From positions 80,486,659 to 80,550,658 of the forward strand of contig CM049313.1 of the NCBI GenBank assembly GCA_026874595.1: a DNA stretch of 64,000 nt. The letters run 5' to 3'. The notes under the pieces were generated by a model, which did not search any database, was not told where the DNA came from, and saw only the letters and a program-made list of their open reading frames with translations. This DNA is from Sipunculus nudus (lineage: Eukaryota > Annelida > Sipuncula > Golfingiida > Sipunculidae). The position numbers were made by a program, and so were the translations under genes. Numbering within the stretch: position 1 is the stretch's first letter; each line of letters begins with the position of its first letter. Of this stretch, positions 1 through 64,000 are shown piece by piece.

Positions 1-5
1 GTCTT

Positions 6-24
6 ATTTCCGGTCACTTCCGGC
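6..24 (-). promoter_or_regulatory. ETS-type doublet (two TTCCGG cores)
   Basis: TTCCGG occurs at 8-13 and 18-23, separated by TCAC. The second core reads GCCGGAAGTG on the minus strand (15-24), which matches the GABP/ETS consensus. The doublet is present at the start of every unit. Binding is inferred from the motif alone. Confidence 0.35.
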
Positions 25-51
25 AAGCGTTCGACCTCAGGTCGTCTAGTT

Positions 52-74
52 TGTCTGTCTGTCTGTCTGTCTGT
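52..74 (+). repeat. (TGTC)n microsatellite, first tract
   Basis: This is an uninterrupted TGTC/CTGT tract followed by the imperfect continuation TTTATTTGTCTGTATG. The tract has the same length in the units compared by eye, which is unusual for a tetranucleotide repeat and supports recent unit amplification. Confidence 0.9.
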
Positions 75-190
75 TTATTTGTCTGTATGTACACGCTCTA
101 CAGGCCACAGTTTTTAAGCAATCGCTCTGAAACTTATGCATTAGGTGTAAGATTGGTTCTCCTCGGAGCCTATTGTTTTTGGTCATGATC

Positions 191-215
191 GGTCAAAGGT
201 CAAGGTCAAGGTCAC
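191..215 (+). promoter_or_regulatory. Three abutting AGGTCA nuclear-receptor half-sites
   Basis: AGGTCA is repeated at 197-202, 203-208 and 209-214 with no spacer, preceded by a GGTCA at 191-195. The second and third also read TCAAGGTCA, the extended monomer site of FTZ-F1/SF-1 and ERR-type receptors. The block is kept in all eleven units. Runs of AGGTCA are common in molluscan repeats, so this may be a simple-repeat remnant rather than a functional element. Confidence 0.4.
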
Positions 216-342
216 CAAAAAAACTAACATTTTTACTTTCTTCATATCTTTGTCAATAATAATCGTAGCCGCATAATCTGTAGCTCATTTTATTCCTCTT
301 AATGTTAGCTTTCCAAGTGCTAGCAAATTTTTCTGGTCGATT

Positions 343-356
343 GTTACCATCGTAAC
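343..356 (+). promoter_or_regulatory. Imperfect X-box-like palindrome
   Basis: GTTACCATCGTAAC differs by one base from the perfect palindrome at 789-802. The sequence after each palindrome is also similar (a T-rich run, GGGG and AAAA), so the two are paralogous copies within the decayed leader repeats, 446 bases apart (about three ~150-bp periods). Confidence 0.3.
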
Positions 357-640
357 GTATTTTTGGGGGAAAATCAGAAAATTCGAAAATTTCACTCAAA
401 ATTTTTCATTTTTTAAGTTAGAGAGGTCTAGTTTTTTGCATTGTGTAGCATTTAATATGCTCTATGGAAAATTAACGGGAGTCTCGCAAAATCTCGTGCC
501 ATTTGTCGTCAAATGAGACTTTTCGAGATTTCATTAAAAACGATTTAGAGTTGGCAGTTTTACAGCTAATGTTCTAAAAGTGACATATTTTCTGTTTTTC
601 TGTATTATCTCGAACTTGTTTTTTCATTTTTTGAAATTAG

Positions 641-653
641 CCACCAGGGGGCG
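641..653 (+). promoter_or_regulatory. Perfect CTCF-type core motif, one per unit
   Basis: CCACCAGGGGGCG is identical to the core of the vertebrate CTCF consensus (TGGCCACCAGGGGGCGCTA); the base before it is G, as in the consensus. The exact 13-mer is retained in all eleven units: 641, 6867, 13094, 19326, 25568, 33273, 39133, 45032, 50903, 56764 and 62621 (start positions). It survives in unit 7, where surrounding sequence carries many single-base indels. CTCF and its motif are conserved across bilaterians, so binding is plausible in an invertebrate. It is inferred, not shown. Confidence 0.55.
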
Positions 654-788
654 TGGTACTGGAAACACTGCAACTTACCATTTTTCTGCAATACCAAAAA
701 AAAATATTAAACGTGGCACAATGTTTACTGTCTTATCTGAAACTAGGATCGTCGGCTTATTCCTGCGTACATGTAGCTTTGCGCTGCT

Positions 789-802
789 GTTACCATGGTA
801 AC
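789..802. promoter_or_regulatory. Perfect palindromic RFX X-box-like site, one per unit
   Basis: GTTACCATGGTAAC is a 14-bp perfect palindrome and fits the RFX X-box consensus (GTTNCCATGGNAAC), the element of ciliary gene promoters. Copies start at 789, 7015, 13242, 19474, 25717, 33421, 45181, 51051, 56922 and 62769. Unit 7 has a one-base deletion in it (near 39282). A diverged version with GGTTAC at its end lies at 63939, beyond the second gap. Confidence 0.4.
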
Positions 803-1413
803 CAAATTTTGGGGTAAAACTTGGCAATCTGAAAATAATAACTTTTTTGCTTCTATCTCTGTTAATATTTATACTACAAGTGTCTAGTTTTCTGCATGAG
901 GTAGCATTCCCTTGCCACTAATGCAGTTAATTGCAAGTCTCGTAGAATCTCGCTCTGTTTTCCGTCAAACGAGAAATTACGAGATTTCACAGAAATGCAT
1001 ATAACTTGGTCACCTTTTCGGCTAAAGAGGAGTAGTTTTCAGCATTTTGTTGCGTTTTGGGAGCTTAACAAGATAATAACTTATATCTCGCCACATCTCG
1101 TACCATCTCCCGCCAAACGAGAATATTCGAGAATTCGAACAAATGTCTATATCTCTGTCATTTGAATGCCAGAGATTTTATTTTTCTATTGTTCAAGATT
1201 CACTTGACTAGTTTGAAGTGACAAAATTGAATATCTCGTCATATCTCGCATCATTTCTTGTCAAACGAGAACATGGGACCATTCAAAGATACGCCTATAA
1301 TTCTGTTATTTTAATGCTGAAGACCTTTAGTTTTCAGCATTCGATAGCGTCTAACACTCTCGGTCACATTAATATGTTTATATTGTAAGTTTCGTCAAAT
1401 CTGGGATCGTTTT

Positions 1414-1806
1414 TTCTTCAAATAAAAAAGTACATCCTATTGCCGTGACCATAAGTGGCGGCAGTATGTGATAGTAAATGTCGGCAGGAGCATTACACTT
1501 GACAGTTGGAGCCGTGTTCTATGGGTGTGCGATGGCCCATGAAGAAGACTTCTATTGTGTTGTTATCGTCTTCCTTTGATTGCTGCTTCGTAAGCTTCAC
1601 AGACCAGCGCCAACCACCTGGTTGCCATGTGTCCTCAATGTAAACAACCTTTGCTGTTTTCCTTTCCCTAAGATATGTATGGTAGCCTGTTCACTTGTCC
1701 TTAGATTGTTTATTGTTGGTGTATTGAAGTAAAATAAAATGCCAGGTTTTCCTGCAAATTGATTGTAAATTGAATAAAATCATACAAGAACCAACCAATG
1801 TTCTAT
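1414..1806. other. Unique spacer between leader and sub-repeat array
   Basis: About 390 bases, single copy in each unit and well conserved between units. The minus strand holds a 65-codon open frame without an early ATG (1493-1690). The encoded stretch includes WQPGGWRWSVKLTK and IEVFFMGHRTP, which I do not recognise. In unit 10 a one-base deletion near 57630 replaces the stop with a longer reading frame. In unit 5 and unit 9, indels open other frames. AATAAA words occur near 1733-1740 and 1771 on the plus strand. No gene is called. Confidence 0.6.
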
Positions 1807-4019
1807 GACCACTATTTCAGATTTGAGATCAGAACAATTGATTTCTGCATAAACCACTATGACCAGATTTGATAAACTTTAAAGTGGTCTATATTTTTTT
1901 CTGAAGAAGTTGAGCTATATGCTTGGAGATGCCAGCCAGTGGGTGTGAATGGATTGCAATGAAACCCAAGCCAGGTGTTTGTGAAGAGTCTGGTGGAGAT
2001 GAAGGGGGCCAAAACCTATTTGACTGTGTATAAGCATAAACTGGCCTGAAATCAGGTTTCTGGGGGCATGAAATTTTTGTTTGTGGGAACAGGGTAATAT
2101 TTTCTTGTTTCCCTGTATATACACCCTAAACTGGGCCTAATGACACCAAAACCAGGTTTGTGGGACCATCAGTACAGATTTGAGGGGGGAAAATGGATTT
2201 TATCTGTATATCACTATGTTCACTGTGTCCAGATTTGGAAATTCAAACTGGTCCTAATTTTTTTTCTGATGGAGTTGAGCCAAATGCTTTGAGATACCAG
2301 CCAGTGGGTGTAAATGGATTGCAATGATACCAAACCAGGTGTGTGTGTTGAGTTTTGTGGAGATGAGGGGGGCCAGAACCTATCTGACTGTGTATAAGCA
2401 TAAACTGGCCTGAAATCAGGTTTCTGGGGGCTTGAAATTCTTGTTTGTGTCAACAGGGTAATATTATCTTGTTTCCCTGTATATACACCTTGAATTGGGC
2501 CTAATGACACCTAAACCATGTTTTAGGGACCATCATTACAGATTTGAGGGAAAAAAAAATGGATTTTCCCTGTATATCACTATGTTCACTGTGTCCAGAT
2601 TTGGAAATTCAAACTGGCCCTAATTTTTTTTCTGAGGGAGTTGAGCCAAATGCTTGGTGATGCCAGCCAGTGGGTGTAAATGGATTGCAATGATACCCAA
2701 ACCAGGAGTGTGTGTTGAGTTTTGTGGATATGAAGGGGGCCAGAACCTATTTGACTGTGTATAAGCATAAACTGGCCTGAAATCAGGTTTCTGGGGGCAT
2801 GAAATTTTTGTTTGTGGGAACAGGGTAATATTATCTTGTTTCCCTGTATATACACCCTAAACTGGGTCTAATGACACCAAAACCAGGTTTGTGGGACCAT
2901 CAGTACAGATTTGAGGGGGGAAAATGGATTTTCTCTGTATATCACTATGTTCACTGTGTCCAGATTTGGAAATTCAAACTGGCCCTAATTTTTTTCTGAG
3001 GGAGTTGAGCCAAATGCTTGGTGATGCCAGCCAGTGGGTGTAAATGGATTGCAATGATACCCAAACCAGGAGTGTGTGTTGAGTTTTGTGGGGATGAGGG
3101 GGGCCAGAACCTATTTGACTGTGTATAAGCATAAACTGGCCTGAAATCAGGTTTCTGGGGGCATGAAATTTTTGTTTGTGGGAACAGGGTAATATTATCT
3201 TGTTTCCCTGTATATACACACTAAACTGGGCCTAATGACACCAAAACCAGGTTTGTGGGACCATCAGTACAGATTTGAGGGGAAAAAATGGATTTTTTCT
3301 GTATATCACTATGTCCACTGTGTCCAGATTTGGAAATTCAAACTGGCCCTAATTTTTTTCTGAGGGAGTTGAGCCAAATGCTTGGTGATGCCAGCCAGTG
3401 GGTGTAAATGGATTGCAATGATACCCAAACCAGGAGTGTGTGTTGAGTTTTGTGGGGATGAGGGGGGCCAGAACCTATTTGACTGTGTATAAGCATAAAC
3501 TGGCCTGAAATCAGGTTTCTGGGGGCATGAAATTTTTGTTTGTGGGAACAGGGTAATATTATCTTGTTTCCCTGTATATACACACTAAACTGGGCCTAAT
3601 GACACCAAAACCAGGTTTGTGGGACCATCAGTACAGATTTGAGGGGAAAAAATGGATTTTTTCTGTATATCACTATGTCCACTGTGTCCAGATTTGGAAA
3701 TTCAAACTGGCCCTAATTTTTTTTCTGAGAGATTTGAACCAAATGCTTTGAGATTCCAGCCAGTGGGTGTAAATGGATTGCAATGATAGCCAAACCAGGT
3801 GTGTGTGATGAGTCTGGTGGAGATGAGGTGGTCCAAAACACTATTTGCCTGTGTATAATAAGCCATATACTGTACTCAGCTGAAATCAGCTTTCTGGGGG
3901 CTTGAAATGTTTGCTGGTGGGAACAAGGTAAAATTATCTTGTTATCATGGATATACACCCTAAAATGGGTCTAAGAACACCAAATACATGCATGTTGGAC
4001 CATGAGTACAGATTTGAGG
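1807..4019 (+). repeat. Sub-repeat array of unit 1: six ~364-bp copies
   Basis: Landmark GTTGAG (or its variant) falls at 1909, 2274, 2640, 3004, 3368 and ~3733, giving periods of 365, 366, 364, 364 and 365. Copies 4 and 5 look identical over a full period. Copies 1 and 6 are the most diverged. This is the usual pattern of satellites homogenised in the centre and decaying at the edges. Each copy contains the near-palindrome CCTGAAATCAGG. Minus-strand open frames of 69-96 codons exist in each copy, but 364 is not a multiple of three, so no continuous repeat protein is possible. Confidence 0.95.
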
Positions 4020-4218
4020 TAACAAATTGTCTGTCTATAAATTAAAAAAAATAAAATATCAAACTGTTATAAACATGTATCAATATATTTAATAAAATCT
4101 CTTTTCATCCAATGAATTGCATCTTATTTTTTTATAAATAAACCATGATATTCAATTACATCCAGTAATAAAAAATAAAAATAAAATGAATAAAAGTTTT
4201 TTTGTTTTTGTTTTTTTT
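4020..4218. other. AT-rich segment leading into a T-run
   Basis: Almost only A and T, with several AATAAA/AATAAAA words, ending in T-runs (TTTTTTTGTTTTTG then T8). No open frame or RNA was recognised. Equivalent segments follow the sub-repeat array in every unit. Confidence 0.7.
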
Positions 4219-4232
4219 GGGGGGGGGGGGGG
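4219..4232 (+). repeat. Poly-G tract, length varying between units
   Basis: Fourteen Gs here. Other units: 15 (10445-10459), 19 (16672-16690), 18 (22912-22929), 15 (30622-30636), 12 (36480-36491), 19 (42365-42383), 15 (48251-48265), 18 (54115-54132) and 19 (59974-59992). It is followed by TTTGTG and a T-run. It is the most variable position of the unit, either by slippage or by homopolymer sequencing error. Confidence 0.95.
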
Positions 4233-4439
4233 TTTGTGTTTTTTTTGCAGTTAAATCCAGGCTTCTCTTTGGATCCCGGCGGTGGGCGAGTGTACAATGG
4301 ACACCACACAACATTTGAAAGAACATTTTTTCTGCTGTTATTGGATGACCAAGTCTCTATGAATTTAAAAAAAAATATTTATTCCGTTATTCAAGATGAC
4401 AGTGAAAATGACCCTATTTTTTCAATCATTCACCACTCT

Positions 4440-4600
4440 TTTCGAGCGTTCATCGAATAAGAAAGAGCCCGTCCCACCGCATTTCCTGCGAGGGTTCGTT
4501 TCTTCAGAGTCCAAACAATCCTACAGGGGCGGGGTTTAGTCCATCTCGTCTTAAATTTGTGTCCGGGGCACGGCAAACATTATGAAAGCGGACAAAAACT
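4440..4600 (+). repeat. Diverged direct repeat, copy a
   Basis: Paired with 5273-5433 at an offset of 833-834 bases. Shared anchors are AGAGCCCGTCCCA (4464 and 5297) and TCTTAAATTT (4549 and 5383), with intermittent similarity between them. It is an old duplication inside the body of the unit, much older than the unit amplification. Confidence 0.6.
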
Positions 4601-4637
4601 TTCATACGGCTGGTAAATGCGTTTATATGTAAACGCG

Positions 4638-4647
4638 GGGAATTCCC
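4638..4647. promoter_or_regulatory. kB-like palindrome GGGAATTCCC
   Basis: A perfect 10-bp palindrome matching the Rel/NF-kB consensus GGGRNWYYCC. It lies just after GTTTATATGTAAAC (4621-4634), an imperfect palindrome. It is intact in most units, but unit 5 has an extra C and unit 6 lacks one of the preceding Gs of the GGGG run. Function is inferred only from the motif. Confidence 0.25.
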
Positions 4648-5160
4648 GGACAATTCACGGAGAGATTTTATATGCAATGATACTTTTAATTACACGTTAA
4701 AATCATTTAAAATCTACCACTATATTACTCTAAAGACATTTATTCACTGTTAAATTACCGAAATAATAACCAGCGCAAACAATGTGGGACTGCCACTAAC
4801 ACCAATCTGGATCACCAGCTAACATTGACTACCGATCTTACATCAGACGAAAACGCTAAACACTATATATTTTTTCAACAGTTTACTGTGCAAACCGTAA
4901 CAAAACCATGCAGGATATCAAATTTACAGGTTCTTAAGGGAATATGATACAAAACATAAATTGTACCTTTGCTCACATTTAATAATATCATCATGATGAA
5001 TTCTCCCCGAATTCTCCAGCTGTCCGCGTTATAGATGTATATGTATTTATTAATGACAAAAATTGACATACAATTTTATGGATACCCGTATAATTGCGGT
5101 TTTCTGGACCGTCCCAGCCCACAGGTAGGATAATATGGATTCCCGACAATATTCTAATGA
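4648..5160. other. AT-rich unit body without recognised features
   Basis: Short open frames occur on the minus strand, but none has recognisable protein character and none survives indels in other units. A TATA-like CTATATATTTTTT lies near 4863. Nothing further is supported. Confidence 0.5.
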
Positions 5161-5181
5161 CCGTTCCCTGAGCTGGAACGG
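5161..5181. other. 7-bp inverted repeat (hairpin CCGTTCC / GGAACGG)
   Basis: CCGTTCC (5161-5167) and GGAACGG (5175-5181) are perfect complements around a 7-base loop. It could form a small hairpin. There is no T-run directly after it and no sign that it is a terminator. Confidence 0.45.
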
Positions 5182-5272
5182 GCTAAGAAGGTCCCTGTCA
5201 TTTTTTTTAATTGTCAATTCCCAGGTTTTTCGGATAAAAAAATGGCCCAATCCTTCATTCAATCTCCAGCCT

Positions 5273-5433
5273 CTTCTGGCGTTCCGGGTTTAAAAAAGAG
5301 CCCGTCCCATGCCTATTTCAGCTAGGACTGCAAACTCTGGGGTCAAAACAACTCAACTACGGCTTGGGATTACTACCTTTCCTCTTAAATTTCCATCGCG
5401 CCCGTGTCAAGTGTACCGTTTTATTCACAAACG
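5273..5433 (+). repeat. Diverged direct repeat, copy b
   Basis: Partner of 4440-4600 (see there). Copy b is followed by an AT-rich stretch with TATATATTTTTATATATG around 5480-5498 and then by a CpG-richer stretch (5830-5890). Confidence 0.6.
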
Positions 5434-5684
5434 TGCGGCAGGCGCCAAAAAATTTGACAGCACCCCTCTCTCATCCCAGAATATATTTTTATATATGAAG
5501 TCCTAACCCACCACGGAACTAGGGCCTCAAATTTTTTTATCTTATTACTTACCACTTCAGACTCCTTAAAAGTCTCTCCTTTTTTAACCAAAGATTCCAA
5601 TTTTTAAAATATATTAAATTTCACATTACAGATAACCTACACCAAGGGGACATTACAGTTAATCCGTGATGGGCAGGACTTCTT

Positions 5685-5700
5685 GGAATTTTATAATTCC
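5685..5700. other. 6-bp inverted repeat GGAATT / AATTCC
   Basis: GGAATT (5685-5690), a 4-base loop TTAT, then AATTCC (5695-5700). Units 3 and 5 have lost one G of the left arm, so the hairpin is not strictly kept. Confidence 0.35.
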
Positions 5701-6052
5701 CGGACGCAGGCTGACCGACTGCCTTTTTTCTTCAAGGACAGCCCTAATTTAAGCCATCATCAGACTTGAAGATGTCCTCAGGCCGACCTATTTGTCCAGG
5801 AATGAAAGGTCACGTCTCCCTTACCCAGAGGTCGGGTCTCTGTCTAACACGAACGCGGCTTCGCTTGCATTTCGGCATTCTGGACGTTCAACTCTTCAAG
5901 TTTCATTTTCAGTGCTTTTCTTATTTCCAGCACTCAAGAATAGGAGAACTGCCAAGGATTCAGTTGGACTTCCTTTATTTTTATTTCTGTCCAAAAATGG
6001 ATTATCCTGTGTAGGATGGCTACTAATAACAACACTATTAATGTCTCTCTAT

Positions 6053-6054
6053 CC

Positions 6055-6086
<32 letters not shown>

Positions 6087-6090
6087 GTCT
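6053..6090 (+). repeat. (GTCT)n microsatellite, second tract
   Basis: A GTCT tract with one CTCTCT interruption, about 200 bases before the first tract of the next unit (6278-6300). A third short TGTCTGTCTG lies at 6191-6200. Reading frames through these tracts give SVCL or DRQT peptide repeats, which are artefacts. Confidence 0.9.
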
Positions 6091-6226
6091 ACTCCTCTTT
6101 GACTTTTGAAAATCAGCAAGACCTTATTCATATGTGCTACTGTTTTCCCCATGATAGAGGTTTTTCATTTGATCAGATCCAAATGTTCCCTGTCTGTCTG
6201 CCTAGTAACTGTCCATCTATTTCGCT

Positions 6227-9200
6227 GTCTTATTTCCGGTCACTTCCGGCAAGCGTTCGACCTCAGGTCGTCTAGTTTGTCTGTCTGTCTGTCTGTCTGT
6301 TTATTTGTCTGTATGTACACGCTCTACAGGCCACAGTTTTTAAGCAATCGCTCTGAAACTTATGCATTAGGTGTAAGATTGGTTCTCCTCGGAGCCTATT
6401 GTTTTTGGTCATGATCGGTCAAAGGTCAAGGTCAAGGTCACCAAAAAAACTAACATTTTTACTTTCTTCATATCTTTGTCAATAATAATCGTAGCCGCAT
6501 AATCTGTAGCTCATTTTATTCCTCTTAATGTTAGCTTTCCAAGTGCTAGCAAATTTTTCTGGTCGATTGTTACCATCGTAACGTATTTTTGGGGGAAAAT
6601 CAGAAAATTCGAAAATTTCACTCAAAATTTTTCATTTTTTAAGTTAGAGAGGTCTAGTTTTTTGCATTGTGTAGCATTTAATATGCTCTATGGAAAATTA
6701 ACGGGAGTCTCGCAAAATCTCGTGCCATTTGTCGACAAATGAGACTTTTCGAGATTTCATTAAAAACGATTTAGAGTTGGCAGTTTTACAGCTAATGTTC
6801 TAAAAGTGACATATTTTCTGTTTTTCTGTATTATCTCGAACTTGTTTTTTCATTTTTTGAAATTAGCCACCAGGGGGCGTGGTACTGGAAACACTGCAAC
6901 TTACCATTTTTCTGCAATACCAAAAAAAAATATTAAACGTGGCACAATGTTTACTGTCTTATCTGAAACTAGGATCGTCGGCTTATTCCTGCGTACATGT
7001 AGCTTTGCGCTGCTGTTACCATGGTAACCAAATTTTGGGGTAAAACTTGGCAATCTGAAAATAATAACTTTTTTGCTTCTATCTCTGTTAATATTTATAC
7101 TACAAGTGTCTAGTTTTCTGCATGAGGTAGCATTCCCTTGCCACTAATGCAGTTAATTGCAAGTCTCGTAGAATCTCGCTCTGTTTTCCGTCAAACGAGA
7201 AATTACGAGATTTCACAGAAATGCATATAACTTGGTCACCTTTTCGGCTAAAGAGGAGTAGTTTTCAGCATTTTGTTGCGTTTTGGGAGCTTAACAAGAT
7301 AATAACTTATATCTCGCCACATCTCGTACCATCTCCCGCCAAACGAGAATATTCGAGAATTCGAACAAATGTCTATATCTCTGTCATTTGAATGCCAGAG
7401 ATTTTATTTTTCTATTGTTCAAGATTCACTTGACTAGTTTGAAGTGACAAAATTGAATATCTCGTCATATCTCGCATCATTTCTTGTCAAACGAGAACAT
7501 GGGACCATTCAAAGATACGCCTATAATTCTGTTATTTTAATGCTGAAGACCTTTAGTTTTCAGCATTCGATAGCGTCTAACACTCTCGGTCACATTAATA
7601 TGTTTATATTGTAAGTTTCGTCAAATCTGGGATCGTTTTTTCTTCAAATAAAAAAGTACATCCTATTGCCGTGACCATAAGTGGCGGCAGTATGTGATAG
7701 TAAATGTCGGCAGGAGCATTACACTTGACAGTTGGAGCCGTGTTCTATGGGTGTGCGATGGCCCATGAAGAAGACTTCTATTGTGTTGTTATCGTCTTCC
7801 TTTGATTGCTGCTTCGTAAGCTTCACAGACCAGCGCCAACCACCTGGTTGCCATGTGTCCTCAATGTAAACAACCTTTGCTGTTTTCCTTTCCCTAAGAT
7901 ATGTATGGTAGCCTGTTCACTTGTCCTTAGATTGTTTATTGTTGGTGTATTGAAGTAAAATAAAATGCCAGGTTTTCCTGCAAATTGATTGTAAATTGAA
8001 TAAAATCATACAAGAACCAACCAATGTTCTATGACCACTATTTCAGATTTGAGATCAGAACAATTGATTTCTGCATAAACCACTATGACCAGATTTGATA
8101 AACTTTAAAGTGGTCTATATTTTTTTCTGAAGAAGTTGAGCTATATGCTTGGAGATGCCAGCCAGTGGGTGTGAATGGATTGCAATGAAACCCAAGCCAG
8201 GTGTTTGTGAAGAGTCTGGTGGAGATGAAGGGGGCCAAAACCTATTTGACTGTGTATAAGCATAAACTGGCCTGAAATCAGGTTTCTGGGGGCATGAAAT
8301 TTTTGTTTGTGGGAACAGGGTAATATTTTCTTGTTTCCCTGTATATACACCCTAAACTGGGCCTAATGACACCAAAACCAGGTTTGTGGGACCATCAGTA
8401 CAGATTTGAGGGGGGAAAATGGATTTTATCTGTATATCACTATGTTCACTGTGTCCAGATTTGGAAATTCAAACTGGTCCTAATTTTTTTTCTGATGGAG
8501 TTGAGCCAAATGCTTTGAGATACCAGCCAGTGGGTGTAAATGGATTGCAATGATACCAAACCAGGTGTGTGTGTTGAGTTTTGTGGAGATGAGGGGGGCC
8601 AGAACCTATCTGACTGTGTATAAGCATAAACTGGCCTGAAATCAGGTTTCTGGGGGCTTGAAATTCTTGTTTGTGTCAACAGGGTAATATTATCTTGTTT
8701 CCCTGTATATACACCTTGAATTGGGCCTAATGACACCTAAACCATGTTTTAGGGACCATCATTACAGATTTGAGGGAAAAAAAAATGGATTTTCCCTGTA
8801 TATCACTATGTTCACTGTGTCCAGATTTGGAAATTCAAACTGGCCCTAATTTTTTTTCTGAGGGAGTTGAGCCAAATGCTTGGTGATGCCAGCCAGTGGG
8901 TGTAAATGGATTGCAATGATACCCAAACCAGGAGTGTGTGTTGAGTTTTGTGGATATGAAGGGGGCCAGAACCTATTTGACTGTGTATAAGCATAAACTG
9001 GCCTGAAATCAGGTTTCTGGGGGCATGAAATTTTTGTTTGTGGGAACAGGGTAATATTATCTTGTTTCCCTGTATATACACCCTAAACTGGGTCTAATGA
9101 CACCAAAACCAGGTTTGTGGGACCATCAGTACAGATTTGAGGGGGGAAAATGGATTTTCTCTGTATATCACTATGTTCACTGTGTCCAGATTTGGAAATT

Positions 9201-12200
9201 CAAACTGGCCCTAATTTTTTTCTGAGGGAGTTGAGCCAAATGCTTGGTGATGCCAGCCAGTGGGTGTAAATGGATTGCAATGATACCCAAACCAGGAGTG
9301 TGTGTTGAGTTTTGTGGGGATGAGGGGGGCCAGAACCTATTTGACTGTGTATAAGCATAAACTGGCCTGAAATCAGGTTTCTGGGGGCATGAAATTTTTG
9401 TTTGTGGGAACAGGGTAATATTATCTTGTTTCCCTGTATATACACACTAAACTGGGCCTAATGACACCAAAACCAGGTTTGTGGGACCATCAGTACAGAT
9501 TTGAGGGGAAAAAATGGATTTTTTCTGTATATCACTATGTCCACTGTGTCCAGATTTGGAAATTCAAACTGGCCCTAATTTTTTTCTGAGGGAGTTGAGC
9601 CAAATGCTTGGTGATGCCAGCCAGTGGGTGTAAATGGATTGCAATGATACCCAAACCAGGAGTGTGTGTTGAGTTTTGTGGGGATGAGGGGGGCCAGAAC
9701 CTATTTGACTGTGTATAAGCATAAACTGGCCTGAAATCAGGTTTCTGGGGGCATGAAATTTTTGTTTGTGGGAACAGGGTAATATTATCTTGTTTCCCTG
9801 TATATACACACTAAACTGGGCCTAATGACACCAAAACCAGGTTTGTGGGACCATCAGTACAGATTTGAGGGGAAAAAATGGATTTTTTCTGTATATCACT
9901 ATGTCCACTGTGTCCAGATTTGGAAATTCAAACTGGCCCTAATTTTTTTTCTGAGAGATTTGAACCAAATGCTTTGAGATTCCAGCCAGTGGGTGTAAAT
10001 GGATTGCAATGATAGCCAAACCAGGTGTGTGTGATGAGTCTGGTGGAGATGAGGTGGTCCAAAACACTATTTGCCTGTGTATAATAAGCCATATACTGTA
10101 CTCAGCTGAAATCAGCTTTCTGGGGGCTTGAAATGTTTGCTGGTGGGAACAAGGTAAAATTATCTTGTTATCATGGATATACACCCTAAAATGGGTCTAA
10201 GAACACCAAATACATGCATGTTGGACCATGAGTACAGATTTGAGGTAACAAATTGTCTGTCTATAAATTAAAAAAAATAAAATATCAAACTGTTATAAAC
10301 ATGTATCAATATATTTAATAAAATCTCTTTTCATCCAATGAATTGCATCTTATTTTTTTATAAATAAACCATGATATTCAATTACATCCAGTAATAAAAA
10401 ATAAAAATAAAATGAATAAAAGTTTTTTTGTTTTTGTTTTTTTTGGGGGGGGGGGGGGGTTTGTGTTTTTTTTGCAGTTAAATCCAGGCTTCTCTTTGGA
10501 TCCCGGCGGTGGGCGAGTGTACAATGGACACCACACAACATTTGAAAGAACATTTTTTCTGCTGTTATTGGATGACCAAGTCTCTATGAATTTAAAAAAA
10601 AATATTTATTCCGTTATTCAAGATGACAGTGAAAATGACCCTATTTTTTCAATCATTCACCACTCTTTTCGAGCGTTCATCGAATAAGAAAGAGCCCGTC
10701 CCACCGCATTTCCTGCGAGGGTTCGTTTCTTCAGAGTCCAAACAATCCTACAGGGGCGGGGTTTAGTCCATCTCGTCTTAAATTTGTGTCCGGGGCACGG
10801 CAAACATTATGAAAGCGGACAAAAACTTTCATACGGCTGGTAAATGCGTTTATATGTAAACGCGGGGAATTCCCGGACAATTCACGGAGAGATTTTATAT
10901 GCAATGATACTTTTAATTACACGTTAAAATCATTTAAAATCTACCACTATATTACTCTAAAGACATTTATTCACTGTTAAATTACCGAAATAATAACCAG
11001 CGCAAACAATGTGGGACTGCCACTAACACCAATCTGGATCACCAGCTAACATTGACTACCGATCTTACATCAGACGAAAACGCTAAACACTATATATTTT
11101 TTCAACAGTTTACTGTGCAAACCGTAACAAAACCATGCAGGATATCAAATTTACAGGTTCTTAAGGGAATATGATACAAAACATAAATTGTACCTTTGCT
11201 CACATTTAATAATATCATCATGATGAATTCTCCCCGAATTCTCCAGCTGTCCGCGTTATAGATGTATATGTATTTATTAATGACAAAAATTGACATACAA
11301 TTTTATGGATACCCGTATAATTGCGGTTTTCTGGACCGTCCCAGCCCACAGGTAGGATAATATGGATTCCCGACAATATTCTAATGACCGTTCCCTGAGC
11401 TGGAACGGGCTAAGAAGGTCCCTGTCATTTTTTTTAATTGTCAATTCCCAGGTTTTTCGGATAAAAAAATGGCCCAATCCTTCATTCAATCTCCAGCCTC
11501 TTCTGGCGTTCCGGGTTTAAAAAAGAGCCCGTCCCATGCCTATTTCAGCTAGGACTGCAAACTCTGGGGTCAAAACAACTCAACTACGGCTTGGGATTAC
11601 TACCTTTCCTCTTAAATTTCCATCGCGCCCGTGTCAAGTGTACCGTTTTATTCACAAACGTGCGGCAGGCGCCAAAAAATTTGACAGCACCCCTCTCTCA
11701 TCCCAGAATATATTTTTATATATGAAGTCCTAACCCACCACGGAACTAGGGCCTCAAATTTTTTTATCTTATTACTTACCACTTCAGACTCCTTAAAAGT
11801 CTCTCCTTTTTTAACCAAAGATTCCAATTTTTAAAATATATTAAATTTCACATTACAGATAACCTACACCAAGGGGACATTACAGTTAATCCGTGATGGG
11901 CAGGACTTCTTGGAATTTTATAATTCCCGGACGCAGGCTGACCGACTGCCTTTTTTCTTCAAGGACAGCCCTAATTTAAGCCATCATCAGACTTGAAGAT
12001 GTCCTCAGGCCGACCTATTTGTCCAGGAATGAAAGGTCACGTCTCCCTTACCCAGAGGTCGGGTCTCTGTCTAACACGAACGCGGCTTCGCTTGCATTTC
12101 GGCATTCTGGACGTTCAACTCTTCAAGTTTCATTTTCAGTGCTTTTCTTATTTCCAGCACTCAAGAATAGGAGAACTGCCAAGGATTCAGTTGGACTTCC

Positions 12201-12281
12201 TTTATTTTTATTTCTGTCCAAAAATGGATTATCCTGTGTAGGATGGCTACTAATAACAACACTATTAATGTCTCTCTATCC

Positions 12282-12313
<32 letters not shown>

Positions 12314-12453
12314 GTCTACTCCTCTTTGACTTTTGAAAATCAGCAAGACCTTATTCATATGTGCTACTGTTTTCCCCATGATAGAGGTTTTTCATTTGAT
12401 CAGATCCAAATGTTCCCTGTCTGTCTGCCTAGTAACTGTCCATCTATTTCGCT
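6227..12453 (+). repeat. Macrosatellite unit 2 (block A)
   Basis: By eye identical to unit 1 except a T-to-A substitution at 6735, which creates a GTCGAC (SalI) word at 6731-6736, and one extra G in the G-run (15). Internal parts lie 6226 bases downstream of those of unit 1 up to the G-run. Confidence 0.95.
8033..10245 (+). repeat. Sub-repeat array of unit 2: six copies
   Basis: Same length and order as in unit 1, with no structural difference seen. Confidence 0.93.
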
Positions 12454-15400
12454 GTCTTATTTCCGGTCACTTCCGGCAAGCGTTCGACCTCAGGTCGTCT
12501 AGTTTGTCTGTCTGTCTGTCTGTCTGTTTATTTGTCTGTATGTACACGCTCTACAGGCCACAGTTTTTAAGCAATCGCTCTGAAACTTATGCATTAGGTG
12601 TAAGATTGGTTCTCCTCGGAGCCTATTGTTTTTGGTCATGATCGGTCAAAGGTCAAGGTCAAGGTCACCAAAAAAACTAACATTTTTACTTTCTTCATAT
12701 CTTTGTCAATAATAATCGTAGCCGCATAATCTGTAGCTCATTTTATTCCTCTTAATGTTAGCTTTCCAAGTGCTAGCAAATTTTTCTGGTCGATTGTTAC
12801 CATCGTAACGTATTTTTGGGGGAAAATCAGAAAATTCGAAAATTTCACTCAAAATTTTTCATTTTTTAAGTTAGAGAGGTCTAGTTTTTTGCATTGTGTA
12901 GCATTTAATATGCTCTATGGAAAATTAACGGGAGTCTCGCAAAATCTCGTGCCATTTGTCGTCAAATGAGACTTTTCGAGATTTCATTAAAAACGATTTA
13001 GAGTTGGCAGTTTTACAGCTAATGTTCTAAAAGTGACATATTTTCTGTTTTTCTGTATTATCTCGAACTTGTTTTTTCATTTTTTGAAATTAGCCACCAG
13101 GGGGCGTGGTACTGGAAACACTGCAACTTACCATTTTTCTGCAATACCAAAAAAAAATATTAAACGTGGCACAATGTTTACTGTCTTATCTGAAACTAGG
13201 ATCGTCGGCTTATTCCTGCGTACATGTAGCTTTGCGCTGCTGTTACCATGGTAACCAAATTTTGGGGTAAAACTTGGCAATCTGAAAATAATAACTTTTT
13301 TGCTTCTATCTCTGTTAATATTTATACTACAAGTGTCTAGTTTTCTGCATGAGGTAGCATTCCCTTGCCACTAATGCAGTTAATTGCAAGTCTCGTAGAA
13401 TCTCGCTCTGTTTTCCGTCAAACGAGAAATTACGAGATTTCACAGAAATGCATATAACTTGGTCACCTTTTCGGCTAAAGAGGAGTAGTTTTCAGCATTT
13501 TGTTGCGTTTTGGGAGCTTAACAAGATAATAACTTATATCTCGCCACATCTCGTACCATCTCCCGCCAAACGAGAATATTCGAGAATTCGAACAAATGTC
13601 TATATCTCTGTCATTTGAATGCCAGAGATTTTATTTTTCTATTGTTCAAGATTCACTTGACTAGTTTGAAGTGACAAAATTGAATATCTCGTCATATCTC
13701 GCATCATTTCTTGTCAAACGAGAACATGGGACCATTCAAAGATACGCCTATAATTCTGTTATTTTAATGCTGAAGACCTTTAGTTTTCAGCATTCGATAG
13801 CGTCTAACACTCTCGGTCACATTAATATGTTTATATTGTAAGTTTCGTCAAATCTGGGATCGTTTTTTCTTCAAATAAAAAAGTACATCCTATTGCCGTG
13901 ACCATAAGTGGCGGCAGTATGTGATAGTAAATGTCGGCAGGAGCATTACACTTGACAGTTGGAGCCGTGTTCTATGGGTGTGCGATGGCCCATGAAGAAG
14001 ACTTCTATTGTGTTGTTATCGTCTTCCTTTGATTGCTGCTTCGTAAGCTTCACAGACCAGCGCCAACCACCTGGTTGCCATGTGTCCTCAATGTAAACAA
14101 CCTTTGCTGTTTTCCTTTCCCTAAGATATGTATGGTAGCCTGTTCACTTGTCCTTAGATTGTTTATTGTTGGTGTATTGAAGTAAAATAAAATGCCAGGT
14201 TTTCCTGCAAATTGATTGTAAATTGAATAAAATCATACAAGAACCAACCAATGTTCTATGACCACTATTTCAGATTTGAGATCAGAACAATTGATTTCTG
14301 CATAAACCACTATGACCAGATTTGATAAACTTTAAAGTGGTCTATATTTTTTTCTGAAGAAGTTGAGCTATATGCTTGGAGATGCCAGCCAGTGGGTGTG
14401 AATGGATTGCAATGAAACCCAAGCCAGGTGTTTGTGAAGAGTCTGGTGGAGATGAAGGGGGCCAAAACCTATTTGACTGTGTATAAGCATAAACTGGCCT
14501 GAAATCAGGTTTCTGGGGGCATGAAATTTTTGTTTGTGGGAACAGGGTAATATTTTCTTGTTTCCCTGTATATACACCCTAAACTGGGCCTAATGACACC
14601 AAAACCAGGTTTGTGGGACCATCAGTACAGATTTGAGGGGGGAAAATGGATTTTATCTGTATATCACTATGTTCACTGTGTCCAGATTTGGAAATTCAAA
14701 CTGGTCCTAATTTTTTTTCTGATGGAGTTGAGCCAAATGCTTTGAGATACCAGCCAGTGGGTGTAAATGGATTGCAATGATACCAAACCAGGTGTGTGTG
14801 TTGAGTTTTGTGGAGATGAGGGGGGCCAGAACCTATCTGACTGTGTATAAGCATAAACTGGCCTGAAATCAGGTTTCTGGGGGCTTGAAATTCTTGTTTG
14901 TGTCAACAGGGTAATATTATCTTGTTTCCCTGTATATACACCTTGAATTGGGCCTAATGACACCTAAACCATGTTTTAGGGACCATCATTACAGATTTGA
15001 GGGAAAAAAAAATGGATTTTCCCTGTATATCACTATGTTCACTGTGTCCAGATTTGGAAATTCAAACTGGCCCTAATTTTTTTTCTGAGGGAGTTGAGCC
15101 AAATGCTTGGTGATGCCAGCCAGTGGGTGTAAATGGATTGCAATGATACCCAAACCAGGAGTGTGTGTTGAGTTTTGTGGATATGAAGGGGGCCAGAACC
15201 TATTTGACTGTGTATAAGCATAAACTGGCCTGAAATCAGGTTTCTGGGGGCATGAAATTTTTGTTTGTGGGAACAGGGTAATATTATCTTGTTTCCCTGT
15301 ATATACACCCTAAACTGGGTCTAATGACACCAAAACCAGGTTTGTGGGACCATCAGTACAGATTTGAGGGGGGAAAATGGATTTTCTCTGTATATCACTA

Positions 15401-18400
15401 TGTTCACTGTGTCCAGATTTGGAAATTCAAACTGGCCCTAATTTTTTTCTGAGGGAGTTGAGCCAAATGCTTGGTGATGCCAGCCAGTGGGTGTAAATGG
15501 ATTGCAATGATACCCAAACCAGGAGTGTGTGTTGAGTTTTGTGGGGATGAGGGGGGCCAGAACCTATTTGACTGTGTATAAGCATAAACTGGCCTGAAAT
15601 CAGGTTTCTGGGGGCATGAAATTTTTGTTTGTGGGAACAGGGTAATATTATCTTGTTTCCCTGTATATACACACTAAACTGGGCCTAATGACACCAAAAC
15701 CAGGTTTGTGGGACCATCAGTACAGATTTGAGGGGAAAAAATGGATTTTTTCTGTATATCACTATGTCCACTGTGTCCAGATTTGGAAATTCAAACTGGC
15801 CCTAATTTTTTTCTGAGGGAGTTGAGCCAAATGCTTGGTGATGCCAGCCAGTGGGTGTAAATGGATTGCAATGATACCCAAACCAGGAGTGTGTGTTGAG
15901 TTTTGTGGGGATGAGGGGGGCCAGAACCTATTTGACTGTGTATAAGCATAAACTGGCCTGAAATCAGGTTTCTGGGGGCATGAAATTTTTGTTTGTGGGA
16001 ACAGGGTAATATTATCTTGTTTCCCTGTATATACACACTAAACTGGGCCTAATGACACCAAAACCAGGTTTGTGGGACCATCAGTACAGATTTGAGGGGA
16101 AAAAATGGATTTTTTCTGTATATCACTATGTCCACTGTGTCCAGATTTGGAAATTCAAACTGGCCCTAATTTTTTTTCTGAGAGATTTGAACCAAATGCT
16201 TTGAGATTCCAGCCAGTGGGTGTAAATGGATTGCAATGATAGCCAAACCAGGTGTGTGTGATGAGTCTGGTGGAGATGAGGTGGTCCAAAACACTATTTG
16301 CCTGTGTATAATAAGCCATATACTGTACTCAGCTGAAATCAGCTTTCTGGGGGCTTGAAATGTTTGCTGGTGGGAACAAGGTAAAATTATCTTGTTATCA
16401 TGGATATACACCCTAAAATGGGTCTAAGAACACCAAATACATGCATGTTGGACCATGAGTACAGATTTGAGGTAACAAATTGTCTGTCTATAAATTAAAA
16501 AAAATAAAATATCAAACTGTTATAAACATGTATCAATATATTTAATAAAATCTCTTTTCATCCAATGAATTGCATCTTATTTTTTTATAAATAAACCATG
16601 ATATTCAATTACATCCAGTAATAAAAAATAAAAATAAAATGAATAAAAGTTTTTTTGTTTTTGTTTTTTTTGGGGGGGGGGGGGGGGGGGTTTGTGTTTT
16701 TTTTTGCAGTTAAATCCAGGCTTCTCTTTGGATCCCGGCGGTGGGCGAGTGTACAATGGACACCACACAACATTTGAAAGAACATTTTTTCTGCTGTTAT
16801 TGGATGACCAAGTCTCTATGAATTTAAAAAAAAATATTTATTCCGTTATTCAAGATGACAGTGAAAATGACCCTATTTTTTCAATCATTCACCACTCTTT
16901 TCGAGCGTTCATCGAATAAGAAAAGAGCCCGTCCCACCGCATTTCCTGCGAGGGTTCGTTTCTTCAGAGTCCAAACAATCCTACAGGGGCGGGGTTTAGT
17001 CCATCTCGTCTTAAATTTGTGTCCGGGGCACGGCAAACATTATGAAAGCGGACAAAAACTTTCATACGGCTGGTAAATGCGTTTATATGTAAACGCGGGG
17101 AATTCCCGGACAATTCACGGAGAGATTTTATATGCAATGATACTTTTAATTACACGTTAAAATCATTTAAAATCTACCACTATATTACTCTAAAGACATT
17201 TATTCACTGTTAAATTACCGAAATAATAACCAGCGCAAACAATGTGGGACTGCCACTAACACCAATCTGGATCACCAGCTAACATTGACTACCGATCTTA
17301 CATCAGACGAAAACGCTAAACACTATATATTTTTTCAACAGTTTACTGTGCAAACCGTAACAAAACCATGCAGGATATCAAATTTACAGGTTCTTAAGGG
17401 AATATGATACAAAACATAAATTGTACCTTTGCTCACATTTAATAATATCATCATGATGAATTCTCCCCGAATTCTCCAGCTGTCCGCGTTATAGATGTAT
17501 ATGTATTTATTAATGACAAAAATTGACATACAATTTTATGGATACCCGTATAATTGCGGTTTTCTGGACCGTCCCAGCCCACAGGTAGGATAATATGGAT
17601 TCCCGACAATATTCTAATGACCGTTCCCTGAGCTGGAACGGGCTAAGAAGGTCCCTGTCATTTTTTTTAATTGTCAATTCCCAGGTTTTTCGGATAAAAA
17701 AATGGCCCAATCCTTCATTCAATCTCCAGCCTCTTCTGGCGTTCCGGGTTTAAAAAAGAGCCCGTCCCATGCCTATTTCAGCTAGGACTGCAAACTCTGG
17801 GGTCAAAACAACTCAACTACGGCTTGGGATTACTACCTTTCCTCTTAAATTTCCATCGCGCCCGTGTCAAGTGTACCGTTTTATTCACAAACGTGCGGCA
17901 GGCGCCAAAAAATTTGACAGCACCCCTCTCTCATCCCAGAATATATTTTTATATATGAAGTCCTAACCCACCACGGAACTAGGGCCTCAAATTTTTTTAT
18001 CTTATTACTTACCACTTCAGACTCCTTAAAAGTCTCTCCTTTTTTAACCAAAGATTCCAATTTTTAAAATATATTAAATTTCACATTACAGATAACCTAC
18101 ACCAAGGGGACATTACAGTTAATCCGTGATGGGCAGGACTTCTTGAATTTTATAATTCCCGGACGCAGGCTGACCGACTGCCTTTTTTCTTCAAGGACAG
18201 CCCTAATTTAAGCCATCATCAGACTTGAAGATGTCCTCAGGCCGACCTATTTGTCCAGGAATGAAAGGTCACGTCTCCCTTACCCAGAGGTCGGGTCTCT
18301 GTCTAACACGAACGCGGCTTCGCTTGCATTTCGGCATTCTGGACGTTCAACTCTTCAAGTTTCATTTTCAGTGGCTTTTCTTATTTCCAGCACTCAAGAA

Positions 18401-18514
18401 TAGGAGAACTGCCAAGGATTCAGTTGGACTTCCTTTATTTTTATTTCTGTCCAAAAATGGATTATCCTGTGTAGGATGGCTACTAATAACAACACTATTA
18501 ATGTCTCTCTATCC

Positions 18515-18546
<32 letters not shown>

Positions 18547-18686
18547 GTCTACTCCTCTTTGACTTTTGAAAATCAGCAAGACCTTATTCATATGTGCTAC
18601 TGTTTTCCCCATGATAGAGGTTTTTCATTTGATCAGATCCAAATGTTCCCTGTCTGTCTGCCTAGTAACTGTCCATCTATTTCGCT
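12454..18686 (+). repeat. Macrosatellite unit 3 (block A)
   Basis: Six sub-repeats and a G-run of 19. A few one-base indels appear towards its end, for example a lost G near 18145 and an extra G near 18374. The first of these breaks the small GGAATT/AATTCC hairpin. Confidence 0.95.
14260..16472 (+). repeat. Sub-repeat array of unit 3: six copies
   Basis: Same order as unit 1; no structural difference seen. Confidence 0.93.
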
Positions 18687-21600
18687 GTCTTATTTCCGGT
18701 CACTTCCGGCAAGCGTTCGACCTCAGTCGTCTAGTTTGTCTGTCTGTCTGTCTGTCTGTTTATTTGTCTGTATGTACACGCTCTACAGGCCACAGTTTTT
18801 AAGCAATCGCTCTGAAACTTATGCATTAGGTGTAAGATTGGTTCTCCTCGGAGCCTATTGTTTTTGGTCATGATCGGTCAAAGGTCAAGGTCAAGGTCAC
18901 CAAAAAAACTAACATTTTTACTTTCTTCATATCTTTGTCAATAATAATCGTAGCCGCATAATCTGTAGCTCATTTTATTCCTCTTAATGTTAGCTTTCCA
19001 AGTGCTAGCAAATTTTTCTGGTCGATTGTTACCATCGTAACGTATTTTTGGGGGAAAATCAGAAAATTCGAAAATTTCACTCAAAATTTTTCATTTTTTA
19101 AGTTAGAGAGGTCTAGTTTTTTGCATTGTGTAGCATTTAATATGCTCTATGGAAAATTAACGGGAGTCTCGCAAAATCTCGTGCCATTTGTCGTCAAATG
19201 AGACTTTTCGAGATTTCATTAAAAACGATTTAGAGTTGGCAGTTTTACAGCTAATGTTCTAAAAGTGACATATTTTCTGTTTTTCTGTATTATCTCGAAC
19301 TTGTTTTTTCATTTTTTGAAATTAGCCACCAGGGGGCGTGGTACTGGAAACACTGCAACTTACCATTTTTCTGCAATACCAAAAAAAAATATTAAACGTG
19401 GCACAATGTTTACTGTCTTATCTGAAACTAGGATCGTCGGCTTATTCCTGCGTACATGTAGCTTTGCGCTGCTGTTACCATGGTAACCAAATTTTGGGGT
19501 AAAACTTGGCAATCTGAAAATAATAACTTTTTTGCTTCTATCTCTGTTAATATTTATACTACAAGTGTCTAGTTTTCTGCATGAGGTAGCATTCCCTTGC
19601 CACTAATGCAGTTAATTGCAAGTCTCGTAGAATCTCGCTCTGTTTTCCGTCAAACGAGAAATTACGAGATTTCACAGAAATGCATATAACTTGGTCACCT
19701 TTTCGGCTAAAGAGGAGTAGTTTTCAGCATTTTGTTTGCGTTTTGGGAGCTTAACAAGATAATAACTTATATCTCGCCACATCTCGTACCATCTCCCGCC
19801 AAACGAGAATATTCGAGAATTCGAACAAATGTCCTATATCTCTGTCATTTGAATGCCAGAGATTTTATTTTTCTATTGTTCAAGATTCACTTGACTAGTT
19901 TGAAGTGACAAAATTGAATATCTCGTCATATCTCGCATCATTTCTTGTCAAACGAGAACATGGGACCATTCAAAGATACGCCTATAATTCTGTTATTTTA
20001 ATGCTGAAGACCTTTAGTTTTCAGCATTCGATAGCGTCTAACACTCTCGGTCACATTAATATGTTTATATTGTAAGTTTCGTCAAATCTGGGATCGTTTT
20101 TTCTTCAAATAAAAAAGTACATCCTATTGCCGTGACCATAAGTGGCGGCAGTATGTGATAGTAAATGTCGGCAGGAGCATTACACTTGACAGTTGGAGCC
20201 GTGTTCTATGGGTGTGCGATGGCCCATGAAGAAGACTTCTATTGTGTTGTTATCGTCTTCCTTTGATTGCTGCTTCGTAAGCTTCACAGACCAGCGCCAA
20301 CCACCTGGTTGCCATGGTGTCCTCAATGTAAACAACCTTTGCTGTTTTCCTTTCCCCTAAGATATGTATGGTAGCCTGTTCACTTGTCCTTAGATTGTTT
20401 ATTGTTGGTGTATTGAAGTAAAATAAAATGCCAGGTTTTCCTGCAAATTGATTGTAAATTGAATAAAATCATACAAGAACCAACCAATGTTCTATGACCA
20501 CTATTTCAGATTTGAGATCAGAACAATTGATTTCTGCATAAACCACTATGACCAGATTTGATAAACTTTAAAGTGGTCTATATTTTTTTCTGAAGAAGTT
20601 GAGCTATATGCTTGGAGATGCCAGCCAGTGGGTGTGAATGGATTGCAATGAAACCCAAGCCAGGTGTTTGTGAAGAGTCTGGTGGAGATGAAGGGGGCCA
20701 AAACCTATTTGACTGTGTATAAGCATAAACTGGCCTGAAATCAGGTTTCTGGGGGCATGAAATTTTTGTTTGTGGGAACAGGGTAATATTTTCTTGTTTC
20801 CCTGTATATACACCCTAAACTGGGCCTAATGACACCAAAACCAGGTTTGTGGGACCATCAGTACAGATTTGAGGGGGGAAAATGGATTTTATCTGTATAT
20901 CACTATGTTCACTGTGTCCAGATTTGGAAATTCAAACTGGTCCTAATTTTTTTTTCTGATGGAGTTGAGCCAAATGCTTTGAGATACCAGCCAGTGGGTG
21001 TAAATGGATTGCAATGATACCAAACCAGGTGTGTGTGTTGAGTTTTGTGGAGATGAGGGGGGCCAGAACCTATCTGACTGTGTATAAGCATAAACTGGCC
21101 TGAAATCAGGTTCTGGGGGCTTGAAATTCTTGTTTGTGTCAACAGGGTAATATTATCTTGTTTCCCTGTATATACACCTTGAATTGGGCCTAATGACACC
21201 TAAACCATGTTTTAGGGACCATCATTACAGATTTGAGGGAAAAAAAAATGGATTTTCCCTGTATATCACTATGTTCACTGTGTCCAGATTTGGAAATTCA
21301 AACTGGCCCTAATTTTTTTTCTGAGGGAGTTGAGCCAAATGCTTGGTGATGCCAGCCAGTGGGTGTAAATGGATTGCAATGATACCCAAACCAGGAGTGT
21401 GTGTTGAGTTTTGTGGATATGAAGGGGGCCAGAACCTATTTGACTGTGTATAAGCATAAACTGGCCTGAAATCAGGTTTCTGGGGGCATGAAATTTTTGT
21501 TTGTGGGAACAGGGTAATATTATCTTGTTTCCCTGTATATACACCCTAAACTGGGTCTAATGACACCAAAACCAGGTTTGTGGGACCATCAGTACAGATT

Positions 21601-24600
21601 TGAGGGGGGGAAAATGGATTTTCTCTGTATATCACTATGTTCACTGTGTCCAGATTTGGAAATTCAAACTGGCCCTAATTTTTTTCTGAGGGAGTTGAGC
21701 CAAATGCTTGGTGATGCCAGCCAGTGGGTGTAAATGGATTGCAATGATACCCAAACCAGGAGTGTGTGTTGAGTTTTGTGGGGATGAGGGGGGCCAGAAC
21801 CTATTTGACTGTGTATAAGCATAAACTGGCCTGAAATCAGGTTTCTGGGGGCATGAAATTTTTGTTTGTGGGAACAGGGTAATATTATCTTGTTTCCCTG
21901 TATATACACACTAAACTGGGCCTAATGACACCAAAACCAGGTTTGTGGGACCATCAGTACAGATTTGAGGGGAAAAAATGGATTTTTTCTGTATATCACT
22001 ATGTCCACTGTGTCCAGATTTGGAAATTCAAACTGGCCCTAATTTTTTTCTGAGGGAGTTGAGCCCAAATGCTTGGTGATGCCAGCCAGTGGGTGTAAAT
22101 GGATTGCAATGATACCCAAACCAGGAGTGTGTGTTGAGTTTTGTGGGGATGAGGGGGGCCAGAACCTATTTGACTGTGTATAAGCATAAACTGGCCTGAA
22201 ATCAGGTTTCTGGGGGGCATGAAATTTTTGTTTGTGGGAACAGGGTAATATTATCTTGTTTCCCTGTATATACACACTAAACTGGGCCTAATGACACCAA
22301 AACCAGGTTTGTGGGACCATCAGTACAGATTTGAGGGGAAAAAATGGATTTTTTCTGTATATCACTATGTCCACTGTGTCCAGATTTGGAAATTCAAACT
22401 GGCCCTAATTTTTTTTCTGAGAGATTTGAACCAAATGCTTTGAGATTCCAGCCAGTGGGTGTAAATGGATTGCAATGATAGCCAAACCAGGTGTGTGTGA
22501 TGAGTCTGGTGGAGATGAGGTGGTCCAAAACACTATTTGCCTGTGTATAATAAGCCATATACTGTACTCAGCTGAAATCAGCTTTCTGGGGGCTTGAAAT
22601 GTTTGCTGGTGGGAACAAGGTAAAATTATCTTGTTATCATGGATATACACCCTAAAATGGGTCTAAGAACACCAAATACATGCATGTTGGACCATGAGTA
22701 CAGATTTGAGGTAACAAATTGTCTGTCTATAAATTAAAAAAAATAAAATATCAAACTGTTATAAACATGTATCAATATATTTAATAAAATCTCTTTTCAT
22801 CCAATGAATTGCATCTTATTTTTTTATAAATAAACCATGATATTCAATTACATCCAGTAATAAAAAATAAAAATAAAATGAATAAAAGTTTTTTTGTTTT
22901 TGTTTTTTTTTGGGGGGGGGGGGGGGGGGTTTGTGTTTTTTTTGCAGTTAAATCCAGGCTTCTCTTTGGATCCCGGCGGTGGGCGAGTGTACAATGGACA
23001 CCACACAACATTTGAAAGAACATTTTTTCTGCTGTTATTGGATGACCAAGTCTCTATGAATTAAAAAAAAATATTTATTCCGTTATTCAAGATGACAGTG
23101 AAAATGACCCTATTTTTTCAATCATTCACCACTCTTTTCGAGCGTTCATCGAATAAGAAAGAGCCCGTCCCACCGCATTTCCTGCGAGGGTTCGTTTCTT
23201 CAGAGTCCAAACAATCCTACAGGGGCGGGGGTTTAGTCCATCTCGTCTTAAATTTGTGTCCGGGGCACGGCAAACATTATGAAAGCGGACAAAAACTTTC
23301 ATACGGCTGGTAAATGCGTTTATATGTAAACGCGGGGAATTCCCGGACAATTCACGGAGAGATTTTATATGCAATGATACTTTTAATTACACGTTAAAAT
23401 CATTTTAAAATCTACCACTATATTACTCTAAAGACATTTATTCACTGTTAAATTACCGAAATAATAACCAGCGCAAACAATGTGGGACTGCCACTAACAC
23501 CAATCTGGATCACCAGCTAACATTGACTACCGATCTTACATCAGACGAAAACGCTAAACACTATATATTTTTTCAACAGTTTACTGTGCAAACCGTAACA
23601 AAACCATGCAGGATATCAAATTTACAGGTTCTTAAGGGAATATGATACAAAACATAAATTGTACCTTTGCTCACATTTAATAATATCATCATGATGAATT
23701 CTCCCCGAATTCTCCAGCTGTCCGCGTTATAGATGTATATGTATTTATTAATGACAAAAATTGACATACAAATTTTATGGATACCCGTATAATTGCGGTT
23801 TTCTGGACCGTCCCAGCCCACAGGTAGGATAATATGGATTCCCGACAATATTCTAATGACCGTTCCCTGAGCTGGAACGGGCTAAGAAGGTCCCTGTCAT
23901 TTTTTTTAATTGTCAATTCCCAGGTTTTTCGGATAAAAAAATGGCCCAATCCTTCATTCAATCTCCAGCCTCTTCTGGCGTTCCGGGGTTTAAAAAAGAG
24001 CCCGTCCCATGCCTATTTCAGCTAGGACTGCAAACTCTGGGGTCAAAACAACTCAACTACGGCTTGGGATTACTACCTTTCCTCTTAAATTTCCATCGCG
24101 CCCGTGTCAAGTGTACCGTTTTATTCACAAACGTGCGGCAGGCGCCAAAAAATTTGACAGCACCCCTCTCTCATCCCAGAATATATTTTTATATATGAAG
24201 TCCTAACCCACCACGGAACTAGGGCCTCAAATTTTTTTATCTTATTACTTACCACTTCAGACTCCTTAAAAGTCTCTCCTTTTTTAACCAAAGATTCCAA
24301 TTTTTAAAATATATTAAATTTCACATTACAGATAACCTACACCAAGGGGACATTACAGTTAATCCGTGATGGGCAGGACTTCTTGGGAATTTTATAATTC
24401 CCGGACGCAGGCTGACCGACTGCCTTTTTTCTTCAAGGACAGCCCTAATTTAAGCCATCATCAGACTTGAAGATGTCCTCAGGCCGACCTATTTGTCCAG
24501 GAATGAAAGGTCACGTCTCCCTTACCCAGAGGTCGGGTCTCTGTCTAACACGAACGCGGCTTCGCTTGCATTTCGGCATTCTGGACGTTCAACTCTTCAA

Positions 24601-24756
24601 GTTTCATTTTCAGTGCTTTTCTTATTTCCAGCACTCAAGAATAGGAGAACTGCCAAGGATTCAGTTGGACTTCCTTTATTTTTATTTCTGTCCAAAAATG
24701 GATTATCCTGTGTAGGGATGGCTACTAATAACAACACTATTAATGTCTCTCTATCC

Positions 24757-24788
<32 letters not shown>

Positions 24789-24927
24789 GTCTACTCCTCT
24801 TTGACTTTTGAAATCAGCAAGACCTTATTCATATGTGCTACTGTTTTCCCCATGATAGAGGTTTTTCATTTGATCAGATCCAAATGTTCCCTGTCTGTCT
24901 GCCTAGTAACTGTCCATCTATTTCGCT
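18687..24927 (+). repeat. Macrosatellite unit 4 (block A)
   Basis: Six sub-repeats and a G-run of 18. Single-base indels are clearly more frequent than in units 1-3 (for example near 18726, 19736, 19833, 20317 and 22065), mostly in short homopolymers. Confidence 0.95.
20496..22711 (+). repeat. Sub-repeat array of unit 4: six copies
   Basis: Same order as unit 1, with scattered one-base indels that shift the minus-strand open frames from copy to copy. Confidence 0.93.
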
Positions 24928-26736
24928 GTCTTATTTCCGGTCACTTCCGGCAAGCGTTCGACCTCAGGTCGTCTAGTTTGTCTGTCTGTCTGTCTGTCTG
25001 TTTATTTGTCTGTATGTACACGCTCTACAGGCCACAGTTTTTAAGCAATCGCTCTGAAACTTATGCATTAGGTGTAAGATTGGTTCTCCTCGGAGCCTAT
25101 TGTTTTTGGTCATGATCGGTCAAAGGTCAAGGTCAAGGTCACCAAAAAAACTAACATTTTTACTTTCTTCATATCTTTGTCAATAATAATCGTAGCCGCA
25201 TAATCTGTAGCTCATTTTATTCCTCTTAATGTTAGCTTTCCAAGTGCTAGCAAATTTTTCTGGTCGATTGTTACCATCGTAACGTATTTTTGGGGGAAAA
25301 TCAGAAAATTCGAAAATTTCACTCAAAATTTTTCATTTTTTAAGTTAGAGAGGTCTAGTTTTTTGCATTGTGTAGCATTTAATATGCTCTATGGAAAATT
25401 AACGGGAGTCTCGCAAAATCTCGTGCCATTTGTCGTCAAATGAGACTTTTCGAGATTTCATTAAAAACGATTTAGAGTTGGCAGTTTTACAGCTAATGTT
25501 CTAAAAGTGACATATTTTCTGTTTTTCTGTATTATCTCGAACTTGTTTTTTCATTTTTTGAAATTAGCCACCAGGGGGCGTGGTACTGGAAACACTGCAA
25601 CTTACCATTTTTCTGCAATACCAAAAAAAAATATTAAACGTGGCACAATGTTTACTGTCTTATCTGAAACTAGGATCGTCGGCTTATTCCTGCGTTACAT
25701 GTAGCTTTGCGCTGCTGTTACCATGGTAACCAAATTTTGGGGTAAAACTTGGCAATCTGAAAATAATAACTTTTTTGCTTCTATCTCTGTTAATATTTAT
25801 ACTACAAGTGTCTAGTTTTCTGCATGAGGTAGCATTCCCTTGCCACTAATTGCAGTTAATTGCAAGTCTCGTAGAATCTCGCTCTGTTTTCCGTCAAACG
25901 AGAAATTACGAGATTTCACAGAAATGCATATAACTTGGTCACCTTTTCGGCTAAAGAGGAGTAGTTTTCAGCATTTTGTTGCGTTTTGGGAGCTTAACAA
26001 GATAATAACTTATATCTCGCCACATCTCGTACCATCTCCCGCCAAACGAGAATATTCGAGAATTCGAACAAATGTCTATATCTCTGTCATTTGAATGCCA
26101 GAGATTTTATTTTTCTATTGTTCAAGATTCACTTGACTAGTTTGAAGTGACAAAATTGAATATCTCGTCATATCTCGCATCATTTCTTGTCAAACGAGAA
26201 CATGGGACCATTCAAAGATACGCCTATAATTCTGTTATTTTAATGCTGAAGACCTTTAGTTTTCAGCATTCGATAGCGTCTAACACTCTCGGTCACATTA
26301 ATATGTTTATATTGTAAGTTTCGTCAAATCTGGGATCGTTTTTTCTTCAAATAAAAAAGTACATCCTATTGCCGTGACCATAAGTGGCGGCAGTATGTGA
26401 TAGTAAATGTCGGCAGGAGCATTACACTTGACAGTTGGAGCCGTGTTCTATGGGTGTGCGATGGCCCATGAAGAAGACTTCTATTGTGTTGTTATCGTCT
26501 TCCTTTGATTGCTGCTTCGTAAGCTTTCACAGACCAGCGCCAACCACCTGGTTGCCATGTGTCCTCAATGTAAACAACCTTTGCTGTTTTCCTTTCCCTA
26601 AGATATGTATGGTAGCCTGTTCACTTGTCCTTAGATTGTTTATTGTTGGTGTATTGAAGTAAATAAAAATGCCAGGTTTTCCTGCAAATTGATTGTAAAT
26701 TGAATAAAATCATACAAGAACCAACCAATGTTCTAT

Positions 26737-29700
26737 GACCACTATTTCAGATTTGAGATCAGAACAATTGATTTCTGCATAAACCACTATGACCAGATTT
26801 GATAAACTTTAAAGTGGTCTATATTTTTTTCTGAGAAGTTGAGCTATATGCTTGGAGATGCCAGCCAGTGGGTGTGAATGGATTGCAATGAAACCCAAGC
26901 CAGGTGTTTGTGAAGAGTCTGGTGGAGATGAAGGGGGCCAAAACCTATTTGACTGTGTATAAGCATAAACTGGCCTGAAATCAGGTTTCTGGGGGCATGA
27001 AATTTTTGTTTGTGGGAACAGGGTAATATTTTCTTGTTTCCCTGTATATACACCCTAACTGGGCCTAATGACACCAAAACCAGGTTTGTGGGACCATCAG
27101 TACAGATTTGAGGGGGGAAAATGGATTTTATCTGTATATCACTATGTTCACTGTGTCCAGATTTGGAAATTCAAACTGGTCCTAATTTTTTTTTCTGATG
27201 GAGTTGAGCCAAATGCTTTGAGATACCAGCCAGTGGGTGTAAATGGATTGCAATGATACCAAACCAGGTGTGTGTGTTGAGTTTTGTGGAGATGAGGGGG
27301 GCCAGAACCTATCTGACTGTGTATAAGCATAAACTGGCCTGAAATCAGGTTTCTGGGGGCTTGAAATTCTTGTTTGTGTCAACAGGGTAATATTATCTTG
27401 TTTCCCTGTATATACACCTTGAATTGGGCCTAATGACACCTAAACCATGTTTTAGGGACCATCATTACAGAATTTGAGGGAAAAAAAAATGGATTTTCCC
27501 TGTATATCACTATGTTCACTGTGTCCAGATTTGGAAATTCAAACTGGCCCTAATTTTTTTTCTGAGGGGAGTTGAGCCAAATGCTTGGTGATGCCAGCCA
27601 GTGGGTGTAAATGGATTGCAATGATACCCAAACCAGGAGTGTGTGTTGAGTTTTGTGGATATGAAGGGGGCCAGAACCTATTTGACTGTGTATAAGCATA
27701 AACTGGCCTGAAATCAGGTTTCTGGGGGCATGAAATTTTTGTTTGTGGGAACAGGGTAATATTATCTTGTTTCCCTGTATATACACCCTAAACTGGGTCT
27801 AATGACACCAAAACCAGGTTTGTGGGACCATCAGTACAGATTTGAGGGGGGAAAATGGATTTTCTCTGTATATCACTATGTTCACTGTGTCCAGATTTGG
27901 AAATTCAAACTGGCCCTAATTTTTTTCTGAGGGAGTTGAGCCAAATGCTTGGTGATGCCAGCCAGTGGGTGTAAATGGATTGCAATGATACCCAAACCAG
28001 GAGTGTGTGTTGAGTTTTGTGGGGATGAGGGGGGCCAGAACCTATTTGACTGTGTATAAGCATAAACTGGCCTGAAATCAGGTTTCTGGGGGCATGAAAT
28101 TTTTGTTTGTGGGAACAGGGTAATATTATCTTGTTCCCTGTATATACACACTAAACTGGGCCTAATGACACCAAAACCAGGTTTGTGGGACCATCAGTAC
28201 AGATTTGAGGGGAAAAAATGGATTTTTTCTGTATATCACTATGTCCACTGTGTCCAGATTTGGAAATTCAAACTGGCCCTAATTTTTTTCTGAGGGAGTT
28301 GAGCCAAATGCTTGGTGATGCCAGCCAGTGGGTGTAAATGGATTGCAATGATACCCAAACCAGGAGTGTGTGTTGAGTTTTGTGGGGATGAGGGGGGCCA
28401 GAACCTATTTGACTGTGTATAAGCATAAACTGGCCTGAAATCAGGTTTCTGGGGGCATGAAATTTTTGTTTGTGGGAACAGGGTAATANNNNNNNNNNNN
28501 NNNNNNNNNNNNNNNNNNNNNNNNNNNNNNNNNNNNNNNNNNNNNNNNNNNNNNNNNNNNNNNNNNNNNNNNNNNNNNNNNNNNNNNNNNNNNNNNNNNN
28601 NNNNNNNNNNNNNNNNNNNNNNNNNNNNNNNNNNNNNNNNNNNNNNNNNNNNNNNNNNNNNNNNNNNNNNNNNNNNNNNNNNNNNNNNNNNNNNNNNNNN
28701 NNNNNNNNNNNNNNNNNNNNNNNNNNNNNNNNNNNNNNNNNNNNNNNNNNNNNNNNNNNNNNNNNNNNNNNNNNNNNNNNNNNNNNNNNNNNNNNNNNNN
28801 NNNNNNNNNNNNNNNNNNNNNNNNNNNNNNNNNNNNNNNNNNNNNNNNNNNNNNNNNNNNNNNNNNNNNNNNNNNNNNNNNNNNNNNNNNNNNNNNNNNN
28901 NNNNNNNNNNNNNNNNNNNNNNNNNNNNNNNNNNNNNNNNNNNNNNNNNNNNNNNNNNNNNNNNNNNNNNNNNNNNNNNNNNNNNNNNTTCCACTGTGTC
29001 CAGATTTGGAAATTCAAACTGGCCCTAATTTTTTTTCTGAGGGAGTTGAGCCAAATGCTTGGTGATGCCAGCCAGTGGGTGTAAATGGATTGCAATGATA
29101 CCCAAACCAGGAGTGTGTGTTGAGTTTTGTGGATATGAAGGGGGCCAGAACCTATCTGACTGTGTATAAGCATAAACTGGCCTGAAATCAGGTTTCTGGG
29201 GGCATGAAATTTTTGTTTGTGGGAACAGGGTAATATTATCTTGTTTCCCTGTATATACACCCTAAACTGGGTCTAATGACACCAAAACCAGGTTTGTGGG
29301 GACCATCAGTACAGATTTGAGGGGGGAAAATGGATTTTCTCTGTATATCACTATGTTCACTGTGTCCAGATTTGGAAATTCAAACTGGCCCTAATTTTTT
29401 CTGAGGGAGTTGAGCCAAATGCTTGGTGATGCCAGCCAGTGGGTGTAAATGGATTGCAATGATACCCAAACCAGGAGTGTGTGTTGAGTTTTGTGGGGAT
29501 GAGGGGGGCCAGAACCTATTTGACTGTGTATAAGCATAAACTGGCCTGAAATCAGGTTTCTGGGGCATGAAATTTTTGTTTGTGGGAACAGGGGTAATAT
29601 TATCTTGTTTCCCTGTATATACACACTAAACTGGGCCTAATGACACCAAAACCAGGTTTGTGGGACCATCAGTACAGATTTGAGGGGAAAAAATGGATTT

Positions 29701-30423
29701 TTTCTGTATATCACTATGTCCACTGTGTCCAGATTTGGAAATTCAAACTGGCCCTAATTTTTTTCTGAGGGAGTTGAGCCAAATGCTTGGTGATGCCAGC
29801 CAGTGGGTGTAAATGGATTGCAATGATACCCAAACCAGGAGTGTGTGTTGAGTTTTGTGGGGATGAGGGGGGCCAGAACCTATTTGACTGTGTATAAGCA
29901 TAAACTGGCCTGAAATCAGGTTTCTGGGGGCATGAAATTTTTGTTTGTGGGAACAGGGTAATATTATCTTGTTTCCCTGTATATACACACTAAACTGGGC
30001 CTAATGACACCAAAACCAGGTTTGTGGGACCATCAGTACAGATTTGAGGGGAAAAAATGGATTTTTTCTGTATATCACTATGTCCACTGTGTCCAGATTT
30101 GGAAATTCAAACTGGCCCTAATTTTTTTTCTGAGAGATTTGAACCAAATGCTTTGAGATTCCAGCCAGTGGGTGTAAATGGATTGCAATGATAGCCAAAC
30201 CAGGTGTGTGTGATGAGTCTGGTGGAGATGAGGTGGTCCAAACACTATTTGCCTGTGTATAATAAGCCATATACTGTACTCAGCTGAAATCAGCTTTCTG
30301 GGGGCTTGAAATGTTTGCTGGTGGGAACAAGGTAAAATTATCTTGTTATCATGGATATACACCCTAAAATGGGTCTAAGAACACCAAATACATGCATGTT
30401 GGACCATGAGTACAGATTTGAGG
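26737..30423 (+). repeat. Sub-repeat array of apparent unit 5, interrupted by the gap
   Basis: Landmarks at 26838, 27203, 27571, 27935 and 28298 (types 1-5, the last cut by the gap), then 29045, 29409, 29773 and ~30137 (types 3-6). The duplicated types 3-5 on either side show that the sides do not belong to one ordinary unit. Confidence 0.85.
28489..28988. other. Assembly gap, exactly 500 N
   Basis: The round length indicates a nominal gap of unknown true size. It sits inside the most repetitive part of the array, where reads are hardest to place. Confidence 0.98.
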
Positions 30424-32459
30424 TAACAAATTGTCTGTCTATAAATTAAAAAAAATAAATATCAAACTGTTATAAACATGTATCAATATATTTAATAAAA
30501 TCTCTTTTCATCCAATGAATTGCATCTTATTTTTTTATAAATAAACCATGATATTCAATTACATCCAGTAATAAAAAATAAAAATAAAATGAATAAAAGT
30601 TTTTTTGTTTTTGTTTTTTTTGGGGGGGGGGGGGGGTTTGTGTTTTTTTTGCAGTTAAATCCAGGCTTCTCTTTGGATCCCGGCGGTGGGCGAGTGTACA
30701 ATGGACACCACACAACATTTGAAAGAACATTTTTTCTGCTGTTATTGGATGACCAAGTCTCTATGAATTTAAAAAAAAATATTTATTCCGTTATTCAAGA
30801 TGACAGTGAAAATGACCCTATTTTTTCAATCATTCACACACTCTTTTCGAGCGTTCATCGAATAAGAAAGAGCCCGTCCCACCGCATTTCCTGCGAGGGT
30901 TCGTTTCTTCAGAGTCCAAACAATCCTACAGGGGCGGGGTTTAGTCCATCTCGTCTTAAATTTGTGTCCGGGGCACGGCAAACATTATGAAAGCGGACAA
31001 AAACTTTCATACGGCTGGTAAATGCGTTTATATGTAAACGCGGGGAATTCCCCGGACAATTCACGGAGAGATTTTATATGCAATGATACTTTTAATTACA
31101 CGTTAAAATCATTTAAAATCTACCACTATATTACTCTAAAGACATTTATTCACTGTTAAATTACCGAAATAATAACCAGCGCAAACAATGTGGGACTGCC
31201 ACTAACACCAATCTGGATCACCAGCTAACATTGACTACCGATCTTACATCAGACGAAAACGCTAAACACTATATATTTTTTCAACAGTTTACTGTGCAAA
31301 CCGTAACAAAACCATGCAGGATATCAAATTTACAGGTTCTTAAGGGAATATGATACAAAACATAAATTGTACCTTTGCTCACATTTAATAATATCATCAT
31401 GATGAATTCTCCCCGAATTCTCCAGCTGTCCGCGTTATAGATGTATATGTATTTATTAATGACAAAAATTGACATACAATTTTATGGATACCCGTATAAT
31501 TGCGGTTTTCTGGACCGTCCCAGCCCACAGGTAGGATAATATGGATTCCCGACAATATTCTAATGACCGTTCCCTGAGCTGGAACGGGCTAAGAAGGTCC
31601 CTGTCATTTTTTTTAATTGTCAATTCCCAGGTTTTTCGGATAAAAAAATGGCCCAATCCTTCATTCAATCTCCAGCCTCTTCTGGCGTTCCGGGTTTAAA
31701 AAAGAGCCCGTCCCATGCCTATTTCAGCTAGGACTGCAAACTCTGGGGTCAAACAACTCAACTACGGCTTGGGATTACTACCTTTCCTCTTAAATTTCCA
31801 TCGCGCCCGTGTCAAGTGTACCGTTTTATTCACAAACGTGCGGCAGGCGCCAAAAAAATTTGACAGCACCCCTCTCTCATCCCAGAATATATTTTTATAT
31901 ATGAAGTCCTAACCCACCACGGAACTAGGGCCTCAAATTTTTTTATCTTATTACTTACCACTTCAGACCTCCTTAAAAGTCTCTCCTTTTTTAACCAAAG
32001 ATTCCAATTTTTAAAATATATTAAATTTCACATTACAGATAACCTACACCAAGGGGACATTACAGTTAATCCGTGATGGGCAGGACTTCTTGAATTTTAT
32101 AATTCCCGGACGCAGGCTGACCGACTGCCTTTTTTCTTCAAGGACAGCCCTAATTTAAGCCATCATCAGACTTGAAGATGTCCTCAGGCCGACCTATTTG
32201 TCCAGGAATGAAAGGTCACGTCTCCCTTACCCAGAGGTCGGGTCTCTGTCTAACACGAACGCGGCTTCGCTTGCATTTCGGCATTCTGGACGTTCAACTC
32301 TTCAAGTTTCATTTTCAGTGCTTTTCTTATTTCCAGCACTCAAGAATAGGAGAACTGCCAAGGATTCAGTTGGACTTCCTTTATTTTTATTTCTGTCCAA
32401 AATGGATTATCCTGTGTAGGATGGCTACTAATAACAACACTATTAATGTCTCTCTATCC

Positions 32460-32491
<32 letters not shown>

Positions 32492-32631
32492 GTCTACTCC
32501 TCTTTGACTTTTGAAAATCAGCAAGACCTTATTCATATGTGCTACTGTTTTCCCCATGATAGAGGTTTTTCATTTGATCAGATCCAAATGTTCCCTGTCT
32601 GTCTGCCTAGTAACTGTCCATCTATTTCGCT

Positions 32632-35600
32632 GTCTTATTTCCGGTCACTTCCGGCAAGCGTTCGACCTCAGGTCGTCTAGTTTGTCTGTCTGTCTGTCTG
32701 TCTGTTTATTTGTCTGTATGTACACGCTCTACAGGCCACAGTTTTTAAGCAATCGCTCTGAAACTTATGCATTAGGTGTAAGATTGGTTCTCCTCGGAGC
32801 CTATTGTTTTTGGTCATGATCGGTCAAAGGTCAAGGTCAAGGTCACCAAAAAAACTAACATTTTTACTTTCTTCATATCTTTGTCAATAATAATCGTAGC
32901 CGCATAATCTGTAGCTCATTTTATTCCTCTTAATGTTAGCTTTCCAAGTGCTAGCAAATTTTTCTGGTCGATTGTTACCATCGTAACGTATTTTTGGGGG
33001 AAAATCAGAAAATTCGAAAATTTCACTCAAAATTTTTCATTTTTTAAGTTAGAGAGGTCTAGTTTTTTGCATTGTGTAGCATTTAATATGCTCTATGGAA
33101 AATTAACGGGAGTCTCGCAAAATCTCGTGCCATTTGTCGTCAAATGAGACTTTTCGAGATTTCATTAAAAAACGATTTAGAGTTGGCAGTTTTACAGCTA
33201 ATGTTCTAAAAGTGACATATTTCTGTTTTTCTGTATTATCTCGAACTTGTTTTTTTCATTTTTTGAAATTAGCCACCAGGGGGCGTGGTACTGGAAACAC
33301 TGCAACTTACCATTTTTCTGCAATACCAAAAAAAAATATTAAACGTGGCACAATGTTTACTGTCTTATCTGAAACTAGGATCGTCGGCTTATTCCTGCGT
33401 ACATGTAGCTTTGCGCTGCTGTTACCATGGTAACCAAATTTTGGGGTAAAACTTGGCAATCTGAAAATAATAACTTTTTTGCTTCTATCTCTGTTAATAT
33501 TATACTACAAGTGTCTAGTTTTCTGCATGAGGTAGCATTCCCTTGCCACTAATGCAGTTAATTGCAAGTCTCGTAGAATCTCGCTCTGTTTCCGTCAAAC
33601 GAGAAATTACGAGATTTCACAGAAATGCATATAACTTGGTCACCTTTTCGGCTAAAGAGGAGTAGTTTTCAGCATTTTGTTGCGTTTTGGGAGCTTAACA
33701 AGATAATAACTTATATCTCGCCACATCTCGTACCATCTCCCGCCAAACGAGAATATTCGAGAATTCGAACAAATGTCTATATCTCTGTCATTTGAATGCC
33801 AGAGATTTTATTTTTCTATTGTTCAAGATTCACTTGACTAGTTTGAAGTGACAAAATTGAATATCTCGTCATATCTCGCATCATTTCTTGTCAAACGAGA
33901 ACATGGGACCATTCAAAGATACGCCTATAATTCTGTTATTTTAATGCTGAAGACCTTTAGTTTTCAGCATTCGATAGCGTCTAACACTCTCGGTCACATT
34001 AATATGTTTATATTGTAAGTTTCGTCAAATCTGGGATCGTTTTTTCTTCAAATAAAAAAGTACATCCTATTGCCGTGACCATAAGTGGCGGCAGTATGTG
34101 ATAGTAAATGTCGGCAGGAGCATTACACTTGACAGTTGGAGCCGTGTTCTATGGGTGTGCGATGGCCCATGAAGAAGACTTCTATTGTGTTGTTATCGTC
34201 TTCCTTTGATTGCTGCTTCGTAAGCTTCACAGACCAGCGCCAACCACCTGTTGCCATGTGTCCTCAATGTAAACAACCTTTGCTGTTTTCCTTTCCCTAA
34301 GATATGTATGGTAGCCTGTTCACTTGTCCTTAGATTGTTTATTGTTGGTGTATTGAAGTAAAATAAAATGCCAGGTTTTCCTGCAAATTGATTGTAAATT
34401 GAATAAAATCATACAAGAACCAACCAATGTTCTATGACCACTATTTCAGATTTGAGATCAGAACAATTGATTTCTGCATAAACCACTATGACCAGATTTG
34501 ATAAACTTTAAAGTGGTCTATATTTTTTTCTGAAGAAGTTGAGCTATATGCTTGGAGATGCCAGCCAGTGGGTGTGAATGGATTGCAATGAAACCCAAGC
34601 CAGGTGTTTGTGAAGAGTCTGGTGGAGATGAAGGGGGCCAAAACCTATTTGACTGTGTATAAGCATAAACTGGCCTGAAATCAGGTTTCTGGGGGCTTGA
34701 AATTCTTGTTTGTGTCAACAGGGTAATATTATCTTGTTTCCCTGTATATACACCTTGAATTGGGCCTAATGACACCTAAACCATGTTTTAGGGACCATCA
34801 TTACAGATTTGAGGGAAAAAAAAATGGATTTTCCCTGTATATCACTATGTTCACTGTGTCCAGATTTGGAAATTCAAACTGGCCCTAATTTTTTTTCTGA
34901 GGGAGTTGAGCCAAATGCTTGGTGATGCCAGCCAGTGGGTGTAAATGGATTGCAATGATACCCAAACCAGGAGTGTGTGTTGAGTTTTGTGGATATGAAG
35001 GGGGCCAGAACCTATCTGACTGTGTATAAGCATAAACTGGCCTGAAATCAGGTTTCTGGGGGCATGAAATTTTTGTTTGTGGGAACAGGGTAATATTATC
35101 TTGTTTCCCTGTATATACACCCTAAACTGGGTCTAATGACACCAAAACCAGGTTTGTGGGACCATCAGTACAGATTTGAGGGGGGAAAATGGATTTTCTC
35201 TGTATATCACTATGTTCACTGTGTCCAGATTTGGAAATTCAAACTGGCCCTAATTTTTTTCTGAGGGAGTTGAGCCAAATGCTTGGTGATGCCAGCCAGT
35301 GGGTGTAAATGGATTGCAATGATACCCAAACCAGGAGTGTGTGTTGAGTTTTGTGGGGATGAGGGGGGCCAGAACCTATTTGACTGTGTATAAGCATAAA
35401 CTGGCCTGAAATCAGGTTTCTGGGGGCATGAAATTTTTGTTTGTGGGAACAGGGTAATATTATCTTGTTTCCCTGTATATACACACTAAACTGGGCCTAA
35501 TGACACCAAAACCAGGTTTGTGGGACCATCAGTACAGATTTGAGGGGAAAAATGGATTTTTTCTGTATATCACTATGTCCACTGTGTCCAGATTTGGAAA

Positions 35601-38315
35601 TTCAAACTGGCCCTAATTTTTTTCTGAGGGAGTTGAGCCAAATGCTTGTGATGCCAGCCAGTGGGTGTAAATGGATTGCAATGATACCCAAACCAGGAGT
35701 GTGTGTTGAGTTTTGTGGGGGATGAGGGGGCCAGAACCTATTTGACTGTGTATAAGCATAAACTGGCCTGAAATCAGGTTTCTGGGGGCATGAAATTTTT
35801 GTTTGTGGGAACAGGGTAATATTATCTTGTTTCCCTGTATATACACACTAAACTGGGCCTAATGACACCAAAACCAGGTTTGTGGGACCATCAGTACAGA
35901 TTTGAGGGGAAAAAATGGATTTTTTCTGTATATCACTATGTCCACTGTGTCCAGATTGGAAATTCAAACTGGCCCTAATTTTTTTTCTGAGAGATTTGAA
36001 CCAAATGCTTTGAGATTCCAGCCAGTGGGTGTAAATGGATTGCAATGATAGCCAAACCAGGTGTGTGTGATGAGTCTGGTGGAGATGAGGTGGTCCAAAA
36101 CACTATTTGCCTGTGTATAATAAGCCATATACTGTACTCAGCTGAAATCAGCTTTCTGGGGGCTTGAAATGTTTGCTGGTGGGAACAAGGTAAAATTATC
36201 TTGTTATCATGGATATACACCCTAAAATGGGTCTAAGAACACCAAATACATGCATGTTGGACCATGAGTACAGATTTGAGGTAACAAATTGTCTGTCTAT
36301 AAATTAAAAAAAATAAAATATCAAACTGTTATAAACATGTATCAATATATTTAATAAAATCTCTTTTCATCCAATGAATTGCATCTTATTTTTTTATAAA
36401 TAAACCATGATATTCAATTACATCCAGTAATAAAAAATAAAATAAAATGAATAAAAGTTTTTTTGTTTTTGTTTTTTTTGGGGGGGGGGGGTTTGTGTTT
36501 TTTTTGCAGTTAAATCCAGGCTTCTCTTTGGATCCCGGCGGTGGGCGAGTGTACAATGGACACCACACAACATTTGAAAGAACATTTTTTCTGCTGTTAT
36601 TGGATGACCAAGTCTCTATGAATTTAAAAAAAAATATTTTATTCCGTTATTCAAGATGACAGTGAAAATGACCCTATTTTTTCAATCATTCACCACTCTT
36701 TTCGAGCGTTCATCGAATAAGAAAGAGCCCGTCCACCGCATTTCCTGCGAGGGTTCGTTTCTTCAGAGTCCAAACAATCCTACAGGGGCGGGGTTTAGTC
36801 CATCTCGTCTTAAATTTGTGTCCGGGGCACGGCCAAACATTATGAAAGCGGACAAAAACTTTCATACGGCTGGTAAATGCGTTTATATGTAAACGCGGGA
36901 ATTCCCGGACAATTCACGGAGAGATTTTATATGCAATGATACTTTTAATTACACGTTAAAATCATTTAAATCTACCACTATATTACTCTAAAGACATTTA
37001 TTCACTGTTAAATTACCGAAATAATAACCAGCGCAAACAATGTGGGACTGCCACTAACACCAATCTGGATCACCAGCTAACATTGACTACCGATCTTACA
37101 TCAGACGAAAACGCTAAACACTATATATTTTTCAACAGTCTTACTGTGCAAACCGTAACAAAACCATGCAGGATATCAAATTTACAGGTTCTTAAGGGAA
37201 TATGATACAAAACATAAATTGTACCTTTGCTCACATTTAATAATATCATCATGATGAATTCTCCCCGAATTCTCCAGCTGTCCGCGTTATAGATGTATAT
37301 GTATTTATTAATGACAAAAATTGTCATACAATTCTTATGGATACCCGTATAATTGCGGTTTTCTGGACCGTCCCAGCCCACAGGTAGGATAATATGGATT
37401 CCCGACAATATTCTAATGACCGTTCCCTGAGCTGGAACGGGCTAAGAAGGTCCCTGTCATTTTTTTTAATTGTCAATTCCCAGGTTTTTCGGATAAAAAA
37501 ATGGCCCAATCCTTCATTCAATCTCCAGCCTCTTCTGGCGTTCCCGGGTTTAAAAAAGAGCCCGTCCCATGCCTATTTCAGCTAGGACTGCAAACTCTGG
37601 GGTCAAACAACTCAACTACGGCTTGGGATTACTACCTTTCCTCTTAAATTTCCATCGCGCCCGTGGTCAAGTGTACCGTTTTATTCACAAACGTGCGGCA
37701 GGCGCCAAAAAATTTGACAGCACCCCTCTCTCATCCCAGAATATATTTTTATATATGAAGTCCTAACCCACCACGGAACTAGGGCCTCAAATTTTTTTAT
37801 CTTATTACTTACCACTTCAGACTCCTTAAAAGTCTCTCCTTTTTTAACCAAAGATTCCAATTTTTAAAATATATTAAATTTCACATTACAGATAACCTAC
37901 ACCAAGGGGACATTACAGTTAATCCGTGATGGGCAGGACTTCTTGGAATTTTATAATTCCCGGACGCAGGCTGACCGACTGCCTTTTTTCTTCAAGGACA
38001 GCCCTAATTTAAGCCATCATCAGACTTGAAGATGTCCTCAGGCCGACCTATTTGTCCAGGAATGAAAGGTCACGTCTCCCTTACCCAGAGGTCGGGTCTC
38101 TGTCTAACACGAACGCGGCTTCGCTTGCATTTCGGCATTCTGGACGTTCAACTCTTCAAGTTTCATTTTCAGTGCTTTTCTTATTTCCAGCACTCAAGAA
38201 TAGGAGAACTGCCAAGGATTCAGTTGGACTTCCTTTATTTTTATTTCTGTCCAAAAATGGATTATCCTGTGTAGGATGGCTACTAATAACAAACACTATT
38301 AATGTCTCTCTATCC

Positions 38316-38347
<32 letters not shown>

Positions 38348-38488
38348 GTCTACTCCTCTCTTGACTTTTGAAAATCAGCAAGACCTTATTCATATGTGCT
38401 ACTGTTTTCCCCATGATAGAGGTTTTTCATTTGATCAGATCCAAATGTTCCCTGTCTGTCTGCCTAGTAACTGTCCATCTATTTCGCT
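32632..38488 (+). repeat. Macrosatellite unit 6 (block B, sub-repeats 1 and 2 fused)
   Basis: 5857 bases, about one sub-repeat shorter than unit 1. The shortest G-run, 12. Many one-base indels, for example a lost T near 33220. Confidence 0.94.
34436..36281 (+). repeat. Sub-repeat array of unit 6: five copies (1/2 fusion, 3, 4, 5, 6)
   Basis: The first copy begins with type 1 sequence (CTATTTGAC) and ends with type 2 sequence (GGCTTGAAATTCTTG, CACCTTGAATTGGG). The switch lies between about 34650 and 34696, where types 1 and 2 are identical. The loss equals one sub-repeat period. Confidence 0.92.
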
Positions 38489-41400
38489 GTCTTATTTCCG
38501 GTCACTTCCGGCAAGCGTTCGACCTCAGGTCGTCTAGTTTGTCTGTCTGTCTGTCTGTCTGTTTATTTGTCTGTATTGTACACGCTCTACAGGCCACAGT
38601 TTTTTAAGCAATCGCTCTGAAACTTATGCATTAGGTGTAAGATTGGTTCTCCTCGGAGCCTATTGTTTTTGGTCATGATCGGTCAAAGGTCAAGGTCAAG
38701 GTCACCAAAAAAAAACTAACATTTTTACTTTCTTCATATCTTTGTCAATAATAATCGTAGCCGCATAATCTGTAGCTCATTTTTATTCCTCTTAATGTTA
38801 GCTTTCCAAGTGCTAGCAAATTTTTCTGGTCGATTGTTACCATCGTAACGTATTTTTGGGGGAAAATCAGAAAATTCGAAAATTTCACTCAAAATTTTTC
38901 ATTTTTTAAGTTAGAGAGGTCTAGTTTTTTGCATTGTGTAGCATTTAATATGCTCTATGGAAAATTAACGGGAGTCTCGCAAAATCTCGTGCCATTTGTC
39001 GTCAAATGAGACTTTTCGAGATTTCATTAAAACGATTTAGAGTTGGCAGTTTTACAGCTAATGTTCTAAAAGTGACATATTTTCTGTTTTTCTGTATTAT
39101 CTCGAACTTGTTTTTTCATTTTTTTGAAATAGCCACCAGGGGGCGTGGTACTGGAAACACTGCAACTTACCATTTTTCTGCAATACCAAAAAAAAATATT
39201 AAACGTGGCACAATGTTTACTGTCTTATCTGAAACTAGGGATCGTCGGCTTATTCCTGCGTACATGTAGCTTTGCGCTGCTGTACCATGGTAACCAAATT
39301 TTGGGGTAAAACTTGGCAATCTGAAATAATAACTTTTTTGCTTCTATCTCTGTTAATATTTATACTACCAAGTGTCTAGTTTTCTGCATGAGGTAGCATT
39401 CCCTTGCCACTAATGCAGTTAATTGCAAGTCTCGTAGAATCTCGCTCTGTTTTCCGTCAAACGAGAAATTACGAGATTTCACAGAAATGCATAAAACTTG
39501 GTCACCTTTTCGGCTAAAGAGGAGTAGTTTTCAGCATTTTGTTGCGTTTTGGGAGCTTAACAAGATAATAACTTATATCTCGCCACATCTCGTACCATCT
39601 CCCGCCAAACGAGAATATTCGAGAATTCGACAAATGTCTATATCTCTGTCATTTGAATGCCAGAGATTTTATTTTTCTATTGTTCAAGATTCACTTGACA
39701 AGTTTGAAGTGACAAATTGAATATCTCGTCATATCTCGCATCATTTCTTGTCAAACGAGAACATGGGACCATTCAAAGATACGCCTATAATTCTGTTATT
39801 TTAATGCTGAAGACCTTTAGTTTTCAGCATTCGATAGCGTCCTAACACTCTCGGGTCACATTAATATGTTTATATTGTAAGTTTCGTCAAATCTGGGATC
39901 GTTTTTTCTTCAAATAAAAAAGTACATCCTATTGCCGTGACCATAAGTGGCGGCAGTATGTGATAGTAAATGTCGGCAGGAGCATTACACTTGACAGTTG
40001 GAGCCGTGTTCTATGGGTGTGCGATGGCCCATGAAGAAGACTTCTATTGTGTTGTTATCGTCTTCCTTTGATTGCTGCTTCGTAAGCTTCACAGACCAGC
40101 GCCAACCACCTGGTTGCCATGTGTCCTCAATGTAAACAACCTTTGCTGTTTTCCTTTCCCTAAGATATGTATGGTAGCCTGTTCACTTGTCCTTAGATTG
40201 TTTATTTGTTGGTGTATTGAAGTAAAATAAAATGCCAGGTTTTCCTGCAAATTGATTGTAAATTGAATAAAATCATACAAGAACCAACCAATGTTCTATG
40301 ACCCACTATTTCAGATTTGAGATCAGAACAATTGATTTCTGCATAAACCACTATGACCAGATTTGATAAACTTTAAAGTGGTCTATATTTTTTTCTGAAG
40401 AAGTTGAGCTATATTGCTTGGAGATGCCAGCCAGTGGGTGTGAATGGATTGCAATGAAACCCAAGCCAGGTGTTTGTGAGAGTCTGGTGGAGATGAAGGG
40501 GCCAAAACCTATTTGACTGTGTATAAGCATAACTGGCCTGAATCAGGTTTCTGGGGGCTTGAAATTCTTGTTGTGTCAACAGGGTATATTATCTTGTTTC
40601 CCTGTATATACACCTTGAATTGGGCCTAATGACACCTAAACCATGTTTTAGGGACCATCATTACAGATTTGAGGGAAAAAAAAATGGATTTTCCCTGTAT
40701 ATCACTATGTTCACTGTGTCCAGATTTGGAAATTCAAACTGGCCCTAATTTTTTTTCTGAGGGAGTTGAGCCAAATGGCTTGGTGATGCCAGCCAGTGGG
40801 TGTAAATGGATTGCAATGATACCCAAACCAGGAGTGTGTGTTGAGTTTTGTGGATATGAAGGGGGCCAGAACCTATCTGACTGTGTATAAGCATAAACTG
40901 GCCTGAAATCAGGTTCTGGGGGCATGAAATTTTTGTTTGTGGGAACAGGGTAATATTATCTTGTTTCCCTGTATATACACCCTAAACTGGGTCTAATGAC
41001 ACCAAACCAGGTTTGTGGGACCATCAGTACAGATTTGAGGGGGGAAAATGGATTTTCTCTGTATATCACTATGTTCACTGTGTCCAGATTTGGAAATTCA
41101 AACTGGCCCCTAATTTTTTTCTGAGGGAGTTGAGCCAAATGCTTGGTGATGCCAGCCAGTGGGTGTAAATGGATTGCAATGATACCCAAACCAGGAGTGT
41201 GTGTTGAGTTTTGTGGGGATGAGGGGGGCCAGAACCTATTTGACTGTGTATAAGCATAAACTGGCCTGAAATCAGGTTTCTGGGGGCATGAAATTTTTGT
41301 TTGTGGGAACAGGGTAATATTATCTTGTTTCCCTGTATATACACACTAAACTGGGCCTAATGACACCAAAACCAGGTTTGTGGGACCATCAGTACAGATT

Positions 41401-44217
41401 TGAGGGGAAAAAATGGATTTTTTCTGTATATCACTATGTCCACTGTGTCCAGATTTGGAAATTCAAACTGGCCCTAATTTTTTCTGAGGAGTTGAGCCAA
41501 ATGCTTGGTGATGCCAGCCAGTGGGTGTTAATGGATTGCAATGATACCCAAACCAGGAGTGTGTGTTGAGTTTTGTGGGGATGAGGGGGGCCAGAACCTA
41601 TTTGACTGTGTATAAGCATAAACTGGCCTGAAATCAGGTTTCTGGGGCATGAAATTTTTGTTTGTGGGAACAGGGTAATATTATCTTGTTTCCCTGTATA
41701 TACACACTAAACTGGGCCTAATGACACCAAAACCAGGTTTGTGGGACCATCAGTACAGATTTGAGGGGAAAAAATGGATTTTTTCTGTATATCACTATGT
41801 CCACTGTGTCCAGATTGGAAATTCAAACTGGCCCTAATTTTTTTTCTGTGGCCCCTAATTTTTTTTCTGAGAGATTTGAACCAAATGCTTTGAGATTCCA
41901 GCCAGTGGGTGTAAATGGATTGCAATGATAGCCAAACCAGGTGTGTGTGATGAGTCTGGTGGAGATGAGGTGGTCCAAAACACTATTTGCCTGTGTATAA
42001 TAAGCCATATACTGTACTCAGCTGAAATCAGCTTTCTGGGGGCTTGAAATGTTTGCTGGTGGGAACAAGGTAAAATTATCTTGTTATCATGGATATACAC
42101 CCTAAAATGGGTCTAAGAACACCAAATACATGCATGTTGGACCATGAGTACAGATTTGAGGTAACAAATTGTCTGTCTATAAATTAAAAAAAAATAAAAT
42201 ATCAAACTGTTATAAACATGTATCAATATATTTAATAAAATCTCTTTTCATCCAATGAATTGCATCTTATTTTTTTTATAAATAAACCATGATATTCAAT
42301 TACATCCAGTAATAAAAAATAAAAATAAAATGAATAAAAGTTTTTTTTGTTTTTGTTTTTTTTTGGGGGGGGGGGGGGGGGGGTTTGTGTTTTTTTTTGC
42401 AGTTAAATCCAGGCTTCTCTTTGGATCCCGGCGGTGGGCGAGTGTACAATGGACACCACACAACATTTGAAAGAACATTTTTTCTGCTGTTATTGGATGA
42501 CCAAGTCTCTATGAATTTAAAAAAAAATATTTATTTCCGTTATTCAAGATGACAGTGAAAATGACCCTATTTTTTCAATCATTCACCACTCTTTTCGAGC
42601 GTTCATCGAATAAGAAAGAGCCCGTCCCACCGCATTTCCTGCGAGGGTTCGTTTCTTCAGAGTCCAAACAATCCTACAGGGGCGGGGTTTAGTCCATCTC
42701 GTCTTAAATTTGTGTCCGGGGCACGGCAAACATTATGAAAGCGGACAAAAACTTTCATACGGCTGGTAAATGCGTTTATATGTAAACGCGGGGAATTCCC
42801 GGACAATTCACGGAGAGATTTTATATGCAATGATACTTTTAATTACACGTTAAAATCATTTAAAATCTACCACTATATTACTCTAAAGACATTTATTCAC
42901 TGTTAAATTACCGAAATAATAACCAGCGCAAACAATGTGGGACTGCCACTAACACCAATCTGGATCACACCAGCTAACATTGACTACCGATCTTACATCA
43001 GACGAAAAACGCTAAACACTATATATTTTTTCAACAGTTTACTGTGCAAAACCGTAACAAAACCATGCAGGATATCAAATTTACAGGTTCTTAAGGGAAT
43101 ATGATACAAAACATAAATTGTACCTTTGCTCACATTTAATAATATCATCATGATGAATTCTCCCCGAATTCTCCAGCTGTCCGCGTTATAGATGTATATG
43201 TATTTATTAATGACAAAAATTGACATACAATTTTATGGATACCCGTATAATTGCGGTGTTTCTCTGGACCGTCCCAGCCCACAGGTAGGATAATATGGAT
43301 TCCCGACAATATTCTAATGACCGTTCCCTGAGCTGGAACGGGCTAAGAAGGTCCCTGTCATTTTTTTTAATTGTCAATTCCCAGGTTTTTCGGATAAAAA
43401 AATGGCCCAATCCTTCATTCAATCTCCCAGCCTCTTCTGGCGTTCCGGGTTTAAAAAAGAGCCCGTCCCATGCCTATTTCAGCTAGGACTGCAAACTCTG
43501 GGGTCAAAACAACTCAACTACGGCTTGGGATTACTACCTTTCCTCTTAAATTTCCATCGCGCCCGTGTCAAGTGTACCGTTTTATTCACAAACGTGCGGC
43601 AGGCGCCAAAAAATTTGACAGCACCCCTCTCTCATCCCAGAATATATTTTTATATATGAAGTCCTAACCCACCACGGAACTAGGGCCTCAAATTTTTTTA
43701 TCTTATTACTTACCACTTCAGACTCCTTAAAAAGTCTCTCCTTTTTTAACCAAAGATTCCAATTTTTAAAATATATTAAATTTCACATTACAGATAACCT
43801 ACACCAAGGGGACATTACAGTTAATCCGTGATGGGCAGGACTTCTTGGAATTTTATAATTCCCGGACGCAGGCTGACCGACTGCCTTTTTTTCTTCAAGG
43901 ACAGCCCTAATTTAAGCCATCATCAGACTTGAAGATGTCCTCAGGCCGACCTATTTGTCCAGGAATGAAAGGTCACGTCTCCCTTACCCAGAGGTCGGGT
44001 CTCTGTCTAACACGAACGCGGCTTCGCTTGCATTTCGGCATTCTGGACGTTCAACTCTTCAAGTTTCATTTTCAGTGCTTTTCTTATTTCCAGCACTCAA
44101 GAATAGGAGAACTGCCAAGGATTCAGTTGGACTTCCTTTATTTTTATTTCTGTCCAAAAATGGATTATCCTGTGTAGGATGGCTACTAATAACAACACTA
44201 TTAATGTCTCTCTATCC

Positions 44218-44249
<32 letters not shown>

Positions 44250-44389
44250 GTCTACTCCTCTTTGACTTTTGAAAATCAGCAAGACCTTATTCATATGTGC
44301 TACTGTTTTCCCCATGATAGAGGTTTTTCATTTGATCAGATCCAAATGTTCCCTGTCTGTCTGCCTAGTAACTGTCCATCTATTTCGCT
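38489..44389 (+). repeat. Macrosatellite unit 7 (block B)
   Basis: 5901 bases, G-run of 19. It has a very high density of single-base indels, visible for example at 39280-39370 and 40480-40590, plus a ~21-base local duplication near 41831-41870. The X-box has lost one T here, but the CTCF core at 39133-39145 is intact. Confidence 0.94.
40300..42161 (+). repeat. Sub-repeat array of unit 7: five copies (1/2 fusion, 3, 4, 5, 6)
   Basis: Same 1/2 fusion junction as unit 6. Just before type 6 the phrase CCCTAATTTTTTTTCTG is present twice (41832-41867). Confidence 0.92.
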
Positions 44390-47300
44390 GTCTTATTTCC
44401 GGTCACTTCCGGCAAGCGTTCGACCTCAGGTCGTCTAGTTTGTCTGTCTGTCTGTCTGTCTGTTTATTTGTCTGTATGTACACGCTCTACAGGCCACAGT
44501 TTTTAAGCAATCGCTCTGAAACTTATGCATTAGGTGTAAGATTGGTTCTCCTCGGAGCCTATTGTTTTTGGTCATGATCGGTCAAAGGTCAAGGTCAAGG
44601 TCACCAAAAAAACTAACATTTTTACTTTCTTCATATCTTTGTCAATAATAATCGTAGCCGCATAATCTGTAGCTCATTTTATTCCTCTTAATGTTAGCTT
44701 TCCAAGTGCTAGCAAATTTTTTCTGGTCGATTGTTACCATCGTAACGTATTTTTGGGGGAAAATCAGAAAATTCGAAAATTTCACTCAAAATTTTTCATT
44801 TTTTAAGTTAGAGAGGTCTAGTTTTTTGCATTGTGTAGCATTTAATATGCTCTATGGAAAATTAACGGGAGTCTCGCAAAATCTCGTGCCATTTGTCGTC
44901 AAATGAGACTTTTCGAGATTTCATTAAAAACGATTTAGAGTTGGCAGTTTTACAGCTAATGTTCTAAAAGTGACATATTTTCTGTTTTTCTGTATTATCT
45001 CGAACTTGTTTTTTCATTTTTTTGAAATTAGCCACCAGGGGGCGTGGTACTGGAAACACTGCAACTTACCATTTTTCTGCAATACCAAAAAAAAATATTA
45101 AACGTGGCACAATGTTTACTGTCTTATCTGAAACTAGGATCGTCGGCTTATTCCTGCGTACATGTAGCTTTTGCGCTGCTGTTACCATGGTAACCAAATT
45201 TTGGGGTAAAACTTGGCAATCTGAAAATAATAACTTTTTTTGCTTCTATCTCTGTTAATATTTATACTACAAGTGTCTAGTTTTCTGCATGAGGTAGCAT
45301 TTCCCTTGCCACTAATGCAGTTAATTGCAAGTCTCGTAGAATCTCGCTCTGTTTTCCGTCAAACGAGAAATTACGAGATTTCACAGAAATGCATATAACT
45401 TGGTCACCTTTTCGGCTAAAGAGGAGTAGTTTTCAGCATTTTGTTGCGTTTTGGGAGCTTAACAAGATAATAACTTATATCTCGCCACATCTCGTACCAT
45501 CTCCCGCCAAACGAGAATATTCGAGAATTCGAACAAATGTCTATATCTCTGTCATTTGAATGCCAGAGATTTTATTTTTTCTATTGTTCAAGATTCACTT
45601 GACTAGTTTGAAGTGACAAAATTGAATATCTCGTCATATCTCGCATCATTTCTTGTCAAACGAGAACATGGGACCATTCAAAGATACGCCTATAATTCTG
45701 TTATTTTAATGCTGAAGACCTTTAGTTTTCAGCATTCGATAGCGTCTAACACTCTCGGTCACATTAATATGTTTATATTGTAAGTTTCGTCAAATCTGGG
45801 ATCGTTTTTTTCTTCAAATAAAAAAGTACATCCTATTGCCGTGACCATAAGTGGCGGCAGTATGTGATAGTAAATGTCGGCAGGAGCATTACACTTGACA
45901 GTTGGAGCCGTGTTCTATGGGTGTGCGATGGCCCATGAAGAAGACTTCTATTGTGTTGTTATCGTCTTCCTTTGATTGCTGCTTCGTAAGCTTCACAGAC
46001 CAGCGCCAACCACCTGGTTGCCATGTGTCCTCAATGTAAACAACCTTTGCTGTTTTCCTTTCCCTAAGATATGTATGGTAGCCTGTTCACTTGTCCTTAG
46101 ATTGTTTATTGTTGGTGTATTGAAGTAAAATAAAATGCCAGGTTTTCCTGCAAATTGATTGTAAATTGAATAAAATCATACAAGAACCAACCAATGTTCT
46201 ATGACCACTATTTCAGATTTGAGATCAGAACAATTGATTTCTGCATAAACCACTATGACCAGATTTGATAAACTTTAAAGTGGTCTATATTTTTTTCTGA
46301 AGAAGTTGAGCTATATGCTTGGAGATGCCAGCCAGTGGGTGTGAATGGATTGCAATGAAACCCAAGCCAGGTGTTTGTGAAGAGTCTGGTGGAGATGAAG
46401 GGGGCCAAAACCTATTTGACTGTGTATAAGCATAAACTGGCCTGAAATCAGGTTTCTGGGGGCTTGAAATTCTTGTTTGTGTCAACAGGGTAATATTATC
46501 TTGTTTCCCCTGTATATACACCTTGAATTGGGCCTAATGACACCTAAACCATGTTTTAGGGACCATCATTACAGATTTGAGGGAAAAAAAAAATGGATTT
46601 TCCCTGTATATCACTATGTTCACTGTGTCCAGATTTGGAAATTCAAACTGGCCCTAATTTTTTTTTCTGAGGGAGTTGAGCCAAATGCTTGGTGATGCCA
46701 GCCAGTGGGTGTAAATGGATTGCAATGATACCCAAACCAGGAGTGTGTGTTGAGTTTTGTGGATATGAAGGGGGCCAGAACCTATCTGACTGTGTATAAG
46801 CATAAACTGGCCTGAAATCAGGTTTCTGGGGGCATGAAATTTTTGTTTGTGGGAACAGGGTAATATTATCTTGTTTCCCTGTATATACACCCTAAACTGG
46901 GTCTAATGACACCAAAACCAGGTTTGTGGGACCATCAGTACAGATTTGAGGGGGGAAAATGGATTTTCTCTGTATATCACTATGTTCACTGTGTCCAGAT
47001 TTGGAACAAACTGGCCCTAATTTTTTTCTGAGGGAGTTGAGCCAAATGCTTGGTGATGCCAGCCAGTGGGTGTAAATGGATTGCAATGATACCCAAACCA
47101 GGAGTGTGTGTTGAGTTTTGTGGGGATGAGGGGGGCCAGAACCTATTTGACTGTGTATAAGCATAAACTGGCCTGAAATCAGGTTTCTGGGGGCATGAAA
47201 TTTTTGTTTGTGGGAACAGGGTAATATTATCTTGTTTCCCTGTATATACACACTAAACTGGGCCTAATGACACCAAAACCAGGTTTGTGGGACCATCAGT

Positions 47301-50089
47301 ACAGATTTGAGGGGAAAAAATGATTTTTTCTGTATATCACTATGTCCACTGTGTCCAGATTTGGAAATTCAAACTGGCCCTAATTTTTTTCTGAGGGAGT
47401 TGAGCCAAATGCTTGGTGATGCCAGCCAGTGGGTGTAAATGGATTGCAATGATACCCAAACCAGGAGTGTGTGTTGAGTTTTGTGGGGATGAGGGGGGCC
47501 AGAACCTATTTGACTGTGTATAAGCATAAACTGGCCTGAAATCAGGTTTCTGGGGGCATGAAATTTTTGTTTGTGGGAACAGGGTAATATTATCTTGTTT
47601 CCCTGTATATACACACTAAACTGGGCCTAATGACACCAAAACCAGGTTTGTGGGACCATCAGTACAGATTTGAGGGGAAAAAATGGATTTTTTCTGTATA
47701 TCACTATGTCCACTGTGTCCAGATTTGGAAATTCAAACTGGCCCTAATTTTTTTTCTGAGAGATTTGAACCAAATGCTTTGAGATTCCAGCCAGTGGGTG
47801 TAAATGGATTGCAATGATAGCCAAACCAGGTGTGTGTGATGAGTCTGGTGGAGATGAGGTGGTCCAAAACACTATTTGCCTGTGTATAATAAGCCATATA
47901 CTGTACTCAGCTGAAATCAGCTTTCTGGGGGCTTGAAATGTTTGCTGGTGGGAACAAGGTAAAATTATCTTGTTATCATGGATATACACCCTAAAATGGG
48001 TCTAAGAACACCAAATACATGCATGTTGGACCATGAGTACAGATTTGAGGTAACAAATTGTCTGTCTATAAATTAAAAAAAATAAAATATCAAACTGTTA
48101 TAAACATGTATCAATATATTTAATAAAATCTCTTTTCATCCAATGAATTGCATCTTATTTTTTTATAAATAAACCATGATATTCAATTACATCCAGTAAT
48201 AAAAAATAAAAATAAAATGAATAAAAGTTTTTTTGTTTTTGTTTTTTTTTGGGGGGGGGGGGGGGTTTGTGTTTTTTTTTGCAGTTAAATCCAGGCTTCT
48301 CTTTGGATCCCGGCGGTGGGCGAGTGTACAATGGACACCACACAACATTTGAAAGAACATTTTTTCTGCTGTTATTGGATGACCAAGTCTCTATGAATTT
48401 AAAAAAAAATATTTATTCCGTTATTCAAGATGACAGTGAAAATGACCCTATTTTTTCAATCATTCACCACTCTTTTCGAGCGTTCATCGAATAAGAAAGA
48501 GCCCGTCCCACCGCATTTCCTGCGAGGGTTCGTTTCTTCAGAGTCCAAACAATCCTACAGGGGCGGGGTTTAGTCCATCTCGTCTTAAATTTGTGTCCGG
48601 GGCACGGCAAACATTATGAAAGCGGACAAAAACTTTCATACGGCTGGTAAATGCGTTTATATGTAAACGCGGGGAATTCCCGGACAATTCACGGAGAGAT
48701 TTTATATGCAATGATACTTTTAATTACACGTTAAAATCATTTAAAATCTACCACTATATTACTCTAAAGACATTTATTCACTGTTAAATTACCGAAATAA
48801 TAACCAGCGCAAACAATGTGGGACTGCCACTAACACCAATCTGGATCACCAGCTAACATTGACTACCGATCTTACATCAGACGAAAACGCTAAACACTAT
48901 ATATTTTTTCAACAGTTTACTGTGCAAACCGTAACAAAACCATGCAGGATATCAAATTTACAGGTTCTTAAGGGAATATGATACAAAACATAAATTGTAC
49001 CTTTGCTCACATTTAATAATATCATCATGATGAATTCTCCCCGAATTCTCCAGCTGTCCGCGTTATAGATGTATATGTATTTATTAATGACAAAAATTGA
49101 CATACAATTTTATGGATACCCGTATAATTGCGGTTTTCTGGACCGTCCCAGCCCACAGGTAGGATAATATGGATTCCCGACAATATTCTAATGACCGTTC
49201 CCTGAGCTGGAACGGGCTAAGAAGGTCCCTGTCATTTTTTTTAATTGTCAATTCCCAGGTTTTTCGGATAAAAAAATGGCCCAATCCTTCATTCAATCTC
49301 CAGCCTCTTCTGGCGTTCCGGGTTTAAAAAAGAGCCCGTCCCATGCCTATTTCAGCTAGGACTGCAAACTCTGGGGTCAAAACAACTCAACTACGGCTTG
49401 GGATTACTACCTTTCCTCTTAAATTTCCATCGCGCCCGTGTCAAGTGTACCGTTTTATTCACAAACGTGCGGCAGGCGCCAAAAAATTTGACAGCACCCC
49501 TCTCTCATCCCAGAATATATTTTTATATATGAAGTCCTAACCCACCACGGAACTAGGGCCTCAAATTTTTTTATCTTATTACTTACCACTTCAGACTCCT
49601 TAAAAGTCTCTCCTTTTTTAACCAAAGATTCCAATTTTTAAAATATATTAAATTTCACATTACAGATAACCTACACCAAGGGGACATTACAGTTAATCCG
49701 TGATGGGCAGGACTTCTTGGAATTTTATAATTCCCGGACGCAGGCTGACCGACTGCCTTTTTTCTTCAAGGACAGCCCTAATTTAAGCCATCATCAGACT
49801 TGAAGATGTCCTCAGGCCGACCTATTTGTCCAGGAATGAAAGGTCACGTCTCCCTTACCCAGCAGGTCGGGTCTCTGTCTAACACGAACGCGGCTTCGCT
49901 TGCATTTCGGCATTCTGGACGTTCAACTCTTCAAGTTTCATTTTCAGTGCTTTTCTTATTTCCAGCACTCAAGAATAGGAGAACTGCCAAGGATTCAGTT
50001 GGACTTCCTTTATTTTTATTTCTGTCCAAAAATGGATTATCCTGTGTAGGATGGCTACTAATAACAACACTATTAATGTCTCTCTATCC

Positions 50090-50121
<32 letters not shown>

Positions 50122-50271
50122 GTCTACTCCTCTTTGACTTTTGAAAATCAGCAAGACCTTATTCATATGTGCTACTGTTTTCCCCATGATAGAGGTTTTT
50201 CATTTGATCAGATCCAAATGTTCCCTGTCTGTCTGCCTAGTAACTGTCCATCTATTTCGCTGTCTTATTTC
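44390..50271 (+). repeat. Macrosatellite unit 8 (block B)
   Basis: 5882 bases, G-run of 15. It shares the fused first sub-repeat and the CCTATCTGAC variant of type 3 with units 6 and 7. It has a private 4-base deletion (ATTC) near 47006. Confidence 0.94.
46203..48050 (+). repeat. Sub-repeat array of unit 8: five copies (1/2 fusion, 3, 4, 5, 6)
   Basis: Fusion junction as in units 6 and 7, so the rearrangement arose once and was then copied. Confidence 0.92.
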
Positions 50272-53200
50272 CGGTCACTTCCGGCAAGCGTTCGACCTCA
50301 GGTCGTCTAGTTTGTCTGTCTGTCTGTCTGTCTGTTTATTTGTCTGTATGTACACGCTCTACAGGCCACAGTTTTTAAGCAATCGCTCTGAAACTTATGC
50401 ATTAGGTGTAAGATTGGTTCTCCTCGGAGCCTATTGTTTTTGGTCATGATCGGTCAAAGGTCAAGGTCAAGGTCACCAAAAAAACTAACATTTTTACTTT
50501 CTTCATATCTTTGTCAATAATAATCGTAGCCGCATAATCTGTAGCTCATTTTATTCCTCTTAATGTTAGCTTTCCAAGTGCTAGCAAATTTTTCTGGTCG
50601 ATTGTTACCATCGTAACGTATTTTTGGGGGGAAAATCAGAAAATTCGAAAATTTCACTCAAAATTTTTCATTTTTTAAGTTAGAGAGGTCTAGTTTTTTG
50701 CATTGTGTAGCATTTAATATGCTCTATGGAAAATTAACGGGAGTCTCGCAAAATCTCGTGCCATTTGTCGTCAAATGAGACTTTTCGAGATTTCATTAAA
50801 AACGATTTAGAGTTGGCAGTTTTACAGCTAATGTTCTAAAAGTGACATATTTTCTGTTTTTCTGTATTATCTCGAACTTGTTTTTTCATTTTTTGAAATT
50901 AGCCACCAGGGGGCGTGGTACTGGAAACACTGCAACTTACCATTTTTCTGCAATACCAAAAAAAAATATTAAACGTGGCACAATGTTTACTGTCTTATCT
51001 GAAACTAGGATCGTCGGCTTATTCCTGCGTACATGTAGCTTTGCGCTGCTGTTACCATGGTAACCAAATTTTGGGGTAAAACTTGGCAATCTGAAAATAA
51101 TAACTTTTTTGCTTCTATCTCTGTTAATATTTATACTACAAGTGTCTAGTTTTCTGCATGAGGTAGCATTCCCTTGCCACTAATGCAGTTAATTGCAAGT
51201 CATCGTAGAATCTCGCTCTGTTTTCCGTCAAACGAGAAATTACGAGATTTCACAGAAATGCATATAACTTGGTCACCTTTTCGGCTAAAGAGGAGTAGTT
51301 TTCAGCATTTTGTTGCGTTTTGGGAGCTTAACAAGATAATAACTTATATCTCGCCACATCTCGTACCATCTCCCGCCAAACGAGAATATTCGAGAATTCG
51401 AACAAATGTCTATATCTCTGTCATTTGAATGCCAGAGATTTTATTTTTCTATTGTTCAAGATTCACTTGACTAGTTTGAAGTGACAAAATTGAATATCTC
51501 GTCATATCTCGCATCATTTCTTGTCAAACGAGAACATGGGACCATTCAAAGATACGCCTATAATTCTGTTATTTTAATGCTGAAGACCTTTAGTTTTCAG
51601 CATTCGATAGCGTCTAACACTCTCGGTCACATTAATATGTTTATATTGTAAGTTTCGTCAAATCTGGGATCGTTTTTTCTTCAAATAAAAAAGTACATCC
51701 TATTGCCGTGACCATAAGTGGCGGCAGTATGTGATAGTAAATGTCGGCAGGAGCATTACACTTGACAGTTGGAGCCGTGTTCTATGGGTGTGCGATGCCC
51801 ATGAAGAAGACTTCTATTGTGTTGTTATCGTCTTCCTTTGATTGCTGCTTCGTAAGCTTCACAGACCAGCGCCAACCACCTGGTTGCCATGTGTCCTCAA
51901 TGTAAACAACCTTTGCTGTTTTCCTTTCCCTAAGATATGTATGGTAGCCTGTTCACTTGTCCTTAGATTGTTTATTGTTGGTGTATTGAAGTAAAATAAA
52001 ATGCCAGGTTTTCCTGCAAATTGATTGTAAATTGAATAAAATCTTACAAGAACCAACCAATGTTCTATGACCACTATTTCAGATTTGAGAACAGAACAAT
52101 TGATTTCTGCATAAACCACTATGACCAGATTTGATAAACTTTAAAGTGGTCTATAATTTTTTTCTGAAGAAGTTGAGCTATATGCTTGGAGATGCCAGCC
52201 AGTGGGTGTGAATGGATTGCAATGAAACCCAAGCCAGGTGTTTGTGAAGAGTCTGGTGGAGATGAAGGGGGCCAAAACCTATTTGACTGTGTATAAGCAT
52301 AAACTGGCCTGAAATCAGGTTTCTGGGGGCATGAAATTTTTGTTTGTGGGAACAGGGTAATATTTTCTTGTTTCCCTGTATATACACCCTAAACTGGGCC
52401 TAATGACACCAAAACCAGGTTTGTGGGACCATCAGTACAGATTTGAGGGGGGAAAATGGATTTTATCTGTATATCACTATGTTCACTGTGTCCAGATTTG
52501 GAAATTCAAACTGGTCCTAATTTTTTTCTGATGGAGTTGAGCCAAATGCTTTGAGATACCAGCCAGTGGGTGTAAATGGATTGCAATGATACCAAACCAG
52601 GTGTGTGTGTTGAGTTTTGTGGAGATGAGGGGGGCCAGAACCTATCTGACTGTGTATAAGCATAAACTGGCCTGAAATCAGGTTTCTGGGGGCTTGAAAT
52701 TCTTGTTTGTGTCAACAGGGTAATATTATCTTGTTTCCCTGTATATACACCTTGAATTGGGCCTAATGACACCTAAACCATGTTTTAGGGACCATCATTA
52801 CAGATTTGAGGGAAAAAAAAATGGATTTTCCCTGTATATCACTATGTTCACTGTGGTCCAGATTTGGAAATTCAAACTGGCCCTAATTTTTTTTCTGAGG
52901 GAGTTGAGCCAAATGCTTGGTGATGCCAGCCAGTGGGTGTAAATGGATTGCAATGATACCCAAACCAGGAGTGTGTGTTGAGTTTGTGGATATGAAGGGG
53001 GCCAGAACCTATTTGACTGTGTATAAGCATAAACTGGCCTGAAATCAGGTTTCTGGGGGCATGAAATTTTTGTTTGTGGGAACAGGGTAATATTATCTTG
53101 TTTCCCTGTATATACACCCTAAACTGGGTCTAATGACACCAAAACCAGGTTTGTGGGACCATCAGTACAGATTTGAGGGGGAAAATGGATTTTCTCTGTA

Positions 53201-55951
53201 TATCACTATGTTCACTGTGTCCAGATTTGGAAATTCAAACTGGCCCTAATTTTTTTCTGAGGGAGTTGAGCCAAATGCTTTGGTGATGCCAGCCAGTGGG
53301 TGTAAATGGATTGCAATGATACCCAAACCAGGAGTGTGTGTTGAGTTTTGTGGGGATGAGGGGGGCCAGAACCTATTTGACTGTGTATAAGCATAAACTG
53401 GCCTGAAATCAGGTTTCTGGGGGCATGAATTTTTGTTTGTGGGAACAGGGTAATATTATCTTGTTTCCCTGTATATACACACTAAACTGGGCCTAATGAC
53501 ACCAAAACCAGGTTGTGGGACCATCAGTACAGATTTGAGGGGAAAAAATTGGATTTTTTCTGTATATCACTATGTCCACTGTGTCCAGATTTGGAAATTC
53601 AAACTGGCCCTAATTTTTTTTCTGAGAGATTTGAACCAAATGCTTTGAGATTCCAGCCAGTGGGTGTAATGGATTGCAATGATAGCCAAACCAGGTGTGT
53701 GTGATGAGTCTGGTGGAGATGAGGTGGTCCAAAACACTATTTGCCTGTGTATAATAAGCCATATACTGTACTCAGCTGAAATCAGCTTTCTGGGGGCTTG
53801 AAATGTTTGCTGGTGGGAACAAGGTAAAATTATCTTGTTATCATGGATATACACCCTAAAATGGTCTAAGAACACCAAATACATGCATGTTGGACCATGA
53901 GTACAGATTTGAGGTAACAAATTGTCTGTCTATAAATTAAAAAAAATAAAATATCAAACTGTTATAAACATGTATCAATATATTTAATAAAATCTCTTTT
54001 CATCCAATGAATTGCATCTTATTTTTTATAAATAAACCATGATATTCAATTACATCCAGTAATAAAAAATAAAAATAAAATGAATAAAAGTTTTTTTTGT
54101 TTTTGTTTTTTTTTGGGGGGGGGGGGGGGGGGTTTGTGTTTTTTTTGCAGTTAAATCCAGCTTCTCTTTGGATCCCGGCGGTGGGCGAGTGTACAATGGA
54201 CACCACACAACATTTGAAAGAACATTTTTTCTGCTGTTATTGGATGACCAAGTCTCTATGAATTTAAAAAAAAATATTTATTCCGTTATTCAAGATGACA
54301 GTGAAAATGACCCTATTTTTTCAATCATTCACCACTCTTTTCGAGCGTTCATCGAATAAGAAAGAGCCCGTCCCACCGCATTTCCTGCGAGGGTTCGTTT
54401 CTTCAGAGTCCAAACAATCCTACAGGGGCGGGGTTTAGTCCATCTCGTCTTAAATTTGTGTCCGGGGCACGGCAAACATTATGAAAGCGGACAAAAACTT
54501 TCATACGGCTGGTAAATGCGTTTATATGTAAACGCGGGGAATTCCCGGACAATTCACGGAGAGATTTTATATGCAATGATACTTTTAATTACACGTTAAA
54601 ATCATTTAAAATCTACCACTATATTACTCTAAAGACATTTATTCACTGTTAAATTACCGAAATAATAACCAGCGCAAACAATGTGGGACTGCCACTAACA
54701 CCAATCTGGATCACCAGCTAACATTGACTACCGATCTTACATCAGACGAAAACGCTAAACACTATATATTTTTTCAACAGTTTACTGTGCAAACCGTAAC
54801 AAAACCATGCAGGATATCAAATTTACAGGTTCTTAAGGGAATATGATACAAAACATAAATTGTACCTTTGCTCACATTTAATAATATCATCATGATGAAT
54901 TCTCCCCGAATTCTCCAGCTGTCCGCGTTATAGATGTATATGTATTTATTAATGACAAAAATTGACATACAATTTTATGGATACCCGTATAATTGCGGTT
55001 TTCTGGACCGTCCCAGCCCACAGGTAGGATAATATGGATTCCCGACAATATTCTAATGACCGTTCCCTGAGCTGGAACGGGCTAAGAAGGTCCCTGTCAT
55101 TTTTTTTAATTGTCAATTCCCAGGTTTTCGGATAAAAAAATGGCCCAATCCTTCATTCAATCTCCAGCCTCTTCTGGCGTTCCGGGTTTAAAAAAGAGCC
55201 CGTCCCATGCCTATTTCAGCTAGGACTGCAAACTCTGGGGTCAAAACAACTCAACTACGGCTTGGGATTACTACCTTTCCTCTTAAATTTCCATCGCGCC
55301 CGTGTCAAGTGTACCGTTTTATTCACAAACGTGCGGCAGGCGCCAAAAAATTTGACAGCACCCCTCTCTCATCCCAGAATATATTTTTATATATGAAGTC
55401 CTAACCCACCACGGAACTAGGGCCTCAAATTTTTTTATCTTATTACTTACCACTTCAGACTCCTTAAAAGTCTCTCCTTTTTTAACCAAAGATTCCAATT
55501 TTTAAAATATATTAAATTTCACATTACAGATAACCTACACCAAGGGGACATTACAGTTAATCCGTGATGGGCAGGACTTCTTGGAATTTTTATAATTCCC
55601 GGACGCAGGCTGACCGACTGCCTTTTTTCTTCAAGGACAGCCCTAATTTAAGCCATCATCAGACTTGAAGATGTCCTCAGGCCGACCTATTTGTCCAGAA
55701 TGAAAGGTCACGTCTCCCTTACCCAGAGGTCGGGTCTCTGTCTAACACGAACGCGGCTTCGCTTGCATTTCGGCATTCTGGACGTTCAACTCTTCAAGTT
55801 TCATTTCAGTGCTTTTCTTATTTCCAGCACTCAAGAATAGGAGAACTGCCAAGGATTCAGTTGGACTTCCTTTATTTTTATTTCTGTCCAAAAATGGATT
55901 ATCCTGTGTAGGATGGCTACTAATAACAACACTATTAATGTCTCTCTATCC

Positions 55952-55983
<32 letters not shown>

Positions 55984-56123
55984 GTCTACTCCTCTTTGAC
56001 TTTTGAAAATCAGCAAGACCTTATTCATATGTGCTACTGTTTTCCCCATGATAGAGGTTTTTCATTTGATCAGATCCAAATGTTCCCTGTCTGTCTGCCT
56101 AGTAACTGTCCATCTATTTCGCT
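50272..56123 (+). repeat. Macrosatellite unit 9 (block C, one central sub-repeat lost)
   Basis: 5852 bases, G-run of 18. It carries private substitutions just before and inside the first sub-repeat (A-to-T near 52044, T-to-A near 52091) and keeps separate types 1 and 2. Confidence 0.94.
52069..53914 (+). repeat. Sub-repeat array of unit 9: five copies (1, 2, 3, 4/5, 6)
   Basis: Types 1 and 2 are both complete, but only one of the two identical central copies (4 or 5) remains. The retained copy has a type 4-like left flank and a type 5-like right flank, as expected for crossover between them. Confidence 0.92.
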
Positions 56124-59100
56124 GTCTTAATTTCCGGTCACTTCCGGCAAGCGTTCGACCTCAGGTCGTCTAGTTTGTCTGTCTGTCTGTCTGTCTGTTT
56201 ATTTGTCTGTATGTACACGCTCTACAGGCCACAGTTTTTAAGCAATCGCTCTGAAACTTATGCATTAGGTGTAAGATTGGTTCTCCTCGGAGCCTATTGT
56301 TTTTGGTCATGATCGGTCAAAGGTCAAGGTCAAGGTCACCAAAAAAACTAACATTTTTACTTTCTTCATATCTTTGTCAATAATAATCGTAGCCGCATAA
56401 TCTGTAGCTCATTTTATTCCTCTTAATGTTAGCTTTCCAAGTGCTAGCAAATTTTTCTGGTCGATTGTTACCATCGTAACGTATTTTTGGGGGAAAATCA
56501 GAAAATTCGAAAATTTCACTCAAAATTTTCATTTTTTAAGTTAGAGAGGTCTAGTTTTTTGCATTGTGTAGCATTTAATATGCTCTATGGAAAATTAACG
56601 GGAGTCTCGCAAAATCTCGTGCCATTTGTCGTCAAATGAGACTTTTCGAGATTTCATTAAAAACGATTTAGAGTTGGCAGTTTTACAGCTAATGTTCTAA
56701 AAGTGACATATTTTCTGTTTTTCTGTATTATCTCGAACTTGTTTTTTCATTTTTTGAAATTAGCCACCAGGGGGCGTGGTACTGGAAACACTGCAACTTA
56801 CCATTTTTCTGCAATACCAAAAAAAAATATTAAACGTGGCACAATGTTTACTGTCTTATCTGAAACTAGGATCGTCGGCTTATTCCTGCGTACATGTAGC
56901 TTTGCGCTGCTGTTACCATGGTAACCAAATTTTGGGGTAAAACTTGGCAATCTGAAAATAATAACTTTTTTGCTTCTATCTCTGTTAATATTTATACTAC
57001 AAGTGTCTAGTTTTCTGCATGAGGTAGCATTCCCTTGCCACTAATGCAGTTAATTGCAAGTCTCGTAGAATCTCGCTCTGTTTTCCGTCAAACGAGAAAT
57101 TACGAGATTTCACAGAAATGCATATAACTTGGTCACCTTTTCGGCTAAAGAGGAGTAGTTTTCAGCATTTTGTTGCGTTTTGGGAGCTTAACAAGATAAT
57201 AACTTATATCTCGCCACATCTCGTACCATCTCCCGCCAAACGAGAATATTCGAGAATTCGAACAAATGTCTATATCTCTGTCATTTGAATGCCAGAGATT
57301 TTATTTTTCTATTGTTCAAGATTCACTTGACTAGTTTGAAGTGACAAAATTGAATATCTCGTCATATCTCGCATCATTTCTTGTCAAACGAGAACATGGG
57401 ACCATTCAAAGATACGCCTATAATTCTGTTATTTTAATGCTGAAGACCTTTAGTTTTCAGCATTCGATAGCGTCTAACACTCTCGGTCACATTAATATGT
57501 TTATATTGTAAGTTTCGTCAAATCTGGGATCGTTTTTTCTTCAATAAAAAAGTACATCCTATTGCCGTGACCATAAGTGGCGGCAGTATGTGATAGTAAA
57601 TGTCGGCAGGAGCATTACACTTGACAGTTGAGCCGTGTTCTATGGGTGTGCGATGGCCCATGAAGAAGACTTCTATTGTGTTGTTATCGTCTTCCTTTGA
57701 TTGCTGCTTCGTAAGCTTCACAGACCAGCGCCAACCACCTGGTTGCCATGTGTCCTCAATGTAAACAACCTTTGCTGTTTTCCTTTCCCTAAGATATGTA
57801 TGGTAGCCTGTTCACTTGTCCTTAGATTGTTTATTGTTGGTGTATTGAAGTAAAATAAAATGCCAGGTTTTCCTGCAAATTGATTGTAAATTGAATAAAA
57901 TCATACAAGAACCAACCAATGTTCTATGACCACTATTTCAGATTTGAGATCAGAACAATTGATTTCTGCATAAACCACTATGACCAGATTTGATAAACTT
58001 TAAAGTGGTCTATATTTTTTTCTGAAGAAGTTGAGCTATATGCTTGGAGATGCCAGCCAGTGGGTGTGAATGGATTGCAATGAAACCCAAGCCAGGTGTT
58101 TGTGAAGAGTCTGGTGGAGATGAAGGGGGCCAAAACCTATTTGACTGTGTATAAGCATAAACTGGCCTGAAATCAGGTTTCTGGGGGCATGAAATTTTTG
58201 TTTGTGGGAACAGGGTAATATTTTCTTGTTTCCCTGTATATACACCCTAAACTGGGCCTAATGACACCAAAACCAGGTTTGTGGGACCATCAGTACAGAT
58301 TTGAGGGGGGAAAATGGATTTTATCTGTATATCACTATGTTCACTGTGTCCAGATTTGGAAATTCAAACTGGTCCTAATTTTTTTTCTGATGGAGTTGAG
58401 CCAAATGCTTTGAGATACCAGCCAGTGGGTGTAAATGGATTGCAATGATACCAAACCAGGTGTGTGTGTTGAGTTTTGTGGAGATGAGGGGGGCCAGAAC
58501 CTATCTGACTGTGTATAAGCATAAACTGGCCTGAAATCAGGTTTCTGGGGGCTTGAAATTCTTGTTTGTGTCAACAGGGTAATATTATCTTGTTTCCCTG
58601 TATATACACCTTGAATTGGGCCTAATGACACCTAAACCATGTTTTAGGGACCATCATTACAGATTTGAGGGAAAAAAAAATGGATTTTCCCTGTATATCA
58701 CTATGTTCACTGTGTCCAGATTTGGAAATTCAAACTGGCCCTAATTTTTTTTCTGAGGGAGTTGAGCCAAATGCTTGGTGATGCCAGCCAGTGGGTGTAA
58801 ATGGATTGCAATGATACCCAAACCAGGAGTGTGTGTTGAGTTTTGTGGATATGAAGGGGGCCAGAACCTATTTGACTGTGTATAAGCATAAACTGGCCTG
58901 AAATCAGGTTTCTGGGGGCATGAAATTTTTGTTTTGTGGGAACAGGGTAATATTATCTTGTTTCCCTGTATATACACCCTAAACTGGGTCTAATGACACC
59001 AAAACCAGGTTTGTGGGACCATCAGTACAGATTTGAGGGGGGAAAATGGATTTTCTCTGTATATCACTATGTTCACTGTGTCCAGATTTGGAAATTCAAA

Positions 59101-61809
59101 CTGGCCCTAATTTTTTCTGAGGGAGTTGAGCCAAATGCTTGGTGATGCCAGCCAGTGGGTGTAAATGGATTGCAATGATACCCAAACCAGGAGTGTGTGT
59201 TGAGTTTTGTGGGATGAGGGGGGCCAGAACCTATTTGACTGTGTATAAGCATAAACTGGCCTGAAATCAGGTTTCTGGGGGCATGAAATTTTTGTTTGTG
59301 GGAACAGGGTAATATTATCTTGTTTCCCTGTATATACACACTAAACTGGGCCTAATGACACCAAAACCAGGTTTGTGGGACCATCAGTACAGATTTGAGG
59401 GGAAAAAATGGATTTTTTCTGTATATCACTATGTCCACTGTGTCCAGATTTGGAAATTCAAACTGGCCCTAATTTTTTTTCTGAGAGATTTGAACCAAAT
59501 GCTTTGAGATTCCAGCCAGTGGGTGTAAATGGATTGCAATGATAGCCAAACCAGGTGTGTGTGATGAGTCTGGTGGAGATGAGGTGGTCCAAAACACTAT
59601 TTGCCTGTGTATAATAAGCCATATACTGTACTCAGCTGAATCAGCTTTCTGGGGGCTTGAAATGTTTGCTGGTGGGAACAAGGTAAAATTATCTTGTTAT
59701 CATGGATATACACCCTAAAATGGGTCTAAGAACACCAAATACATGCATGTTGGACCATGAGTACAGATTTGAGGTAACAAATTGTCTGTCTATAAATTAA
59801 AAAAAATAAAATATCAAACTGTTATAAACATGTATCAATATATTTAATAAAATCTCTTTTCATCCAATGAATTGCATCTTATTTTTTTATAAATAAACCA
59901 TGATATTCAATTACATCCAGTAATAAAAAATAAAAATAAAATGAATAAAAGTTTTTTTGTTTTTGTTTTTTTTGGGGGGGGGGGGGGGGGGGTTTGTGTT
60001 TTTTTTGCAGTTAAATCCAGGCTTCTCTTTGGATCCCGGCGGTGGGCGAGTGTACAATGGACACCACCACAACATTTGAAAGAACATTTTTTCTGCTGTT
60101 ATTGGATGACCAAGTCTCTATGAATTTAAAAAAAAATATTTATTCCGTTATTCAAGATGACAGTGAAAATGACCTATTTTTTCAATCATTCACCACTCTT
60201 TTCGAGCGTTCATCGAATAAGAAAGAGCCCGTCCCACCGCATTTCCTGCGAGGGTTCGTTTCTTCAGAGTCCAAACAATCCTACAGGGGCGGGGTTTAGT
60301 CCATCTCGTCTTAAATTTGTGTCCGGGGCACGCAAACATTATGAAAGCGGACAAAAACTTTCATACGGCTGGTAAATGCGTTTATATGTAAACGCGGGGA
60401 ATTCCCGGACAATTCACGGAGAGATTTTATATGCAATGATACTTTTAATTACACGTTAAAATCATTTAAATCTACCACTATATTACTCTAAAGACATTTA
60501 TTCACTGTTAAATTACCGAAATAATAACCAGCGCAAAACAATGTGGGACTGCCACTAACACCAATCTGGATCACCAGCTAACATTGACTACCGATCTTAC
60601 ATCAGACGAAAACGCTAAACACTATATATTTTTTCAACAGTTTACTGTGCAAACCGTAACAAAACCATGCAGGATATCAAATTTACAGGTTCTTAAGGGA
60701 ATATGATACAAAACATAAATTGTACCTTTGCTCACATTTAATAATATCATCATGATGAATTCTCCCCGAATTCTCCAGCTGTCCGCGTTATAGATGTATA
60801 TGTATTTATTAATGACAAAATTGACATACAATTTTATGGATACCCGTATAATTGCGGTTTCTGGACCGTCCCAGCCCACAGGTAGGATAATATGGATTCC
60901 CGACAATATTCTAATGACCGTTCCCTGAGCTGGAACGGGCTAAGAAGGTCCCTGTCATTTTTTTTAATTGTCAATTCCCAGGTTTTTCGGATAAAAAAAT
61001 GGCCAATCCTTCATTCAATCTCCAGCCCTCTTCTGGCGTTCCGGGTTTAAAAAAGAGCCCGTCCCATGCCTATTTCAGCTAGGACTGCAAACTCTGGGGT
61101 CAAAACAACTCAACTACGGCTTGGGATTACTACCTTTCCTCTTAAATTTCCATCGCGCCCGTGTCAAGTGTACCGTTTTATTCACAAACGTGCGGCAGGC
61201 GCCAAAAAATTTGACAGCACCCTCTCTCATCCCAGAATATATTTTTATATATGAAGTCCTAACCCACCACGGAACTAGGGCCTCAAATTTTTTTATCTTA
61301 TTACTTACCACTTCAGACTCCTTAAAAGTCTCTCCTTTTTTAACCAAAGATTCCAATTTTTAAAATATATTAAATTTCACATTACAGATAACCTACACCA
61401 AGGGGACATTACAGTTAATCCGTGATGGGCAGGACTTCTTGGAATTTTATAATTCCCGGACGCAGGCTGACCGACTGCCTTTTTTCTTCAAGGACAGCCC
61501 TAATTTAAGCCATCATCAGACTTGAAGATGTCCTCAGGCCGACCTATTTGTCCAGGAATGAAAGGTCACGTCTCCCTTACCAGAGGTCGGGTCTCTGTCT
61601 AACACGAACGCGGCTTCGCTTGCATTTCGGCATTCTGGACGTTCAACTCTTCAAGTTTCATTTTCAGTGCTTTTCTTATTTCCAGCACTCAAGAATAGGA
61701 GAACTGCCAAGGATTCAGTTGGACTTCCTTTATTTTTATTTCTGTCCAAAAATGGATTATCCTGTGTAGGATGGCTACTAATAACAACACTATTAATGTC
61801 TCTCTATCC

Positions 61810-61841
<32 letters not shown>

Positions 61842-61981
61842 GTCTACTCCTCTTTGACTTTTGAAAATCAGCAAGACCTTATTCATATGTGCTACTGTTT
61901 TCCCCATGATAGAGGTTTTTCATTTGATCAGATCCAAATGTTCCCTGTCTGTCTGCCTAGTAACTGTCCATCTATTTCGCT
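56124..61981 (+). repeat. Macrosatellite unit 10 (block C)
   Basis: 5858 bases, G-run of 19, same sub-repeat set as unit 9. A private one-base deletion near 57630 opens a 67-codon minus-strand frame in the spacer (57518-57721), which is not present in the other units. Confidence 0.94.
57928..59774 (+). repeat. Sub-repeat array of unit 10: five copies (1, 2, 3, 4/5, 6)
   Basis: Same structural deletion as unit 9, without that unit's private substitutions. Confidence 0.92.
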
Positions 61982-63363
61982 GTCTTATTTCCGGTCACTT
62001 CCGGCAAGCGTTCGACCTCAGGTCGTCTAGTTTGTCTGTCTGTCTGTCTGTCTGTTTATTTGTCTGTATGTACACGCTCTACAGGCCACAGTTTTTAAGC
62101 AATCGCTCTGAAACTTATGCATTAGGTGTAAGATTGGTTCTCCTCGGAGCCTATTGTTTTTGGTCATGATCGGTCAAAGGTCAAGGTCAAGGTCACCAAA
62201 AAAACTAACATTTTTACTTTCTTCATATCTTTGTCAATAATAATCGTAGCCGCATAATCTGTAGCTCATTTTATTCCTCTTATGTTAGCTTTCCAAGTGC
62301 TAGCAAATTTTTCTGGTCGATTGTTACCATCGTAACGTATTTTTGGGGGAAAATCAGAAAATTCGAAAATTTCACTCAAAATTTTTCATTTTTTAAGTTA
62401 GAGAGGTCTAGTTTTTTGCATTGTGTAGCATTTAATATGCTCTATGGAAAATTAACGGGAGTCTCGCAAAATCTCGTGCCATTTGTCGTCAAATGAGACT
62501 TTTCGAGATTTCATTAAAAACGATTTAGAGTTGGCAGTTTTACAGCTAATGTTCTAAAAGTGACATATTTTCTGTTTTTCTGTATTATCTCGAACTTGTT
62601 TTTTCATTTTTTGAAATTAGCCACCAGGGGGCGTGGTACTGGAAACACTGCAACTTACCATTTTTCTGCAATACCAAAAAAAAATATTAAACGTGGCACA
62701 ATGTTTACTGTCTTATCTGAAACTAGGATCGTCGGCTTATTCCTGCGTACATGTAGCTTTGCGCTGCTGTTACCATGGTAACCAAATTTTGGGGTAAAAC
62801 TTGGCAATCTGAAAATAATAACTTTTTTTGCTTCTATCTCTGTTAATATTTATACTACAAGTGTCTAGTTTTCTGCATGAGGTAGCATTCCCTTGCCACT
62901 AATGCAGTTAATTGCAAGTCTCGTAGAATCTCGCTCTGTTTTCCGTCAAACGAGAAATTACGAGATTTCACAGAAATGCATATAACTTGGTCACCTTTTC
63001 GGCTAAAGAGGAGTAGTTTTCAGCATTTTGTTGCGTTTTGGGAGCTTAACAAGATAATAACTTATATCTCGCCACATCTCGTACCATCTCCCGCCAAACG
63101 AGAATATTCGAGAATTCGAACAAATGTCTATATCTCTGTCATTTGAATGCCAGAGATTTTATTTTTCTATTGTTCAAGATTCACTTGACTAGTTTGAAGT
63201 GACAAAATTGAATATCTCGTCATATCTCGCATCATTTCTTGTCAAACGAGAACATGGGACCATTCAAAGATACGCCTATAATTCTGTTATTTTAATGCTG
63301 AAGACCTTTAGTTTTTCAGCATTCGATAGCGTCTAACACTCTCGGTCACATTAATATGTTTAT
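61982..63363 (+). repeat. Macrosatellite unit 11, partial (leader only)
   Basis: It contains the ETS doublet, microsatellite, AGGTCA block, CTCF core (62621-62633), X-box (62769-62782) and most of the decayed ~150-bp repeats. It is cut by the gap, so its sub-repeat architecture is unknown. Confidence 0.95.
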
Positions 63364-63863
63364 NNNNNNNNNNNNNNNNNNNNNNNNNNNNNNNNNNNNN
63401 NNNNNNNNNNNNNNNNNNNNNNNNNNNNNNNNNNNNNNNNNNNNNNNNNNNNNNNNNNNNNNNNNNNNNNNNNNNNNNNNNNNNNNNNNNNNNNNNNNNN
63501 NNNNNNNNNNNNNNNNNNNNNNNNNNNNNNNNNNNNNNNNNNNNNNNNNNNNNNNNNNNNNNNNNNNNNNNNNNNNNNNNNNNNNNNNNNNNNNNNNNNN
63601 NNNNNNNNNNNNNNNNNNNNNNNNNNNNNNNNNNNNNNNNNNNNNNNNNNNNNNNNNNNNNNNNNNNNNNNNNNNNNNNNNNNNNNNNNNNNNNNNNNNN
63701 NNNNNNNNNNNNNNNNNNNNNNNNNNNNNNNNNNNNNNNNNNNNNNNNNNNNNNNNNNNNNNNNNNNNNNNNNNNNNNNNNNNNNNNNNNNNNNNNNNNN
63801 NNNNNNNNNNNNNNNNNNNNNNNNNNNNNNNNNNNNNNNNNNNNNNNNNNNNNNNNNNNNNNN
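63364..63863. other. Assembly gap, exactly 500 N
   Basis: Nominal gap. It separates the homogeneous array from a diverged relative, so the array edge or further units may be hidden here. Confidence 0.98.
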
Positions 63864-64000
63864 TGACACCATTTTTTGGGTCGTATCTGAAACTAGGAAC
63901 ATTGGCTTATCCCTTCGCACATGTTGCTTTGTGCTGCCGTTACCATGGTTACCAAATTTTGGGGTAAAACTTGACAATCTGAAAATTCGGAGTTTTCCAG
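63864..64000 (+). repeat. Diverged relative of the leader repeat (compare 700-838)
   Basis: It aligns without large gaps to the region around the X-box of each unit. Shared words include TATCTGAAACTAGGA, GTTACCATGG and CCAAATTTTGGGGTAAAACT. Many substitutions are spread along it, unlike the near-identical units to the left. It could be the array edge, an older unit, or an independent copy of the same repeat family. Confidence 0.8.

What the first reader, a model, noticed from the sequence alone, without database searches (positions are those of the whole stretch)
641..653. One perfect CTCF core motif in every unit
The 13-base core CCACCAGGGGGCG is exact in all eleven units. A given 13-mer is expected about 0.0002 times on both strands of a random 6.2-kb sequence. 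The vertebrate macrosatellites DXZ4 and D4Z4 also carry CTCF sites in each unit and organise chromatin, so a regular array of sites ~6 kb apart could act as a boundary or loop anchor. All motifs point the same way, which matters for loop extrusion.
Basis: partly seen in the sequence, partly recalled or inferred. Interest (0 to 1): 0.75.

Follow-up and report, generated by a model that had tools for sequence, protein, structure and literature searches.

The report
Transposon-borne CTCF motif in macrosatellite
The perfect binding motif for the genome-folding protein CTCF is really in every unit of this tandem repeat, but it appears to have come there as part of an abundant transposon that carries the same motif to many other places in the genome; whether it folds chromatin is untested.

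Summary
Observation confirmed: CCACCAGGGGGCG is exact, + strand, in 11 of 11 units and is a strong CTCF match. The argument built on it fails: units are 99.9% identical and 74-78% of their 13-mers are equally invariant, so "exact in every unit" is one site copied by amplification. The unnamed 1.43-Gb host genome holds 3,767 exact copies, the reversed pattern none. Of 70 sampled, 61 lie in one repeat family; a complete solo copy has Helentron (HINE/DINE-1-type) ends. The window is a head-to-tail array of HINE-derived units near the end of contig C8. CTCF is a plausible reader: the host has a CTCF orthologue, and a different canonical CTCF 16-mer occurs 314 times against 2. In diverged copies drawn without the motif, the footprint was the best-conserved block in one draw and unbeaten when pooled, but the second draw alone did not show this. 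Best reading: a CTCF-competent site kept by the transposon lineage. Boundary or loop function is unproven; orientation flips within the C8 cluster. Novelty: a Helentron-borne, invertebrate version of transposon-spread CTCF sites.

The parts
641..653 (+). CTCF core 13-mer, unit 1
6867..6879 (+). CTCF core 13-mer, unit 2
13094..13106 (+). CTCF core 13-mer, unit 3
19326..19338 (+). CTCF core 13-mer, unit 4
25568..25580 (+). CTCF core 13-mer, unit 5
33273..33285 (+). CTCF core 13-mer, unit 6
39133..39145 (+). CTCF core 13-mer, unit 7
45032..45044 (+). CTCF core 13-mer, unit 8
50903..50915 (+). CTCF core 13-mer, unit 9
56764..56776 (+). CTCF core 13-mer, unit 10
62621..62633 (+). CTCF core 13-mer, unit 11
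49..1464 (+). dispersed repeat body that carries the motif in unit 1; also found solo and in about 1.27-kb tandem arrays elsewhere
   Evidence: blastn of unit 1 against 40 sampled loci, 65-99% identity, pieces
18..43 (+). HINE-type 3' end of the preceding copy: 3' subTIR TTCCGGCAAGC (18-28) and palindrome GACCTCAGGTC (33-43); in the window 11 such subTIRs, palindrome exact behind 10 of them
52..90 (.). (TGTC)n microsatellite at the head of unit 1
200..214 (+). TCAAGGTCAAGGTCA, nuclear-receptor-like half sites (label recalled); 11 copies in the window
789..802 (+). GTTACCATGGTAAC, X-box-like palindrome (label recalled), starting 148 bases after the start of the CTCF core; exact in 10 of 11 units
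646..656 (-). overlapping CCACGCCCCCT, SP/KLF-like box on the other strand (label recalled); a rival reading
   Evidence: CCACGCCCC 11 times on the - strand
1894..4019 (.). internal 364-bp tandem repeats of unit 1 (5.8 copies; 4.8-4.9 in the shorter units 6-10)
6042..6090 (.). second (TGTC)n microsatellite, near the 3' end of unit 1
6244..6269 (+). HINE-type 3' end closing unit 1 (subTIR 6244-6254, palindrome 6259-6269)
28489..28988 (.). 500-N assembly gap inside the 364-bp array of unit 5
63364..63863 (.). 500-N assembly gap

Best explanation
The 13-mer is a canonical CTCF-type recognition site that came into the array as part of a non-autonomous Helentron-like transposon (HINE type). The transposon lineage carried it as part of a small platform (CTCF core, then an X-box-like palindrome 143-151 bases on, with AGGTCA half sites upstream) and spread it over the genome. 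A 6-kb derivative was then amplified head to tail into macrosatellites, which fixed one CTCF site per unit. Inferred: host CTCF can bind these sites where the repeat is not silenced; the most likely benefit is to the element (an open entry point in germline or embryo), and any boundary effect of the array is a by-product. Shown: family membership of most sampled copies, ends, genome-wide copy number of the 13-mer, host CTCF gene, genome-wide motif enrichment. Not shown: occupancy, expression, mobility, insulation.
For: 13-mer 1736 + 2031 times in the genome, 0 for the reversed pattern. 61 of 70 sampled instances have family flanks, confirmed with the motif masked. HINE ends in solo copy L087 and HINE 3' ends in the window, fitting passages of PMC4067079 and PMC7492417. 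Host CTCF: best hit E 3.5e-101, 58% identity over 273 residues, next best 41%; E 1.6e-113 to the CTCF chain of PDB 7w1m. Helix positions -1, 2, 3, 6 identical in fingers 3, 4 and 5, 12 of 12 (read; finger numbers recalled). Canonical 16-mer CCASYAGRKGGCRCTA 314 against 2. Motif-free draw 1: 13-mer the best conserved of 259 windows in 32 copies, 23 exact; in the 11 most diverged of these the six top windows all overlap the footprint. Pooled 16 diverged copies: none of 164 other 16-base windows is higher (best other equal to three decimals), random-column p 0.0003. The form shared by diverged relatives, TAGCCACCAGGGGGCGCTG, scores 27.3 against 21.1 bits for the window form.
Against: Motif-free draw 2: of 20 copies fetched, 14 have another module (the HINE head) at that place, 1 (L130) is unrelated there, and the 5 homologous ones are all degenerate (0 of 20 contain the exact 13-mer); the two motif places rank 118 and 183 of 222. 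In the youngest subfamily the core is no better conserved than its neighbour except at one column (94 of 100 listed exact against 70 of 100; 21 of those 30 deviants come from one column, counted by eye). In one search the 13-base window is exceeded by 12 of 172 others, and the 16-base footprint was chosen. The window form lacks the CTG that follows the core in the diverged copies. The window has no 5' subTIR. Some of the 314 sites sit in repeats of their own (pairs 7,010 bases apart). No binding data.
Confidence: 0.66

Rival explanations
1. Hitchhiker: the 13-mer is simply part of the repeat's sequence, amplified with it, and is not bound because the arrays are silenced.
For: Invariance is explained by homogenisation alone. 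Young copies show no clear extra constraint beyond neighbouring sequence. The homologous copies of draw 2 are degenerate.
Against: The footprint is the best-conserved stretch in draw 1 and unbeaten in the pooled diverged set; the host genome is enriched for canonical CTCF sites.
Confidence: 0.27
2. Boundary or loop anchor: the array is a CTCF-dense insulator like DXZ4 or D4Z4, stopping cohesin from one side.
For: Eleven same-way sites about 6 kb apart in the window and more in the C8 cluster; CTCF-like motifs are reported at TAD borders or loop anchors in cephalopods (PMC9023564, PMC12407938, passages).
Against: Orientation flips in the C8 and C9 clusters; the same motif lies in thousands of other places, in the C1 sample solo or in arrays of about 1.27 kb; in an annelid active CTCF motifs are mostly in promoters without clear direction (PMC7854359, passages); a TAD boundary is preserved on deletion of the CTCF-rich Firre locus (PMC5899154, title and abstract start in the listing).
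Confidence: 0.1
3. SP/KLF-type site: the reader is a KLF/SP factor on CCACGCCCCC (other strand), and the CTCF match is incidental.
For: CCACGCCCC is present 11 times on the - strand of the window.
Against: The diverged relatives with an intact core have CTG, not TGG, after it, so the SP/KLF box is missing where the CTCF core is kept.
Confidence: 0.06
4. A sequence needed in cis by the transposition machinery or by replication of the element, unrelated to CTCF.
For: It sits in a well-conserved core of the element (rows conditioned on the exact motif).
Against: In draw 1 the conserved bases coincide with the CTCF footprint including the CTG behind it, and the core is enriched outside the family too (8 of 40 sampled loci, against 0.11-0.29 expected by composition).
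Confidence: 0.06

Closest known systems
HINE / DINE-1 (Helentron-associated interspersed elements), incl. Cg_HINE of the Pacific oyster (PMC4067079, PMC7492417, passages read)
   Same: 5' subTIR of 11 bases with a complementary inverted repeat, GTCT-type microsatellite, 3' subTIR then palindrome in solo copy L087; satellite-like tandem repeats
   Different: Internal module carries a CTCF core; tandem arrays of whole 6-kb units; the word CTCF occurs 0 times in PMC7492417 and 0 times in PMC4067079 (count in the listing)
Mammalian transposon-spread CTCF sites (rodent SINE B2 and others; PMC7520972, PMC6979391, listing only)
   Same: a mobile element distributes CTCF motifs
   Different: Helentron-type element, not a SINE (SINE class recalled); non-mammalian host; occupancy unknown
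DXZ4 and D4Z4 macrosatellites (PMC3491370, PMC2639723, listing only)
   Same: multi-kb tandem unit associated with CTCF
   Different: transposon-derived unit, related copies in many other places, no occupancy or insulation data, orientation flips in the cluster

Membership tests
HINE (non-autonomous Helentron): the family, solo copy L087 | 5' subTIR with nearby complementary inverted repeat | tested here: met
   L087: GCTTGCCGGAA at 664, TTTCGGCAAGC at 682
HINE (non-autonomous Helentron): the window unit | 5' subTIR with nearby complementary inverted repeat | tested here: not met
   0 matches in the window with up to 1 mismatch; so the unit is filed as HINE-derived, not as a complete HINE
HINE (non-autonomous Helentron) | microsatellite behind the 5' module | tested here: met
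   TGTC arrays in the window; TGTC/TGTT run read in L087
HINE (non-autonomous Helentron) | 3' subTIR followed by a palindrome | tested here: met
   window: 11 subTIRs, palindrome exact behind 10; L087 and L089 both; L088 neither in the stretch fetched
HINE (non-autonomous Helentron) | insertion between T and T, empty site | tested here: inconclusive
   T-rich flanks at both ends of one copy, L087; no empty site sought
HINE (non-autonomous Helentron) | no coding capacity; autonomous Helentron partner | tested here: inconclusive
   0 Pfam families at E up to 0.1 in 10 ORFs of the unit; partner not searched
CTCF binding site | match to the consensus | tested here: met
   21.1 of 29.5 bits, recalled matrix
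CTCF binding site | host CTCF with compatible fingers | tested here: inconclusive
   fingers 3-5: 12 of 12 specificity positions identical to the CTCF of PDB 7w1m; finger 2: 2 of 4, finger 6: 1 of 4, finger 7: 2 of 4 (read; numbering recalled)
CTCF binding site | occupancy in vivo | not testable with these tools
   no functional data
DXZ4/D4Z4-like insulator macrosatellite | large tandem unit with CTCF motif in each | tested here: met
DXZ4/D4Z4-like insulator macrosatellite | CTCF occupancy and boundary or insulator activity | not testable with these tools
   needs CUT&RUN and Hi-C
   uniform in the window, but 14 minus then 19 plus copies in the C8 cluster; scaffolding errors possible

The most novel reading that the evidence does not exclude
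A Helentron family uses a CTCF platform (CTCF core, X-box about one nucleosome away, AGGTCA sites) as its own conserved regulatory core and has supplied most perfect CTCF core sites of this animal genome, turning chromosome ends and internal repeat clusters into CTCF-dense arrays that change its 3D organisation.
Probability: 0.2. Interest if true: 0.8.

Novelty: new variant of a known kind. Interest (0 to 1): 0.52.

Why it matters
Transposon-driven spread of CTCF sites is, as far as I recall and as the listing suggests, described mainly for mammals. Here a Helentron-type element in another animal appears to carry thousands of such sites. That makes testable whether CTCF site turnover by transposons, and cohesin stopping at them, is general in animals, and whether satellite-forming Helentrons gain from binding CTCF.

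Tried and rejected
Rfam at gathering scores (0), tRNA scan (0), Pfam on 10 ORFs of the unit (0): no recognisable gene or RNA. Host: the number and size of large contigs made me guess abalone; the mollusc haemocyanin domain PF14830 gave 0 matches, but the 14 control genomes also gave 0, so the host stays unidentified; the abalone paper search rested on that guess. The telomere pattern did not complete, so 'subtelomeric' is not claimed. Counts of the core followed by CTG or by TGG genome-wide did not complete. A search with L087:1730-2000 did not complete and was dropped. One search was a mistaken query (window:1-60) and says nothing. In notebook entry 3 the fingers are numbered one too high (ZF4-6 for ZF3-5), and notebook entry 6 says 15 of 20 for the HINE head in draw 2; one search shows 14 plus one unrelated. 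The report has the mended figures.

Rows left out: sampling of the 13-mer used places listed (100 of 3,767 are listed, all on C1), from 0.29 to 48.9 Mb, leaving out some array members. Draw 1: 32 of 40 hits fetched (omitted: the query itself, 2 array copies on C9, 5 on C1). Draw 2: 20 of 39 non-self hits fetched (omitted: 18 array copies on C1 and C1:65257146). One search used 37 of 60 rows, all conditioned on the exact motif. Searches list 100 places each out of 2097, 2275, 314 and 170.

Full report
What is there. The 13-mer CCACCAGGGGGCG is at 641-653 and ten more places, always on the + strand. The window is part of a larger array: G000:C8:80486659-80550658 of an unnamed 1.43-Gb genome in 153 contigs. 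Nine of the ten spacings between the motifs are 5857-6242 bases; the one of 7705 spans a 500-N gap. The two unit lengths (about 6.23 and 5.86 kb) differ by about one copy of an internal 364-bp repeat (5.8 against 4.8-4.9 copies).

Is it more than chance? As a single event, yes: the site scores 21.1 bits with a recalled CTCF matrix and 1 of 1000 Markov-1 sequences of a unit's length does as well. As eleven events, no: the element parts are on average 99.9% identical pairwise, 948 of 1288 of their 13-mers are present in all 11, and 4589 of 5887 13-mers of a whole unit in all 10 motif-to-motif segments. Invariance and common direction follow from head-to-tail amplification.

Where the motif comes from. 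The genome holds 1736 + 2031 exact copies, the reversed pattern none; composition predicts about 3-8. I fetched 40 loci from the listed places, C1 0.29-48.9 Mb, with 70 copies. In 61 the flanks belong to one family, by eye and blastn and again with the motif masked; unit 1 matches it over window 49-1464 in pieces of 65-99% identity. The copies are solo or in tandem arrays of about 1.27 kb. Nine copies in 8 loci have no family flanks (L041 among these has a piece of the family about 365 bases away; L021 holds two copies in a repeat of its own). Eight loci still exceed the 0.11-0.29 expected in 48.6 Mb.

What the family is. A complete solo copy, L087, has a 5' subTIR GCTTGCCGGAA, its complementary repeat starting 18 bases on, a TGTC/TGTT run, and at the other end TTCCGGCAAGC followed by GACCACTGGTC. 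These are the parts that passages of PMC4067079 and PMC7492417 give for HINEs, the non-autonomous Helentrons. In the window the 3' subTIR is present 11 times (palindrome exact behind 10), followed by the microsatellite of the next unit, but no 5' subTIR is found. So the unit is HINE-derived and lost or replaced its 5' end. No Pfam domain in ten ORFs, no Rfam family. The autonomous partner was not searched.

Does the host read CTCF sites? The best match to the fingers, L049, has 58% identity over 273 residues of the typed query, the next 41%; an open frame of 887 codons from the first ATG in the locus; E 1.6e-113 to the CTCF chain of PDB 7w1m (human by recall). From that alignment I read the four specificity positions per finger: identical in fingers 3, 4 and 5 (12 of 12), 2 of 4 in finger 2, 1 of 4 in finger 6, 2 of 4 in finger 7. 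That fingers 3-5 read the G-rich half is recalled. The pattern CCASYAGRKGGCRCTA, which neither the window form (TGG after the core) nor the diverged form (CTG) fits, occurs 145 + 169 times against 1 + 1 for its reverse; among the 100 listed all degenerate positions vary, though some listed sites are pairs 7,010 bases apart, hence repeats. The genome therefore appears to use a canonical CTCF motif.

Is the site under constraint? First test, young subfamily: with flanks fixed and the core left open there are 2,097 places; of the 100 listed, 94 have the exact 13-mer. A neighbouring 16-base block (2,275 places) has 70 of 100 exact, but 21 of its 30 deviants come from one column (both counted by eye). 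No clear difference. Second test, draw 1 with a query that does not contain the motif (32 of 40 hits fetched): the 13-mer is the best conserved of 259 windows (0.94 against mean 0.78), exact in 23 of 32; 21 of these rows are close to the window's type. In the 11 most diverged the six top windows all overlap the footprint with the following CTG, the 13-mer itself being fifth; letters-only conservation of the 16-base footprint 0.879 against 0.844 for the best other window, random-column p 0.002. Two of the 11 (L094, L098) align poorly at the site. Third test, draw 2 (20 of 39 non-self hits fetched): 14 have the HINE head there, L130 is unrelated there, the 5 homologous copies are degenerate, and none of the 20 holds the exact 13-mer; the two motif places rank 118 and 183 of 222. 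Pooling the 16 diverged copies of both draws, none of 164 non-overlapping 16-base windows exceeds the footprint (0.824, best other also 0.824; p 0.0003 by random columns, which ignores relatedness and the later choice of 16 bases), while 12 of 172 13-base windows exceed the 13-mer. Reading: the ancestors of these subfamilies shared TAGCCACCAGGGGGCGCTG (27.3 bits) and individual old copies decay. That fits constraint on some transposon lineages, not on each copy, and not on the whole family.

The platform. Measured to the ACCATGGT part, CTCF core to X-box-like palindrome is 151 bases in unit 1, 150 in L086 and L087, 144 in L088 and 143 in L089; by the full 14-mer it is 148-149 in 10 of 11 units, the exact 14-mer being absent in unit 7. 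AGGTCA half sites lie upstream. The labels X-box and nuclear-receptor site are recalled; nothing was tested for them.

Place in the genome. A 42-mer of the window's type occurs 76 + 94 times; of the 100 listed (C1 to C9), 33 are at the end of C8 (80.10-80.84 of 80.87 Mb; 14 minus, then 19 plus) and 32 at the start of C9 (0-0.6 Mb, both strands), with smaller groups on C1 (66.1-66.9 Mb, 7) and C5 (64.4-66.4 Mb, 9; 92.0 Mb, 3). The last 1.7 kb of C8 and the first 1.5 kb of C9 are still repeat without a TTAGGG array. One group per chromosome would suit pericentromeres as well as chromosome ends; not tested.

Literature. CTCF sites spread by transposons are described for rodents and mammals (PMC7520972, PMC6979391; listing); CTCF-bearing macrosatellites for mammals (PMC3491370, PMC2639723; listing). 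For spiralians a review names one study with CTCF sites at TAD borders (PMC10658181, passages), the squid work (PMC9023564, passages); a later preprint reports CTCF-like motifs at loop anchors in three coleoids (PMC12407938, passages). In an annelid CTCF is the commonest motif in open chromatin, mostly in promoters, without clear direction (PMC7854359, passages). In the held library, searches for CTCF with Helitron (38 papers, 15 listed), mollusc and transposable (16, 15 listed), gastropod (15, 12 listed), bivalve with Hi-C and TAD (12 listed of 2,237) and Helentron/HINE (57, 8 listed) listed no paper whose title or abstract start joins Helentrons and CTCF sites.

Verdict. The site is most likely a transposon-borne, CTCF-competent motif; boundary function is open.

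Noticed in passing
window 63864-64000: After the second N gap the sequence reads like another subfamily of the repeat, that of the arrays in locus L009 (by eye).
   Followed up: no
G000:C1:65.1-66.9 Mb: Dense cluster of 1.26- to 1.64-kb tandem arrays of the same family in the interior of C1; C5 has a smaller group near 65 Mb. Candidate pericentromeres.
   Followed up: no
G000:C16, also C7, C9, C11: Many matches to the CTCF finger query (323 in all, a lower bound), many of them on C16 in long open frames: large C2H2 zinc-finger gene clusters.
   Followed up: no
L049 25-2688: Host CTCF appears to lie in one uninterrupted open frame of at least 887 codons, with a glutamine-rich N-terminal part.
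   Followed up: no
L089 rc 1956 and 2100: A diverged relative carries two CTCF cores 144 bases apart, then the X-box-like site 143 on: a repeated module of about 145 bases.
   Followed up: partly
window, 33 copies of CAAACGAGA: TCTCGTCAAACGAGA-like hairpins recur about three times per unit and in the relatives; role unknown.
   Followed up: no
L021 (C1:10096550-10102400): Two exact 13-mers 4.85 kb apart in identical near flanks unrelated to the family: another repeat carrying the motif.
   Followed up: no
G000:C2:33337522/33344532, C4:56550694/56557704, C1:98204446/98211456: Pairs of CCACTAGGTGGCACTA exactly 7,010 bases apart on three contigs: a further dispersed element with two CTCF-type sites.
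   Followed up: no
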